Below, piece after piece: positions 1 through 64,000 of a stretch of 64,000 nt of DNA (position 1 is its first letter; each line of letters begins with the position of its first letter). The stretch is from assembly GCA_024220505.1 (NCBI GenBank), contig JAKZZE010000004.1:1984001-2048000 (forward strand), given 5' to 3'. A program made the position numbers and the translations under genes. Below the pieces are notes generated by a model. That model saw only the letters and a program-made list of their open reading frames with translations, ran no database searches and had not been told where the DNA came from. Source of the DNA: Rhizopus arrhizus (Eukaryota > Mucoromycota > Mucoromycetes > Mucorales > Rhizopodaceae).

Positions 1-1430
1 ACTAAACAACAAAAAGAGCCCAAAGTAATACATAAAGAAATTTGAAGTGACTATAAAAATATATTATACAATCATACAATAACAACTGTTGCTCAACAAC
101 TAGATCACCAAACACCAACTGTGTATATTGAACAGTTCAGCAGGAAAGCTTGTCAAGTAACTTATCATTCCTTGAACCTAAGTTATAAATGTCGGTCATA
201 ATTAGTAAAACCATTGAAGGGCTTCTGGAAAGAAGTCATTAAAAGCAAATTTTAAATCTACTCTAAAAAACAGCAAACACTAACAATAAGAAACTATTTA
301 GATAGTTCCATAGCATTAGATCAATATAGCTTGAATACGTTTTTAAATAAAAGAATATGGGGTCAATATGTATTGCCAATCATCATCTAATATTAGCACT
401 TATCTTGCTAAATCGCGTATTTATTCATATACTACTATTACCCATTGTCATTTTATAAGAGAGTATCTAAGATCATACTATGCATCTATGCGATCCCCAC
501 AATTTTCTATCAGATCATGCTGATGTACAAAGTACCCATTTAAAGAATAGCTTATATACAAATGTCTGAATACGATATCTCAGTAATACATTAAAGGTAC
601 GTAATCATGATATAAAACTAAATCTTCTCTTCATCCATGCAGTTCAGAGCCTAAATATTAAGTAAATTGTTTATGCTTTAACAAAGAGCCGGTTAAGGAA
701 GTAAATATTATATGAAGTAAACAAAATACCAGCGGGATTTGTGCTATTGTCTCACTAAGCATGTGATATAATAGTAAAAGAAAAAAAAAAAAAAGAAAAA
801 GAAAAAAAACTTTGATGTGTCCATATTTGTCACAGATTTCAATTAAACCAAAACTTTATACATTGACTTTCTAATCAACCTATTTGTGTACAAAACTTCT
901 GTTTTGATTTACAAATGAGCGAGAATAGAAATTTTAATGTTAATCTGTAGCAACTTACTAGACCTAAACTTGAATATTTCATCAAAAAAAAAAAAAAAAA
1001 AAAAAAAATCAAATTATAAAACATACCATTATCTTAAAAGTCCTTCACTGTATCAACTTTAAATCTTTATTAAATTATAATATACAAATTCCTTGAACAG
1101 ATAGACACTTAAGCTTTATGAAAGAAACTAAATTTAATAAAAGCAGTGCTCGAAGCCTCTTTCAATTGAAATTAGATAAATTACTGCAAGCGCATGCAAA
1201 TGCATTAATGCTACTAATGACTTTTATTTATATTCTTATGCGTATCCTGAAACAATAGACACAAATAAAAGTGTATAAAACAGAAAATAAGAATTTTAAA
1301 ATTCTATTGTTTATAGATCAGACTGGAGCAATTCTGTGAAACATGAATTATGCTCTTTTCTTTTATCTTCTGGACTGAATAAAAGGTATAGTAACACTTA
1401 CACTCAGTCTGAACTCATATGATCATACAT
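1..1430. other. AT-rich non-coding stretch
   Basis: I see no open frame or conserved motif on either strand. The stretch holds long A runs near 781-808 and 985-1008. It may include the downstream or upstream flank of a gene lying outside the window. Confidence 0.5.
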
Positions 1431-1433
1431 GTA

Positions 1434-1440
1434 TATATAA
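1434..1440 (+). promoter_or_regulatory. TATA-like box of the 1,488 gene
   Basis: TATATAA lies 48 bp before the ATG at 1,488 and is followed by a pyrimidine-rich leader. Its position argues that the in-frame ATG at 1,419, which lies upstream of the box, is not the translation start. Confidence 0.45.
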
Positions 1441-1487
1441 GAAATAGTCATCATTTCTTCTTTCTTCTTTTCTCTCAATTCATTAAA

Positions 1488-2021
1488 ATGTCAACAGTAA
1501 TCAAGCCATCCAGTTTCAACAGATCTTCTCCGATCATATTTCCATCTTCTTCACCTACGCCTAAATTGTATGCCACTCTTTCAAAAAAGATACCAGAGGT
1601 AGAGCCATGGCAAGATGCTACATTAGACTTCTGCCAAAGTCCAAATCTATTTGGCTATGAAGACAGCATATTAAAAATGAGGGAAAAGTACCATTTGTCA
1701 AGTACAGATTCGCCCTTATCTATGGTTAGTGATATTCAATTGGAAGAATCAGACCATTTATTAAATGAAGAAGTCCCAACTTCTTCTGTTGTCCTATCGA
1801 AATCTCCTATAAAAAGTATTGAATTACATCAAGCGGCTTCGTTGTCATCATCTGATGAAGAAAATGTTTACAAACAAGCTTCAATTGAATGTCCAACGAC
1901 TATAAAGACAACAAAACATTTTATTGATTTTCCTGATGCAATTGAATTAAAGAATAGAAGGTTTGGTAGCTTTAGGAAAGTTATCATATCAAAGATGAAG
2001 AAAGCTACAATAGGCATTTAA
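1488..2021 (+). CDS. hypothetical protein, 177 aa
   Basis: This is a single-exon frame. I chose the ATG at 1,488 (protein begins MSTVIKPSS) because the longer in-frame start at 1,419 would add a hydrophobic stretch coded upstream of a TATA-like box and a CT-rich leader. The protein is rich in Ser, Thr and acidic residues, with several SP/TP dipeptides and a basic C-terminus (RRFGSFRKVIISKMKKA). No domain is recognised, and it looks mostly disordered. It is convergent with the carboxypeptidase gene, with only 46 bp between the two stop codons, so their 3' UTRs probably overlap. The function is unknown; it could be a lineage-specific regulatory protein. Confidence 0.6.
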   Translation: MSTVIKPSSFNRSSPIIFPSSSPTPKLYATLSKKIPEVEPWQDATLDFCQSPNLFGYEDSILKMREKYHLSSTDSPLSMVSDIQLEESDHLLNEEVPTSSVVLSKSPIKSIELHQAASLSSSDEENVYKQASIECPTTIKTTKHFIDFPDAIELKNRRFGSFRKVIISKMKKATIGI

Positions 2022-2067
2022 AGAAAATGTGTATAAACAAGAATAAATATACTTTGAAAGCAATTTC

Positions 2068-4746
2068 TTAGTGAAATTTGTTCCTCTTTGAATTAGGTGT
2101 TTCTTCCCAGTCTGCAAAGTCTTCGAAGTCACTTTCTTCATCTTCATCGTGATCAGCTATTGTAAAACCGTCTGTTGGCTGCTTAAGCTGTTGATTATTG
2201 AAGTGTGATTCTTCTTCAGAATCTTCCGCTTCAAATATAGTAGGAGTTTCAACTACCAGTTCGTCACTATGCACAGTATATTAGTTATGCGCACATTTTA
2301 TTTCAAAATGAAATAGCAATTGCTTACAGTTCATTCGTTTCATCTTGGTCTCCTAAGCGTAAGTTCTTCTTCTTTCCATGAATAGCCTTGTGCTTAAACA
2401 AATTCATGACAGAAGCTACAATACCTGGTTTTCGAACTCCTTCGCGTTCCTGTCTTGGAGCGCCACCAAATTCTTCGGTAGGAGACAGTTTTCTTCTTCT
2501 GGTGCACCAACAGCAACAAAGCACAAGAGCAAAAAGTGAGATAATTGCCAGAGCACCTGTAACCCAATTATAATACATGGGCCATTTTTCAGGATTCGAA
2601 TCTTGTTCACTGTTCACTTCTTCATTTGCTTTGTCTGTATCCTCATGTGATTTTTCATCTTCTTGGATGGTATCTTCATGAGTTTTTTTACCTTGTTCTA
2701 TTTCATCCACTTGTTCAGAATCACCTACTTTACTATGTTTTCCTTTGACTTTGCTATGACCAACTCCCATAAATCGGTTCATCATATCAAGACACTCGAT
2801 AGGTTTATCATATGGAACCATATGACTTCCATCTTTAATAATCACATAGGTTAGGTTACGATCCTGGGTATAGTACCCTGTTATTTTGCCCTCTATTTCC
2901 CATGTCTCTCTTATAGTTCCTTTCTATTATTTTTTTAATTGTAAAATAACCCGCCATTTGCTTAGTATTCATTCTATTGCATTTACCTTAAAGCCTTTAG
3001 AGCCACTCCATGTCATATTGCCAATTAAATATTCTATACCCAAGCTATTACATATTAAATCGTATTCACCACTAAGAATATAAATGTAAGAGTTTCTGTA
3101 TACCACTTTTAAACAACTCCTTACCTGTAAAGCAACACGGGAATTTCTTCCAATATATCAGGCAAAAGCTAGTCAAAGTTAGCAATAGGTTTATATTATT
3201 ATTCATATTGTATTTACCTGATCCGCAGGAGGACTCTTATCTTCATTTAAAGCTGAAGATACAAGTGAAGTACACTCTTTCCAGCCTAAAGCTTGCTTCT
3301 CCGCATGAATTGCTCTTTTTACTTCTTTAAGCTAGATTGAGGTTATTTGTTGTTTTTTGAAAGAGATTGTTATTGCTTACTCTCAAATAGCTCGTCACAT
3401 CTGACAACTCATATGGCCAAGATAATCCGCATTCAGGATAAGGTTCATCCTTCATGCGAATATCATAAACATTCATACAAACCATTTTGCCTTCCTTATT
3501 TCTAAAGCTTAAAAGTTAATTCTCTTTACCTCTTTCCTTATTTATATTTACTCTCGAGTATTGCTGTCTGTTATGTCTGTTAATACTCTTTCACAGGAAC
3601 TGATATGAATTGTTTCTTCCTTTTCTATGTCTTCCTGACATTGTTTAAAATGACCAGTCATAATGTTCTAGAGTAGCAGTTTAGTTCAGTGTTTAAAAAA
3701 TTAAAATATTACTTACTCGGCGATCTTTTTCTATAAGCCCTTTTTGCATGCTAAAATCATAATAAGCGCTATACTTGTTTATTTTTCGATTAAATAAGAA
3801 TTCACTGTATATACTCTTTTTCTTCATGTTACCTGATGCTTAGGTGATATCCAGCCATTTCCAATAGCAATTCCTTTTATATTATACTGCTTTTTTTCCT
3901 TGTTTAGATCCAACAGACGGGATGCAAAATAAGGTATATATGATCCAGCAAAACTTTCTCCAGCAATATATAAAGATTGTTGACGTAATTTTGGAAATAT
4001 CGTAAAGAGTTTGTCCACAAATTCAACAAATTCATCTGTGATCTGTGTCATATTATGCATATAACTACTTGTATCTGCGAAACTGAAACCAGTTCCGACG
4101 GGTTGATCCACTGTAAAAAATATACATAAGCTACCGCCAAAGAAAGATAAAGTCAGCTCTTTTCTCCCTTACCATATACATTAGTTGCATAGTTTTGCCA
4201 TCCACCCTCATTAATTTCCAACGATAAGTCTTTCTTTACTCTAAAAGGACCGTTTTCCAAGAATAGGCCATCCATACTAAATTGGGCTAAGTAATTCTAT
4301 TTTTTATTTTTATTTTTATTTCACCTTGAGCAGCCAGGTCCACCATTCAGCCATATTACCTATATTTCTCCCCTCTATTATTAGTCTTTTTCTTTTACTT
4401 TTGTATATATCGTTCTACGTACGAGATTTTCAGGATCTGTCTTTTGTTCTTGTTCTAGCATCCAAAAGAATATATTGGAGTTAGTTTCTTTTGATAGTTC
4501 AATATGCCTTTGTATATACATATTAGAGGCTACATAAACATTAGAGCATTTTTTTTTTTTTACCCAGCGTATTGTGAAAACCCGAGAGTTGTAATATCGA
4601 TTCCTGGCAATGAGGTTATTTTGTAATCTGCCGCTATGTTGCAGTAACTGAGTAAATAAGCAGTGGTACATCTATTAAAATAACCGCTTACCGTTTTGGC
4701 ATATAACTCCAACCGCTGTCAGAGATGCAACAAGTAACCTTCTCAT
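2068..4746 (-). CDS. kex1: Kex1-type serine carboxypeptidase (S10), 14 exons, 652 aa
   Basis: Exons (minus, in order): 4746-4692, 4633-4564, 4507-4423, 4359-4325, 4276-4173, 4110-3833, 3773-3717, 3667-3552, 3501-3381, 3331-3218, 3168-3125, 3071-2987, 2923-2328, 2266-2068. They join in one frame of 1,959 nt. The protein starts with a short signal peptide, then shows the S10 hallmarks QYAGHI and WLNGGPGCSS, the nucleophile motif GESFAG (Ser about 169), Asp about 364 in SGEYDLICN, and His about 422 in DGSHMVPYDKP. A highly charged stretch, one membrane helix (WVTGALAIISLFALVLCC) and an acidic cytosolic tail follow. This layout is that of late-Golgi Kex1, which trims C-terminal Lys/Arg after Kex2 cleavage. 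The acceptors at 4,507 (AAAG) and 3,773 (CAAG) are the least certain junctions. The gene symbol is by homology of layout. Confidence 0.88.
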
Positions 4747-5177
4747 TAGATCTTGATAAACAAAAAAGTCGAAAACAAAATAACAGAAGGCATCAAATTT
4801 GTATCTCGTTTTCTAAGCCCCGATCATGCCGTTAAACAATGATAAACGGTAATGTATATTGAGTTTATTTCCCATATGAGTAAAGGAAAAGTCTACTTAA
4901 TGAATGTCATTGTGTTTTCTCGCTGGATCTACTACCGAATTAATATAATATTCTACATTAATAATCCTCTATCTTTAGCCTCAATAGTGATTCCAGGTAC
5001 ACACCGAAAAGTTTTTTAGTCTACAAATTATTTATCCATTTTTGTATTGCCGTTAAAGTGAAGACTACATATTGCCTAATAAGTAGGATAAATCATGTTG
5101 AACAAGGCAAGAAGATTTGAATTTTATGTATTAAACACGGCCATTTTTATTATAGCCCAATGCTTGAGAATACAATA
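4747..5177. other. intergenic, kex1 upstream region
   Basis: The stretch lies between the kex1 start and the stop of the coiled-coil gene. It presumably contains the kex1 promoter. I see no convincing element. Confidence 0.4.
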
Positions 5178-6926
5178 CTAAGATGATAATTTTCCCAACT
5201 TGCCCACTAGGGCTACATTTTTTCCGTATAGTATGAGCGATTCTTCTTTTAGTGTCATGTTCTTTTGATACAGGATTTCAAGATTGCTATGCATCTGTAC
5301 TTGCTTCAGCCTATGCTCCAGTAATAACTGTTGCATTCTCTTTTCGTATTCTTCGCTAATCTTTTGTCTCTCGATATTCATTTCCGTTTTATGTCTTTCT
5401 TCCATACAATCTAATTCTTCCTGTAAATCCACTATTTTCCATGACAATTCTCTAATTTCTTTGTACACATTTACCAGGTTAATGTCGTGCTTTTTTTGGA
5501 ATTCTTTTAATTGTGCCTGTTTCCACATTCTTTGTTCTTTTTCCACAGTTTGCATAAACTCTTGATGTATACATTGCTTATTTCTTTTTGAAAGTTCTTG
5601 CTTGAATTTATCTTGTAAATCCACCATACAATCATTCAAATCGACCAGCTGTTGGTGATGATACTTTTCTAACTGATACACTCTAGCCCTTTGAATTACT
5701 CCATCTGATTTAGCTGCTTTGAGGGCCATCTGAAGCGCATACGTGTCTATCTCATCAACACTAGAACACTCAGAAAGCTCTAGTAATTCTATTTTTCTCA
5801 TAAGCTGTTCATTTGATAGCTGCAGCCTTGATATATCCTGTCTCATATTCTTTACGAGCACCTGATTAGCTTCTTCGGTAGCTTTTAATCCTTCTCTCAC
5901 GCTTGTTAAAGCCAGGGTTTGTCTTTTACATTCGCGATCCAAATCTGTAGCTTGCCGCTCTGCTTCATTCAGTAACAGACGAACAGCTTCCATTTCTCCA
6001 TCTTGTTCTTCGTTTTCGCGGCTTCTGTGAATGGCTTCCAGACCTGCTTTAAGCCTTGCTGCTTGATTTTTAAAACGTGATTTTTGCTGCCTTGTGTCCT
6101 CTATTTCTTCCATCATGTTCTCCATTTCTCTCCTCACAATTTCCACTGTCAATTCAAATTCATCTCTTTCCTCTTTACAGGCTGATAGCATGTCTTCCAA
6201 ACTTTTCACTTGGGCCGCGTATGTGCTGCGACTTTTTACCAGTTTTCTTTGGCAATGAGCATGGCTCATTTTGTCTTGTTTTTGCTTCTTTAAAATAAAT
6301 GACATATCTGTTTCCAACATTTTGTTTTTTGTCAAACTTTTCTGCAACGCGTCCAGTAGCCGTTGTACTCTACTTTGTTCCCTCATCATCTTTTCATGTT
6401 CTTTCAGTGCCATTTTGTAATTTTGTACCTCCCATGCCTGAATCCCCTCCAATATCTCTTGACAAAGTTCGCTATGTGGGTCATTGCTGTGGTCATAAAT
6501 GAACGATTTTAATCGAAACAAGAAGACAGGGGTTACATCTTCACCTTCATGATCGTCGTCTGCTAGCCGGTCTTGATCATCAAATAAATTCGGCAGCTCA
6601 CTGCCCGTCAAGCTTTGCCAAATGTCCTTTGGTTGGCTCACTCCTTTTTCGTGCGATGATAAGAATTGATCAATATGTTTACTGAGTTGCACAAAAATAG
6701 ACTTGTCTTGTTTTTGCTTTAAAATAATCAGTTGACTTTCTAAATCCATCTCTCGTTTTACGTATTGCTGAATCTCACTTTCTAATATCTGTACTCTCTT
6801 TTCTAGTCCATCAATGACTTGATATAATGATGATTTTGTGGATGAGCAGCGGCGTATCAGCGTGGGTGTATTTAGTACGGTATCTGCTTCACTAAGAGAA
6901 TCGTCTGTTGTGATGTCAATCTCCAT
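5178..6926 (-). CDS. long coiled-coil protein, 582 aa, function unknown
   Basis: This is an uninterrupted single-exon frame. The N-terminal 30 residues are acidic and Ser/Thr-rich. From about residue 35 to the end the sequence has continuous heptad-like spacing of Leu/Ile/Met with charged residues. It breaks only around 95-150, an acidic loop with DDQDRLADDDHEGEDVTP. No catalytic or membrane segment is seen. Such proteins usually serve as cytoskeletal, spindle-pole or vesicle-tethering scaffolds, but I cannot place this one. The long open frame and a normal ATG with an A-rich upstream sequence support a real gene. Confidence 0.75.
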   Translation of the reverse strand: MEIDITTDDSLSEADTVLNTPTLIRRCSSTKSSLYQVIDGLEKRVQILESEIQQYVKREMDLESQLIILKQKQDKSIFVQLSKHIDQFLSSHEKGVSQPKDIWQSLTGSELPNLFDDQDRLADDDHEGEDVTPVFLFRLKSFIYDHSNDPHSELCQEILEGIQAWEVQNYKMALKEHEKMMREQSRVQRLLDALQKSLTKNKMLETDMSFILKKQKQDKMSHAHCQRKLVKSRSTYAAQVKSLEDMLSACKEERDEFELTVEIVRREMENMMEEIEDTRQQKSRFKNQAARLKAGLEAIHRSRENEEQDGEMEAVRLLLNEAERQATDLDRECKRQTLALTSVREGLKATEEANQVLVKNMRQDISRLQLSNEQLMRKIELLELSECSSVDEIDTYALQMALKAAKSDGVIQRARVYQLEKYHHQQLVDLNDCMVDLQDKFKQELSKRNKQCIHQEFMQTVEKEQRMWKQAQLKEFQKKHDINLVNVYKEIRELSWKIVDLQEELDCMEERHKTEMNIERQKISEEYEKRMQQLLLEHRLKQVQMHSNLEILYQKNMTLKEESLILYGKNVALVGKLGKLSS

Positions 6927-7873
6927 ATTAATTTTATTTATTCAAATATAACAAACAAAAAAGAAGAAAAAGCAAAATCAGAAAAGAGAGGGAGAAATAA
7001 TTAGGATCCTTTTTATTTATTTGCGTATGCAATTGTTTCCCCTTCCTCCCCCTTAATCTATAATTTTACCTTGAAGGCCACTAAAAAGGACACTTAAAAT
7101 TTTTTCAATATCTATAAAAATCTTTCAGTAATAATAAGATTCTGTTTTCTAGTAACCATTGCTATTATATTTCAATCATATTCAAACAATGACAAAACCT
7201 GTTTTTAATACCCATTCCATTTGCAGCAGACAAAACTTCCTTTTCAGGACAATTGATAACCATAAGTTCCTGACCTAATGGTTCCCTGGACAGTGAGTCC
7301 GTGTAACATTGCAAGTTCATTTTATAATAAAAGCTCATGCCAGGGAACTGAGAGGAAATCCGTTCTATTCACGTAAAATTATTTTACTGTGATTTGGCCT
7401 TTTTGTAGTCTAAAAACGAATTAGCTTATTTTTACTATAGTTCCTTTTCAATGACTTCAAAGGCTTTCATTCTAAAGTCTACAAGACGTACTTCTGTAAG
7501 GAATAACTTTCATAAATGTCAGGACTTAGTTGTTAACATGACTTCTACTGTAATGTAGACAATAATATAATGATTGATCCCTTCATTAGAAAATAAAACT
7601 TAAAGGGTTTATTGACGAATTATAAATAGTCTAATCAGGTTTATGCAAAGGAATACGGAGACAAGTTTATTACCGAGCCGAGACCTTGTTTAGTGGGCAT
7701 TTTGGTTATAAAGAACGTGAAAAAAAAAAAAAAAAAAAACTATTAAATAGTTGCATTGTTACATAGACAAATACATTTGTTTAAATAGGGAGGGTATAAA
7801 GATTATAGCTGTTCCTTTTTGCTAAGGTATAGGTATAGGATAAACAGTGAAGAAAATAAAGTTACATTAGCAC
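6927..7873. other. intergenic, no feature seen
   Basis: AT-rich DNA with a long A run around 7,720-7,739. No ORF, tRNA-like fold or repeat was recognised. Confidence 0.4.
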
Positions 7874-8792
7874 CTATAAGTCAATATACAAGAGATGTGA
7901 AAACAGACTAATTAGTGAATCTACACGAGTGGTTCGGAGATTTATGTTTTTGCTATATTCACACAACCCAATACTTTCATCTCTTTTCGAGTAATCATTT
8001 ATATTAGCATCTGGGGATTGAAAGATAACGCTATCCATATGAGGCATCAATTCATAGTTACAAGCACGCATTTCTCCACATAAAGGTTCAGCATGATTAA
8101 ACATTTGACAAATTTCAGTTGCCAAATCACCTATGTCTACAGCAGCATAATCTTTGTCTAAAATATTTTTTAGAATGACTGATTGAAGAATACAATGAGC
8201 TTTAGAGACTATTACCTTCAGACACATTGCTAATACAAGTCAGTGAACCGGATTGCATATGACTGGCATGAGGCTTGCAGATAACAGGAAAAGTATTCCT
8301 GTCTGATTTTGTCAAATAATCACCCGTGTCTTGGGGATCACCTATAGAGCAGACCATTATTTGACCTTTTGATTCTTCAGGGTGACTTAATTTTTTATGC
8401 CAGTGAACATCACTTTGTATGTCTTGTAGTAACCACTTTATAAATCGATTACGGCTGACTCGATATGCTTTATTTGCTTTCTTTCCAACCCCACCAAGTT
8501 GGTCATCTTTACTGTTGAACGCTGTGTTATTATCTATGCTGATCTCGTCGTTAACGCCCATTTCTTTATCAAAATTTTCAAATCGTTCAGAGGACACATA
8601 TTTCTTGAAATAAGCCAAGTTCACATAAAGATATTTCTCCGGCTGTTCAATAGTGTCAGGTCCTGTATCTTGCTCATAAACGCTGAAGGAGATGTCCTGT
8701 TTTTTCAAAGCATTCGCCAGTACAAGTCCAGCTAAACCACCTCCAAAAATGAGGATTTTGTGTAGCGAGCTTTTGACTTTAAAATGAATCAT
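7874..8792 (-). CDS. short FAD-dependent monooxygenase-like protein, possibly decayed
   Basis: Exons 8792-8216 and 8157-7874, with a 58-bp intron (GTAATAG to TTTTAG), join into 286 codons plus stop. The N-terminus has a classic dinucleotide-binding fold: KILIFGGGLAGLVLANALKK followed by an acidic residue in SVYEQD. An Arg in RVSRNRFIKWLL matches the region that contacts FAD in PHBH-type monooxygenases. The later GD motif (Asp contacting FAD ribose) and the DxAH region are not visible, and the protein is far shorter than the usual 400 or more residues. It is either a truncated, diverging gene or a pseudogene whose middle and C-terminus have been lost. Without transcript data the second exon is a guess supported only by frame. 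Confidence 0.5.
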
Positions 8793-9945
8793 ACTAAATA
8801 ATCTATTTTTTTTTGAAAGAAAAAGAATGTTGAATGATTTTTATTCTATTTCTAATTTAAATAAAATTCATGCTAGAGGGCGCTGAACCGGAATCAGGAA
8901 AGCCCCACCGCAGTTCCGCGCATGGCCGCATTTTGCCGCTTTGCCTTAAAAAAGATCAGCTTGTGTAACGAATATCCGTACTTTTGAAAGGAAAAAAAAA
9001 AGAAATAAAGCACCAAAAATTATATTCTACACTGAGTACAATTCTCTGTTGGCAAAAGAGGTCTTTATTTTTTCGTATACAAATTATGTTACCTAAAGCA
9101 CTATTTACTGTAACATTCCTCATATACGACAAAAGTATACATTTATACCTACTTCATATGCTATAAACAAGGGGAATGGCCAAAGACTACCTTATTTCTA
9201 AGGACTTTATTATATGTCAGTCTTAGGTCTTTCATTAGCTTTCAGTTTAGCCTGTAAATGGCATAAAAATCCAAAAAGATCTTAGACAAGTTCATAAATG
9301 CTTCTTGCTAAACTTCATATTACTAAGGTGGGGAATATGAAGTACAAAACTCGTGTCTGTGTGTATTTGTTTACTCGAAAAACTCATAGCATTTCTTTCC
9401 CTCTAAATAATTAGCTGCGCGGTCGCATTATACAAGTCACTAGTATAATAAACTGACTATAATTCTTTGTTCTTTTCTTGCTTTTCATAAAAGGTTATAA
9501 TCCTAGGTCTAAATTTGATTTTCGTAGATGATATCATAGACTTAAACTAAGAAGTGTAATCATTTCGAGTTTCACAAAAAAAATGAAGTGGCGTTATGAG
9601 AAACCCTTTGATCAGGTGCTTTGTCTAAGCGAAAATACAAGGATAGCTCTTTCACTGTTAAGGAAGAACGAGGGATCTGTGTCATTCATATGCTAGTCGA
9701 TATAACGCTAAATTAGTTAATTTTTCATGACAAAAACTTGCTTATTCTCGACAATGATAGGTTTATAAAGAACTCATATTAGTCCAAGGCATAAATTATG
9801 TAAATTTTTGTCAATTCACACTCTGTTGAATTATTATTGGCCTAAAAAAAACCATGCAAACCCTAATGCTGCTATATTGCTGGGTTCATAAAAGTTTAAA
9901 TAAGCTTGACATTTACCCCACTTTTTTTTCTTTTGTTAAATAGCA
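8793..9945. other. intergenic between divergent genes, with a GC-rich patch
   Basis: The stretch separates two divergently transcribed genes. A patch at about 8,876-8,948 is far more GC-rich than its surroundings and lies about 90 bp upstream of the FAD-protein ATG. It could be a promoter element. Nothing else is recognised. Confidence 0.4.
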
Positions 9946-12157
9946 ATGGCTACAATCCTATTTACATTAAACTCGAATTATTATAATTGCCCTCAACGGG
10001 TTCCTCTTACCGAAGACAATGTTCAACCTACATTCAGAAGATTATCAGAGCAATCTGAAAGACGTCGATCAGAACAACGTCGAAAATCAGAAGCATCCAT
10101 CGAGAGAGCATCTATGGCTGAAAGACTTTCATCTGTTCGACAAGGAAGGTTCCCATCCAATCAACAAATAAACGCTTCTATTAGCAAGTTCTTGAATAGT
10201 CGTGTGATACAATCTCAACCAATGTCAGAAGATGGACAGCTTGTACTGAAGGATATTCAGGCTCTTTTGATTGCACTTCAAAGGGCTCTCTTTTTAAAGA
10301 ATTCAGATGAGTTATTTCAATCTATGATATATCATACAAAAAGATCAACTGAGCTATTAGATGCAGGTAAAACAGATTTTTCTTTTTTCCTTAAACAAAA
10401 CAAACTAATTTTTTATATGCAGACAACGATGAATTAACCATAGGAATTTTTGCTGTGTTGAAGATTATAAAGTTCTTCTTGTTTGATGCATGCTTTAAGG
10501 ATTTATTAAGCAACATCTTATTAGCAGCCCAAACTATTCTAGTTGAAGGGAATATGTCTGATCTTTTGATTCGTGAAGATGCTGTACGTACAACTCAAGC
10601 AAGCTCTAGTAATCAGGGAAAGGAAACATATGATGCGAAGCCAAGCAATTCTCATGATAACAAGGTTCATGAGCATGTAATGAGCTGTTTAAGAAATACA
10701 TTTGCCACACTGAAGAAGCATCATGAATATGAATCTCCTCTTAAGACGCTTTTGAAATTACTCATTTTATGGACAAACCGTCTGGCCTTGGGCACTTCTG
10801 CTGATGATTCAATCCAATTTGATCAAGCGGGCACCATTAACTCTACAGCAACTAGACAAGATAAGGAATTGGCAGCGTCAGAAGCAAAAGAGGTGTTTGA
10901 ACGATGGACTGCGGGTATAGAACTGGATCCTTTCTTGAAAAAACTAAATGATCTCGCGTGTGCCGTCAAGAATGATCCTCAGCTTTCTGATCTCTATGAC
11001 CGAACCCGAGCTCTTTCTGAACAATCATATCAAGGCAACTTTGACAAACAATCTTGGTCTCAAATCATTGTCGAGTTACAAGGCTCTTCTAATATTGCGA
11101 AATATCGTCAAAAGATGATGGATTTAATCGACGAGGCTCAGGTTATCCTTCAAGCTTTCAAGAACGATGCAATCTCCAAGGAAATTTCTGAAAAACTTTA
11201 TTCTCTTCATCAGCATTTGTGGTAAATATTGTCACGTGATGATATCGTTTATCAATAGAAAACACGCTAAACACGTTGATTTAGGAAGGACAAGGCCATC
11301 TTGAAACCTCATTTACTTGATGATCTTAAAATGACTCTACTCCCTGCTTTGATTGAACAAATCAAGTACATTCCTTTGCCTCAGTTAGTCATTAATGACA
11401 ATGACCAGTATGAAGTCATCATTGACAGCATGATCTTACCGGGAGATACCTTAATGCCTGAAACGATCGAATTCAAGGTAAAATAGATTCAAGGTAAAAA
11501 ATAAAAGTTCCTTAAGGTTTATTTAGATCGACGATTACCTAAAGTTTTTCCCCCATGCTCAACAAGGATCATCTAGTGTACAGGGTTTATTTATTCATCT
11601 AAGTGGTATACAGACATCTATGGAAGACGTCAGTTTTTGTTACAAACGTCAAACTGGATTCTTGGGCTTAAAAGATTCCGGAATTGCTTCTGTTAATGTA
11701 AACGATGAAAATAAGTCATCAATATAACCATATGTTAATTATTTTATATAGATCAATGGGCTCTCATTATCTGTACGACTAATAAGTGATTCAGAAGACC
11801 GTTCGCACAGATTCCAGGTGGAAAGCTGTGTTTGTAATATCAGCAAACTCGAGGTGCATGTGAAGGAAAGTAAACACAAGTAAGATGAAAGATAGCTATG
11901 TTTCTAACAGATGTCTAATTTTGATCTCTCTACAAAGCAACTTGTATAAGGTGTTCAACCCAGTTCTGACTGGTATGGTCAAGCGACAGATGGCAAAGGA
12001 AATAGAGAACAGTGTGATTCAAATGTTTAATAAGGGAGACGCAAAGCTAACAAAACATTTGGGAGGTCGAAGGAAAAGTAGAAAAGAAAAGAGACGTGGT
12101 AGTTTTATTTCTCAAATTGCACAATCTGTAAATCATAAAATTATTGGAATTCAATAA
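9946..12157 (+). CDS. HAM1-like (BPI-fold-like) protein, six exons, 643 aa
   Basis: Exons 9946-10366, 10423-11221, 11285-11477, 11527-11697, 11752-11879 and 11938-12157 join in frame (1,932 nt) with GT-AG introns of 49-63 bp. The N-terminal part is helical and charged, including an RRxSEQRRKSE stretch. The C-terminal half carries the pattern I associate with the fungal HAM1_N/HAM1_C families: IPLPQLVINDNDQYEVIID, then FKKQTGF-like YKRQTGFLGLKDSGIA, then ESKHNNLYKVFNPVLTG and a basic tail. These proteins resemble BPI/SMP-type lipid-binding folds, so a role at membranes or in lipid handling is plausible but inferred. The family name is from memory of motif order and no search was run. Confidence 0.75.
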
Positions 12158-12869
12158 AGATTCATACAAATACACACCAGACAATCAGAAAAAACAAATA
12201 TTTTATCACTTTGAAATACTCTAATGTTTTGTTTTCTATTATTGATTAAGAAAAAAAGAGCCTTTGAGTAGAAAATTTGAAATTAACTGTACAGAAGTGC
12301 TTTATTTTTTTTTATTGTTCTTGAGTAACTTGTTCAATTTTAGCGATAGATCAAACTGAAGGTTTCTTTTTAAATTCAAAGAAATACATCTTTTTTTAGT
12401 TGCGTAGTCAAAGTAGCCCTTTTGACATACCCTCTTTCCTTACCTTTTTTCTCTTAATAGTATTATTAGGTTCTATTTTTAAAGTTGAGGAATAAAAAGA
12501 AAGACCTAATAAGGTTTGACCAAAATTTTGCTTAAATTGGTGGTCCATTACATCGGAGGACTTAACAACGACTGGTGAAGTAAATGAACAGCAAACAAGA
12601 AAACCTTATGCACAATCGTAGTTTCAAAATAAATCAATTTCTTTACAGCATAGATTCCTACGCCCACATATAAAACTTAAAGCAAAATTAAAATTGTATC
12701 TATTACCTACTTTAACTGGATTATACTATTTCGACAGATAATAAGTTTGTAGTCAGTTATAGTTATTCATAATACAATATTGGTTTCAATATTAATACTA
12801 TTTTACGCAAATGATGTCCTGGTGGTGCATTAATGTAAGTTATATTTTACTATAAAACAGTCTTTTTTT
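12158..12869. other. intergenic between convergent genes
   Basis: These are the shared 3' flanks of the HAM1-like gene and the PI synthase gene. The DNA is T-rich with several A/T runs. No ORF or structured RNA is seen. Confidence 0.4.
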
Positions 12870-13878
12870 TTATTTCTTCTTTTCAGCCTTTTCTCTATCC
12901 TCTTGATCTATGGATGCCAATGTTTTGCTTGCATTTACAATTTGAACAATGTTGATAAATTGTTTACCAAAACAGACTGTTCCTGTGATACTAAGAGCAA
13001 TCCACCAATACACTTTTATAAAATGAGAAAATGATAATAAAGTATGCTTTCCTTTTCTTTTCTTATCCCAATCACTTACAATTTAAAGCACCAGAGAAGT
13101 TTAAGATATAAAGTAAGACAAAAAAGAGTTCATTGCCAGCACACATCAAAAATAAGACAATCTGTAGTGAAAAAAAAAAGAAAGAAATTGATCACCCGAT
13201 ATACTATCTAATTATTTTTTCTTTTTACGTTATTTGTATAATAAATTCGTAAATACCAACTTTGTCCTTCACTAATTTTCTTATGACTAGAAGATCCTGA
13301 AACCATGGAACTTGTACACTGGTTAATACAAGAGAAGTCTATTCCTTCCTCTATTTCTTACCTATACATATGCATATAATGTGAACTAAAGTCGAGCGAA
13401 ATAAGGAATTGGAATATCAATGTCCATTCAGGATATCGAATTGAAAGAAAGCATAAAAGACATGTTGTTGTACATCTAGCTTTATAATCAATCTCATTTT
13501 ATATAATCATCCTTTACTTTTCTATTTTTTTACCTGTCGGTTACCATATCCAGTACAGAACCAAATTTACTACCTAACATAATTCATGTCAAAATCACTC
13601 TTTCCGCCTCCCCTTTTTCTTTTCACCCACATTGGTCAAAATAACGAGCAGCATTTCCATCTACTGCATCCAATAAACAAGAAATACAATACAGTGGTAC
13701 ACACACTTTAGGGTGTTCTGGCATATAATATAAAGACAAGGATGCCAAAATAATTCGCGTATATCCTATTACATTGTATTAATAACAAACATGTACACTT
13801 GTTCACTTTACCAATAAGATTGGGTATAAATAAAAATACATTTTCTTTTGAAGAAGGGTTGGCTACTTTTGCAGACAT
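12870..13878 (-). CDS. pis1: CDP-diacylglycerol-inositol 3-phosphatidyltransferase (PI synthase)
   Basis: Seven exons on the minus strand (13878-13812, 13765-13631, 13573-13534, 13475-13362, 13310-13229, 13161-13080, 13012-12870) join to 220 codons plus stop. No exon is long enough to stand out as an ORF. The protein has the complete CDP-alcohol phosphatidyltransferase signature DGx2ARx8Gx3Dx3D, read as DGNAAR, then G, D and D in FGSVLDMVTD. The N-terminus FLFIPNLIGYTRIIL, the inner segment MCAGNELFFVLLYILNFS and the C-terminal basic tail match eukaryotic PI synthases and the usual length. It makes phosphatidylinositol from CDP-DAG and inositol in the ER membrane. The donor GTGGGT at 13,630 and acceptor CAAG at 13,311 were chosen because only they keep the motif in frame. 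Confidence 0.9.
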
Positions 13879-15729
13879 TTTTTTTAGCTTTTAATAAAAA
13901 AAAAAAAGAAAAAGGAAAATGAAAATAGGGCAAAATATAAAAAAGAAACTTTTTTTAAAGAACCGCAACTTTATCATTGTTCTCTCTTTCTCCACTATAA
14001 ATAAATGACATGAAAGAGTAGGCCATGATAAGATCACATGATTTAATCTAACTTGAATTCTATCCAAAGGTTTATAAAGTACATTTCCTTTTCATAGACG
14101 GATATTTAATTTCTTTGTAAACCCCAGTTCCCGGTAATCAAATTCCAAGGGTGATTTTTTTTTTATTAAATAATTTTCAACCGTAAAAAAGTCAGGTTTA
14201 CTTTTTCATATTGCACCATGGCATTCTAAACATTCCTATTTATTAAAGCTAACAGCTACCTAACAAAGGTGTATCAAACTGAATGCTGTCTATAAAATTG
14301 GCTTTAATCATCTGTCTCATTTCTTCTAAAAGCAAAAATTCATCCTAGTAAACTTGCCTTTAAGAGACCGACCAATGCTTTGGATCCAATGCAAAGGCAA
14401 ATTATTCAGAAAGTCCATATCAAACACGTTAAAAGAGCACTCATATTTATATATTTAAAAAAGATCAAAATATTGGAATAGATTTAATGTAAGTATCAAA
14501 GTCAAGAAGTGAACTGTAACTCTCTCAAGAACTATCACCATTAAACTATAGATCATAAAACATCATATTCGTTTGCACTTTAGCAATCACATATAAAGAT
14601 ATTTGGAATCAGTCTAATGTCAAAACTTACAAGTCTCATGAATCTCTTGATTACACCAAAGTTTCAAACGATTTATGCTTTGCTAACGACGAGGCTAGAA
14701 GAGTTTGCATAAATTGATATTGAAACTCAACACATTGAAAAATTAATTTTATTGGATGGGTAATATACGTCCGTTGAGCTCATAATAAAATGACTTTTCT
14801 GTCTAGTTTGTACTTGTAGACATAAACTGACATTCACATCTAGCCTAATGCCCCTTTTTTAAACCATATTAGTACCATAAAAGTTTCTTTTGTCTATTAA
14901 TTTCGATCTTTCATTTGGTCGTGAATACCCTATGGCTGAAAGTGAAAAACTCATATTCTCAGTATGTGCATAGTCATAAATTTTATAAAAGAGTCTCAGT
15001 AGGCTCACATAAGACAAATCTGATATTCTGTTTTCACAAAGTGAGCTATTATCTTGAACTAAGCCTGATTGATGCATACTCCTGCTTGAATTTTTTATTC
15101 TCCTTTTACATTTAGGAGAAAAATGATGAATTTGGCTTTATTGGCTTGTCTATGTAACACGATCTTTTATCTAAAGATCTCTGCAAAGTATACAATTGAC
15201 CCATATTGGTGTAATAATGACTATTTGATTTGTATTTAAAAATTCATGTTTTCATCAAGCAAATTATAACATCTCGATTGAAATCATAAAAGAGTAAAAA
15301 TGCTACTTTAACCAAATAACACAATGAATTTATTGTCGTTGTTTATTTTCCTGTGCACAACAAAAAAAAGGAATGCTTTCTAGTTAAATGTCTTAAATGC
15401 TGAATACTCCCTATTGTCAAAACCTATTATAAGGAGAAAGAGAGAGTGTGTGTGTGACGAAGGAAAAAAATGTTGATTGCATTGAAGTAATTGATTTTGA
15501 TTCCGTTAAGTTGTTTAAATCCAAAAAGCATCTTTATTTCCCAGGTACAAAAATAAGTATATTTTTCCCTTTATTGTCATCTTGTGCTTTATTTCAACTG
15601 AATAGCATCAGGATCCAAGCTGAATTTTTTTCCTTTGGGTGACACAAATATCTCGCTCTTTTATTTTGCACGTTTTCTTTTCCATTTTTTTTCTTTCCTT
15701 TCGACCTCCCTTTTCCAGCGTCGAATACA
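13879..15729. other. long intergenic stretch
   Basis: The stretch lies between divergent genes (PI synthase and the membrane protein at 15,730). Short frames near 14,859-15,115 and 15,448-15,917 lack codon structure or recognisable products. A GTGTGTGTGTG run sits at 15,447-15,457, and a CT-rich tract precedes the ATG at 15,730, as is common for fungal leaders. Confidence 0.4.
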
Positions 15730-16367
15730 ATGAGTTCATTGCCAAGTCTGATACAGATCATTCATATTTGGAATACACTAATCGGAGTCATTCTGTTTGG
15801 CCTCTTGATTGGAACTTCTTCAAAGATCAAAGTATTTATCACAAACGGTGCACTGATTGCAGGCTATGGTGGGTTTTTTCTTTTTTTTTAAAAAGAGCGA
15901 GTTTTATTAATCAATGAGAATCATAAAAAGGCAATTTTCAAACATTCGCATATCCTGCCACATTTGTATACCTCTTTATTCCTACTATCACAGCAACCAT
16001 CTATAGTGCGATATTAGCTTTTGATCCTAGCCCGAGATATAAAGCATGGCTTCCATCCAAAACAATGCAAAGCTCCATCATTTTCTTTACCATTGCTCTT
16101 TTTTTAGCATCGCTTCTTCCAGAGATTTCAGGAGCTGATGTGATGACAGACGGCTCTGCAGTAGAATGTCTTTGGACAAATTACATGCAGTGGAAAGTTC
16201 AGTTCAATAATCCCACTGTGTTCCCTTGGGTAACTGCTATGGACGAAGCATGCTCTATATTCAAAGTATCAGTAGCTTTCTGTTGGATCCTATTTGCCGG
16301 ATGGTTGTTACAGTCTATTTGTTACATAAGAGCTACTCATCTTGCCAAGGACTACCTTAAAAAATAA
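15730..16367 (+). CDS. four-helix membrane protein, MARVEL-like layout, 191 aa
   Basis: Two exons, 15730-15868 and 15931-16367, join in frame across a 62-bp intron (GTGGG to AAAAAG). The in-frame ATG at 16,065 lies inside exon 2 and is not the start. The protein has four hydrophobic segments: IWNTLIGVILFGLLIG; FAYPATFVYLFIPTITATI; SSIIFFTIALFLASLLP; VSVAFCWILFAGWLLQ. A Cys-containing loop lies between helices 3 and 4, with a short Lys-rich tail. Size and topology fit the fungal MARVEL-like proteins that organise membrane domains. The family assignment is inference from layout only; other small tetraspan proteins fit too. Confidence 0.7.
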
Positions 16368-19300
16368 AATCATTAGATTTTTTTTCGATACAAAATAATT
16401 ATTTAACATTTCACAAATTAAAACTCATAATTAGCTCTGTAACAATTAAAAAACATAGTTCGACAAATCAAGGCTGCGTAAAATTCATTTTCATGAAAAC
16501 TGTAAAATTAAAAAAAAAAAAATAAAAAAAAAATAGAGTTTTCTCCATAACTTATGTGATACGAAATATAGTTTATCTAACGTTACACTGCACATCAACT
16601 GCCAATTGCATTGTTTAAATGTGAGAAACATGCAGATAATTGTCACTTTAACTATAACCATTTGCCATTAGTTATAAGAAAATTCATGCATACTTTAAAT
16701 ATGCTAACTCTAACAGCAATGAAGACCTTTTTAATGAAGTTAGTGCACGTTTCACATAGCCTATCCCTTATAAGTAGTAAAGTTTCTTTCTTAAAAAGTT
16801 GTACTGTACTCCTTTCCTATCTAAAAATTGTTTCCATAAAAACATTTGATGTTTATTGCGGATTAAATTTGCCAATCATCATTTGGATTCTTAAAACTAG
16901 ATAAACATTAAGAAGAGTAATTTCATCCACTGCTCGTATCTTTTGACGGTTTATGGGAGGAGATATTAAATAATTGGTTCTTCTTCTTAAGACTGCAACG
17001 TATATCGCATCTATATTAGCACATTGAGTATGATAAATTTTGTCCGATCTTTTTTCTATTGAATCACACATGTTAACTTGCCTTACGTAAAATAAGCTAT
17101 AATAATAATAGTGAGCTCTTTTTTTTTTTATTTTTTTTTTTTGCTGAGCAGATTAAAATTATTTCCATTATTTACCCAGTTCATGTCTTACTCAAATTAT
17201 ATATTCAAATAAATCACATCCTTCATGGAAAAAGAATGCCACATTTGGAGCACCATATATTTTTGTCCCAAGTGCCAATAATAGGTTTATAAATTTGACT
17301 CATAAATTCTAAATTACTGACTCCTTTTTTTTGGGCAAGCTAGTTTGATTATGTATAGATCCCTCTATAATAGCAAAATAAAACATGTTTTATTTTGCTT
17401 TTCTTCTGCTTCTTTCCGTAAGGGTTTTGTTACACTGCAGCGTAAGAACGTTCTGGTCAACGCCATTTATTACTATTTAGCTGATCATTTGGCTTTAAAT
17501 AAAAGTTCTAACTTTTCTAAAAAATTAAAAGTAAAACATTCAATTGTCCATTAAAATAGATACTTAATTAATTATTACTTTAAACATTTACATACCCTAC
17601 TGTTTTGCTTCTAAAGATTAAGATATAAGGTGTAATCACGCTTTATTTGGCCTCTAGAAGCACTCGGCCTTTGTCTTCAATCTCGGTGAGAAAATTATGC
17701 ATTCATGTACCAGGAACCATATGCATTTGGTCAAAGTTTAAACTCTCACTGAAGCTAGCTTTACTTAGCATATATAATGCATTCTGTGTTACTATCAGAA
17801 AATAGCTGGACTATAGTTAGTCTTTACATGAAAATGAGAGAATCATAACATGAACCAGGCTCTTAACAATCCAAAGAATGCAAGGAATCACGTACAAATT
17901 AAAAATAACTCTTATCATAATGGCGGCGCAACAAAATATTTAGTGTACTTGATGAAAACGCGAATGTGGCATTCGAAGGTTAATCACATGTTTCACTATG
18001 ACGTGATACAACGATAAAAAGTTAGCAATCTGCCAATAATACATGATCTTTGTACTGCAGAAATCCAGGAGCAACACAAATTCATGTTTTCACACATTGT
18101 CATACATGATCATTGGGCACGAAGAACCCTTTGGCTTCAATAATGAATAGGTAGCAAAATATTCAATGTATGAATATCTTGAAATCAATCTGAAAGCATT
18201 GTGTGGTTTCGAAATTCAATTTCACTGTAATTGATGCGTGTGTAAAAAAATAGTAGAAAAATCACACGCATTGCTTAATAATCATATTTCATTTATAAGC
18301 GTAATAATCTCAAAGAATTAAATGACTGACAGAATTAAATGTTTCATGGATATTCAGGGCCAACATATAAAGCAGAACGAATTCAAATTGTTGAAAGAAT
18401 TAAGTTACGATTTAACACCTCATTAAGATTATGAAAAAAAATCAGATTATATAAACTACATGAACGAACACAAATTATTTACTGAATAGCAACTTACTTC
18501 AGGGCTGTCAAGTCACTTTCAAAGCACGATTTCTTAAGCATTGTATATTCATGTACAGTACATACATTCTCGTTCAATTCAAATATAATCCAATTAAGTG
18601 AAAAAAGCACAGTCCTATCGTTTACATAGAATGAAAAAATTCTTGTTTTGTTATACTTCAATACCAATGTCAATGTAAAAATAAATTGCAACGATTAAAT
18701 GTTTTATTTTAAGTCCTATTTGTTTCACGGATGAATGGCCAAATATTTTCCGAAATTTGTTAAAAAGACAATTGTTGTTTGTGAGCTAAATAAACTATTC
18801 AATTGATTTATGGTGCATTATAAGCCTCTGTTTAATACAAAAGCTATATGAAGAAAGGGTATATCTACAGTAAGTTTACATATCAAACGCAGTCTGAATT
18901 AACTTTTGTACTTGTAGATGATGAACTTATAGTATAGATATTGGTGAGATAGAACAAATGGAGCGCGTATACAAAATAAATTTAGGGTCATCTTAAATTT
19001 GAGTTCATTATAGGGCCTTTTTCTGCTGGGAAAAGGACACAAAGTTGCATAACATCCTTGGTCAATAAAAAATAACTGAATGCTTGTGTTTAATGAGCTT
19101 TTATGCTGTTTCAAGATCTAGAACAGATCATGAGATAAACTTCTGTGCTCAATAAATAAAATTAATTTCTAAACAAAGTCTTTAATTTGATGAAATGATC
19201 AAGTAATCCTTGTGCCTTGTGGTTGAAGGATGATCAAGTTTGTGCTTCAACAAAATAAGTTGCATAATACACTGCTTTTTATATTTTTAATAACATTTTT

Positions 19301-19715
19301 ATTAATTCGAGAGATCTTTCAAAATAAGCTTCATATCAATTTTTGGCTTGTTTGTTCCAACTGTCTACAACACTAAATTGAAATAGTCCAGTTTTACTTT
19401 TTCAATGGGAGAAAACGGCTGAATTCTTTTGAAAGTTAAGTTATACATTTTCAGCTTACTGTCGCACATAAAATTAGTTTATTTTATCCCAGCGAGTTAT
19501 ATAGGAAAAATCAGAATTGTCTCCTTTTTTTGTCTTATTTTATGTAAAATCCGCTTTGTGTGATGTTTTGTATTACATTCAAAAAAAGAGGAATCGCTCG
19601 TAACAATAATTGATTACTTGGTACTACTATTAAATGTACCTAATTTCATGAGGGGTTACAATGTGCGTGGATAAATTGCCATTGGTCTCTCTATTTTTTG
19701 AACAAAAAAAAAACA
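16368..19715. other. long intergenic stretch upstream of the lipase
   Basis: About 3.3 kb without a supportable gene. Short frames (for example 16,611-16,904, 17,345-17,554 and 18,899-19,114) have no start context, no domain and AT-driven composition. A/T homopolymers occur near 16,510 and 17,120. The distal lipase regulatory region may lie here. Confidence 0.45.
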
Positions 19716-19723
19716 TATAAATA
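19716..19723 (+). promoter_or_regulatory. lipase TATA box
   Basis: TATAAATA lies 111 bp before the lipase ATG. It is followed by a leader ending in a strong CT tract (CTTCTTTTCTTTTCTTCTTACCCC), typical of highly expressed fungal genes. Confidence 0.65.
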
Positions 19724-19826
19724 GAGCAAGTTTATGTTATGTTCAAGTCTCTATCTTCATCAAGTCAATTGATACAGACTCTTCTTTTCTTTTCTTCTTA
19801 CCCCTTCCAGTTCTTTACTATCAAGC

Positions 19827-21005
19827 ATGGTTTCATTCATTTCCATTTCTCAAGGTGTTAGTCTTTGTCTTCTTGTCTCTTCCATGATGCTCGGTTCATC
19901 TGCTGTTCCTGTTTCTGGTAAATCTGGATCTTCCACTACCGCCGTCTCTGCATCTGACAATTCTGCCCTCCCTCCTCTCATCTCCAGCCGTTGTGCTCCT
20001 CCTTCTAACAAGGGAAGTAAAAGCGATCTTCAAGCTGAACCTTACTACATGCAAAAGAATACAGAATGGTATGAGTCCCATGGCGGCAACCTGACATCCA
20101 TCGGAAAGCGTGATGACAATTTGGTTGGTGGCATGACTTTGGATTTACCTAGTGATGCTCCTCCTATCAGCCTCTCTGGATCTACCAACAGCGCCTCTGA
20201 TGGTGGTAAGGTTGTTGCTGCTACTACTGCTCAAATTCAAGAGTTCACCAAGTATGCTGGTATCGCTGCCACTGCCTACTGTCGTTCTGTTGTCCCTGGT
20301 AACAAGTGGGACTGTGTCCAATGTCAAAAGTGGGTTCCTGATGGCAAGATCATCACTACCTTTACCTCCTTGCTTTCCGACACAAATGGTTACGTCTTGA
20401 GAAGTGATAAACAAAAGACCATTTATCTTGTTTTCCGTGGTACCAACTCCTTCAGAAGTGCCATCACTGATATCGTCTTCAACTTTTCCGACTACAAGCC
20501 TGTCAAGGGCGCCAAGGTTCATGCTGGTTTCCTTTCCTCTTATGAGCAAGTTGTCAATGACTATTTCCCTGTCGTCCAAGAACAACTGACCGCCAACCCT
20601 ACTTACAAGGTCATCGTTACCGGTCACTCACTCGGTGGTGCACAAGCTTTGCTTGCCGGTATGGATCTCTACCAACGTGAACCAAGATTGTCTCCCAAGA
20701 ATTTGAGCATCTTCACTGTTGGTGGTCCTCGTGTTGGTAACCCCACCTTTGCTTACTATGTTGAATCTACCGGCATTCCTTTCCAACGTACCGTTCACAA
20801 GAGAGATATCGTTCCTCACGTTCCTCCTCAATCCTTCGGATTCCTTCATCCCGGTGTTGAATCTTGGATCAAGTCTGGTACTTCCAACGTTCAAATCTGT
20901 ACTTCTGAAATTGAAACCAAGGATTGCAGTAACTCTATCGTTCCTTTCACCTCTATCCTTGATCACTTGAGTTACTTTGATATCAACGAAGGAAGCTGTT
21001 TGTAA
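19827..21005 (+). CDS. secreted Rhizopus prepro-lipase (triacylglycerol lipase), 392 aa
   Basis: This intronless gene encodes the well-known Rhizopus lipase: a signal peptide of about 26 residues, a propeptide of about 97 residues, and a mature enzyme of about 269 residues starting near SDGGKVVAATTAQ. The lipase box is GHSLGG (Ser268). Asp327 in HKRDIVPHVPP and His380 in ILDHLSYFD complete the triad. The lid segment SFRSAITDIVFNF is present. A KR dibasic site in the propeptide (SIGKRDDN) fits Kex2 cleavage. The product hydrolyses fats outside the cell. Codon use is strongly biased (GGT, ACC, GTC, CTT), unlike neighbours, as expected for high expression. The sequence matches the R. oryzae/delemar/niveus group rather than R. 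microsporus, from memory. Confidence 0.97.
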   Translation: MVSFISISQGVSLCLLVSSMMLGSSAVPVSGKSGSSTTAVSASDNSALPPLISSRCAPPSNKGSKSDLQAEPYYMQKNTEWYESHGGNLTSIGKRDDNLVGGMTLDLPSDAPPISLSGSTNSASDGGKVVAATTAQIQEFTKYAGIAATAYCRSVVPGNKWDCVQCQKWVPDGKIITTFTSLLSDTNGYVLRSDKQKTIYLVFRGTNSFRSAITDIVFNFSDYKPVKGAKVHAGFLSSYEQVVNDYFPVVQEQLTANPTYKVIVTGHSLGGAQALLAGMDLYQREPRLSPKNLSIFTVGGPRVGNPTFAYYVESTGIPFQRTVHKRDIVPHVPPQSFGFLHPGVESWIKSGTSNVQICTSEIETKDCSNSIVPFTSILDHLSYFDINEGSCL

Positions 21006-22837
21006 AAACACTTGACGTGTTATTCTAATTTTATAATAAAACTAAGTTTTTATACAATAACTTTTTGCATGTCTACATATAATTTAGAATGTAACCTCAA
21101 TTTCAAACTTGTATATCAGTAGTCTCTTCTCATCATCTGGTCCATTTTTAAAACTGTGTTCATAGAGTCATTTACATTAGACATATTCTATGATATCCTC
21201 TGATCTACAGCCTTCATTTATTCTTTTATGATTCATGTAATGTCTTGAGTTAAGAAAGAATATTTTGAGAGCTTTTTAGTAATTAAAAGATTAATGTCTT
21301 GTCTTTTTTTAGGATTTAAATATTATAATGTTTTGCATAACTTGAAGCTCATACCAAAGTATTTTAGTGCTATTTTACTAATAAAATAAACCTTATTGCT
21401 TGTGAAGCCAATTGACTTTTGTGCTTATTTCATAAATTTGTTTATTTAGGGAAAGAAATAACATAAGGTGCAAAGTAGATTGTTAATAAAGGAAAAGAAT
21501 TGAAATTGACTAGAATAACCATCAATATTATTTGCAGAGTAGATATATTAGGCTAGATCCTGAAGCTATCTAATCCTCTCGTTATATTTAGCCTAAAATG
21601 TTGTTATTATAAGCATTTTGCAGTATCTGTAATTTGCTGAAATACTTGCAAGAAACAGATATATTATTGAACTAAGATTAGCTAAATACTTTCTTTTATT
21701 TTCCTTTTTTTAACAATCATAATCGTTGTCTATTTGTGCTTAATTCAACTTTTAAAGAAAGGCGATTAACCAGATTAATTTTAATTTTCATAATCTTCTT
21801 CTCCTGCTGTTACTTTCAAAATCTTGAGCACTTTATTTGCTATTATTTTATGAGTTTATGCATATTAGAGCTACGAAGTATTGCTTTATGTTTGCTTTAC
21901 ATTACTAACTTGCTACTCTTGTATCTTATTCAGAAGACCTTTCATCTTTTCTTTAGTGTTGTCTAGCTACGTATATTATTTTTTGTTAGGTCTTTTTGTC
22001 TGTTTCTTATGATTATAATATCTTTTTTTCTGAGAATAAATGTTTCTTCATTTCTACATATTGACAAGTTGCTTTTTACTCATTCGTTCAAATGCTGATA
22101 TCCTGATCATAGGATTAACTTCTCTCTTTGTAGCCTATTAATGCAAGATCATGTCTATTGTACATACTTAATTGCTCATATTAAGAGCACATAGAAACAG
22201 TCTCTTTCTTTTATCAAAAGAAATCACGATCCTTAACTTTAGATTATAAATATATTAATGATTACTACGTGTATGATGATAATAGTAAAGACTATCGTTT
22301 GTTTATATAATTATATTAGCTATTTATGATACAAATACTTAAATTTTAGTGATCAGATATATCAAAAGAGCAGTAAGTTGTAAAATTAGTAAAGGGGGGT
22401 AGTATTCGTATATTTGAATCACTTGAATACATTAAGGAAAAACGCTGCAGATTTTATTTCCATAATCTTCTGGAAAGAGCTATTCAATAAAATAGTTCCT
22501 TTCAATTGGCTAAAGTCTGGCTTTAGCAATTTTAAAATACATTTCCTTCTAATGGCATATATTCATCTAAGAAATCTATCTGTTACAATATAAAAATCCT
22601 CTTTGAATGAAAACTTTAGCTTCCTTCATGTAGGAGAAGAAATATTCAGTATATATATTTCTATCTTTCTTTACCTTGATATTATCCTATACGTTACAAT
22701 ATGCAAACATGAAAATATCATTCTCTTATTAGTCAAATTCAATAATTTAGTTCATAAAATAAAAGTTTATACATCATTAAATTACTCTAAATAATGTATT
22801 TAACACATTTTCTTCAAAAGTATGCGACGTATTTTCT
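21006..22837. other. intergenic stretch downstream of the lipase
   Basis: The lipase 3' region has AATAAA-like signals (for example AATAAAAC at 21,035). Short frames at 21,736-21,966 and 22,603-22,794 look like AT-driven noise. The stretch ends where homology to the Fanzor gene at 41.9 kb begins. Confidence 0.4.
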
Positions 22838-24428
22838 AGTCCAAAAAACCATTTTAAAGACTTTTTCAGACTTGCCGAATTGTCTGAAGCTGAACAGATG
22901 AAACAGTTTGCTTGTTTCCCTCTACGTACCACCTTTATTCCTTGCTACATGATGTTGGATAGCAAAATAATCCATCACCATGTTCTCAAGAGAAAAAAGA
23001 ATCCAAAAACAGGAAGCAAGTTTGAGACATGGGGTGCCGTCGTAGACCTAAAATAAAAGGCGTTCAAGCATCAAGGATTTCAAAAGCCTTTGCGGTTCCA
23101 AGGAACTCCCGAAGCAGATGGAGTCGGTGTCTCCATAATAAAGCAAAACACTGATACAAGCAGAAAGTCGCCTAAACCCAACACTGAAAAGAAAATGGAC
23201 AGTAATCAAATAGAGCATATTGAAGGATTAGGTTAAGCCGACTTAAAGAGTACTGAAGGCAAGTGTGTCTTAATAGACCATGGAAGGCGGGACTTGATGT
23301 ACTGCATGAAAGAAACCAGCACTGCTGAAGAAAAACAAACATTTATATTTACCAAGAACAACCGCTCAAAATGTTCAAGGCACTTTAGATATTTAAGAAA
23401 GCGTACTCAACCTTTTGTGGTCCAGAAAGCTGAAGCAACCCTTTCTAGATCTGAATCCAACTCTGTAGACTTGAAAAAGTTTGTACAGTACATTAAAACA
23501 AGAGCATCAGTAAAAACACTTTGTACGAATATTATGAAAACGAGACAACAAAGTCTAAAGAAACATATTTCCCTGAATCCGAATTTGACTTTCGAGTCGA
23601 CCAAAAATGTAATTTGTACTATGGAAATCTATTCATAGCAAGAATCCGTGGTTTTTTCCCTCAACCTGAGAATCACTCTACTGATAGCTCTGTAAAATCT
23701 CAACTGTATGCCACCTACCTACAAACAATGCTACAACAAAAGCATATTTCAAAAAGACTAGATGATAATGAGAAAAGCAAAGCTCTAGAGCTGACAAAAG
23801 AGATGTGTAGACGACCACAGCAAAGCAATTACAAAAAGACTATCAGTACAGCATTAGAAAAGCTACAACTTTTACCTTTTCGAAAATTGAAGTTTTCAAG
23901 TAAACTCTTCTTTGACCAGAATGATCAAAAATTAGTGCGTAGCTTAAAAACAAAGTTTGGTCAAGATGCTGTCTTAGTTTTTGGAGATTGGTCCGTCCCT
24001 AATGTCAAGTATCAAGAACCGACAAGAAGCAAGGGGTTAATCAGGATGTTAAAGAAGAACGGGTTTGTTGTCTACTTAGTCAATGAATACAAAACATCTT
24101 CCCATTGTCCAACCTGTGAAAATGAATTAGAAAAATTCAAAATCGTGCCAAATCCTCGCCCTTACCAACGGAAAAAGGAGCCAGACGTGCTATGTAATGG
24201 TTTGCTGAAGTAATCCAAAGAAAAAAATAAACTAGATTAATTCTTGATAACTAATGCAGTACTAGGTGTAAGAGCCTCTCATGCCTTAAACAACAAACCA
24301 CAGGAATAAAAAGAAGACTTTGGAATCGCGATCAAGTAGCCGTATTGAATTTTCTCAAGATCCTAAATAGTTTGAGAAAGACTGACAAACGCCCTAGCCT
24401 TTTCACCAGAAAATATCCTTTAGACTGA
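22838..24428 (+). pseudogene. Fanzor (eukaryotic TnpB-like RNA-guided nuclease), 3' half, broken
   Basis: This is the C-terminal half of a Fanzor gene, starting abruptly in the region equal to 41,946 of the fuller copy. Visible parts are RuvC-I as LIDHGRRDLMYCM, the EYKTSSHCPTC zinc-finger strand with the conserved Glu, and RuvC-III as RRLWNRDQVAVLNF. The last part is reached through a 50-bp intron at 24,210-24,259 (GTAATCC to TGCAG), which restores the frame up to TGA at 24,426. Breaks: in-frame stops TAA near 23,053 and in GGTTAAGCC near 23,233, plus a one-base frameshift near 23,510 in an A run. Both stops are also in the other copy, so the gene was dead before the duplication. The intact protein would cut DNA guided by an omega RNA. 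Confidence 0.85.
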
Positions 24429-24661
24429 TAATCTTTAAGTAGAACAAAAGTAGGAAAATCATAAAAAATTCACCACCAAGGTTATCGCTTTGGTCATTTA
24501 ATACAGGTATTGCATTAAAAAAAGTACAAAGCGACAACAATAAATGTATTAAACGAAATTTTCATTTAAGTTAGTGACATTTATTTTTCTGGAAACGACA
24601 TTTGTTTTTTGCTAAACGAAGTTTATTTTCTTTAAACCGACAAAATTTACCAGCTCCACTG
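24429..24661 (+). repeat. right end of the Fanzor transposon, repeat-built inverted terminus
   Basis: This is non-coding sequence between the Fanzor stop and the element edge. Read on the minus strand from 24,661 it starts CAGTGGAGCTGG, then GTAAATTTTGTC, then units of 19-22 bp of the type AAAAAACAAATGTCG...TTTCC. The edge CACTG is followed by TA (24,662-24,663), as expected for a Tc1/mariner target. In related OMEGA systems the guide RNA overlaps this part of the element. Confidence 0.75.
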
Positions 24662-25002
24662 TAAATTATGTCAGCTACGGATTACTTTAAATGGAGCAAA
24701 ATGACTACGGCCCACAATATTATTGTTCCAAAATTGGACCGTCTATTGATTGGCTTCAATAGCATTGACCTATTTGGTAGCCTGAAAATAATTTTTATTT
24801 TTGGAAAAAATGATGAGTCCGATAAACACATTTTGTGCGTGCTTTACTATTAATAAAAATAGTATGGATTTGCTTATATTGCACATTTGTGACATTATCT
24901 ACATACTGGGGACGTAGTGAATGCCACAACAACATTTGCCTTAGTCTGTTGCTCTATATATTAAATAGTTAATTGAATGAAGAACTAGACATTTGCTTTA
25001 TC

Positions 25003-25037
<35 letters not shown>

Positions 25038-26398
25038 CCTGCCATGATTTGTTAGACATTTTCAAAGCTGTTTAATTCATTTACTGTAATGATTAAATCG
25101 TGTCAGGTAGCACACTGGGTCCCAAAACTTAAAATAGCAAAAGACTTGTAAGAACATCACATTCAAATCAAGACAGCAAAGAGACAATCCAAAAAAAAAA
25201 TCAAAAGGAAAATAATAGAATAAGAGAAGAAAGGTTAAAAACCATATATTAGTGAATTTGATTGCTTTTTTTTCAACCGTATATTTTCTATTATGCCAAT
25301 GTCTATACATTCAATCTATTATTATTATTTTTTGTTCTGCTATTTCGCATTGGAGTAACTTTGTCAGTCCCAAATATTCTGTTACTTGTATATTTTGCTT
25401 TTATTGATATAATTATATTTTTGCTTAAGATGAACATGGAAAGCAAATAAGGACAAAGACAATACGAAATGATGAGTGGTAATGTCCCACAATAACAAAG
25501 CTCATTACTAGATTGAATAATAATACCATATATAGCATATCCAATAGTATTCCTTAAGTTTATGGAGGAATGGGCCGAATAATCCCTTAAATTAATCCAA
25601 GCTTAAAACTCCGTATCCAATCTGTATGTTTACCAGTAGATGGCCATGAACGCCACAAAAGCCTATAGACAATCTCGTTCATTATAAATGCAAATAAAGT
25701 ATGCATAATTACTGTTTTTGTAGATTTAATCTTAATTTGATTAGCTGAAAAAGTAATTATAGTCAATTGATGACAATGTGTTTTCTTTTTTCGTGATCTA
25801 AATCTTGTTAAAGCCTTGTGCTTTCTGCGGAGCCTTCAGATTCTTGGCTAAAAACTCTTGTAGAAACTTCTTAGTAAATAAACGTGAACCAATGACTTAA
25901 CGGAATAAATCTTTATTCATGATGTTCTTAAGCAAAGAACAACATAAGCGTAACAACAGTATTCATATGTAGCATGCTCATTGGTGTTGTATTCTACTTA
26001 CACATCTCTTCATTCCTTTTGTTTCAAAGGTATTATTTGATCCAAACTACAATAGTTACACCAACAGTCGGCACAGAGTATCTATTTATGACACTGGATC
26101 AATCTGACAAGAAAAGCTTAGATCGTTAAAGACTAATAGTTAACGGCAAGTTTGTTGAAATTATATGTGTCAATTATCTTCCATAGTACTCGTTATGGAC
26201 TTGTAGTATACTACTTTATTAACAATTAAATTTGATGGTTTTCAAGTTAGAAGTGACAAGACAATTTACAAAAGGCGTACTAATTTTTTCATAATTGTGC
26301 AACAGTAATTGAACATATAAAAGGACACCTCGATAACCGGAAACTAGAGCAAATTACTTTGTTTTTCTTTCTCAATCTTAATTTACTAAAAAAAAAAA
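24662..26398. other. non-coding flank within duplication copy 1
   Basis: No supportable gene. It carries a T tract of about 34 bases (25,003-25,037) that is only about 10 bases long in copy 2. It also holds the intact pre-insertion site AATCT/GACAAGAAA (26,101-26,114), which was hit by mobile elements in copy 2. Confidence 0.6.
26316..26323 (+). promoter_or_regulatory. TATA box of the RTA1-like gene
   Basis: TATAAAAG lies 83 bp before the ATG at 26,399. It is conserved in the pseudogene copy (58,973 region). Confidence 0.5.
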
Positions 26399-27289
26399 AT
26401 GGACTCATCAGATACATTCGGTCGTCCTGAAGGTGACAGAACTCTTCAAATATTTGGTTACATCCCCAATCTGCCATTGTGTATTGTAAGCTTGGTTGTG
26501 TACTTGTTATTTATGCTATACTTGACATATCGAATCTTCAAGTCAAAGAGTCGTCGCTTCCTGTATATATTACCATTTACTGCGTTGATGGAGCTTATCG
26601 GTTATATACTTCGAGCCTTATGCCATAATTTTACTTCGGTTGGTCGCTACGCTATTATGCAGTTGCTTTTGCTGCTTGCTCCTAATGCTTTGGCTCTTGT
26701 CAACTACAAAACTGTGGGTGAAATGATAAGATTGTCTAACGTTGATGAAAAGCGCTTCTTTTTAAAATACAAGTTTGTCACCTGGTTCTTCTTTGCAAGC
26801 GATATTTTCTCGTTTTTGATGCAAGGAGCTGGAGGAGGTTTACAGGCTAGTGGAGGAGAAAGCAATGCAAATACGGGTAGGGCTGTTACATTGGTTGGTC
26901 TTTTTGTTCAGTTGGCATTCTTAGCTTGCTTTGCCGTTATTACTGTCTATGTTCATCGTAATCCAAGATATGTGTTCCATGTTGAAGGTGTACAAAACCC
27001 CAAACCTAAATTGTTATTGTGTATGTACATCACGCTCGTTTTACTCTATATTCGTTCAATTTATCGTGTTGTTGAATATGCTGATGGCTTTGCCGGTCCT
27101 GTTGCTAAGGCTGAATGGGCTTTCTATATTTTCGACACTTTAGCCATCGCCATTTGTTTTATCTTTTATATTCTTCTATTTATTGGTGATCGTATTCCAA
27201 AGCGTGATGCTGAATTAATTCCAACTTCTTCACCCACTATCAGCATGAATCGTATACAAAACAAGGAAAATTGGCAGCAGGGAGCATAA
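26399..27289 (+). CDS. RTA1-like seven-helix membrane protein, 296 aa
   Basis: This intronless gene has about seven hydrophobic segments. It shows RTA1-family features: a start near GYIPNLPLCIVSLVVYLLFM, then FTALMELIGYILRAL, LLLLAPNALALVNYKTVGEMI, and QGAGGGLQASGG with the following glycine-rich loop. LYIRSIYRVVEYADGFAG and a final WAFYIFDTLAI segment complete it. Fungal RTA1/RTM1-type proteins are plasma-membrane proteins linked to lipid translocation or resistance to toxic lipophilic compounds (family knowledge). The C-terminus is short and cytosolic (KRDAELIPTSSPTI). A near-identical but broken copy lies at 59,051. The ATG follows an A-run leader (CTAAAAAAAAAAATGG). Confidence 0.88.
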   Translation: MDSSDTFGRPEGDRTLQIFGYIPNLPLCIVSLVVYLLFMLYLTYRIFKSKSRRFLYILPFTALMELIGYILRALCHNFTSVGRYAIMQLLLLLAPNALALVNYKTVGEMIRLSNVDEKRFFLKYKFVTWFFFASDIFSFLMQGAGGGLQASGGESNANTGRAVTLVGLFVQLAFLACFAVITVYVHRNPRYVFHVEGVQNPKPKLLLCMYITLVLLYIRSIYRVVEYADGFAGPVAKAEWAFYIFDTLAIAICFIFYILLFIGDRIPKRDAELIPTSSPTISMNRIQNKENWQQGA

Positions 27290-28588
27290 ATTAGAAACCT
27301 CATGAATTTGAAGCAACACCTTTCATCCATTATTTCATTAATAAACATACAATTAGTATATATATATATTTGATAACCAAAATATTTGTTCTTGATTCTT
27401 TTCTATTGCTTTACTTCAAAAATAGATTGCTACATTTTTCTTTATGCTTTATGTTATATTTAGACATATCAATAAAACTATTTTTTCCAAGAACATATAC
27501 TCTTTTAAAATATCATTGAATCCTAATTTTGAAGTACAATAGTGTTGAGTTAAAGCTTCATAGAATTGCCCTGTATCATTATACTATAAAAAATCGACCT
27601 TGTCCAGTCAAAAAGAATACAACATGAAAACAACCTTCTGAAGACCATGCTTCGCATAATGTATTAAATAGCGTGCAATCTTGTACCTTAATAAATTAGC
27701 TTTCTCCCTTTTCTTCGCAATAAGTGATTGAGCAGGGCCCGATTATTTAAATTTTGAAATAACTCATAAAAGCGGATGTTGTAGAGCAGTAACTGATTGT
27801 AGTTGACATTGATAAATATAAGCCTTAATACAAGATCATAATTAAATAAAATAAAATATAAGTTTATTTAAATAAGATCATACAGTCAATTCCAATTAAA
27901 CATGTTCTTTTAGAATATGTTTTGTATTAATGAGGGTTCTTTGATAAGAAGTATCAACTAAAATAACAAAATCCAATTCAATGCTAGGAATATTGCTAAT
28001 CTTTCACATAATTGAAATAACGCGTAAAATAACGTTATTCAAATCAGTGAGGAATCCCCAGAATAAAAGATAATCTATGACAGACATACAAAAGAACAAA
28101 TGAAAAGCTTTCATAATCATAATTATAGATGACACTTGCTAAAGTACCTGAAGATTAGAAGAACGCTTACAACAAAAGACATCAAGCCATTCACTCAATA
28201 AGATATAAATATCTACCTTCAATTAGAATAATTTTTATTTTAACTTAAACTGAAACAAAGATCAGTCTCAAAAAATACTCAAACTGTTTCTTTCTTTTTG
28301 TTTCCACCTTCTCTTTTATTACCTTAACTATTATGCAACAGCGGAGACTAAAGGAATTCGTTTATTAAAAATTAGGCTACATGGCAAATCTCAATACAAT
28401 ACCTGCATAATTGTCCTTGTTTCTCTTACAATTTAATCAAAATAAAGTTTTGTGCTGCTTTTTGCTGCTTATGCTTATGTGATTACCCATATTACAGTAC
28501 AATAAACAAGAAAAGGATATAAACATATCAATATGTCTTTATTTGAAAAAGAAAATAAGCTGTAATGCTTTTCATTTAAATTCACAGC
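27290..28588. other. intergenic between RTA1-like and glucoamylase genes
   Basis: Convergent 3' regions. Only AT-rich DNA is seen, and it is duplicated at 59,941-61,228. Confidence 0.5.
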
Positions 28589-30638
28589 TTAAGCAGCAGG
28601 TGCACCAGCCTTAGCGTAAGAAGCGGTGATTAAAGAAGCGTGAGACCAGGTCAAGTCTCTAGCACCGGTGGATAAACCAGTGGTACGGTCAAACTCTTCA
28701 GCAAGAGATCCATTGTTGTGAGCATGGAACTGGACAGTGGACAAGAAACGGTCAGCAGCGAGTGCAATATTTTGAGCAAGGTTGTTAAAGTCGGAGGTAC
28801 CAACAGTGTATTTCTTTCCAGATGTAGCAGATGAATCAAACTTCTTGAAGAAGGGTAAACTGATGCTGCTGACAGTGACACCACCGTTGCCGATCCATTC
28901 CTTGATGGCACGGTAATAGAGCTCAGCGTAACCAGTTACAGCCAAGAACCAAGGGTTTCCTTGAGAGTTTCCGTTACCATTGTAAGTGTCTTCAGGATAT
29001 CTACCAATAGCGTTACCAAGGTAAGATGGAAGGTTTTTGTTGATAGGATACAAGGAAGCGAAGGAATCTTCAACAGCTACAGCAGTGGCAAGGATCTAAG
29101 TAGAAAATGTGAATTAGTAATGTTATAGTCTTATTCTTTTGTGCATGTTAGTTTACCTTTTCAGAACCAGGAGTGAAGAATCCATCATCAACACTACCAA
29201 GGTTAGCAGCCAACAATGTAGAGACATCCAAGCCCTTTTTACTGACACCACCAGTAACACTTTGACTGACTTGAATCCAGTTATTAGAAGAAACCCAGAA
29301 GCTAGAGATTTTGTTTGCAATAGTGGATGCAGTACTGCTATAAGTAGATGCACGAGTAGAGTCACCGTTACGTTTAGCGAAATCTGCACCAAGAAGCAAA
29401 CCCTTACGCATAACCATTAAAGTATAGAAGTGAACACCATTGACTTCTTCCCATAAATCGAAACAGCCATTAGACCAAACATTGACGACATAGTCCAAAT
29501 CCTTGAAAATAGCAGGCTTGAGTGTACCAGTGACATAGGAAGCATCCTTTGTTTGAGTAAGATAACTGTCAGCAAACAAAACAAAGGTAGTAGCACGCTC
29601 AGCAGGTCCATCATTTTGAGGTCTTCCCCAAGCACCAGTGTAGCCAGAACCATCAGGATTGAACTTAGGCTCACCAAGGCAGTTACAGACGGTAGAAGTT
29701 GATTGGGTCTTAACTGAGAATGTAACATAGTCCTTGAGGACGTTGAGGATAGTCTTATTACCGGACAAAGTAGTGTTGTATTCGTAAACAATTACATTGG
29801 AGGTTAATGCAGCATCACGAGTCCAAGCGTAGTAGTAATCGGGACCAGCGGTAGTGAGTGAAGCAGCAATGAAACCGGTAGCACTTCCAGGAGGGTTGAT
29901 ATTTCGAAGCATAGCAAAGCGACTGATATCTTCTTGCTTCTTAATCCATGAGGAGATTGTAGAGTTACCAGTTGGGAAAGTAGCTGGCTCAGAGCTTGAG
30001 GGGCGAGTTGTGGTAGAAGTAGAAGGGGCAGTAGTAGTAGTAGTAGCAGCAGTAGTAGTAGTGGGCTTGGATGTAGATACTATAAAAATGTGAATAGCTG
30101 TAGGCATTTGCATATTATTATTTTTACCTTGGTAATTGGCAGAATTGTTGTTATCATAGTATGTTTTTCCACTGACTTCATACTATAGAGAAAAGGGTTA
30201 GTTAATTAAGTATATAAGGGCAAATATCATAAAATAAAAATAAGTTACCTTAATGTAGAACTCCTTGATACCATTAATGGAGGCAGAGAATGTCCAGTAT
30301 TCGTAATTTGATCCAGAGATAGGGCCAGAGTAAGAAGCAGCAATGGTGTTTCCATTATTATTCCAGTTGTCAGAGCCATCGGCGTAAATTACAGTAACTT
30401 TCTTGGAGTAAGCAATGTTCTTGACCTACAACGTACAGCATGAACATTAATATATTTTTTATTGTTTGAATTATATGCAACCTACATAAATTTTTCCTGA
30501 AAAAGTAGAGCCATCGTAGTCGTATGAATCAAGCTGGACAGAAGCACTGCTAGGAATACTTGCAGTAGAAACAAGCAAAGAAAAGTAAGAGAGGACAAGA
30601 AAGAATGAGACTTTCAATGGCAAATTGAATAATTGCAT
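28589..30638 (-). CDS. amyA: glucoamylase with CBM21 starch-binding domain, 604 aa
   Basis: Five exons (30638-30486, 30425-30249, 30182-30128, 30079-29157, 29095-28589) join to exactly 604 codons, the length of the known R. oryzae glucoamylase. Layout: signal peptide (about residues 1-25); CBM21 (about 26-130, with SKKVTVIYADGSDNW and YEYWTFSASINGIKEFYIK); a Thr/Ser linker; a GH15 catalytic domain (about 168-604). The general acid lies in DLWEEVNG, the substrate-contact segment is YYYAWTRDAAL, and the general base lies in LAEEFDRTTG. It releases glucose from starch ends outside the cell. The start at 30,638 is fixed by the signal peptide and a TATA box between it and the upstream in-frame ATG. 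Introns are 48-66 bp. The symbol amyA is by recognition of the protein. Confidence 0.96.
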
Positions 30639-30698
30639 TAGAGAAAGACCAATTTGAAGACAAGTGATGATTTTTGAAAAACGAGGAAATAAACGCGT

Positions 30699-30706
30699 CT
30701 TATATA
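30699..30706 (-). promoter_or_regulatory. glucoamylase TATA box, copy 1
   Basis: TATATAAG on the minus strand lies about 60 bp upstream of the ATG at 30,638. It is identical in copy 2. It shows that the longer in-frame ORF start further upstream is not used. Confidence 0.6.
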
Positions 30707-31106
30707 TGTTTGAAATTTTAAATCTGAATATATCATAACACAAATTGAGATCTTCTATAAGTTCAATTAGACAGGAACATAAATTAAAGGATTTCCCTGA
30801 TATTCCAGCTTGAGACATTGTAATATGTTAAACAATAGTCATATTTCCCAGCTTCAGTGTATATTTATGGCAATTTTCGATTGAATTATTAACAAGTAAC
30901 AGATCATCCCAAAATTTTATGCAGTGTGTGTCATGTTGGACAAAGAACTATTGGCCAACATATGATAATATCCTTGTTACACCATGCTTTGTGAACAATC
31001 TAGAAAACATTTTACCGACAAACAGTGCCATCAATCAAAAACAATTGGATGATTGTCCTTAAACGTAAGGGTCCTTGGAAATATATGGAATCATTTATGC
31101 ATTCAG

Positions 31107-31156
31107 TTTTTTACAGGTTTTTACAGGTTTTTACAGTTTTTTACAGTTTTTTACAG
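31107..31156 (+). repeat. 10-bp minisatellite, five units
   Basis: Five tandem units of (T/G)TTTTTACAG. The duplicate at 63,532 has three units. It lies upstream of the glucoamylase promoter. Confidence 0.85.
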
Positions 31157-32909
31157 ATTAAAGTTACAGTGAAATTGCATGTTGAACAATTGATTCAATG
31201 CCTAATGTTTATATGAAATTAAAAACTTTAATTGAAGCTTTTTATGCTTAGTATTAACTCATAAAAATATTAAATTGTATAGCTCACAGAAGTTGAAAAA
31301 AATGAAGGATGAATTCTAAAGTATTACAATTACATTTTTTCTTTCTTTTTCCTTTTTCTCAAGAAGCAGAGAATTCCAAGTCTAACCAGAGACATTGAAG
31401 AATTTACACAAAGGAGGGAAAATGGATTACACAAAGTACCATTAGCTGATGACTGGACTCTATACAGCTTTCAAAGTAACAACTTCTAAAAAGACCTATT
31501 TAATGAACAAGCTATTTATGATTGAAGTGGACATAGAATATAAGCGTGATCTTTGCCATTGATTTTGCAAACATTTGAAAATAAATCATTACTAAGCAGA
31601 CATGCATGGGAATTATGTTTAGAAATATATGTAACACTGCTCTCTCTATATTACACCTATTAAATATTTTTAATTGCTAATCCAATTGGCAAAGGAAAAT
31701 ATAACTACAAAACAGCCGAATATCTGTTTTTTACAGTAAAAACCTATTCTTGGACAATTTTTTTTAAAAAAAAATTACAGTGAAGTACCATAGTACCAAT
31801 GTAATACAAGAAACCTGAATCTAACTAAATTACCATCCCGTTTTATTTTACTATACCACTTTTCCCAGAACCGAGAAGTCTAAATACACCAAGTTTTTCA
31901 GCGACCACTAATATGTTTTGAGTTCAATACTGTCCTCCTTTAAAAGTTAATCTGTACCCCTCTTTTTTTTTCTGACGACAAAGGAAGCAGTAAAATGAAC
32001 AGCATTAACGACATTAACTATACACATCATAAATATATTTCCTATTATAAAAAGGTAGTTAATTTCAGTTTGGTTTACAAACTTTCTTTTTTTGACAACA
32101 CAACGAAGTTGATAAACACAATGATTGGTATCCCCGTGAAACTTACAATGTACTGAAAATACGACGTTGCTGGTAACACTCTCAGGTAAAATAATGATGG
32201 CTGATTGCAATCAGACTGAGATATTTACTATCCATAAAGTCTTTTCAAATTAATCAACATAATAGTGCTATTGGAGTATAAAATGGACATAGGAAAAATA
32301 CATACGATCAATATCAAACTTGTTAGTTCTATAATGGAGAGTGTACAAACATGTGCTATAACAAATCTGTTTTAAATGCTACAATTTATGTTCATACATA
32401 AAAAAAAAGATCGTTGTTTTAACAAGGAAACAAAAGCTTCATTGGATATAGGCATAAAGAAGAATAAGAAAATACAAATAACAAATACTAGCAAAATTCT
32501 TATTACTTTATTGACAGCTGTCTTCCAAGATAATCATTAGATTAAAAATCAACCATTATACCTTCTCAGTAGTAGATTATGTGACATGTAGGCTTATTTA
32601 GTACATGTACATTATCGAGACAGGCTAATCACTAATGATATATATTTATATTATGCACATACAGATATCTATAATACAAAGAATGCACGGCCAATTGAAT
32701 AATACATATGTTATCATCTGCACTATGAAATATATAAACTTTGAACGTTGGCTATTAAAAAATCATGGTATATTCTAGCCCTACGAAATTCTATTCTTTT
32801 TATTATTTCCTGAAGAAAGACTGATTACTATGTAATTCTTTTGTGGTTCTTATCTTCATTTTCATTATAAATCTCGTCCATTAATTTTATCAAAAGTATC
32901 TTCAAAGGA
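31157..32909. other. intergenic, end of duplication copy 1 and flank of mdj1
   Basis: Homology to copy 2 runs to at least 31,636. The rest is AT-rich. An 87-codon frame at 31,947-32,210 (minus) has no recognisable product and is not called. Confidence 0.45.
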
Positions 32910-34637
32910 TCACTTGCCATGTTTTTTATTTTCTTCATTTCGATCCTCAGATGACATTTTTGAAGGTGGTGATATGTTTGGCGAAGGATTGCTTTTCTTC
33001 ACTGACTGCCCTCTTGGTTTGTAATCATCATCTACTAGACTGGCATATTCTTCAATTATTTCCTTTTGTCTTCCTCGTAAGCTTCTTGGAAATTCAACCT
33101 TGAGTGTTACAATTTGATCACCGCGAACAGTATTACGGAGATGTTGGATACCATGGCCTCTTAATGCTATGTTGTCTTCAGATTGTGATCCCGGAGGAAC
33201 TTTCAAATCAACATCACCATCTACTGTTGGAATACGAATGCGTCCTCCTAATATAGCTTTATAGAAAGGAATATTTGCATCCACAAAGATATCTGTATTC
33301 TGTCTGCGAAAGATCTTTGATGGTTGAATCTATAAAACAGCACAAGAAATAAATCAAAAGAGATAGGAGTCTATAAACCAATCCCCTTACATTTAACATA
33401 ATAAACAAATCACCATTAGGTCCATTTCCTTTCAATGGCGCATCGCCTTCACCAGGAACCTTTATTGTTGAATTTTGATCCACACCAGGTGGGACAGTCA
33501 CCTGAACTGTCTTACGTTCTTTTATTTTGCCCGTACTATTACATGCCGAACATCCATAACCAGATGGAATGGAAAAACCTTCTCCGCCACATGCCTGACA
33601 GGTGGTTTGCATACCAAATCCACCACCCATCATAATGGTTTGTAAACCTGTACCGTGACATGTCCTACACGTGTTTTTATTTTTACCAGGTTTGAGGCCA
33701 CTTCCCTGACAAGTATTACAATTTATTACTCGATTAACCTGAACGTATTTTGTTGTTCCCTTCACGGCTTCCATAAATGTCAATGTCAATGGCATCTGAA
33801 TTGTATTTCCTGCTGAGGGTTTAGCAAATGGATCACCCTCAGTAGCACCTCCTCCATTAAAGCCTCCACTAAAGCCTCCGCCAAAGCCTCCGCCAAAACC
33901 TCCACCAAAGAATTGACTAAAGATATCATTGGGATCAAATCCACCAGGGAAGCCACTTCCGTGAAATCCACCACTGCCTGCTGCCCCTCCAGCCTCAAAT
34001 CCATGTCCAAATTGATCGTATTGTTTACGCTTTTCATCATCAGAGAGAACCTCATAAGCTTCTTGAATTTGAACAAATTTTTCACGAGCATGCTTATCTT
34101 TGTTGGTATCTGGATGATATTTTTTTGCAAGCTATTATTACATTCAATATCTTTTCTTGACTTTTTCTCTAGTGTATTTAACTTACAGCATAATAAGCCT
34201 TTTTAATTTCATTTGAACTCGCATTCTTTTTTACACCTAATACTTCGTATGGATCTTTCTTGGTTGAGGTTGTTGGTGCTGTGTTTAGATCATGTCAATT
34301 TTTTGCATAATTTTTTCTGTTAATTACTTGTTGCGTGAAAGCATCTCTACAAACATAAAAGCCGCCATTAGGCAAAATCTATTAAAATTGGTCTTTTCTT
34401 TTTGTTACCTTTTGATATGTGGGTATAAACGTGCTTCCTAGAATACAATGCTTTTCTACATAAAGAGGAGTAGCTGTCAAAAGAAGTCCAACTTCAATTT
34501 TTATGTTCTTCTTTTTACTAACGTTTTTTAGCTGTATTAACAAATCGCTTTATTAAAAGTTTATTCATAATTGTTTGTCTTTTCAAAGCTACTGCAAGAA
34601 TCACTGAAGCACTTGTCCAACTAAGTCGAGAATTCAT
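32910..34637 (-). CDS. mdj1: mitochondrial DnaJ/Hsp40 co-chaperone (Mdj1-like), 483 aa
   Basis: Six exons (34637-34523, 34473-34409, 34346-34328, 34278-34187, 34131-33391, 33329-32910) join in frame. The third exon has only 19 nt. The protein has a basic, hydroxyl-rich N-terminus like a mitochondrial presequence. It continues with [10 protein letters not shown] and a J domain with HPD at about 103-105, then a long Gly/Phe region ([17 protein letters not shown]). Four zinc motifs of the CxxCxGxG type follow ([32 protein letters not shown]), then the substrate-binding C-terminal domain. Type I DnaJ with presequence fits Mdj1, the partner of mitochondrial Hsp70. The tail is Lys/Ser-rich. Mobile DNA lies only 26 bp upstream of the ATG. 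Confidence 0.92.
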
Positions 34638-34674
34638 GATTTTGTAAAAAGAAAGAAAATAAGAGAAAAAATAC

Positions 34675-35593
34675 GATTAAAGAATAATTTTTTATTTGTA
34701 AAAATTTTAAAACCCAAAATGAGCACATAATATTTGACATATTGTATTGCCCGGGCCAGTTCAAAGAAGTGTTAGAGAAACCAAAAACCTTTTTGATAGC
34801 CAAAAAGGTAAAAAGGATAAAGAAGAGAAGATGATAGGAAGGTGCAATCAATACATTTAAGAGCTAGAGAATAACCAAGATAATAATTTTTAATCAAGAG
34901 GGGGAACATCAGGAGAGATTTGATCATGATGCAAATAATCTAGTTCATGTAAAATTTGACAGATAATTGGCCAACGAATAGACCATGCAATATGCTTTGA
35001 GCGGTTTTTGTCGGTTGGTTTCTTTCTGGAAGTGGGCAGCTTGTTTAAGAGAAATGACAGAGGGTCAGGGATAGATTGTGGCATTTGCAGACGTCGATGC
35101 ATATGAAGGCATTCAATGGTATGAGTCCTTGTTAGTAGATCAAATGAGTGGTAGATACACGGTTTGGGGAGGCCACCAGGAAGCCAACCGAGACGCCAAC
35201 GGAGTAAGCGACTACGTTCGACGGAGGTCATTGGGAGCCATAGTATAGGATCAATCTCTAGGTCAACACGACAGGCAGATAAAAGGACAGAGTTAGTGTT
35301 ATCACGACGTTGCTCTAAGGTGTTTTGGAGATACTCTTGACGAATAGCTCGGAAACGGCGTTTGTCGATCCGTTCTACATCTTGTACGGTACAAAGTCGC
35401 CACAGAGGAGAGGTCGTAAGCTTATACCACTGTGAGCCACTTGCAGAAGTTCGAATGTATGGTAATAGTTGGAACAGGAGAGTATCATCGGGAACATCCA
35501 AGGAGCGGAGGAGAAATTTTGTCTGTAAAATGTGAGTGCGTTCTTTCATCGTAGATTGATTTATTAGATGTAGCATCACTTTGACTGAGGATC
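34675..35593 (-). mobile_element. LINE-B, 5'-truncated non-LTR retrotransposon
   Basis: The minus-strand frame ends at 34,890 and encodes the C-terminal part of a LINE ORF2. It shares the segment (I/L)DPILWLPMTSVERSR..RWRLGWLPGG and PQSIPDPLSFLLN with LINE-A but is clearly diverged. Its 3' UTR (34,680-34,889) resembles the LINE-A 3' UTR (CCCGGGCC and the following C-rich part). Imperfect target duplications flank it: GAGAAAAAATAC at 34,663-34,674 and GAGAAAGAAAAAAATAC at 35,594-35,610. The element lost endonuclease and most of RT on insertion. It sits between the mdj1 start codon and the transposon left end. Confidence 0.75.
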
Positions 35594-35609
35594 GAGAAAG
35601 AAAAAAATA

Positions 35610-35718
35610 CACTGAGGACGGTAAATTTTGTCACTTTGAGAAAATTGAATGTCACTTTCCAAAAAATGAATCTCACTTTGCAAAAAATGAATGGCACTAA
35701 GCCAAAAATAATTGTCGG
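35610..35718 (+). repeat. left terminal repeat array of the Fanzor transposon, outer part
   Basis: After the 11-bp tip come units of 20-22 bp: GTAAATTTTGTCACTTTGAG, AAAATTGAATGTCACTTTCC, AAAAAATGAATCTCACTTTG, AAAAAATGAATGGCACTAAG, AAAAATAATTGTCGG. The array resumes at 38,660 after two LINE insertions (TTTTCTT, then AAAAATAAACGGCACTACC). The inverted counterpart is at the right end. Confidence 0.8.
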
Positions 35719-36585
35719 TCCAAGCTACCCCTCCTGTCGGAACGAGTCAGTAGATTACAAGCACAGTTCCTCTTTCGTTCTTTATATTTACCAGAAGATG
35801 CACTGCTTGCTTGCCTGTTACCTTATATTCGCAGTACCAGAGGAAGCCAGTGGTACACCCTCTCTCGTACACCACTTTGGAAAACGGTGCTGTCTACTAC
35901 TGAAGAACCCGACACCCGCTCATTCAAGACTGCTAAACGACGCTTCCTACAACAGAATCTAGAGATTCGCCAACGATGCCGAAACTCCAAGCTACTTTCT
36001 AACTGCCGTCGATCGATCTCTTTGGATCCTATACTCTGGTTGCCCATGTCAAAGTCAGAGCGTAGTCGCTGTATACGCTGGAGGCTAGGCTGGCTTCCTG
36101 GTGGCAAACCTCAGCCATGTCCCAAGCACCCAACACAGCAACTCTCTAAGAGCCATGCCATTAATTGCCTTGATATGCACCGACATCTGTTTATGCCCGA
36201 AACTATACGAGATCCGTTGTCATTCCTTCTGAATATGCTTCCTCTTCGTCCTTTGGTCCCCCCAAACTTAGTCCTCACCTGGTCTCAGCGATGGTCGATT
36301 ATATGTTCCATACTGTATGAATTAGATCAACTACACCATGACAAACTGATTCCTATTAAGTATCCCCATGGCCAAAAGCTTCTTGTATGGTTAAATCGAT
36401 TCCTTTAGATTCCCATCGATAACTATGCTCAATACTTTCCTTTTACATTTTTTACCCTTGTTCCCATAAGGGATTTTTTCTTAGCATTCACTTCCAAACG
36501 GATTGAACGGGCCCGGGCGGACATTTATTATATTATTTTATCTTTTGCGCTCATTTGGACCATAAATAAAATATCATGTTTAAAC
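35719..36585 (+). mobile_element. LINE-A copy 1, 5'-truncated
   Basis: An open frame from 35,719 to 36,408 codes the C-terminal ORF2 region: FLFRSLYLPEDALL, then SLDPILWLPMSKSERSRC.RWRLGWLPGG, a C-x2-H/H-x4-C cluster in CPKHP...HAINCLDMH, and the end GQKLLVWLNRFL. The 3' UTR ends GTTTAAAC. Target duplications are AAAAATAATTGTCGG (35,704-35,718) and AAAAACAATTATCGG (36,586-36,600). It is not competent, since RT and endonuclease are missing. Confidence 0.85.
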
Positions 36586-36600
36586 AAAAACAATTATCGG

Positions 36601-38644
36601 TGTGGATCATCTACGGAATGAAATGCTCCGACCAATACAACATCTACTGACACCGCTTCTTCTTTCGCTCTTCCGTTTGTGTTGGATGTGGTCTTATACT
36701 CCACAATCTTGGCGTGTTGCTCAAGTTGTCCCGATATATAAAAAAGGCTCCACTGACGAACCGAGTAATTACTGACCTATCAGTCTAATTTCTATCTTTA
36801 GAAAGATCTTGGAACGTTGCATACAATATAATTTGCAAACTGACGAACCCTCGCTTGACATTGCACAAAGCGGCTTTAGAGAATCCCGTGGTGCGCTAGA
36901 CCAAGCACTTTGCCTTGCAGAGATCTGCCATATACTGCGTTCACATTACCATAGCAAACCCGTTCTGGCCTTTCTGGATATAAAATCCGCCTATGATACT
37001 GTTGACAGAAACCATGTATGAAAGGTATTACAGCATTGTATATCAGCTCCACTCCTAGGTCTTCTACGCAACTTGTTCGACGAAGTTCAGATAGAAGTAC
37101 TTGTCTCAAACGCAACTTCTAGGCGTTTCCATCCAAAGACCGGAGTACTCCAAGGATCCATTCTCTCACCCTACCTTTACTCGGTATATATAAATCAACT
37201 TCCAGTATACCTACGCCCTCAAACCATAAAGGAGGATACATCGCCATTACAGTTAGCACCACACTTGAACTGCTTACTTTATGCGGATGATGTGGTTTTA
37301 ATAGCCAATAGCTCAACAATGGTTGACCTACTACGAAAATGCGAAGAACACAGTATGCAAATGGGATACCGGTGGAATCCTTCAAAATGTGTCATCTTGG
37401 ACAATCAATCACAAACAATAGAATATGCGATCTATGACCAAGTTATATCGCAAGCGACAACTTTTAACTACCTAGGAATATCCTTCAAACCAGGTGGTCA
37501 CCTTGATCCGGAGAAGCTTGTTCAAAGCAATATTCTCAAAGCTATGGCTACGATGAATGCTCTATCTTCTATTGGGGTAAATCCTTTAGGATTCTCCAAG
37601 CTCCTATGCTCTCGGTTATATGCTCAAATAGTTCGACCACAAATGGAATATGGCATAGCTATTAACTGCTTCAATCACACTCAGCTGAAAACCCTAGAAG
37701 AGGCACAAAACAAATGCATACGTAAGATCTATGGCGCATCTGGAAAAACATCCACCAAGGTGATGCTGCATTTGGCTAAGTTATCCACAATGAAAGAAAG
37801 GACAGCTATCCTGCAAGCCCAATTCCTCTTTCGTTCATTATCTTTACCTGAGGACACACTACTATATTTCTTAATGCCACACATACAGTACACAAGAGGT
37901 CATCAATGGTATCGACTATCAAAAACTGCTCTGTGGAGATTGATGCCGCCGACGATAGCCGACTTAGATGCTCGAGGCTTTAAAGCGATAAAAAAGAAAT
38001 TTCTTCACTCTAACCTTGAAAAACAGATCCAAGGTAAGAACTCCAAACTGCTATCCAGCTGTCGACCAACAATCACCCTCGACCCCATCTTGTGGCTACC
38101 AATGACTCATGAAGAAAGAAGTCGATGTTTACGCTGGCGCCTTGGTTGGTTACCGGGTGGGCCCCCCAAAACCCTGCCCCCGTCATCCCAACAATAACCT
38201 GTCAAGACGACACGCCATCAGTTGCCTCAATACGCATCACCGACTCTGTATGCCTGAAACAATAGCCGACCCTATATCTTTCCTTTTGAATATGCTTCCG
38301 ACACGCGCATTTGTTTCCTCTAGTATTGCTTTGTCCTGGACCTGGCGATGGCCCGTTATATGTTCTATTCTCCATGAATTAGATCAACTACAACACTATA
38401 CAACCATTCCATGCAAGACACCTCATGGCCAAAAACTAATTGAATGGCTGAGACAATTCAACTAACTTCGTATGTCTTTCTATGCATCCTACTTTCCTTT
38501 CTCATTTTTTACCCTTGAACCAGAAGGGTTTTTTTTGCTTAACACTCACTTCCAAACGGATTGAACTGGTCCGGGCGGACACTTATTTGTTGTATATTTT
38601 AGCGCTCAAATGGATCATAAATAAATAAAATATCATGTTTAAAC
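36601..38644 (+). mobile_element. LINE-A copy 2, 5'-truncated and mutated
   Basis: It begins within the RT fingers (VDHLRNEMLRP), inserted at the 3' duplication of copy 1. RT motifs RKILERCIQ, AFLDIKSAYDTV, GVLQGSILSPYLYSVYINQLP and LLYADDVVLIA are legible. Breaks: TGA at 36,773 where most relatives have Arg in NYRPIS, TGA at 37,019, and a frameshift in a C run near 38,162. The C-terminal region then reads on to 38,465. The 3' end is GTTTAAAC followed by AAAAACAAATGGCGG (38,645-38,659). Confidence 0.88.
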
Positions 38645-38659
38645 AAAAACAAATGGCGG

Positions 38660-38728
38660 TTTTCTTAAAAATAAACGGCACTACCTAATAAATGTTTAGC
38701 AAATAATTGTCGCTCTTAAAATTTTACC
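38660..38728 (+). repeat. left terminal repeat array, inner part
   Basis: This continues the 20-bp units: TTTTCTT, AAAAATAAACGGCACTACC, TAATAAATGTTTAGC, AAATAATTGTCGCTC, ending at AAAATTTTACC. Units become less regular inward. Confidence 0.65.
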
Positions 38729-38859
38729 TTGTCTTTTTGGGCCGAGTCAAATTGGCGTTACTGAGGGATTATTGTCGGCTATGATGTAAAGGCTTTATTT
38801 CTTTCCCTTCGCTCTAACAATTGAATAACATGACAAAAAGTACATTTTTTATGAAGACG

Positions 38860-40065
38860 GACACGATAATTTCTATAATAAGGATGAAGAGAGAGTCTTC
38901 GACCCGATGGAAGGTATGTTAACCGAAATCAGTGATCCAAACGTAATACTTGAAACCATAACGAGCCAAAAGTCCTATCTGAATCTCAAACCAGCAGAGA
39001 AAGAAACTACTGCAAAAGATTCAACAAAAAAAGGCTATAACAGTGGTCAAGAAAGCAGCGTCTACAAAGACTACAACGACCAAACCAAAGAGATATTTAT
39101 TGACCGAATGATCGAGGGTCCTACGGAAAGAGGAAAAGTGACTTTGCATGCAAAGGATCTTGGAATTAATCCTCGTACTGCTTTGTGCTAGTGGAAACAC
39201 TATCAAGAAACTGGGAAGGTAGTTTACAAAAGGTTGTAAAGAAATCCCGGCTGACTCAACTCACTATCTCCTGAGTATGAGCAGCACATTCAACAAATAG
39301 TAGAAAAAGACTCACAATTTTGTGCCGATGACATTATTGTTTCTCGGAAATTGCAGTTTGAGGACTTGAAAATTTCAAAGTCTCAAATGAACCACCACTT
39401 GAGAAACAACATGCTCATTTCAATAAAGAAACCAACCTTCGATCCTATGACAAAAAACTCTGACAGTAATTTGCAAACGAGATACTAGTGGTTCATAAAG
39501 TGAAAAGGCTCGGATCTGGGTTACACTAATAATTGCGTTTTTATTGATGAGGCTACATTGAAGATAGCCAAACAAAAAAAAAAAAAAAAGAAGAAAGCTT
39601 GCAGGAGGCAAAGAGCAGGCGACATTATTATTGAAGAGCCTACTATAGAGTACGCTGGTGTTGAGGAGAGTACTGCCATCGAGAACAACAAGCCAGTAGT
39701 AAAAGGTACAACTACTGCCCACTTTGTAAGATCTATAAGTGAGCCTCTTGATATCATGGACATGGACAAAAGTCTTATGGGTAGTTATCTTGTAATGGAT
39801 TACTGTACTATTCATAAGTCTCATCCAATGATAAGAAAAATTGAGAGTAGAAATTATAGAGTAATGTACTTACCTCCTTATTCGCCAGAGCTTAACCCAA
39901 TTGAGCAGTTTTAGGCTATAGTTAAAGGAAAGCTCAAACATCGTCAAATGAAAACTTATCGAGTCGAAGTGCTGATGGTTATAATCAAATTCTTTATGGC
40001 TTCTCTAGTCAAATCATCCACTGTTGTAATAAAACACCCATGTGAACATGCTTTTAAAATTATAC
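38860..40065 (+). pseudogene. Tc1-like DD34E transposase, decayed
   Basis: An N-terminal part at 38,907-39,191 resembles the helix-turn-helix region (GPTERGKVTLHAKDLGINPR). Further fragments in shifting frames lead to the catalytic core: first Asp in CVFIDEA near 39,547; second Asp in YLVMDYCTIHKSHPM near 39,797; the Glu in LPPYSPELNPIEQF near 39,902. Thirty-four residues separate the second Asp and the Glu, the Tc1 spacing. Breaks: several stops between 39,190 and 39,500, an A run of about 16 at 39,571 that disrupts the segment after the first Asp, and TAG at 39,912 where relatives have Trp (QFW). It would cut and paste the element at TA sites if intact. Confidence 0.85.
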
Positions 40066-40635
40066 TATGATATTTTCATAACACCATATCTTTTTAGAAT
40101 ATAAACCTTGCGAGAATTGATACGATTAAAACAGTTTTATTGGTCTCAGCAAAGGACTTTTAATGGATATTTTGATCAGTGAAGATATCATCATTATGCA
40201 GTGCCATTACAAGATAACGGTCCAACATTTTATGATCATCAAGTATGTTCTTAACATATTTATCGTTGAGATTTGATGAAAAAACATAAAGAACTTGACA
40301 CATTCAGACGCTAATAACTTCTCGAGCCCTACCTACTACTCTATGTGAATCTAGAAAACAAGTATCTTCTATTACAAGCTACTACATGGTGTAAGCTCAT
40401 TGTAGGCGCATTGCTATTATTCGGTTGTAGCTGTGTTTGAATAAACCTATATAAATGGGATGGGAGTATTTCCTTTTAACATTTAAATCAATTTCTGAAG
40501 ACATTTTTTCTTTTTGTTCGTACATTTCACTCGTGAAAACACATTAGAAAATGAAAGGAAAGCAAAGGATACTTTATTCTCTTCAAATCAAAAGAAGCCA
40601 TCTAAGAACGAAAACGGTAGGCTCCATATCTAATA
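40066..40635. other. spacer between transposase and Fanzor genes
   Basis: AT-rich with no supported ORF. It presumably contains the Fanzor promoter. A TATAAATG at about 40,449 lies in a suitable position about 190 bp before the ATG. Confidence 0.4.
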
Positions 40636-43538
40636 ATGGATCGAAATGTCACTGACCACAAAATTGATACTGTTATAGACTTGTTTGAACTATATGTAGA
40701 AGACAACTCAGACGACGACTTTCAACCCGTTGTAATAGCTAGAAAAAGAAAAAGTAAGTTGCAATGTCAAACTTGATGTAGGTAAACAGCTAGTCTAACG
40801 TATGAAACCCCATCATAGGTAGAGAAAATACTCCACAGAGTGGATCACAAAAGAGGCTCAAAGGCAAAGGAAAAGCTACAGATTCTGAAGTTACTACTAC
40901 AAGCAGTACTGATATCTCTACAACAGATGAACCTACCACGTTCAATAAGATCACTCTTGATGATTATGATCTTGAATATAGCAGTGACGATTTTGATGCA
41001 CCTGTCGTCAAAAGACCCTTTTTTGGGTGAACCAACCAAGTCTGCTTTTCGTATCACCAAATCAACCTCTGCTGCTGTGGAGTCAAGCACAACTGCTTCT
41101 AAAACAAGTCTAACTTCCCTCAAGCCTAGTAAACCTGTTCCAACTGCTTTCAAGTCAGCTGCAACTTCTGTCAAGTCAAGTTTTTGTCCTGTGTCTGTTG
41201 ACAAGGCAAGTGACATTAAAGAAGGCCCTAAGAAGATAAGCAAGCGTGTGATGACAATTAAAACGACTGTAAAGAATATTTGGAAACCAGCATATTTACA
41301 GGCATTGCATGATTTGGTTCACACTACCAACTTACTAGTTACACATACCTTTGCCTTCACAAAGTACATATATTTATAAGAACTGGCAGCAAATGAAAAT
41401 TTTGCGCTGAACAATTTTGTGACAAAAGATTTCTTTGTTGAAGTTTTTATAAGTCTTGTTCTCTCAAAGAGTGGAAATAGCACAAGACTGAAGGATACGA
41501 CCAAAAACTATAGGCGATTAATATCAAAATATAAAGAAGCTTACTTTGAAGACGCTGGTTATACTCCCCCCAAACTTACCATATGCTCAGCAAATAGTCT
41601 TGTACGAGTGTACGAAGATCCAAACGGCCTACTATAACATCATCAAAGCTCATTTTGAAAACAGGCTGCGTGGTTTGATAAACAAGTTATTTAAAAAGAA
41701 GGAAAAGGCAGAGAGTCTCAGAGGAGAAATGCAAGCAAACAAGTCTAGTAGTAAAGCGATAAAAGAAGCTATCCGAAAGAAGATTTATCGACTTTGCAAT
41801 CAGGTGAAGCTTGCCATCGCAAAAAAAGAGGCGTCTGAAGTTGTTCTTTTAGATGATCAATTAAGAACGCAATTAAATGGTTTTCTCTCAAGCTACCCAG
41901 AGGACTACACCTTTCAAAAAAACTCAATTTATTATGACGTTATGGCTAGTCCAAAAAACCATTTTAAAGTCTTCTTCAGACTTGCCGAATTGTCTGAAGC
42001 TGAACAGATGAAACAATTTGCTTGTTTCCCGCTACGTACCACCTTTATTCCTTGCTACATGACGTTGGATAGCAAAATAATCCATCACCATGTTCTCAAG
42101 AGCAAAAAGAATCCAAAAACAGGAAGCAAGTTTGAGACATGGGGTGCCGTCGTAGACCTAAAATAAAAGGCGTTCAAGCATCAAGGATTTCAAAAGTCTT
42201 TGCGGTTCCAAGGAACTCTCGAAGCAGATGGAGTCGGTGTCTCCATAGTAAAGCAAAACACTGATACAAGCAGAAAGTCGCCTAAACCCAACACTGAAAA
42301 GAAAATGGACAGTAATCAAATAGAGCATATTGAAGGATTAGGTTAAGCCGACTTAAAGAGCACTGAAGGCAAGTGTGTCTTAATAGACCATGGAAGGCGG
42401 GACTTGATGTACTGCATGAAAGAAACCAGCACTGCTGAAGAAAAACAAACACTTATATTTACCAAGAACAACCGCTCAAAATGTTCAAGGCACTTTAGAT
42501 ATTTAAGAAAGTGTACTCAACCTTTTGTGGTTCAGAAAGCTGAAGTAATCCTTTCTAGATCTGAATCCAACTCTGTAGACTTGAAAAGTTTGTACAGTAC
42601 ATTAAAACAAGAGCATCAGTAAAAACACTTTGTACGAATATTATTGAAACGAGACAACAAAGTCTAAATAAACATATTTCCCTGAATCCGAATTTGACTT
42701 TCGAGTCGACCAAAAATGTAATTTGTATTATGGAAATCTATTCATAGCAAGAATCCATGTTTTTTTTTCCTCAACCTGAGAATTACTCTAATGATAGATC
42801 TGTAAATTCTCAACTGTATGCCACCTACCTACAAACAATGCTACAACAAAAGCATATTTCAAAAAGACTAGATGATAATGAGAAAAGCAAAGCTCTAGAG
42901 CTGACAAAAGAGATGTGTAGACGACCACAGCAAAGCAATTACAAAAAGACTATCAGTACAGCATTAGAAAAGCTACAACTTTTACCTTTTCGAAAATTGA
43001 AGTTTTCAAGTAAACTCTTCTTTGACCAGAATGATCAAAAATTAGTGCGTAGCTTAAAAGCAAAGTTTGGTCAAGATGCTGTCTTAGTTTTTGGAGATTG
43101 GTCCGTCCCTAATGTCAAGTATCAAGAACCGACAAGAAGCAATGGGTTAATCAGGATGTTAAAGAAGAACGGGTTTGTTGTCTACTTAGTCAATGAATAC
43201 AAAACATCTTCCCATTGTCCAACCTGTGAAAATGAATTAGAAAAATTCAAAATCGTGCCAAATCCTCGCCCTTATCAATGGAAAAAGAAGCCAGACGTGC
43301 TATGTAATGGTTTGCTGAAGTAATCCAAAGAAAAAAATAAACTAGATTAATTCTTGATAACTAATGCAGTACTAGGTGTAAGAGCCTCTCATGCCTTAAA
43401 CAACAAACCACGGGAATAAAAAGAAGACTTTGGAATCGCGATCAAGCAGCCGTATTGAATTTTCTCAAGATCCTAAATAGTTTGAGAAAGACTGACAAAC
43501 GCCCTAGCCTTTTCACCAGAAAATATCCTTTAGACTGA
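40636..43538 (+). pseudogene. Fanzor (TnpB-like RNA-guided nuclease), near full length, broken
   Basis: ATG at 40,636. A first intron, 40,754-40,818 (GTAAGT to ATAG), and a last intron, 43,320-43,369, are inferred from frame. The N-terminus is acidic and Lys/Ser-rich. The Fanzor core starts near KNIWKPAYLQALHDLVHTTN and continues through TKDFFVEVFISLVLSK, RuvC-I LIDHGRRDLMYCM, VNEYKTSSHCPTC with its Glu, and RRLWNRDQVAVLNF (RuvC-III Asp). All three acidic catalytic positions are still coded. Breaks: frameshift near 41,025 in a T run; TAA at 41,377; frameshift in a C run near 41,570; TAA at 42,164; TAA near 42,343; frameshift near 42,583. Pro of the usual DPGR motif is His. The homology is motif-based and was not searched. 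Confidence 0.85.
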
Positions 43539-43719
43539 TAATCTTTAAGTAGAACAAAAGTAGGAAAATCATAAAAAATTCATCACCAAGGTTATCGCTT
43601 TGGTCATTTAATACAGGTATTGCATTAAAAAAAGTACAAAGCGACAACAATAAATGTATTAAACGAAATTTTCATTTAGGTTAGTGACATTTATTTTTCT
43701 GGAAACGACATTTGTTTTT
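43539..43719 (+). repeat. transposon right end, inner part (possible guide-RNA region)
   Basis: Between the Fanzor stop and the LINE-A insertion. It contains inner terminal units read on the minus strand (AAAAATAAATGTCACTAAC and neighbours). The outer part resumes at 48,470. By analogy with OMEGA systems the guide RNA would be transcribed across this end, but no RNA can be proven here. Confidence 0.5.
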
Positions 43720-43883
43720 GTTTAAACTTTTTATTTAACGATCCAAATGAGCGCAAAAATAAAATAAACAATTGTCCGCCCGGATCAGTTCAATCCGTTA
43801 GGATGTTAATGGTAAGAAAAAACCCCTTTGAGATCAAGGGTAAAAAAAAGTAAAAGAAAAAGGAAAGTATGGGATTGAGTAAG

Positions 43884-46800
43884 CTAAAGGAATTGTTTGA
43901 TCCATTCAAGAAGCTTATGGCCATGTGGATGAGTAGCTGGGATTGTTGTAGCATGATGAAGTTGGTCGAGTTCATGTAATATTGAGCAAATAATTGGCCA
44001 ACGTTGTGACCAAGAGAGTGCCAGGCCTGAAGGTACTGAGGGACGAGATGGAAGCATATTCAGAAGGAACGACAGGGGATCCGGAATTGTTTCAGGCATA
44101 AAGAGACGCTTGTGCATGTTTAAGCAATTGATTGCATGCGTCTTCGAGAGATGGTGAGCAGGATGTCTGGGACATGGCTTCGGCTTGCCACCAGGTAGCC
44201 AGCCTAACCTCCAGCGTATACAGCGACTACGTTCCGAACTTGATGTGGGCAGCCACAGGATGGGGTCCAGAGACACAGAACGACGGCAATGGGAAAGCAG
44301 TTTAGAATTACGATTCGTAAGGCGCTTGTCCAGGCTTTGCTGTAGGAATTGCCGTTTGAAAGCTTTGAATGCACGAGTGTCCAAATCATCATTGGAGGCG
44401 GGTATCATTTTCCAAAGTGGGGTTTTGGAAAGAAGGTACCACTGATGGCTTCTAGTGCATCGTATGTATGGTAGTAGACAACTGAGCAGTGAGTATTCCG
44501 GCAAAAGTAGAGAACGAAAAAGGAACTGTGCTTGTAGGATATTGACCCGCTCGGACATGAGAGGTAATTTGGACAGATGGAGCATTACTTTGGTAGAAGC
44601 TTTACCACGAGCGCCGTATATCCTTCTGATACATGTATCTTGCGCTTCTTCAAGTGTGTGAAGTTGAGAGCTTGTGAAGCGATTGATGGCCACTCCGTAC
44701 TCGAGCTGTGGGCGAATAATATGTGCATAGAATCTAGCTGAGAGAAGCTTGGAAAAACCAGAGGGATTTACACCAATAGATGACAACAGATTCATTGCGG
44801 CAAGGGCTTTTCGAGTGTTGTGCTGAATAAGTTCTTCTGGGTCGAGGTATCCACCTTATTTAAATGGAACGCCAAGGTATGCAAATGTAGTCTTCTGAGG
44901 GAGCGGTTGACCATACATTATGTATGAGATAGGATCAGTGTGGCTGTCTAGGACCACACACTTTGATGGGTTCCATTTGTATCCCATTTGCATACTGTGG
45001 TATTCACATTTCTTAAGTAGATCAATCATTTTTGAGCGTTCGGCAATTAAGACTAAATCGTCAGCATAGAGTAGACAGTTCAGGGAAGGTATTATTTCCA
45101 ATGGCGACATATTAGGATTGAGAGCTTGAAGACGTAGCTGAGCTGGAAGTTGGTTGATATATACGGAGTAAAGATATGGAGACAGTATAGATCCTTGAAG
45201 TACACCAGTTTTTGGACTGAATCGATAGGATGTTGCGTTAGAAAGCAGAACTTCGATTTGTACATCATCAAAAAGACATCTTAGTAGGCCGAGCATAGGG
45301 GATGAGATGTAATGACGTAAAGTCTCCCATACGAAACTGCGATTGACAGTGTCGTATGCGGATTTGATGTCGAGAAATGCTAGTACTGGCTTGATTTGAT
45401 ATCGAGTACGTAGTATATTACAAATCTTGGAAAGGCACAAAGCTTGATCCAGCGCGCTACGGAATTTTCTAAACCCACCTTGGGCTATATCAAGGGGCCG
45501 TCTATCGGCCTGCAAATCATGTTGAATGCAGCGTTCCAGTGTTTTTCTAAATACAGTAGTCAGACTAATTGGGCGATAATTACCTGGGTTCGATGGAGAT
45601 CCTTTCTTATATATTGGTACTACTTGGGCAATACGCCATGTTTGAGGGACATATGACCATGCCCAACACATTTGGAAGAGGCGAAGGAGAATTGGTGCTA
45701 GCAGGTGACGTATTGGCTGGAGCATCTCAATTCGCAAATGATCTACACCAGGCGCTTTCTTGACCGGCAAAGTGCTAATGGCGCGGCTAATATCTTCCAT
45801 GATGATTGGGCAATCTAATTCACAAGGTAAAACAGGTGTTTCAATTTCGTAACATTGAACTTCCCTGAGGAGGTCTCCTGAAAATGTAGATTCCAAATGA
45901 GAGGCCATCACATTTGCTGCATGTTGTGGGCCCTCCGGAGTGGAGAAAGTGGGTTTCATAGTGCGATTTTTGCGAATACGGCTAAGTCTAGATATTGCCT
46001 TTGTATAGTCCCCGGATGCCATTTGTTCACAAAAAGAGATTCATTTAGCTCGACGGCGCTGGTTGATCAGTCGACGCAATGCAGCTCGAGTTTCTTGGTG
46101 TTTCAGCCAGTAGTGGAACTTGTTGAGTCCATGTGCCTTTCTCCATTTTCTGTAACAAAGTTCCCTGTAGTCATAAGCTTCTTGCATTTTGTCGGTCCAA
46201 AAATCATACAATGGATCTCCAGAATGGGAGACTCTGCCACAACAGTCGTCTAATGAGGTGTATATCGCCTGGAAGATGTCGTTGTTGAGCTTCTCGATGT
46301 AGTCAACGGCAGAAGTCCGGCTATTAAAATTAGTAAATTGGGCATCACCGTATGGTAGCAAAGGTTGAGACAGCTCTTTGAAACGATTCACATATGATTC
46401 GTGGGTATTTGGGTCGGCAAGCTTGCGAAGGCTCCAGATGACTCGAGGGTGTCCCGAAAGCTGTGGAATGTTAGCACTTATTTGAAAGGAAAGAAACAGT
46501 AATTTATGGTCCGAGTCCAATGAATAGTCTTGGTAAATTTTCATTGAAAGTTCAACAAGTTCGGCATTGCTCATGAATAAGTCGATAATGCTACTTCCTC
46601 GGTGTGACAAATAAGTAGGTTGTCCGTAAGCCAATCTCTGATTCCATATGATGATATTATTTTGCTGTATCCAACTGGTTAGCAGGTTACCTCTAGAATT
46701 TGTAAAGCGGTCTCCTGTGTGGGTTCCCAGTCGAGCGTTGAAGTCGCCACAGAGAATCATTTGGTTGGTATGTGCATTTGTTGTTGGCAAAGAGTCCAGG

Positions 46801-47168
46801 ATGAGTTTGACAGTCTGATTATTCAGGTGAGGTGGGAGATATAGGCAGTGTACCAATATATTTGCGATTGTAAAGGATAACTTATACTGGCTGAGCGGTG
46901 ATTCTTGGTGGGCAAGATGATGGACATGGTAGTTGCAGTTAGGGTTAACTAGGAGACAAATGCCTTGATGTCCCTTCGTGGCTAGAGGTTGTGTTTTAAC
47001 ACCATAAGTGTGAAGTTGCTTCCAATGCGTAGGGTATTTAAGCGGGCTTAAGAGCCATGTCTCCGTTACAAGGAGAACAGAGAAGGATTGAACTATATTA
47101 AGGATTGGACTGAGGGCTTGGCGAGCCAAGCCGGTAGCGTTGAAAAGAGAAATCTTAATGGTACTCAT
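43884..47168 (-). pseudogene. LINE-A copy 3 ORF2 (endonuclease and reverse transcriptase), two nonsense codons
   Basis: Endonuclease motifs VTETWLLS, LCGDFNARLGTHTGD, SIIDLFMSN and SDHKLL lie in 47,168-46,041. RT motifs RPISLTTVFRKTLERCIQ, LAFLDIKSAYDTV, LQGSILSPYLYSVYINQLP and LLYADDLVLIA lie in 46,022-44,856. The C-terminal WRLGWLPGG and CPRHP...HAINCLNMH region lies in 44,795-43,884. In-frame TGA at 46,041 and TAA at 44,856 break it. No frameshift is needed to read through, so decay is slight. Confidence 0.88.
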
Positions 47169-48393
47169 AAGGAAGGATCATCTTCCATATGGGATACCGT
47201 GAGGTGTGACTGGGTGTCATTATGGTCTTCCACAGTACTCATGTTGTCATCTTCAAAGAAAATGGATTCAGGTTGTGTATGATTAACACGACGATTAAAG
47301 GAAAGGGTCTCCTGCAAGGTCTGTGTACTGATCCAGCCTTTAGTATGGAAATAGCGTGCTACAGCAAATTTGACTGGAGCACGGACAAATCTGAGTGCGC
47401 GTTCCATACGGTTACAATGGTGCATGAATACAATGTTAGTTCGTTCCTCAGTTGTAGAATCAGAGTATCTAGGGTCACGTAGGATCATAGGATCGCAGGG
47501 ATCAAAGTCGTCTTTCAAGGTAAACTTGAATTTCCTGAGGTGGGATCTAAGTTCATCTACATAGTCATTGTGTACCAAAAGAGCGACGACATTTCGATCA
47601 GGATAGTGGATATCGAGGATGCGGTTGTTATTGATGTCAAGTTTACGCAGTCGAGATCGTAGTTGTCCAACAGGAACTCGCGCCTTGGTCGGAAGGTAGA
47701 GATACTGAAAGCCCTGGTTCTCTGATAGTGGTTGTAGAAGTCTTGCAGCAGCCTCCTGGCGTTGTTGACGTCTTTGTTGCTGTTTCTGTAGCAAACCCTC
47801 TTTGAGTCGACTGACCTGTTCGGGATTACGCCAAGGTGCGGAAACTGTGGTGAGTTCTGGAAAATCAAGTGAAGATTGAACGTTTGCTGTTAAGGTGCTT
47901 GTAGGCTGATTGGTGGTTGGGTGTACCTGATTTAACTGATTTTGTAGCTGTACGGTAATTGCACGAAGTTGTTCGATTTCGGATCTGGCAGCGGCAAGCT
48001 CGTTGGTGAGGTGTTGGATCATGCTTAACAGAGTGTGGATATCTTCACTGGGTGAGTTCTGTGAGCTGGTCGGAGCTTCATTATTGCGTCTGGAAGTTTC
48101 GATATTCTCCTCAATGGGAGACATGTGAGAGGAAGCAGGAAGGCAAGAAAGGACAATGGATCTCATAGTAGCAACTCGATAGCTGACTCCACAGCCATTG
48201 CAGCGAAAAATGGGTTGTGGAGGCTCAGACTTAGTACTGCCATTGCGGCGAAAGACCCTTTTTTCGTACATTGAGGGCAAGCTAATACTTTGCGGCAGCT
48301 TTCAAACTTTACAAGCAAGTCTGCTATTTCCTCTAGAGTCAGAGAACTCGTTGCAGTTGTAATGTTGGTTGGATTAGTAGAGCCAGGTGGCAT
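47165..48393 (-). pseudogene. LINE-A copy 3 ORF1 (zinc-ribbon and coiled-coil), one frameshift
   Basis: The frame from ATG 48,393 reads MPPGSTNPTNI through ACPQCTKK. It then shifts by one base at an A run (48,263-48,270) into the 47,165-48,280 frame, which continues with FRCNGCGVSYR. The two CxxC pairs fit a zinc ribbon split by the shift. A coiled coil (ELAAARSEIEQLRAITVQLQ) and a basic region follow. The product would be the RNA-binding partner of ORF2. It ends in TGA overlapping the ORF2 ATG. Confidence 0.7.
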
Positions 48394-48469
48394 TATTAGT
48401 ATAGTTGTTTTCGTCGAAGTGTGTGTAACGTTTAAATTCGCGAAAGAACCTTACAACCCATTTGTTTTT

Positions 48470-48525
48470 TTTTTGCTAAACGAAGTTTATTTTCTTTAAA
48501 TCGACAAAATTTACCAGCCCCACTG
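48470..48525 (+). repeat. transposon right end, outer part
   Basis: Contains the outermost inverted units ending GACAAAATTTACCAGCCCC and CACTG at 48,525. It was separated from its inner part by LINE-A copy 3. Confidence 0.75.
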
Positions 48526-49945
48526 TCAGCTACGGATTACTTTAAATGGAGCAAAACGACTACGGCCCACAATATTATTGTTCCAAAATTGGACCGTCTA
48601 TTGATTGGCTTCAATAGCATTGACCTATTTGGTAGCCTGAAAATAATTTTTATTTTTGGAAAAAATGATGAGTCCGATAAACACATTTTGTGCGTGCTTT
48701 ACTATTAATAAAAATAGTATGGATTTGCTTATATTGCACATTTGTGACATTATCTACATACTGGGGACGTAGTGAATGCCACAACAACATTTGTCTTAGC
48801 CTGTTGCTCTATATATTAAATAGTTAATTGAATGAAGAACTAGACATTTGCTTTATCGTTTTTTTTTTTCCTGCCATGATTTGTTAGACATTTTCAAAGC
48901 TGTTTAATTCATTTACTGTAATGATTGAATCGTGTCAGGTAGCACACTGGGTCCCAAAACTTAAAATAGCAAAAGACTTGTAAGAACATCACATTCAAAT
49001 CAAGACAGCAAAGAGGCAATCCAAAAAAAAAAAATCAAAAGGAAAATAATAGAATAAGAGAAGAAAGGTTAAAAACCATATTTTAGTGAATTTGATTGCT
49101 TTTTTTCAACCGTATGTTTTCTATTATGCCAATGTCTAATACATTCAATCTATTATTATTATTATTTTTTTTGTTCTGCTATTTCGCATTGGAGTAACTT
49201 TGTCAATCCCAAATATTCTGTTACTTTTATATTTTGTTTTTATTGATATAATTATATTTTTGCTTAAGATAAATATGGAAAGCAAATAAGGACAAAGACA
49301 ATACGAAATGATGAGTGGTAATGTCCCACAATAACAAAGCTCATTACTAGATTGAATAATAATACCATATATAGCACATCCAATAGTATTCCTTAAATTT
49401 ATGGAGGAATGGGCCGAATAATCCCTTAAATTAATCCAAGCTTAAAACTCCGAATCCAATCTGTATGTTTACCAGTAGATGGCCATGAACGCCACAAAAG
49501 CCTATAGACAATCTCGTTCATTATAAATGCAAATAAAGTATGCATAATTACTGTTTTTGTAGATTTAATCTTAATTTGATTAGCTGAAAAAGTAATTATA
49601 GTCAATTGATGACAATGTGTTTTCTTTTTTCGTGATCTAAATCTTGTTAAAGCCTTGTGCTTTCTGCGGAGCCTTCAGATTCTTGGCTAAAAACTCTTGT
49701 AGAAACTTCTTAGTAAATAAACGTAAACCAATGACTTAACGGAATAAATCTTTATTCATGATGTTCTTAAGCAAAGAACAACATAAGCATAACAACAGTA
49801 TTCATATGCAGCATGCTCATTGGCGTAGCATTCTACTTACACATCTCTTCATTCCTTTTATTTTCAAAGGTATTATTTGATCCAAACTACAACGGTTACA
49901 CCAGCAGTCGGTACAGAGTATCTATTTATGACTCTGGATCAATCT
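48526..49945. other. non-coding flank within duplication copy 2
   Basis: Equivalent of 24,671-26,105. No gene is seen. The T tract is short here (about 10). It ends in AATCT, the target of the LTR insertion. Confidence 0.6.
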
Positions 49946-50148
49946 CGAGATATTTGCAGATAATAAAGTGAGAAAAAAGAAAGGAAATAGTACTTGAAAA
50001 CTAGTGAATGAGTCTCTATGTAACCTCTTTATTAGATTTCAAGACGAGAGAGAGAACCCATTTAATCAAACTACGCCTTTATATAGGAAATGAAATTATT
50101 CAGGGACCGAAGTGAGTTCAAAGTCAATTTTAGTATTGAGCTTGAACA

Positions 50149-50279
50149 ATATAAATATTGTATATGAGCTTTAACGAATATGTAATAAGTAATATTATGT
50201 ATTCAGTACTTGTTATTTCTTATATAAGATCTGAGTAATCTCATACAAATAATAAGTATTTAATGATGTAAATACGACA
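50149..50279 (+). repeat. 131-bp direct repeat flanking LINE-C, left
   Basis: Matches 53,381-53,507 with a few substitutions and a 4-bp deletion. Both are LTR sequence. It is read as a long target-site duplication of LINE-C. Confidence 0.8.
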
Positions 50280-53237
50280 CAAAGCACACCAGCGGATAAA
50301 TGGGACAAGGTTAAATCGACGACGAAGAAAGTAATACGAAATTATGGGTATTCGTATGTTGATTGGAGGAAGACAACAGTACGACAGTTAGAACGGAAAA
50401 CAAATCGTATTTTAAGAGGCAAACCGCCGTTGGCAATAAGAGCGCAATTGATCGAACCTACTGATCGTATGTTAGGTAAATTGCAGCAAGAGTTGGCTAT
50501 AATCGATGGATTGAAAGCAGGAATTCGATGGCGAGAACAAGGAGAAAAATCTGCTGGCTTCTTTAAACGTCTACATCAGCAACGTACAGTGCAACAGCAT
50601 ATGACGGCAGTCAAAGACATGGATCGACATCTGTCTACTAACAATGTCGAAGCAGTATCACCAACAGATCACACATCCGACCCAACTGCAATGAGAGAAA
50701 TAGTACGGGAATATTACCAGCGGTTGTATACAACTGATCATGTTCAGGATATAGAAATCGACAATTATTTAAACACTATTCATTTTAGTAGATCAGTAGA
50801 TCAGCGTGAAAACGACGCATTGGTGTCAAATATCACAATGGATGAATTGTTGGAGCAAGTACAACGCAGCCCCAAACAGAGTAGTCCCGGTAACGATGGA
50901 TTGGGATATCAATACCTGCACATCTTGTTCGCCATTCCGTCACTCAAAAAGCTTATATTGGAAGTATATAACAACGCATTGACAAAAGAAGAGACCCCGT
51001 CATCTTGGAAAGGTATTCGTGTACGGCTATTACCAAAAAAAGGAGATGTATCTGATTTAAAGAATTGGAGACCGATATCATTGATCAATTGTGATGCAAA
51101 GATTTTCACTCGTGTTATCAACTTACGGCTATCAAACATTGTTAACAAAATCATTAATCCATCACAAACAGGGTTTATGAGAAGACGTTTCATAGGTGAT
51201 AATGGACTTCTCCTTCATCTCATAGTTCAACAAGCGAGGCGCAGCAAGCATACTGGTATCGGTCTACTCCTAGATCAAGAAAAAGCCTATGATCGGGTGA
51301 ACCCTCAATATCTGGTTCGAGTTCTAACAGCCTTTGGTTTCCACAAAAGTTTTATACGTTGTATCAACCATCTTTTCTTTGGGAATATGGTGCAGATTAA
51401 TGTGAACGGATATTTTACTCCTATTATTGACCAACAACGAGGTTTAAGACAGGGGGATCCACTGTTCCCAATCCTTTTTAACCTGGCGTTGGAACCTCTG
51501 CTTCTGGCAATAAATCAAGATAATGACATGATCGGTTACAGATATGTCACAACAGGTATCGAACATCGTGTGAAGACCTTAGCATATGCAGATGATATAT
51601 GCATCATGGTAGATAGTGTGCCCGACTATAATCGATTACACCATCATTTAAATCGGTACTCAATGGTCTCTAATGCCAAGTTCAATCAAGAAAAGACGGA
51701 AGCTTTTGCTTTGAGCGGATACCCGAATGAAACATGGAAAGCATATTTACTACAACAAAAGATCTCAGTATATCATACTGATAGGTCATCCGAACCATTT
51801 AGATACCTCGGTTATCGCATAATGTTCACTACTGCTCAGCGAAGTTTTTTACAGGACCAATTGATAGCAAAGGTGAAAGATCAAGTACATATATATTCTC
51901 AGCGCCAGATTTCACTACGAGGACGCGCAACAATCATGAACACTCTGATCTTGACCAAAATATGGTATTGTCTCAGATTGCTACATCCAACGCAGGCCTT
52001 TTTCACAGAATTAAAAAAAATTATATATGCTTTTGTATGGCAGCATAAACGGCCGCTGATATCCTTTGATCAACTATGCCTACCAATTGCTCAAGGTGGT
52101 TTAGGTGTTTTAAATCATCGGATACAACATATAGTACTACAGATTCGACATTTTCGTCATATCTTTAATAATACAAATTATCCCTCTTTGGTTCAGTCTA
52201 TCATTAAGCATCATTTATCTCTAATAGCTGGTAATGATCGTTTTTATTGTATCTCTCTTTTTGTGCCGGCTCTCAGGAAACATGATCTCAATCAACCGTT
52301 ATCAGTCATGCATTCCATATATAAAGCTTTTGATCATTTCTCTCTAGAACCTGACTTCTCGGCCTTGTCTCTCTCAAATCTATTACTACTACCACTCGCA
52401 AAACTTTTCATCTCGATTCCTGACTCTCATTGGCTCATACGACACCCAAAATTCCTAGCGTCTCATTTCTTCATCTATGATGATACTATTAATCGACTAC
52501 GGATAAGAGTCAGAGGCGAATATACAATTAAACCTGGATTGTGCTACCGTTTGTACAAAGACATTTTACAAAATAGAACAATAAGGATACAGCCGTACCT
52601 ATGGAAATACATTCTGGCTGACCCACCAGTCATAGAGGATGACCTTACGGCAGGCACTCTTTCTCAACAATTCCGAAATCAACAAATATGGCAGGAATTC
52701 ACATCATCTAAATTCAGACAAATAGTAAGTTTCTCCCACTATCAATCCAAGGTCAATGTCCCCAAAGTTCGTCTAAAGTTGTTTTGGAGAACAAGTATGC
52801 TCCTTCAAGCACGTGCAGTGTGGTATAGGGTACTTAACTTTAAGCTACCCACGATGTCCTACTTACACTATATTCAAACAACTAATTCCAATCAATGTCG
52901 ATTATGTCAAGATCACGAAGAAACAATGGAACACTTTTTGATCTTTTGTTCAATCAAATACTCAATTTGGAAATCTATATTTCACAACTTCTATCCTGAC
53001 TTCAATCTGCAATCCGAATCAATATGGCAACTACTTTGTTCTCTCAAACCTCCAGATTTCTTCCCTAGTCATTTGTACCAACAACTATTCATAGTGGTAT
53101 CTACCTCATTATGGTACATATGGTACTTTCATTGGCAACTCGTCATCCACAACGCTCCTTATCAACCCAATCTAATCATCTCCAAAATTATCTCGCAAGT
53201 CTCTGTACTTACAAATAAACATCCTTTGATCGAATAA
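50280..53237 (+). pseudogene. LINE-C ORF2 fragment: reverse transcriptase, uninterrupted
   Basis: An open frame of 985 codons without an ATG at its 5' edge. Motifs: RPISLINCDAKIFTRVIN, LLLDQEKAYDRV, RGLRQGDPLFPILFNLALEP, LAYADDICIMVD, and the C-terminal zinc cluster CRLCQDHEETMEHFLIFC (C-x2-C-x8-H-x4-C). The endonuclease domain is missing, so it could not move by itself, yet the reading frame is clean. It is closely similar in layout to LINE-D ORF2 (same Tx1/L1-like lineage by motif). Confidence 0.85.
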
Positions 53238-53380
53238 TTACACTGGTTTCCTTTCCGTTTCGATAATACCATTTCTCTATGATAATTATATTCCAGATTT
53301 ACTCATTGAATAATAATCTAGTCACACCACTCCTTGATGTGTGACTCCAAGTTAAATAAAATAACTTCTTTTACAAAAAA
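50280..53380 (+). mobile_element. LINE-C, 5'-truncated non-LTR retrotransposon
   Basis: It begins in mid-ORF2 after the endonuclease (TPADKWDKV aligns with SPAKSWDHI of LINE-D). It contains RT and the C-terminal zinc region, then a 3' UTR of about 140 bp and a short A run (CAAAAAAA near 53,374). It is inserted in the solo LTR. Confidence 0.88.
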
Positions 53381-53507
53381 ATATAAACATTGTATATGAG
53401 CTTTAGGGAATATGTAATAATATTATGTATTCAGTACTTGTTATTTCTTATATAAGATCTGAGTAATCTCATACGAATAATAAGTATTTAATGATGTAAA
53501 TACGACA
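53381..53507 (+). repeat. 127-bp direct repeat flanking LINE-C, right
   Basis: Partner of 50,149-50,279. Differences include TTAGGGAAT versus TTAACGAAT and loss of GTAA. Confidence 0.8.
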
Positions 53508-53527
53508 AACCTGACAAGAAATCATAC

Positions 53528-54883
53528 ATGGTTCTTTCCGCCAAAAATAATTTTGACCAATTTGGTGGCTTATCTAAGTCACCTCACTCAACATCAACAT
53601 CTCAAACATCTCCTAATCAGCGATCTTGGGTACAAGTGGTAACCAAAAATCGTAAATCACTCTTACATGCTACGAGAACAAATATTCCAGCTGATGTTCC
53701 CGGATCTACAACAGTTGACAAGAACAATTTAACCATCATCAAAACCAGTATTTGGCGCCCGGGTCATGGACCAGGCAGTGTATTCATTGATATGACCGGA
53801 CGCAAAGAAACCAAACTTGAGTTCTTACGTTTAGTTGCCCAACAATACCCCTCTCGAATGGGAGTCCTTACGCAGCAATTTGGATCTATGAAATTTGCTG
53901 AGATTAATTTCGAGCCGACAGATAATGCCTTGACCGATTTTCTTGCAAATGGTATTAAGTTTAGTGATAACTCGATCGTGCTACCTTGTCGTGCTCTTGA
54001 CAGCCAAATGAAGGTAGTCCGTCTCCGTCTGTCGAATTTACCTTTTTTGAATGAGAGCACCTTATTAGCTGGACTGCAAAAGAGTTTACAGAGATACGGG
54101 GACATCCTTGATGTTGGGATTCTTTTAGAGCCGACTACAGGGACCTATATGTGCACCGGCTATGCTACCCTTAATATAGCCTCTGAGACTAAGAATTTTA
54201 AGGATTTAACTCATCTCATTCCTTGGGATGAAATGGAGGACTTTGGTTTCTATGCTGTATGGAACCAGATGCCTCATTACTGCCGTTACTGCCACGAAGA
54301 GGGCCATGTCGTGGTCAACTGTCCTAAGCGACGAGCTCGCTATACTTGCTGGAATTGTGGTGTAGATGGCCATATGGCAGCCTCCTGTACTCGAGATAAG
54401 CCTTCTAAGCGCGCTCGTAAACAAACGGAAACTGTTACGGTTAATCCTACAGTTGTCGAACAAAACCCTCTCCTACCAGCTAATCAGGAACTGCCTACGA
54501 ACTCAGATTCCATAGATACTGCGAAACCATCCGAGACCGAAATAAAGGATCAACCGGAAAATGGCAACCAAGAATCAATCGATGAAGCATCCTCTCTTAT
54601 TCCCAAAGTAGTGCTCACAATGCCTCCACAGCCCGTTACCTCCAACATCAAAGCTTCACCTAGCAAGAAATCATCAAAGGTTGGTAGGATATATCCTGGG
54701 CACAAGCCATACGAACGTCCGGTCACTCGATCTCAGTCAGTTCCTTCTCAAGTAACACCTTCTGAATCATCGCACAATATGCAACTTGATCAACACGACG
54801 CCGCCATTACAGATGCCACTGCAGATTCCTCCTCATTCGACAGCCATACGGATGATGGGCACTCCCTTACTATACTTCATTAA
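53528..54883 (+). CDS. LINE-D ORF1, gag-like zinc-knuckle protein, 451 aa
   Basis: The N-terminal half has an RRM-like or esterase-less nucleic-acid-binding appearance (VVRLRLSNLPFLNESTLLAG followed by a second fold). At about residues 256-287 lie two CCHC knuckles, CRYCHEEGHVVVNC and CWNCGVDGHMAASC (C-x2-C-x4-H-x4-C). A disordered, Pro/Ser-rich C-terminus follows. It would coat the element RNA and act as chaperone. The stop TAA at 54,881 is followed after one base by the ATG of ORF2, suggesting coupled translation. Confidence 0.88.
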   Translation: MVLSAKNNFDQFGGLSKSPHSTSTSQTSPNQRSWVQVVTKNRKSLLHATRTNIPADVPGSTTVDKNNLTIIKTSIWRPGHGPGSVFIDMTGRKETKLEFLRLVAQQYPSRMGVLTQQFGSMKFAEINFEPTDNALTDFLANGIKFSDNSIVLPCRALDSQMKVVRLRLSNLPFLNESTLLAGLQKSLQRYGDILDVGILLEPTTGTYMCTGYATLNIASETKNFKDLTHLIPWDEMEDFGFYAVWNQMPHYCRYCHEEGHVVVNCPKRRARYTCWNCGVDGHMAASCTRDKPSKRARKQTETVTVNPTVVEQNPLLPANQELPTNSDSIDTAKPSETEIKDQPENGNQESIDEASSLIPKVVLTMPPQPVTSNIKASPSKKSSKVGRIYPGHKPYERPVTRSQSVPSQVTPSESSHNMQLDQHDAAITDATADSSSFDSHTDDGHSLTILH

Positions 54884-54884
54884 T

Positions 54885-57800
54885 ATGAGTAATAAGTCTC
54901 AACACTTATTACTACGTATTGCTTCACTAAACTGCAATAGTTTAGTGAAGTCCAACAATACCAACAAACAATCAAAATTTATAAGATACTTACGTTCCTT
55001 AAACTTCGATATTATGACTTTTCAAGAAACTCATGTTTCTGATAATATACTTTCTTTGATCAATACACAATTCCAGGCTCAACACTCCTTATGGTCTCGA
55101 CATTGTGGTATTGTCTCGTTCAGTCCTTCCTTCGTATTCTCAATCAATTTGACACCCGAGAACGATAGAACTATACTCACAAAGGTTACACATCCTCACA
55201 ACGCCTTTGCTCCTTTCTATGTTCTTGTTATATATGCTCCAGCCACCTCTGGTCAACACCGTTCACAGTTCTTTGATCAGCTATTTGACCTCTTACATTC
55301 ACCGACTCTGGATATTAACTTCGACCGTCTTGTTATTACTGGAGATTTTAACTATTCATACCAACGTTCTCACCTGTCTTCCCAAACTTCTCTACAATGG
55401 GTTTCATTTTTAGATGATCATTTTTACAACGCATTACAGAAGGATGACCTACACGAGCTACCTACATTCCGACGCAATGACCATATATGTTCTACTATCG
55501 ATTATATATTCGTTAGTCAGTCTTGGTGCTCTAAGGTCACAGAAAGTAACATACACAAATTGGATGCCTCCTGGTCAGATCATTCACTTCTGTCGATTAC
55601 TTGTTGTATCGGTTCCTCCCCTTCTGGTCCCGGCCTTTGGCGTGGAAACCCCCTTCTCGCTCGAAACCCCGCTTACCAACAATATCTTCGCCAACATCTA
55701 GAAGATATTATACCCAAGTTACCTTCTGAATGGTCTCCTGCAAAATCATGGGATCACATTAAACTTCAAGTTAAACAGCTCACACGCACTTTCGCAGTAG
55801 ATTACACTAATTGGCGTACAAAAACCATCCGCAAACTACAAAGCAATCGAAATAAATTTTTGCGCAGTAAACCACCATTAGCTATTCGCTTACATCAATT
55901 GCCTATTTTCGATCAACAAATTGCATCATTACAACAAGAACTTACTGATATCCTGGCTCTCAAAGCTAGTGTTCGCTGGCAGGAAGCAGGTGAAACTTCG
56001 ATCAAGTATCTAAAAAGTATATATCGTAAACGTACAGTTGAACAACATATTACCACCTTACGATCTGACGACAATGAAGATCCGGTCGAAGGTATTGATC
56101 AACTACTCCCCATCACCCAACAGTTTTACCAATCCTTGTATGATGCGGACCCTGTCGATGATCTTCAGCTCGATTCCTATCTCCAAGGTATTTCAGATCT
56201 ACCCCAAGTGACCTCTGCCCATTGTGATGTTCTTATGGCGCCAATCACTATTGACGAGATCATTCAAGAAACAGCACGCGTGCAAAATAAAATCAGCAGC
56301 CCAGGGGAAGATGGTCTTGGCTACGCCTTTCTGTACCAACTATTTCGCTACCCTCCTCTACAGGAATTGGTTTTAAAGGTATATAATCAAGCACATAACT
56401 CCAGTATCTTTCCACATTCATGGCAAGAATTACGGGTAAGGCTGTTGGCAAAAAAGGGTGATTTAACGAATCTAAAAAATTGTCGACCTATCTCACTAAT
56501 CAACTGTGATGCCAAAATTTATACCAGAGTTATCAACTCACGATTGCGGCAGGTAATACCATCCCTGATCAATCGATGTCAAACTGGGTTTATGCCGAAT
56601 CGCTTTATCGCGGAAAATGGTCTCGTGCTTAATATTGTAATGGAACATGCTCGTAAGGACAATCGTCAGGAAATTGCTCTCCTTTTGGATCAAGAAAAAG
56701 CCTACGATCGGGTACACCCCTCTTACTTACGCTCAGTGCTACTAAAGTTCGGGTTCCCAACGGTACTTGTGAACTCTTTGATTGGGCTATTTTTTGGTAA
56801 CCGGGTCCGGGTCAACATCAACGGACATCTCACCGAAGAAGTAACCCAATCCCGCGGCCTCCGTCAAGGGGATCCGCTGTCGCCTCTTCTGTTTAATCTC
56901 GCACTAGAACCATTCCTAAGACATGTTTTACAAGACACTTCTTTGTTTGGATTCTCATTCCTTCCATTGCCAGCCGATCCAAATCCTCCTCCTGCTCTTA
57001 AAGTACTTGCTTATGCTGATGATGTTTGTGTCTTTCTATCTTCACCTGCAGATTTCCTACGTCTTCAACATCATCTACAGACCTACGGGCAAGTATCCAA
57101 CGCTAAAGTCAACCTTTCAAAAACTGAAGCAATTTTTCTCAATGGAAAGAGTTCCAGCCAATGGCAGCAACTTCTTACACAGCACCAGATCCTCACATGG
57201 CATGATCATACTAAATCACAGCCTCTCCGCTATCTTGGATTTCCGGTTATTCAATCTATTGCTCAGCGAAGATATGTAGAAGACCATCTGTTACAAAATA
57301 TCAAAACCCAATGCTCAATCTATTCTCAACGGCATCTCTCTCTTAGAGGCCGTGTGACTGTGACTAACACTCTACTGCTATCTAAATTGTGGTATTCCTT
57401 GAGAGTTATCTCACTGCCAAAATCCTTCTTTTGCCAGATTCGATCAACGATCTATCAATTTATCTCGAAAGGCATCAAACCTGGTTTTCGATATGCTTTG
57501 TTTTGTCAACCGTTATCCAAGGGCGGGTTGGGTTTGTTAGACCCTCTTATCCAACACCGTAGCTTACAAGTCCGATGGCTCCGTTTGCTGTTTACTGATG
57601 ACTTTCAGAGCTCCTGTAGTCAAGTATATTTGAAGGATTTTATACGACGGTTCCACTCCTCGGGTACTTCCTCCTTATTGTCTTGTTTCTTTCCAGCTCT
57701 TCGTTCAACAACAGATGTGTCTTTTGGTTCTTTTATCCCTGCACTTTATACCACTATGGATTCTTTTCTGAGTAATGGCATGTCTGAAGTTCAATGCAAT

Positions 57801-58646
57801 CCATCCACTCTGTTATGCCTACCCATTTGCTCGCTTTTCTCGGAAATCCCGGATGGTCATTGGTTACGAAGTCCTCACCGCTCCAAATCACAGGCAAGAC
57901 ACTATTTTACATACGATCAGCCACTCCAAAGGATACGGCCTATGTTGGCGTCAGACTCACCACCTCATCCTCGATTATCAGCCCGATTACTACGAGATCT
58001 ACAAAATCGTACCGTCAAACTGAATGAGATGACTTGGCAGGTCATATTGAATACATCTACTGAGCCAGGTAGTGTGACAGACTATCCTTTTGTCACATGG
58101 CTCACAAGATCATTGGAATGGGTTTCTTTTTGTCCTCGAGTATACCGTCAGACTCAGCTCGATTCTATACTTCCTTGTCCGGCTCCTACCATACCGCCTG
58201 ATGGTTGGTTGCGTTTCTGGAACCTCACTATTCTGCCTGAAGCAAGATCGTTCTCTTTTCGCTTCATCCACGGCAAATTGCATAGTCAATCATCTGTAGC
58301 CCGTTTCAATCCTGATGTCAGTGCTACATGCAAGTTCTGCAATGTACCTTCCGAGGATATATCTCATCTTCTCGTGGAATGTCCTCATAAATGGTCCATT
58401 TGGCAAGAAGCTCTGTCTCGTTTTGCACCTCATCTCGAGTTTCAATCAACTGATATCCTTACCCTTTTATTGCATCACACGCGCTTCGATTATATTGACA
58501 ACACAACTCTGCTTCGTCTTAGTTATTATATCCTTTTATTTTTATGGCGTGCACATTGGCGATACATCTTTGATAATGTTCCTCTCTTACCTGAACGTAT
58601 TGTCACAACAGCTTTTGAAAAAATTGGGATGCTCAGTCTTCACTAA
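54885..58646 (+). CDS. LINE-D ORF2, endonuclease plus reverse transcriptase, 1,253 aa
   Basis: I chose the ATG at 54,885 (MSNKSQHLLLRIASLNC), one base after the ORF1 stop. The frame is open further upstream inside ORF1, to 54,786. An APE-type endonuclease lies at about residues 10-235: QETHVSD, VITGDFNYS, STIDYIFVS, SDHSLL. RT: RPISLINCDAKIYTRVIN, LLLDQEKAYDRV, RGLRQGDPLSPLLFNLALEP, LAYADDVCVFL. A C-terminal zinc cluster CKFCNVPSEDISHLLVEC follows. No stop or frameshift is seen. It nicks target DNA and copies the element RNA onto the nick. The motif style is closest to the Tx1/L1 group (inference). Confidence 0.93.
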   Translation: MSNKSQHLLLRIASLNCNSLVKSNNTNKQSKFIRYLRSLNFDIMTFQETHVSDNILSLINTQFQAQHSLWSRHCGIVSFSPSFVFSINLTPENDRTILTKVTHPHNAFAPFYVLVIYAPATSGQHRSQFFDQLFDLLHSPTLDINFDRLVITGDFNYSYQRSHLSSQTSLQWVSFLDDHFYNALQKDDLHELPTFRRNDHICSTIDYIFVSQSWCSKVTESNIHKLDASWSDHSLLSITCCIGSSPSGPGLWRGNPLLARNPAYQQYLRQHLEDIIPKLPSEWSPAKSWDHIKLQVKQLTRTFAVDYTNWRTKTIRKLQSNRNKFLRSKPPLAIRLHQLPIFDQQIASLQQELTDILALKASVRWQEAGETSIKYLKSIYRKRTVEQHITTLRSDDNEDPVEGIDQLLPITQQFYQSLYDADPVDDLQLDSYLQGISDLPQVTSAHCDVLMAPITIDEIIQETARVQNKISSPGEDGLGYAFLYQLFRYPPLQELVLKVYNQAHNSSIFPHSWQELRVRLLAKKGDLTNLKNCRPISLINCDAKIYTRVINSRLRQVIPSLINRCQTGFMPNRFIAENGLVLNIVMEHARKDNRQEIALLLDQEKAYDRVHPSYLRSVLLKFGFPTVLVNSLIGLFFGNRVRVNINGHLTEEVTQSRGLRQGDPLSPLLFNLALEPFLRHVLQDTSLFGFSFLPLPADPNPPPALKVLAYADDVCVFLSSPADFLRLQHHLQTYGQVSNAKVNLSKTEAIFLNGKSSSQWQQLLTQHQILTWHDHTKSQPLRYLGFPVIQSIAQRRYVEDHLLQNIKTQCSIYSQRHLSLRGRVTVTNTLLLSKLWYSLRVISLPKSFFCQIRSTIYQFISKGIKPGFRYALFCQPLSKGGLGLLDPLIQHRSLQVRWLRLLFTDDFQSSCSQVYLKDFIRRFHSSGTSSLLSCFFPALRSTTDVSFGSFIPALYTTMDSFLSNGMSEVQCNPSTLLCLPICSLFSEIPDGHWLRSPHRSKSQARHYFTYDQPLQRIRPMLASDSPPHPRLSARLLRDLQNRTVKLNEMTWQVILNTSTEPGSVTDYPFVTWLTRSLEWVSFCPRVYRQTQLDSILPCPAPTIPPDGWLRFWNLTILPEARSFSFRFIHGKLHSQSSVARFNPDVSATCKFCNVPSEDISHLLVECPHKWSIWQEALSRFAPHLEFQSTDILTLLLHHTRFDYIDNTTLLRLSYYILLFLWRAHWRYIFDNVPLLPERIVTTAFEKIGMLSLH

Positions 58647-59050
58647 AAGTACACCACTCAATACGACGTGTGACTTATTTTAACCTTTTTTTATTTTATA
58701 ATTGTTTATTCAATAAAAGAAATTTAATATCTAAAAAAAAAAAAAAAAAAAAAAAAACCTGACAAGAAAAGCTTAGATCGTTAAAGACTAATAGTTAACG
58801 GCAAGTTTGTTGAAATTATATGTGTCAATTATGCTCCATAGTACTTGTTATGGACTTGTAGTATACTACTTTATTAACAATTAAATTTGATGGTTTTCAA
58901 GTTAGAAGTGACAAGACAATTTACAAAAGGCGTACTAATTTTTTCATAATTGTGCAACAGTAATTGAACATATAAAAGGATACCTCGATAACCGGAAACT
59001 AGAGCAAATTACTTTGTTTTTCTTTCTCAATCTTAATTTACTAAAAAAAA

Positions 59051-59940
59051 ATGGACTCATCAGATACATCCGGTCGTCCTGAAGGTGACAGAACTCTTCA
59101 AATATTTGGTTACATCCCCAATCTGCCATTGTGTATTGTAAGCTTGGTTGTGTACTTGTTATTTATGCTATACTTGACATATCGAATCTTCAAGTCAAAG
59201 AGTCGTCGCTTCCTGTATATATTACCATTTACTGCGTTGATGGAGCTTATCGGTTATATACTTTGAGCCTTATGTCATAATTTTACTTCGGTTGGTCGCT
59301 ACGCTATTATGCAGTTGCTTTTGCTGCTTGCTCCTAATGCTTTGGCTCTTGTCAATTACAAAACTGTGGGTGAAATGATAAGATCGTCTAACGTTGATGA
59401 AAAACGCTTCTTTTTAAAATACAAGTTTGTCACCTGGTTCTTCTTTGCAAGCGATATTTTCTCGTTTTTGATGCAAGGAGCTGGAGGAGGTTTACAAGCT
59501 AGTGGAGGAGAAAGCAATGCAAATACGGGTAGGGCTGTTACATTGGTTGGTCTTTTTGTTCAGTTGGCATTCTTAGCTTGCTTTGCCGTTATTACTGTCT
59601 ATGTTCATCGTAATCCAAGATATGTGTTCCATGTTGAAGGTGTACAAAACCCCAAACCTAAATTGTTATTATGTATGTATGTCACGCTCATTTTACTCTA
59701 TATTCGTTCAATTTATCGTGTTGTTGAATATGCTGATGGCTTTGCCGGTCCTGTTGCTAGAGCTGAATGGGCTTTCTAGTCTTTGACACTTTAGCCATCG
59801 TCATTTGTTTTATCTTTTATATTCTTCTATTTATCGGTGATCGTATTCCAAAGCGTGATGCTGAATTAACTCCAACTTTTTCACCCACTATCAGCATGAA
59901 TCGTATACAAAACAAGGAAAATTGACAGCAGGGAGCATAA
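59051..59940 (+). pseudogene. RTA1-like gene, copy 2, inactivated
   Basis: Near-identical to 26,399-27,289. CGA has become TGA at 59,264 (after 71 codons). A one-base deletion with substitutions creates TAG near 59,777 and a frameshift in the last helix. A TGG-to-TGA change also lies near the end (AATTGACAG). The promoter TATA is retained. Only copy 1 can make a full protein. Confidence 0.93.
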
Positions 59941-61228
59941 ATTAGAAACCCTATGAATTTGAAACAACACCTTTCATCCATTATTTCATTAATAAACATA
60001 CAACTATTATATATATACTTGATAACCAAAACCTTTATTCTTGATTCTTTTCTATTGCTTTACTTCAAAAATACATTGCTACATTTTTCTTTATGCTTTA
60101 TGTTATATTTAGACATATCAATAAGAACTTTATTTTTTCCAAGAACATATACTTTTTTAAAACATCATTGAATCCTAATTTTGAAGTACAATAATGTTGT
60201 ATTAAAGCTCCATAGAATTGCCTTGTATTATTATATTATGAAAATCGACCTTATACAGTCAAAAAGAATACAATATGAAAACAACCTTCTGAAGACCATG
60301 CTTCGCATAATGTATTAAATAGCGTGCAATCTTGTACCTTGATAAATTAGCTTTCTCCCTTTTCTTCGCAATAAGTGATTGAGCAGGGCCCGATTATTTA
60401 AATTTTGAAATAACTCACAAAAGCGGATGTTGTAGAGCAGTAACTGATTGTAGTTGACATTGATAAATATAAGCCTTAATACAAGATCATAATTAAAATA
60501 AAGCAAAATATAAGTTTATTTAAATAAGATCATACAGTCAATTCCAATTAAACATGTTTTGTATTAATGAGGGTTCTTTGATAAGAAGAAGTATCAACTA
60601 AAATAACAAGACCCAATCCAATATCAGGAATATTGCTAACCTTTCATATAATTGAAATAACGCGTAAAATAACGTTATTCAAATCAGTGAGGAATTCCCA
60701 GAATAAAAGATAATCTAAGACAGACATACAAAAGAACAAATGAAAAATTTTCATAATCATAATTATATATGACACTTGCTAAAGTACCTGAAAATTAGAA
60801 GAACGCTTACAACAAAAGACATCGAGCCACTCACTCAATAAGATATAAATACCTGCCTTCAATTAGAATAATTTCTACTTTAACTTAAACTGAAATAAAG
60901 ATCCGTTTCAAAAAATATTCAAACTATTTCTTTCTTTTTGTTTCCACCTTCTTTTTTATTACCTTAATCATTATGCAACAGCGGAGACTAAAGGAATTTG
61001 TTTATTAAAAATTAGGCCATAGGGCAAATCTCAATACAATACCTGAATAATTGTCCTTGTTTCTCTTACAATTTAATCAAAATAAAGTTTTGTGCTGCTT
61101 TTTGCTGTTTATGCTTATGTGGTTACCCATATTACAGTACAATAAACAAGAAAAGGTTATAAACATATCAATATGTCTTTATTTGAAAAAGAAAATAAAC
61201 TGTAATGCTTTGCATTTAAATCCACAGC
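59941..61228. other. intergenic in duplication copy 2
   Basis: Equivalent of 27,290-28,588. Small indels only, and no gene is seen. Confidence 0.5.
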
Positions 61229-62732
61229 TTAAGCAGCAGGTACACCAGCCTTAGCGTAAGAAGCGGTGATTAAAGAAGCGTGAGACCAGGTCAAGTCTCT
61301 AGCACCGGTGGGTAAACCAGTGGTACGGTCAAACTCTTCAGGAATAGATCCATTGTTGTGAGCATGGAGCTGGACAGTGGACAAGAAACGGTCAGCAGCG
61401 AGTGCAATATTTTGAGCAAGGTTGTTAAAGTCGGAGGTACCAACAGTGTATTTCTTTCCAGATGTAGCAGATGAATCAAACTTCTTGAAGAAGGGTAAAC
61501 TGATGCTGCTGACAGTGACACCACCGTTGCCGATCCATTCCTTGATGGCACGGTAATAGAGCTCAGCGTAACCAGTTACAGCCAAGAACCAAGGGTTTCC
61601 TTGAGTGTATCCGACACCATTGGAAGTGTCTTCAGGATATCTACCAATAGCGTTACCAAGGTAAGATGGAAGGTTTTTGTTGATAGGATACAAGGAAGCG
61701 AAGGAATCTTCAACAGCTACAGCAGTGGCAAGGATCTAAGTAGAAAATGTGAATTAGTAATGTTATAGTCTTATTCTTTTGTGCATGTTAGTTTACCTTT
61801 TCAGAACCAGGAGTGAAGAATCCATCATCAACACTACCAAGGTTAGCAGCCAACAATGTAGAGAAATCCAAACCCTTTTTACTGGTAGCAGCAGCAGCAT
61901 TTTGACTGAAACCAGCAGTAACATTTTGACTGACTTGAATCCAGTTATTAGAAGAAACCCAGAAGCTAGAGATTTTGTTTGCAATAGTGGATGCAGTACT
62001 GCTATAAGTAGATGCACGAGTAGAGTCACCGTTACGTTTAGCGAAATCTGCACCAAGAAGCAAACCCTTACGCATAACCATTAAAGTATAGAAGTGAACA
62101 CCATTGGCTTCTTCCCATAAATCGAAACAGCTATTAGGCCAGACATTGACGACATAGTCCAAATCCTTGAAGATAGCAGGCTTGAGTGTACCAGTGACAT
62201 AGGAAGCATCCTTTGTTTGAGTAAGATAACTGTCAGCAAACAAAATGAAGGTAGTAGCACGTTCAGCAGGTCCATCATTTTGAGGTCTTCCCCAAGCACC
62301 AGTGTGGCCAGAACCATCAGGATTGAACCTAGGCTCACCAAGGCAGTTACAGACGGTAGAAGTTGATTGGGTCTTAACTGAGAATGTAACATAGTCCTTG
62401 AGGACGTTGAGGATAGTCTTATTACCGGACAAAGTAGTATTGTATTCGTAAACAATTACATTGGAGGTTAATGCAGCATCTCGAGTCCAATAGTAGTAAT
62501 AATCGGGATTAGAGGTAGTGAGTGAAGCAGCAATGAAACCGGTAGCACTTCCAGGAGGGTTGATGTTTCGAAGCATAGCAAAGCGACTGATATCCTCTTG
62601 CTTCTTAATCCATGAGGAGATTGTAGAGTTACCAGTTGGGAAAGTAGCTGGCTTGGATGTAGAAACAAGCAAAGAAAAGTAAGAGAGGACAAGAAAGCAT
62701 GAGGCTTTCAATGGCAAATTGAATAATTGCAT
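61229..62732 (-). CDS. glucoamylase lacking the starch-binding domain, 480 aa
   Basis: Two exons, 62732-61797 and 61735-61229, with the same last intron as copy 1. The signal peptide (MQLFNLPLKASCFLVLSYFS) runs straight into SKPATFPTGNSTISSW. CBM21, most of the linker and the first three introns are gone, while the frame and the signal peptide remain. GH15 active-site segments are kept: YYYYWTRDAAL, DLWEEANG with the general acid, and the general base in IPEEFDRTTG. Differences from copy 1 include a 24-nt insertion coding a Gln/Ala-rich stretch near SQNAAAATSKKG and V-to-A right after the EE pair. Secreted R. oryzae glucoamylases without a starch-binding domain are known; whether this is one of them cannot be told here. 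Confidence 0.92.
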
Positions 62733-62792
62733 TAGAGAAAGATCAATTTGAAGACAAGTGATGATTTTTGAAAAACGAGGAAATAAACGCGT

Positions 62793-62800
62793 CTTATATA
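62793..62800 (-). promoter_or_regulatory. glucoamylase TATA box, copy 2
   Basis: TATATAAG on the minus strand, about 61 bp before the ATG at 62,732, same as in copy 1. Confidence 0.6.
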
Positions 62801-63089
62801 TGTTTGAAATTTTAAATCTGAATATATCATAACACAAATTGAGATCTTCTATAAGTTCAATTAGACAAGAACATAGATTAAAGGATTTCCCTGATATTCC
62901 AGCTTGAGACATTGTAATATGTTAAACAGTAGTCATATTTCCCGGTTTCAGTGTATATTTATGGCAATTTTCGATTGAATTATTAACAAGTAATAGATCA
63001 TCCCAAAATTTTATGCAGTGTGCGTCATGTTGGACGCAGAACTATTGGCCAACATATGAAGTTATCCTTGTTACATCATGCTTTGTGAA

Positions 63090-63406
63090 TACAGAAAATA
63101 GAATTGAATACAGAAAATAGAATTGTTGATTTGATCCTCAGCAAACAAACCCATCGACAGATTAATCATCAAAAGAAAAGAAAAACATAGAATAAAGAAA
63201 CAATAGCCATAATTTCTATCTTTGCAAAGAATTGAAGCATAGAATAGTTTAAAGATGTAGAATAAAAAGAAGTCAATGGTTACGTCATGAGTTACTGTGA
63301 GGGAAACAAATCCTGTTTTGACTTGACACCATTACCTTTTTGTGTATTAAAAAAGACGTTGTGTAATAAAAAAGAATTTAATTTTTTTTTAAAAAAAAAA
63401 GAAAAA
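63090..63406 (+). mobile_element. 317-bp retroposed insert (SINE-like or processed fragment)
   Basis: Absent from copy 1. It is flanked by the exact 14-bp duplication TCATGCTTTGTGAA (63,076-63,089 and 63,407-63,420) and ends in an A-rich tail (AAAAAAAAAAGAAAAA). It starts with two copies of a 19-bp unit (TACAGAAAATAGAATTGAA type). No pol III A/B boxes or protein motif are evident. Confidence 0.75.
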
Positions 63407-63531
63407 TCATGCTTTGTGAACAATCTAGAAAACGTTTTACTGACAAACAGTGTCATCAATCAAAAACAATTGGATGATTGCCCTTAAACATAAGTGTCCC
63501 TGGAAATATATGAAACCATCTATGCATTCAG

Positions 63532-63561
63532 TTTTTTACAGTTTTTTACAGTTTTTTACAG
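63532..63561 (+). repeat. 10-bp minisatellite, three units
   Basis: Three units of TTTTTTACAG, against five in copy 1 at 31,107. Confidence 0.85.
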
Positions 63562-64000
63562 ATTAAAGTTACAGTGAAATTAAAAACTTTAATTGAAGCT
63601 TTTTATGCTTAGTATTAACTCGTAAAAATATTACATTGTATAGCTCACAGAAGTTGAAAAAAATGAAGGATGAATTCTAAAGTATTACAATTGCATTTTT
63701 TTTTCTTTCTTTTTCCTTTTTCTCAAGAAGCAGAGAATTCCAAGTCTAACCAGAGACATTGAAGAATTTACACAAAGGAGGGAAAATGGATTACACAAAG
63801 TACCATTAGCTGATGACTGGACTCTATACAGCTTTCAAAGTAACAACTTCTAAAAAGACCTATTTAATGAACAAGCTATTTATGATTGAAGTGGACATAG
63901 AATATAATCGTGATCTTTGCCATTGATTTTGCAAATATTTGAAAATAAATCATTACTAAGCAGACATGCATGGGAATTATGTTTAGAAATATATGTAACA

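Follow-up and report, generated by a model that had tools for sequence, protein, structure and literature searches.

Does the Rhizopus arrhizus locus described here hold a single Tc1/mariner transposon that carries a gene for a Fanzor nuclease, and which of the two genes has selection kept? The window that we analysed is a 64-kb stretch of DNA (G000:C34:1,984,001-2,048,000) from a genome of 50.3 Mb in 41 contigs. A preliminary description of the window had placed one such transposon at 35,610-48,525. A transposase remnant, a Fanzor1 gene and a right terminal inverted repeat (TIR) are indeed found in this interval, but the left end is not: the one at 35,610 comes from a second Tc1/mariner family (family B), with LINEs in between. 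Positions 38,648-48,525 are a dead, left-truncated copy of a Fanzor1-carrying Tc1/mariner family (family A), in which both the transposase and the Fanzor frames are broken (Table 1).

Table 1. Features of the family A locus and of its duplicate, in window coordinates
Feature	Position	Strand	Remarks
Duplicated Fanzor 3' region and right end; LINE 3 absent	22836..24661	+	TA at 24662-24663
End of family B	35610..35716	+	TA at 35608-35609; taken as the left end in the preliminary description
Two tandem LINE copies without 5' parts	35717..38647	+	Copies at about 35717-36591 and 36602-38647; they separate the B end from the family A body
Family A element body, left end missing	38648..43716	+	Runs from target sequence after LINE 2 up to LINE 3; mostly 88-95% identical to other elements
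Transposase pseudogene	38840..40050	+	Borders approximate (reading of the sequence); DD34E codons 39546, 39798, 39903; stop 39912 directly after Glu
Fanzor1 pseudogene, probably three exons	40636..43538	+	Exon borders read from GT...AG in the sequence; RuvC-I Asp 42386, Glu 43195, RuvC-III Asp 43440; several in-frame stops
LINE 3 (non-LTR retrotransposon, 4.7 kb) in the right subterminal repeat	43717..48465	-	CATTTGTTTTT flanks both sides
Family A right terminal inverted repeat	48466..48525	+	Split from the body by LINE 3; TA after it lost

The coding content of the locus had been read correctly. The Asp-Asp-Glu codons of the DD34E core are in place, with 34 residues between the last two, and the window transposase matches Pfam DDE_3 (8e-13). 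Downstream on the same strand, the Fanzor keeps its three catalytic codons, and the bounds proposed for it, an ATG at 40,636 and a stop at 43,536-43,538, agree with ours. The profile search that had been suggested as a check yielded no Pfam family for Fanzor or TnpB, neither with the broken window frames nor with an open copy from elsewhere in the genome; identity was obtained from PDB sequences and homologues instead. Because the open copy matches PpFz1 of Parasitella parasitica (E=0, 1,041 bits, over residues 5-821 of that copy) and SpuFz1 of Spizellomyces punctatus (3e-40), and because of its homologues, the gene is identified by similarity as a Fanzor1. Its best protein relatives come from Rhizopus arrhizus and R. 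delemar, and over 763 residues the protein of the copy on contig C7 shares 66% identity with one from Parasitella.

The frame of exon 2 is open in copies on C7, C2, C37, C34 and C41 (821 or 838 residues) and on C40 (748 residues), a count made on this exon, the short first and last ones being checked in part of the copies. Open copies retain the RuvC Asp, Glu and Asp, the DPG motif and the zinc-finger cysteines, with WNRD read across a probable intron; the window Fanzor has DHG in place of DPG. PpFz1, whose structure is solved (PDB 9CF0-9CF3), shares the DPG motif, while its EFRTS reads EYKTS in the Rhizopus open copy. In PMC11423790 (2024), a RuvC insertion (FRI) domain is reported in Parasitella and Rhizopus only, and PpFz1 is given a measured target-adjacent motif (TAM) ATN and a 75-nt guide RNA.

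The left boundary had been drawn on matching inverted ends and on the TA at the left edge. Both observations hold: a 13-base TIR core occurs exactly at 35,620, 48,503 and 24,639, and allowing up to one mismatch it has 5 matches in the window against 0.33 expected, a number that 0 of 100 shuffles reached. What does not hold is the assignment of the 35,610 end to the same family. Compared over 107 bases, it shares 83-88% identity with five of the six B ends, against 64-69% with all five family A left ends. The remaining B end (68%) is truncated by a LINE; L005 and L006, among the other five, are near-duplicates. Family A left ends typically read CAGTGCG.CT.GTAAATTTTGTC, then C/T-A/G-TTCTGAAAAAATAAA, and right ends CAGTGGGGCTGGTAAATTTTGTCGGTTT; the left and right TIR sequences are thus unlike (CAGTGCG.CT versus CAGTGGGGCT). 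A scan of the window with the left-end pattern, at up to three mismatches, found no left end and matched only the two right ends. The six family B loci compared (L003-L008) are about 3 kb each, several of them interrupted by LINEs; a transposase match, at 44% identity across 68 residues, was obtained in one of them, and a Fanzor match in none.

The partial copy that had been noticed at 22.8 kb does carry the right end with its TA, but is not an independent copy. Positions 22,836-24,617 are 97.8% identical to 41,946-43,727, and positions 24,601-26,105 are 95.2% identical to 48,465-49,945. In the 22.8-kb copy the element runs on without a break into about 1.4 kb of right flank, and since both match the other copy, where LINE 3 splits them, they were duplicated together, with LINE 3 in one copy only. 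Judged by this alignment, the 22.8-kb copy is a segmental duplicate and not an independent insertion.

Complete elements are found elsewhere in the genome. DNA searches returned at least 47 stretches matching the Fanzor (40 of 73 candidates scored) and at least 44 matching the transposase (40 of 106 candidates scored). The TIR end pattern had 132 matches, 100 of them listed, and a reversed-pattern control had none. When 48 left-type ends were paired with opposite ends within 12 kb, 22 left-right elements were obtained, 20 ends stayed unpaired and 6 fell in three apparent left-left elements. Eight of the 22 left-right elements, 5,060-5,223 bp long, match both transposase and Fanzor, and a ninth two-gene element, with a degenerate left end, lies on C2; these matches denote presence of the genes, not intactness. 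A complete family A element would therefore be of about 5.1-5.2 kb and comprise a left end, a transposase, a Fanzor1 and a right end. The TIRs begin with CAGT, and a TA adjoins 39 of 42 left ends and 46 of 47 right ends. The search for elements with both ends and both genes that the preliminary description called for has thus borne out its view of the two genes, which, from their arrangement between family ends in nine elements, form one mobile unit.

Two other explanations of the locus have to be weighed against this arrangement. The interval 35,610-48,525 could be a single element after all, its left end a diverged member of family A; the TIR core and the TA agree with this, as does a 71% complementarity over 58 bases. 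Besides the closer likeness to family B, however, the B end reaches to about position 107, whereas the A body resumes, on our reading, at about position 62 of an A left end, so that these pieces do not add up to a single end. No uninterrupted element uniting a 35,610-type left end with a Fanzor body was met among the copies examined, and we consider this explanation very improbable. The Fanzor could also derive from an older, separate element that mariner copies merely happened to hit, a view that the scrambling of the window locus by tandem LINEs and duplications might encourage. Nine elements show transposase and Fanzor in a fixed order and at a fixed spacing between the same ends, which makes this scarcely credible. 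We retain the reading of a single transposase-Fanzor unit, of which the window locus is, as far as its ends tell, a version made chimeric on the left; the chimera probably arose through LINE insertion and recombination.

The association itself is not new. Fanzor1 and a mariner transposase have been known in one element since 2013, as PMC3627910 reports for PGv-1 and PUl-1: both combine the two genes, mariner elements are flanked by TA, and the hosts are a Phaeocystis virus and Pythium, whereas that of family A is Rhizopus. The same source, where it treats Rhizopus oryzae, lists four Fanzor1 families and assigns one of them, ROr-4, to MuDr; family A may be one of the other three. Among the open-licence titles listed on homing, Fanzor function, TnpB spread and Rhizopus Tc1 elements, none deals with family A.

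Which parts of the element have been conserved? Among four elements whose left ends are well preserved, the two 100-base ends diverge by 1.5% and 1.0%, Fanzor exon 2 by 3.7%, and the transposase and spacer by 7.2-7.3%. The right end is conserved about as well as the left in these four, a pattern that does not separate a guide-RNA role from a TIR role. In six elements the right 100 bases had looked uniquely conserved (2.3% versus 8.7% on the left; ends of 75 bases were compared as well), a contrast that disappears without the two elements whose left ends are degenerate. RNA folding of the right end is no better than that of shuffles (z -0.39 to 0.11). For an IS607 element, PMC10711439 (2023) shows that a fixed base to its right is part of the RNA scaffold; by analogy, the TA at the right end of family A may also belong to a scaffold.

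The two genes differ in constraint. The dN/dS ratio of the Fanzor is 0.29-0.42 (15 pairs from six copies, 731 shared codons), and that of the transposase 0.41-1.09 (21 pairs from seven elements, including that of the window), over a frame of 265 codons that is open in C37 and holds stops in six of the seven elements. The difference has p=0.009, for the pairs C7-C2 and C37-C41, taken as independent without a tree. At 0.41, two transposase pairs overlap with the Fanzor values, and most pairs stay below 1, so the transposase is not simply neutral. Nevertheless, in the copies compared the Fanzor is more constrained than the transposase. None of the eight transposase copies read has the intact gene expected of an autonomous element. 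In seven, the frame stops two residues past the catalytic Glu (six by sequence, C12 by its frame); the eighth, on C2, is absent from a string search for this stop and stopped earlier. An intact copy may exist among the remaining ones.

Family A insertions also carry a one-sided mark. We assembled 125 end loci, of which two (L070, L119, the degenerate C2 left end) had no TIR match, and assigned each locus by its best TIR alone, so that L058, fetched as a right end, was counted as left. Ends counted as duplicates, and were dropped, only if identical in both the last 20 bases of flank and the first 20 of the TIR, which left 114 distinct ends. With nine unclear ends and two of a third family excluded, the main count stood at 42 left (ends of left-left elements included), 47 right and 14 family B ends, the last with two near-duplicate pairs (L001/L002 and L005/L006). 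Three left, one right and two B ends without TA were set aside, giving 39, 46 and 12 with TA intact. TTATA stands outside 22 of 39 left ends versus 1 of 46 right ends (Fisher p=7e-9) and 0 of 12 B ends (left versus B, p=5e-4); its background is 2.7% of the 10,430 TA sites in the window. It is present in 14 of the 22 left-right elements versus 0 of 6 ends of the three apparent left-left elements (p=0.016), these elements and family B being small control samples. By position, left flanks have A at -3 in 34 of 39 cases, T at -4 in 35 and T at -5 in 25, while right flanks have A at -3 in 24 of 46.

A motif on one side of the insertion is as would be expected of a Fanzor TAM, and it is compatible with the ATN of PpFz1, although the Rhizopus flanks suggest the longer TTATA. 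A similar situation is described for Spu-1/SpuFz1 in PMC10432273 (2023): CA is conserved to the left of the left end, the measured TAM is CATA, and ghost copies devoid of Fanzor share the CA. One sentence of PMC11423790 swaps the TAMs of GtFz1 and SpuFz1 relative to PMC10432273, which we followed. Spu-1 differs in its locus of about 2.1 kb with a single reading frame, whereas family A has a transposase remnant and the motif TTATA. No TTATA signature was met in the open-licence papers and titles retrieved, on the Rhizopus Fanzor and on the other subjects named above. In family A, TTATA stands at 10 of 18 left ends that have a Fanzor match no more than 8 kb away and at 14 of 30 that have none (left-left ends included; list of 45 Fanzor places). 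As the signal is kept where no Fanzor lies nearby, a copy's own Fanzor is not needed. At such ends the signal speaks for either a Fanzor acting in trans, as with the Spizellomyces ghosts, or the transposase.

These observations lead us to propose that family A insertions flanked on the left by TTATA are restored by the Fanzor. Through the left-flank TTATA and the greater constraint on Fanzor than on transposase, they lend indirect support to the suggestion in the preliminary description that the nuclease may help the element to persist at donor sites. The transposase would insert the element at a TA. The Fanzor would bind an RNA from the element's right end, with flanking host DNA as guide, as published for its relatives, and would cut the empty site if the motif is present left of the TA; repair from the element-bearing copy would then restore the element. 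Only insertions with the left motif would be restored, and this could be the cause of the left TTATA enrichment observed among survivors. Recent moves were probably driven by a transposase in trans, because the family's own is broken in every copy read, and the Fanzor would likewise have to act in trans at the left ends that keep the signal without a Fanzor match. The slower change of Fanzor and ends, relative to transposase and spacer, in the copies compared would fit the same scheme. Taken as a whole, we find this account fairly probable. Several points weigh against it. The signal, with T at -4 and -5, is wider than the TAM demanded by PpFz1, and its presence at left ends with no Fanzor match calls for action in trans. 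The unremarkable folding and conservation of the right end, the overlap of the two genes in dN/dS and the small size of the left-left and family B controls also count against it. Finally, a direction-sensitive transposase would yield identical flanks.

This last point is the core of the main competing explanation, in which the left-only TTATA reflects the target choice of the transposase, whose complex would place the left and the right end on a target that is not symmetric, and the Fanzor is a passenger. The dissimilarity of the two TIRs is in keeping with it, and so is the persistence of the signal at left ends without a Fanzor match. Yet Tc1/mariner targets are usually symmetric around the TA, the motif is absent from the left-left and family B ends (both small samples), the Fanzor is under more constraint than the transposase, and the TAM measured for PpFz1 fits positions -3 and -2. 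On balance, we hold a transposase preference to be unlikely and favour restoration by the Fanzor. A stronger form of the proposal, which we put forward tentatively as possible rather than probable, is that selection keeps the guided nuclease and not the transposase, the Fanzor restoring a transposase-dead mariner family at TAM-bearing donor sites and leaving a one-sided TTATA genome-wide.

Fanzor1 in mariner elements being already known, family A is another member of this class, with an informative natural record. What is new is the one-sided TTATA and the contrast between a constrained Fanzor and a decayed transposase. A single genome here offers many marked insertion sites and an internal comparison of elements that have the Fanzor right end with elements that lack it, and for a close relative both structure and TAM are known; together these make it directly testable whether the nuclease preserves its element. 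If the stronger form of the proposal is true, the one-sided TTATA across the genome would be a trace of the nuclease at work in a living eukaryote.

The stretch of the window from 34090 to 35716 has a segmental duplicate, 98% identical, at positions 1-1616 of L002, a locus fetched from the same genome, and this copy sits about 32 kb downstream. Beyond the duplicated stretch, LINE order and truncation differ between L002 and the window. The frame at 50430-53237 has the appearance of a reverse transcriptase and looks like another LINE. Two minus-strand frames (29148-30113 and 30471-30818) look like a glucoamylase of Rhizopus, the starch-binding start included. A second Fanzor family occurs at three places in the genome; its identity across the main stretch is 41%, and its frames are open over 617-639 residues.

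Coordinates of LINE insertions, second-family Fanzors and a further open frame (L, fetched loci; C, contigs of the same genome)
Feature	Location	Basis
LINE insertion at AAYAAATGKC-like motif	window 36592, 38648, 43716	
LINE insertion at AAYAAATGKC-like motif	L002, L003, L008, L017, L035, L158, L162	
Second Fanzor family	C23:648494; C2:1447762; C23:266938	
Reverse transcriptase-like open frame, 935 residues	50430-53237	own reading of frames

AAYAAATGKC-like motifs are recurrent LINE insertion sites in the window and the fetched loci, and the 3' end of these LINEs lies near AAATATCATGTTTAAACAAAAA. A junction-pattern search found no LINE junction in L157 and L161, two of eight fetched loci. Many such insertions are located in the subterminal repeats of these two mariner families (A, which carries Fanzor, and B), those in L156 and L159 lying outside them. 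This looks like a LINE with a preference for transposon ends.
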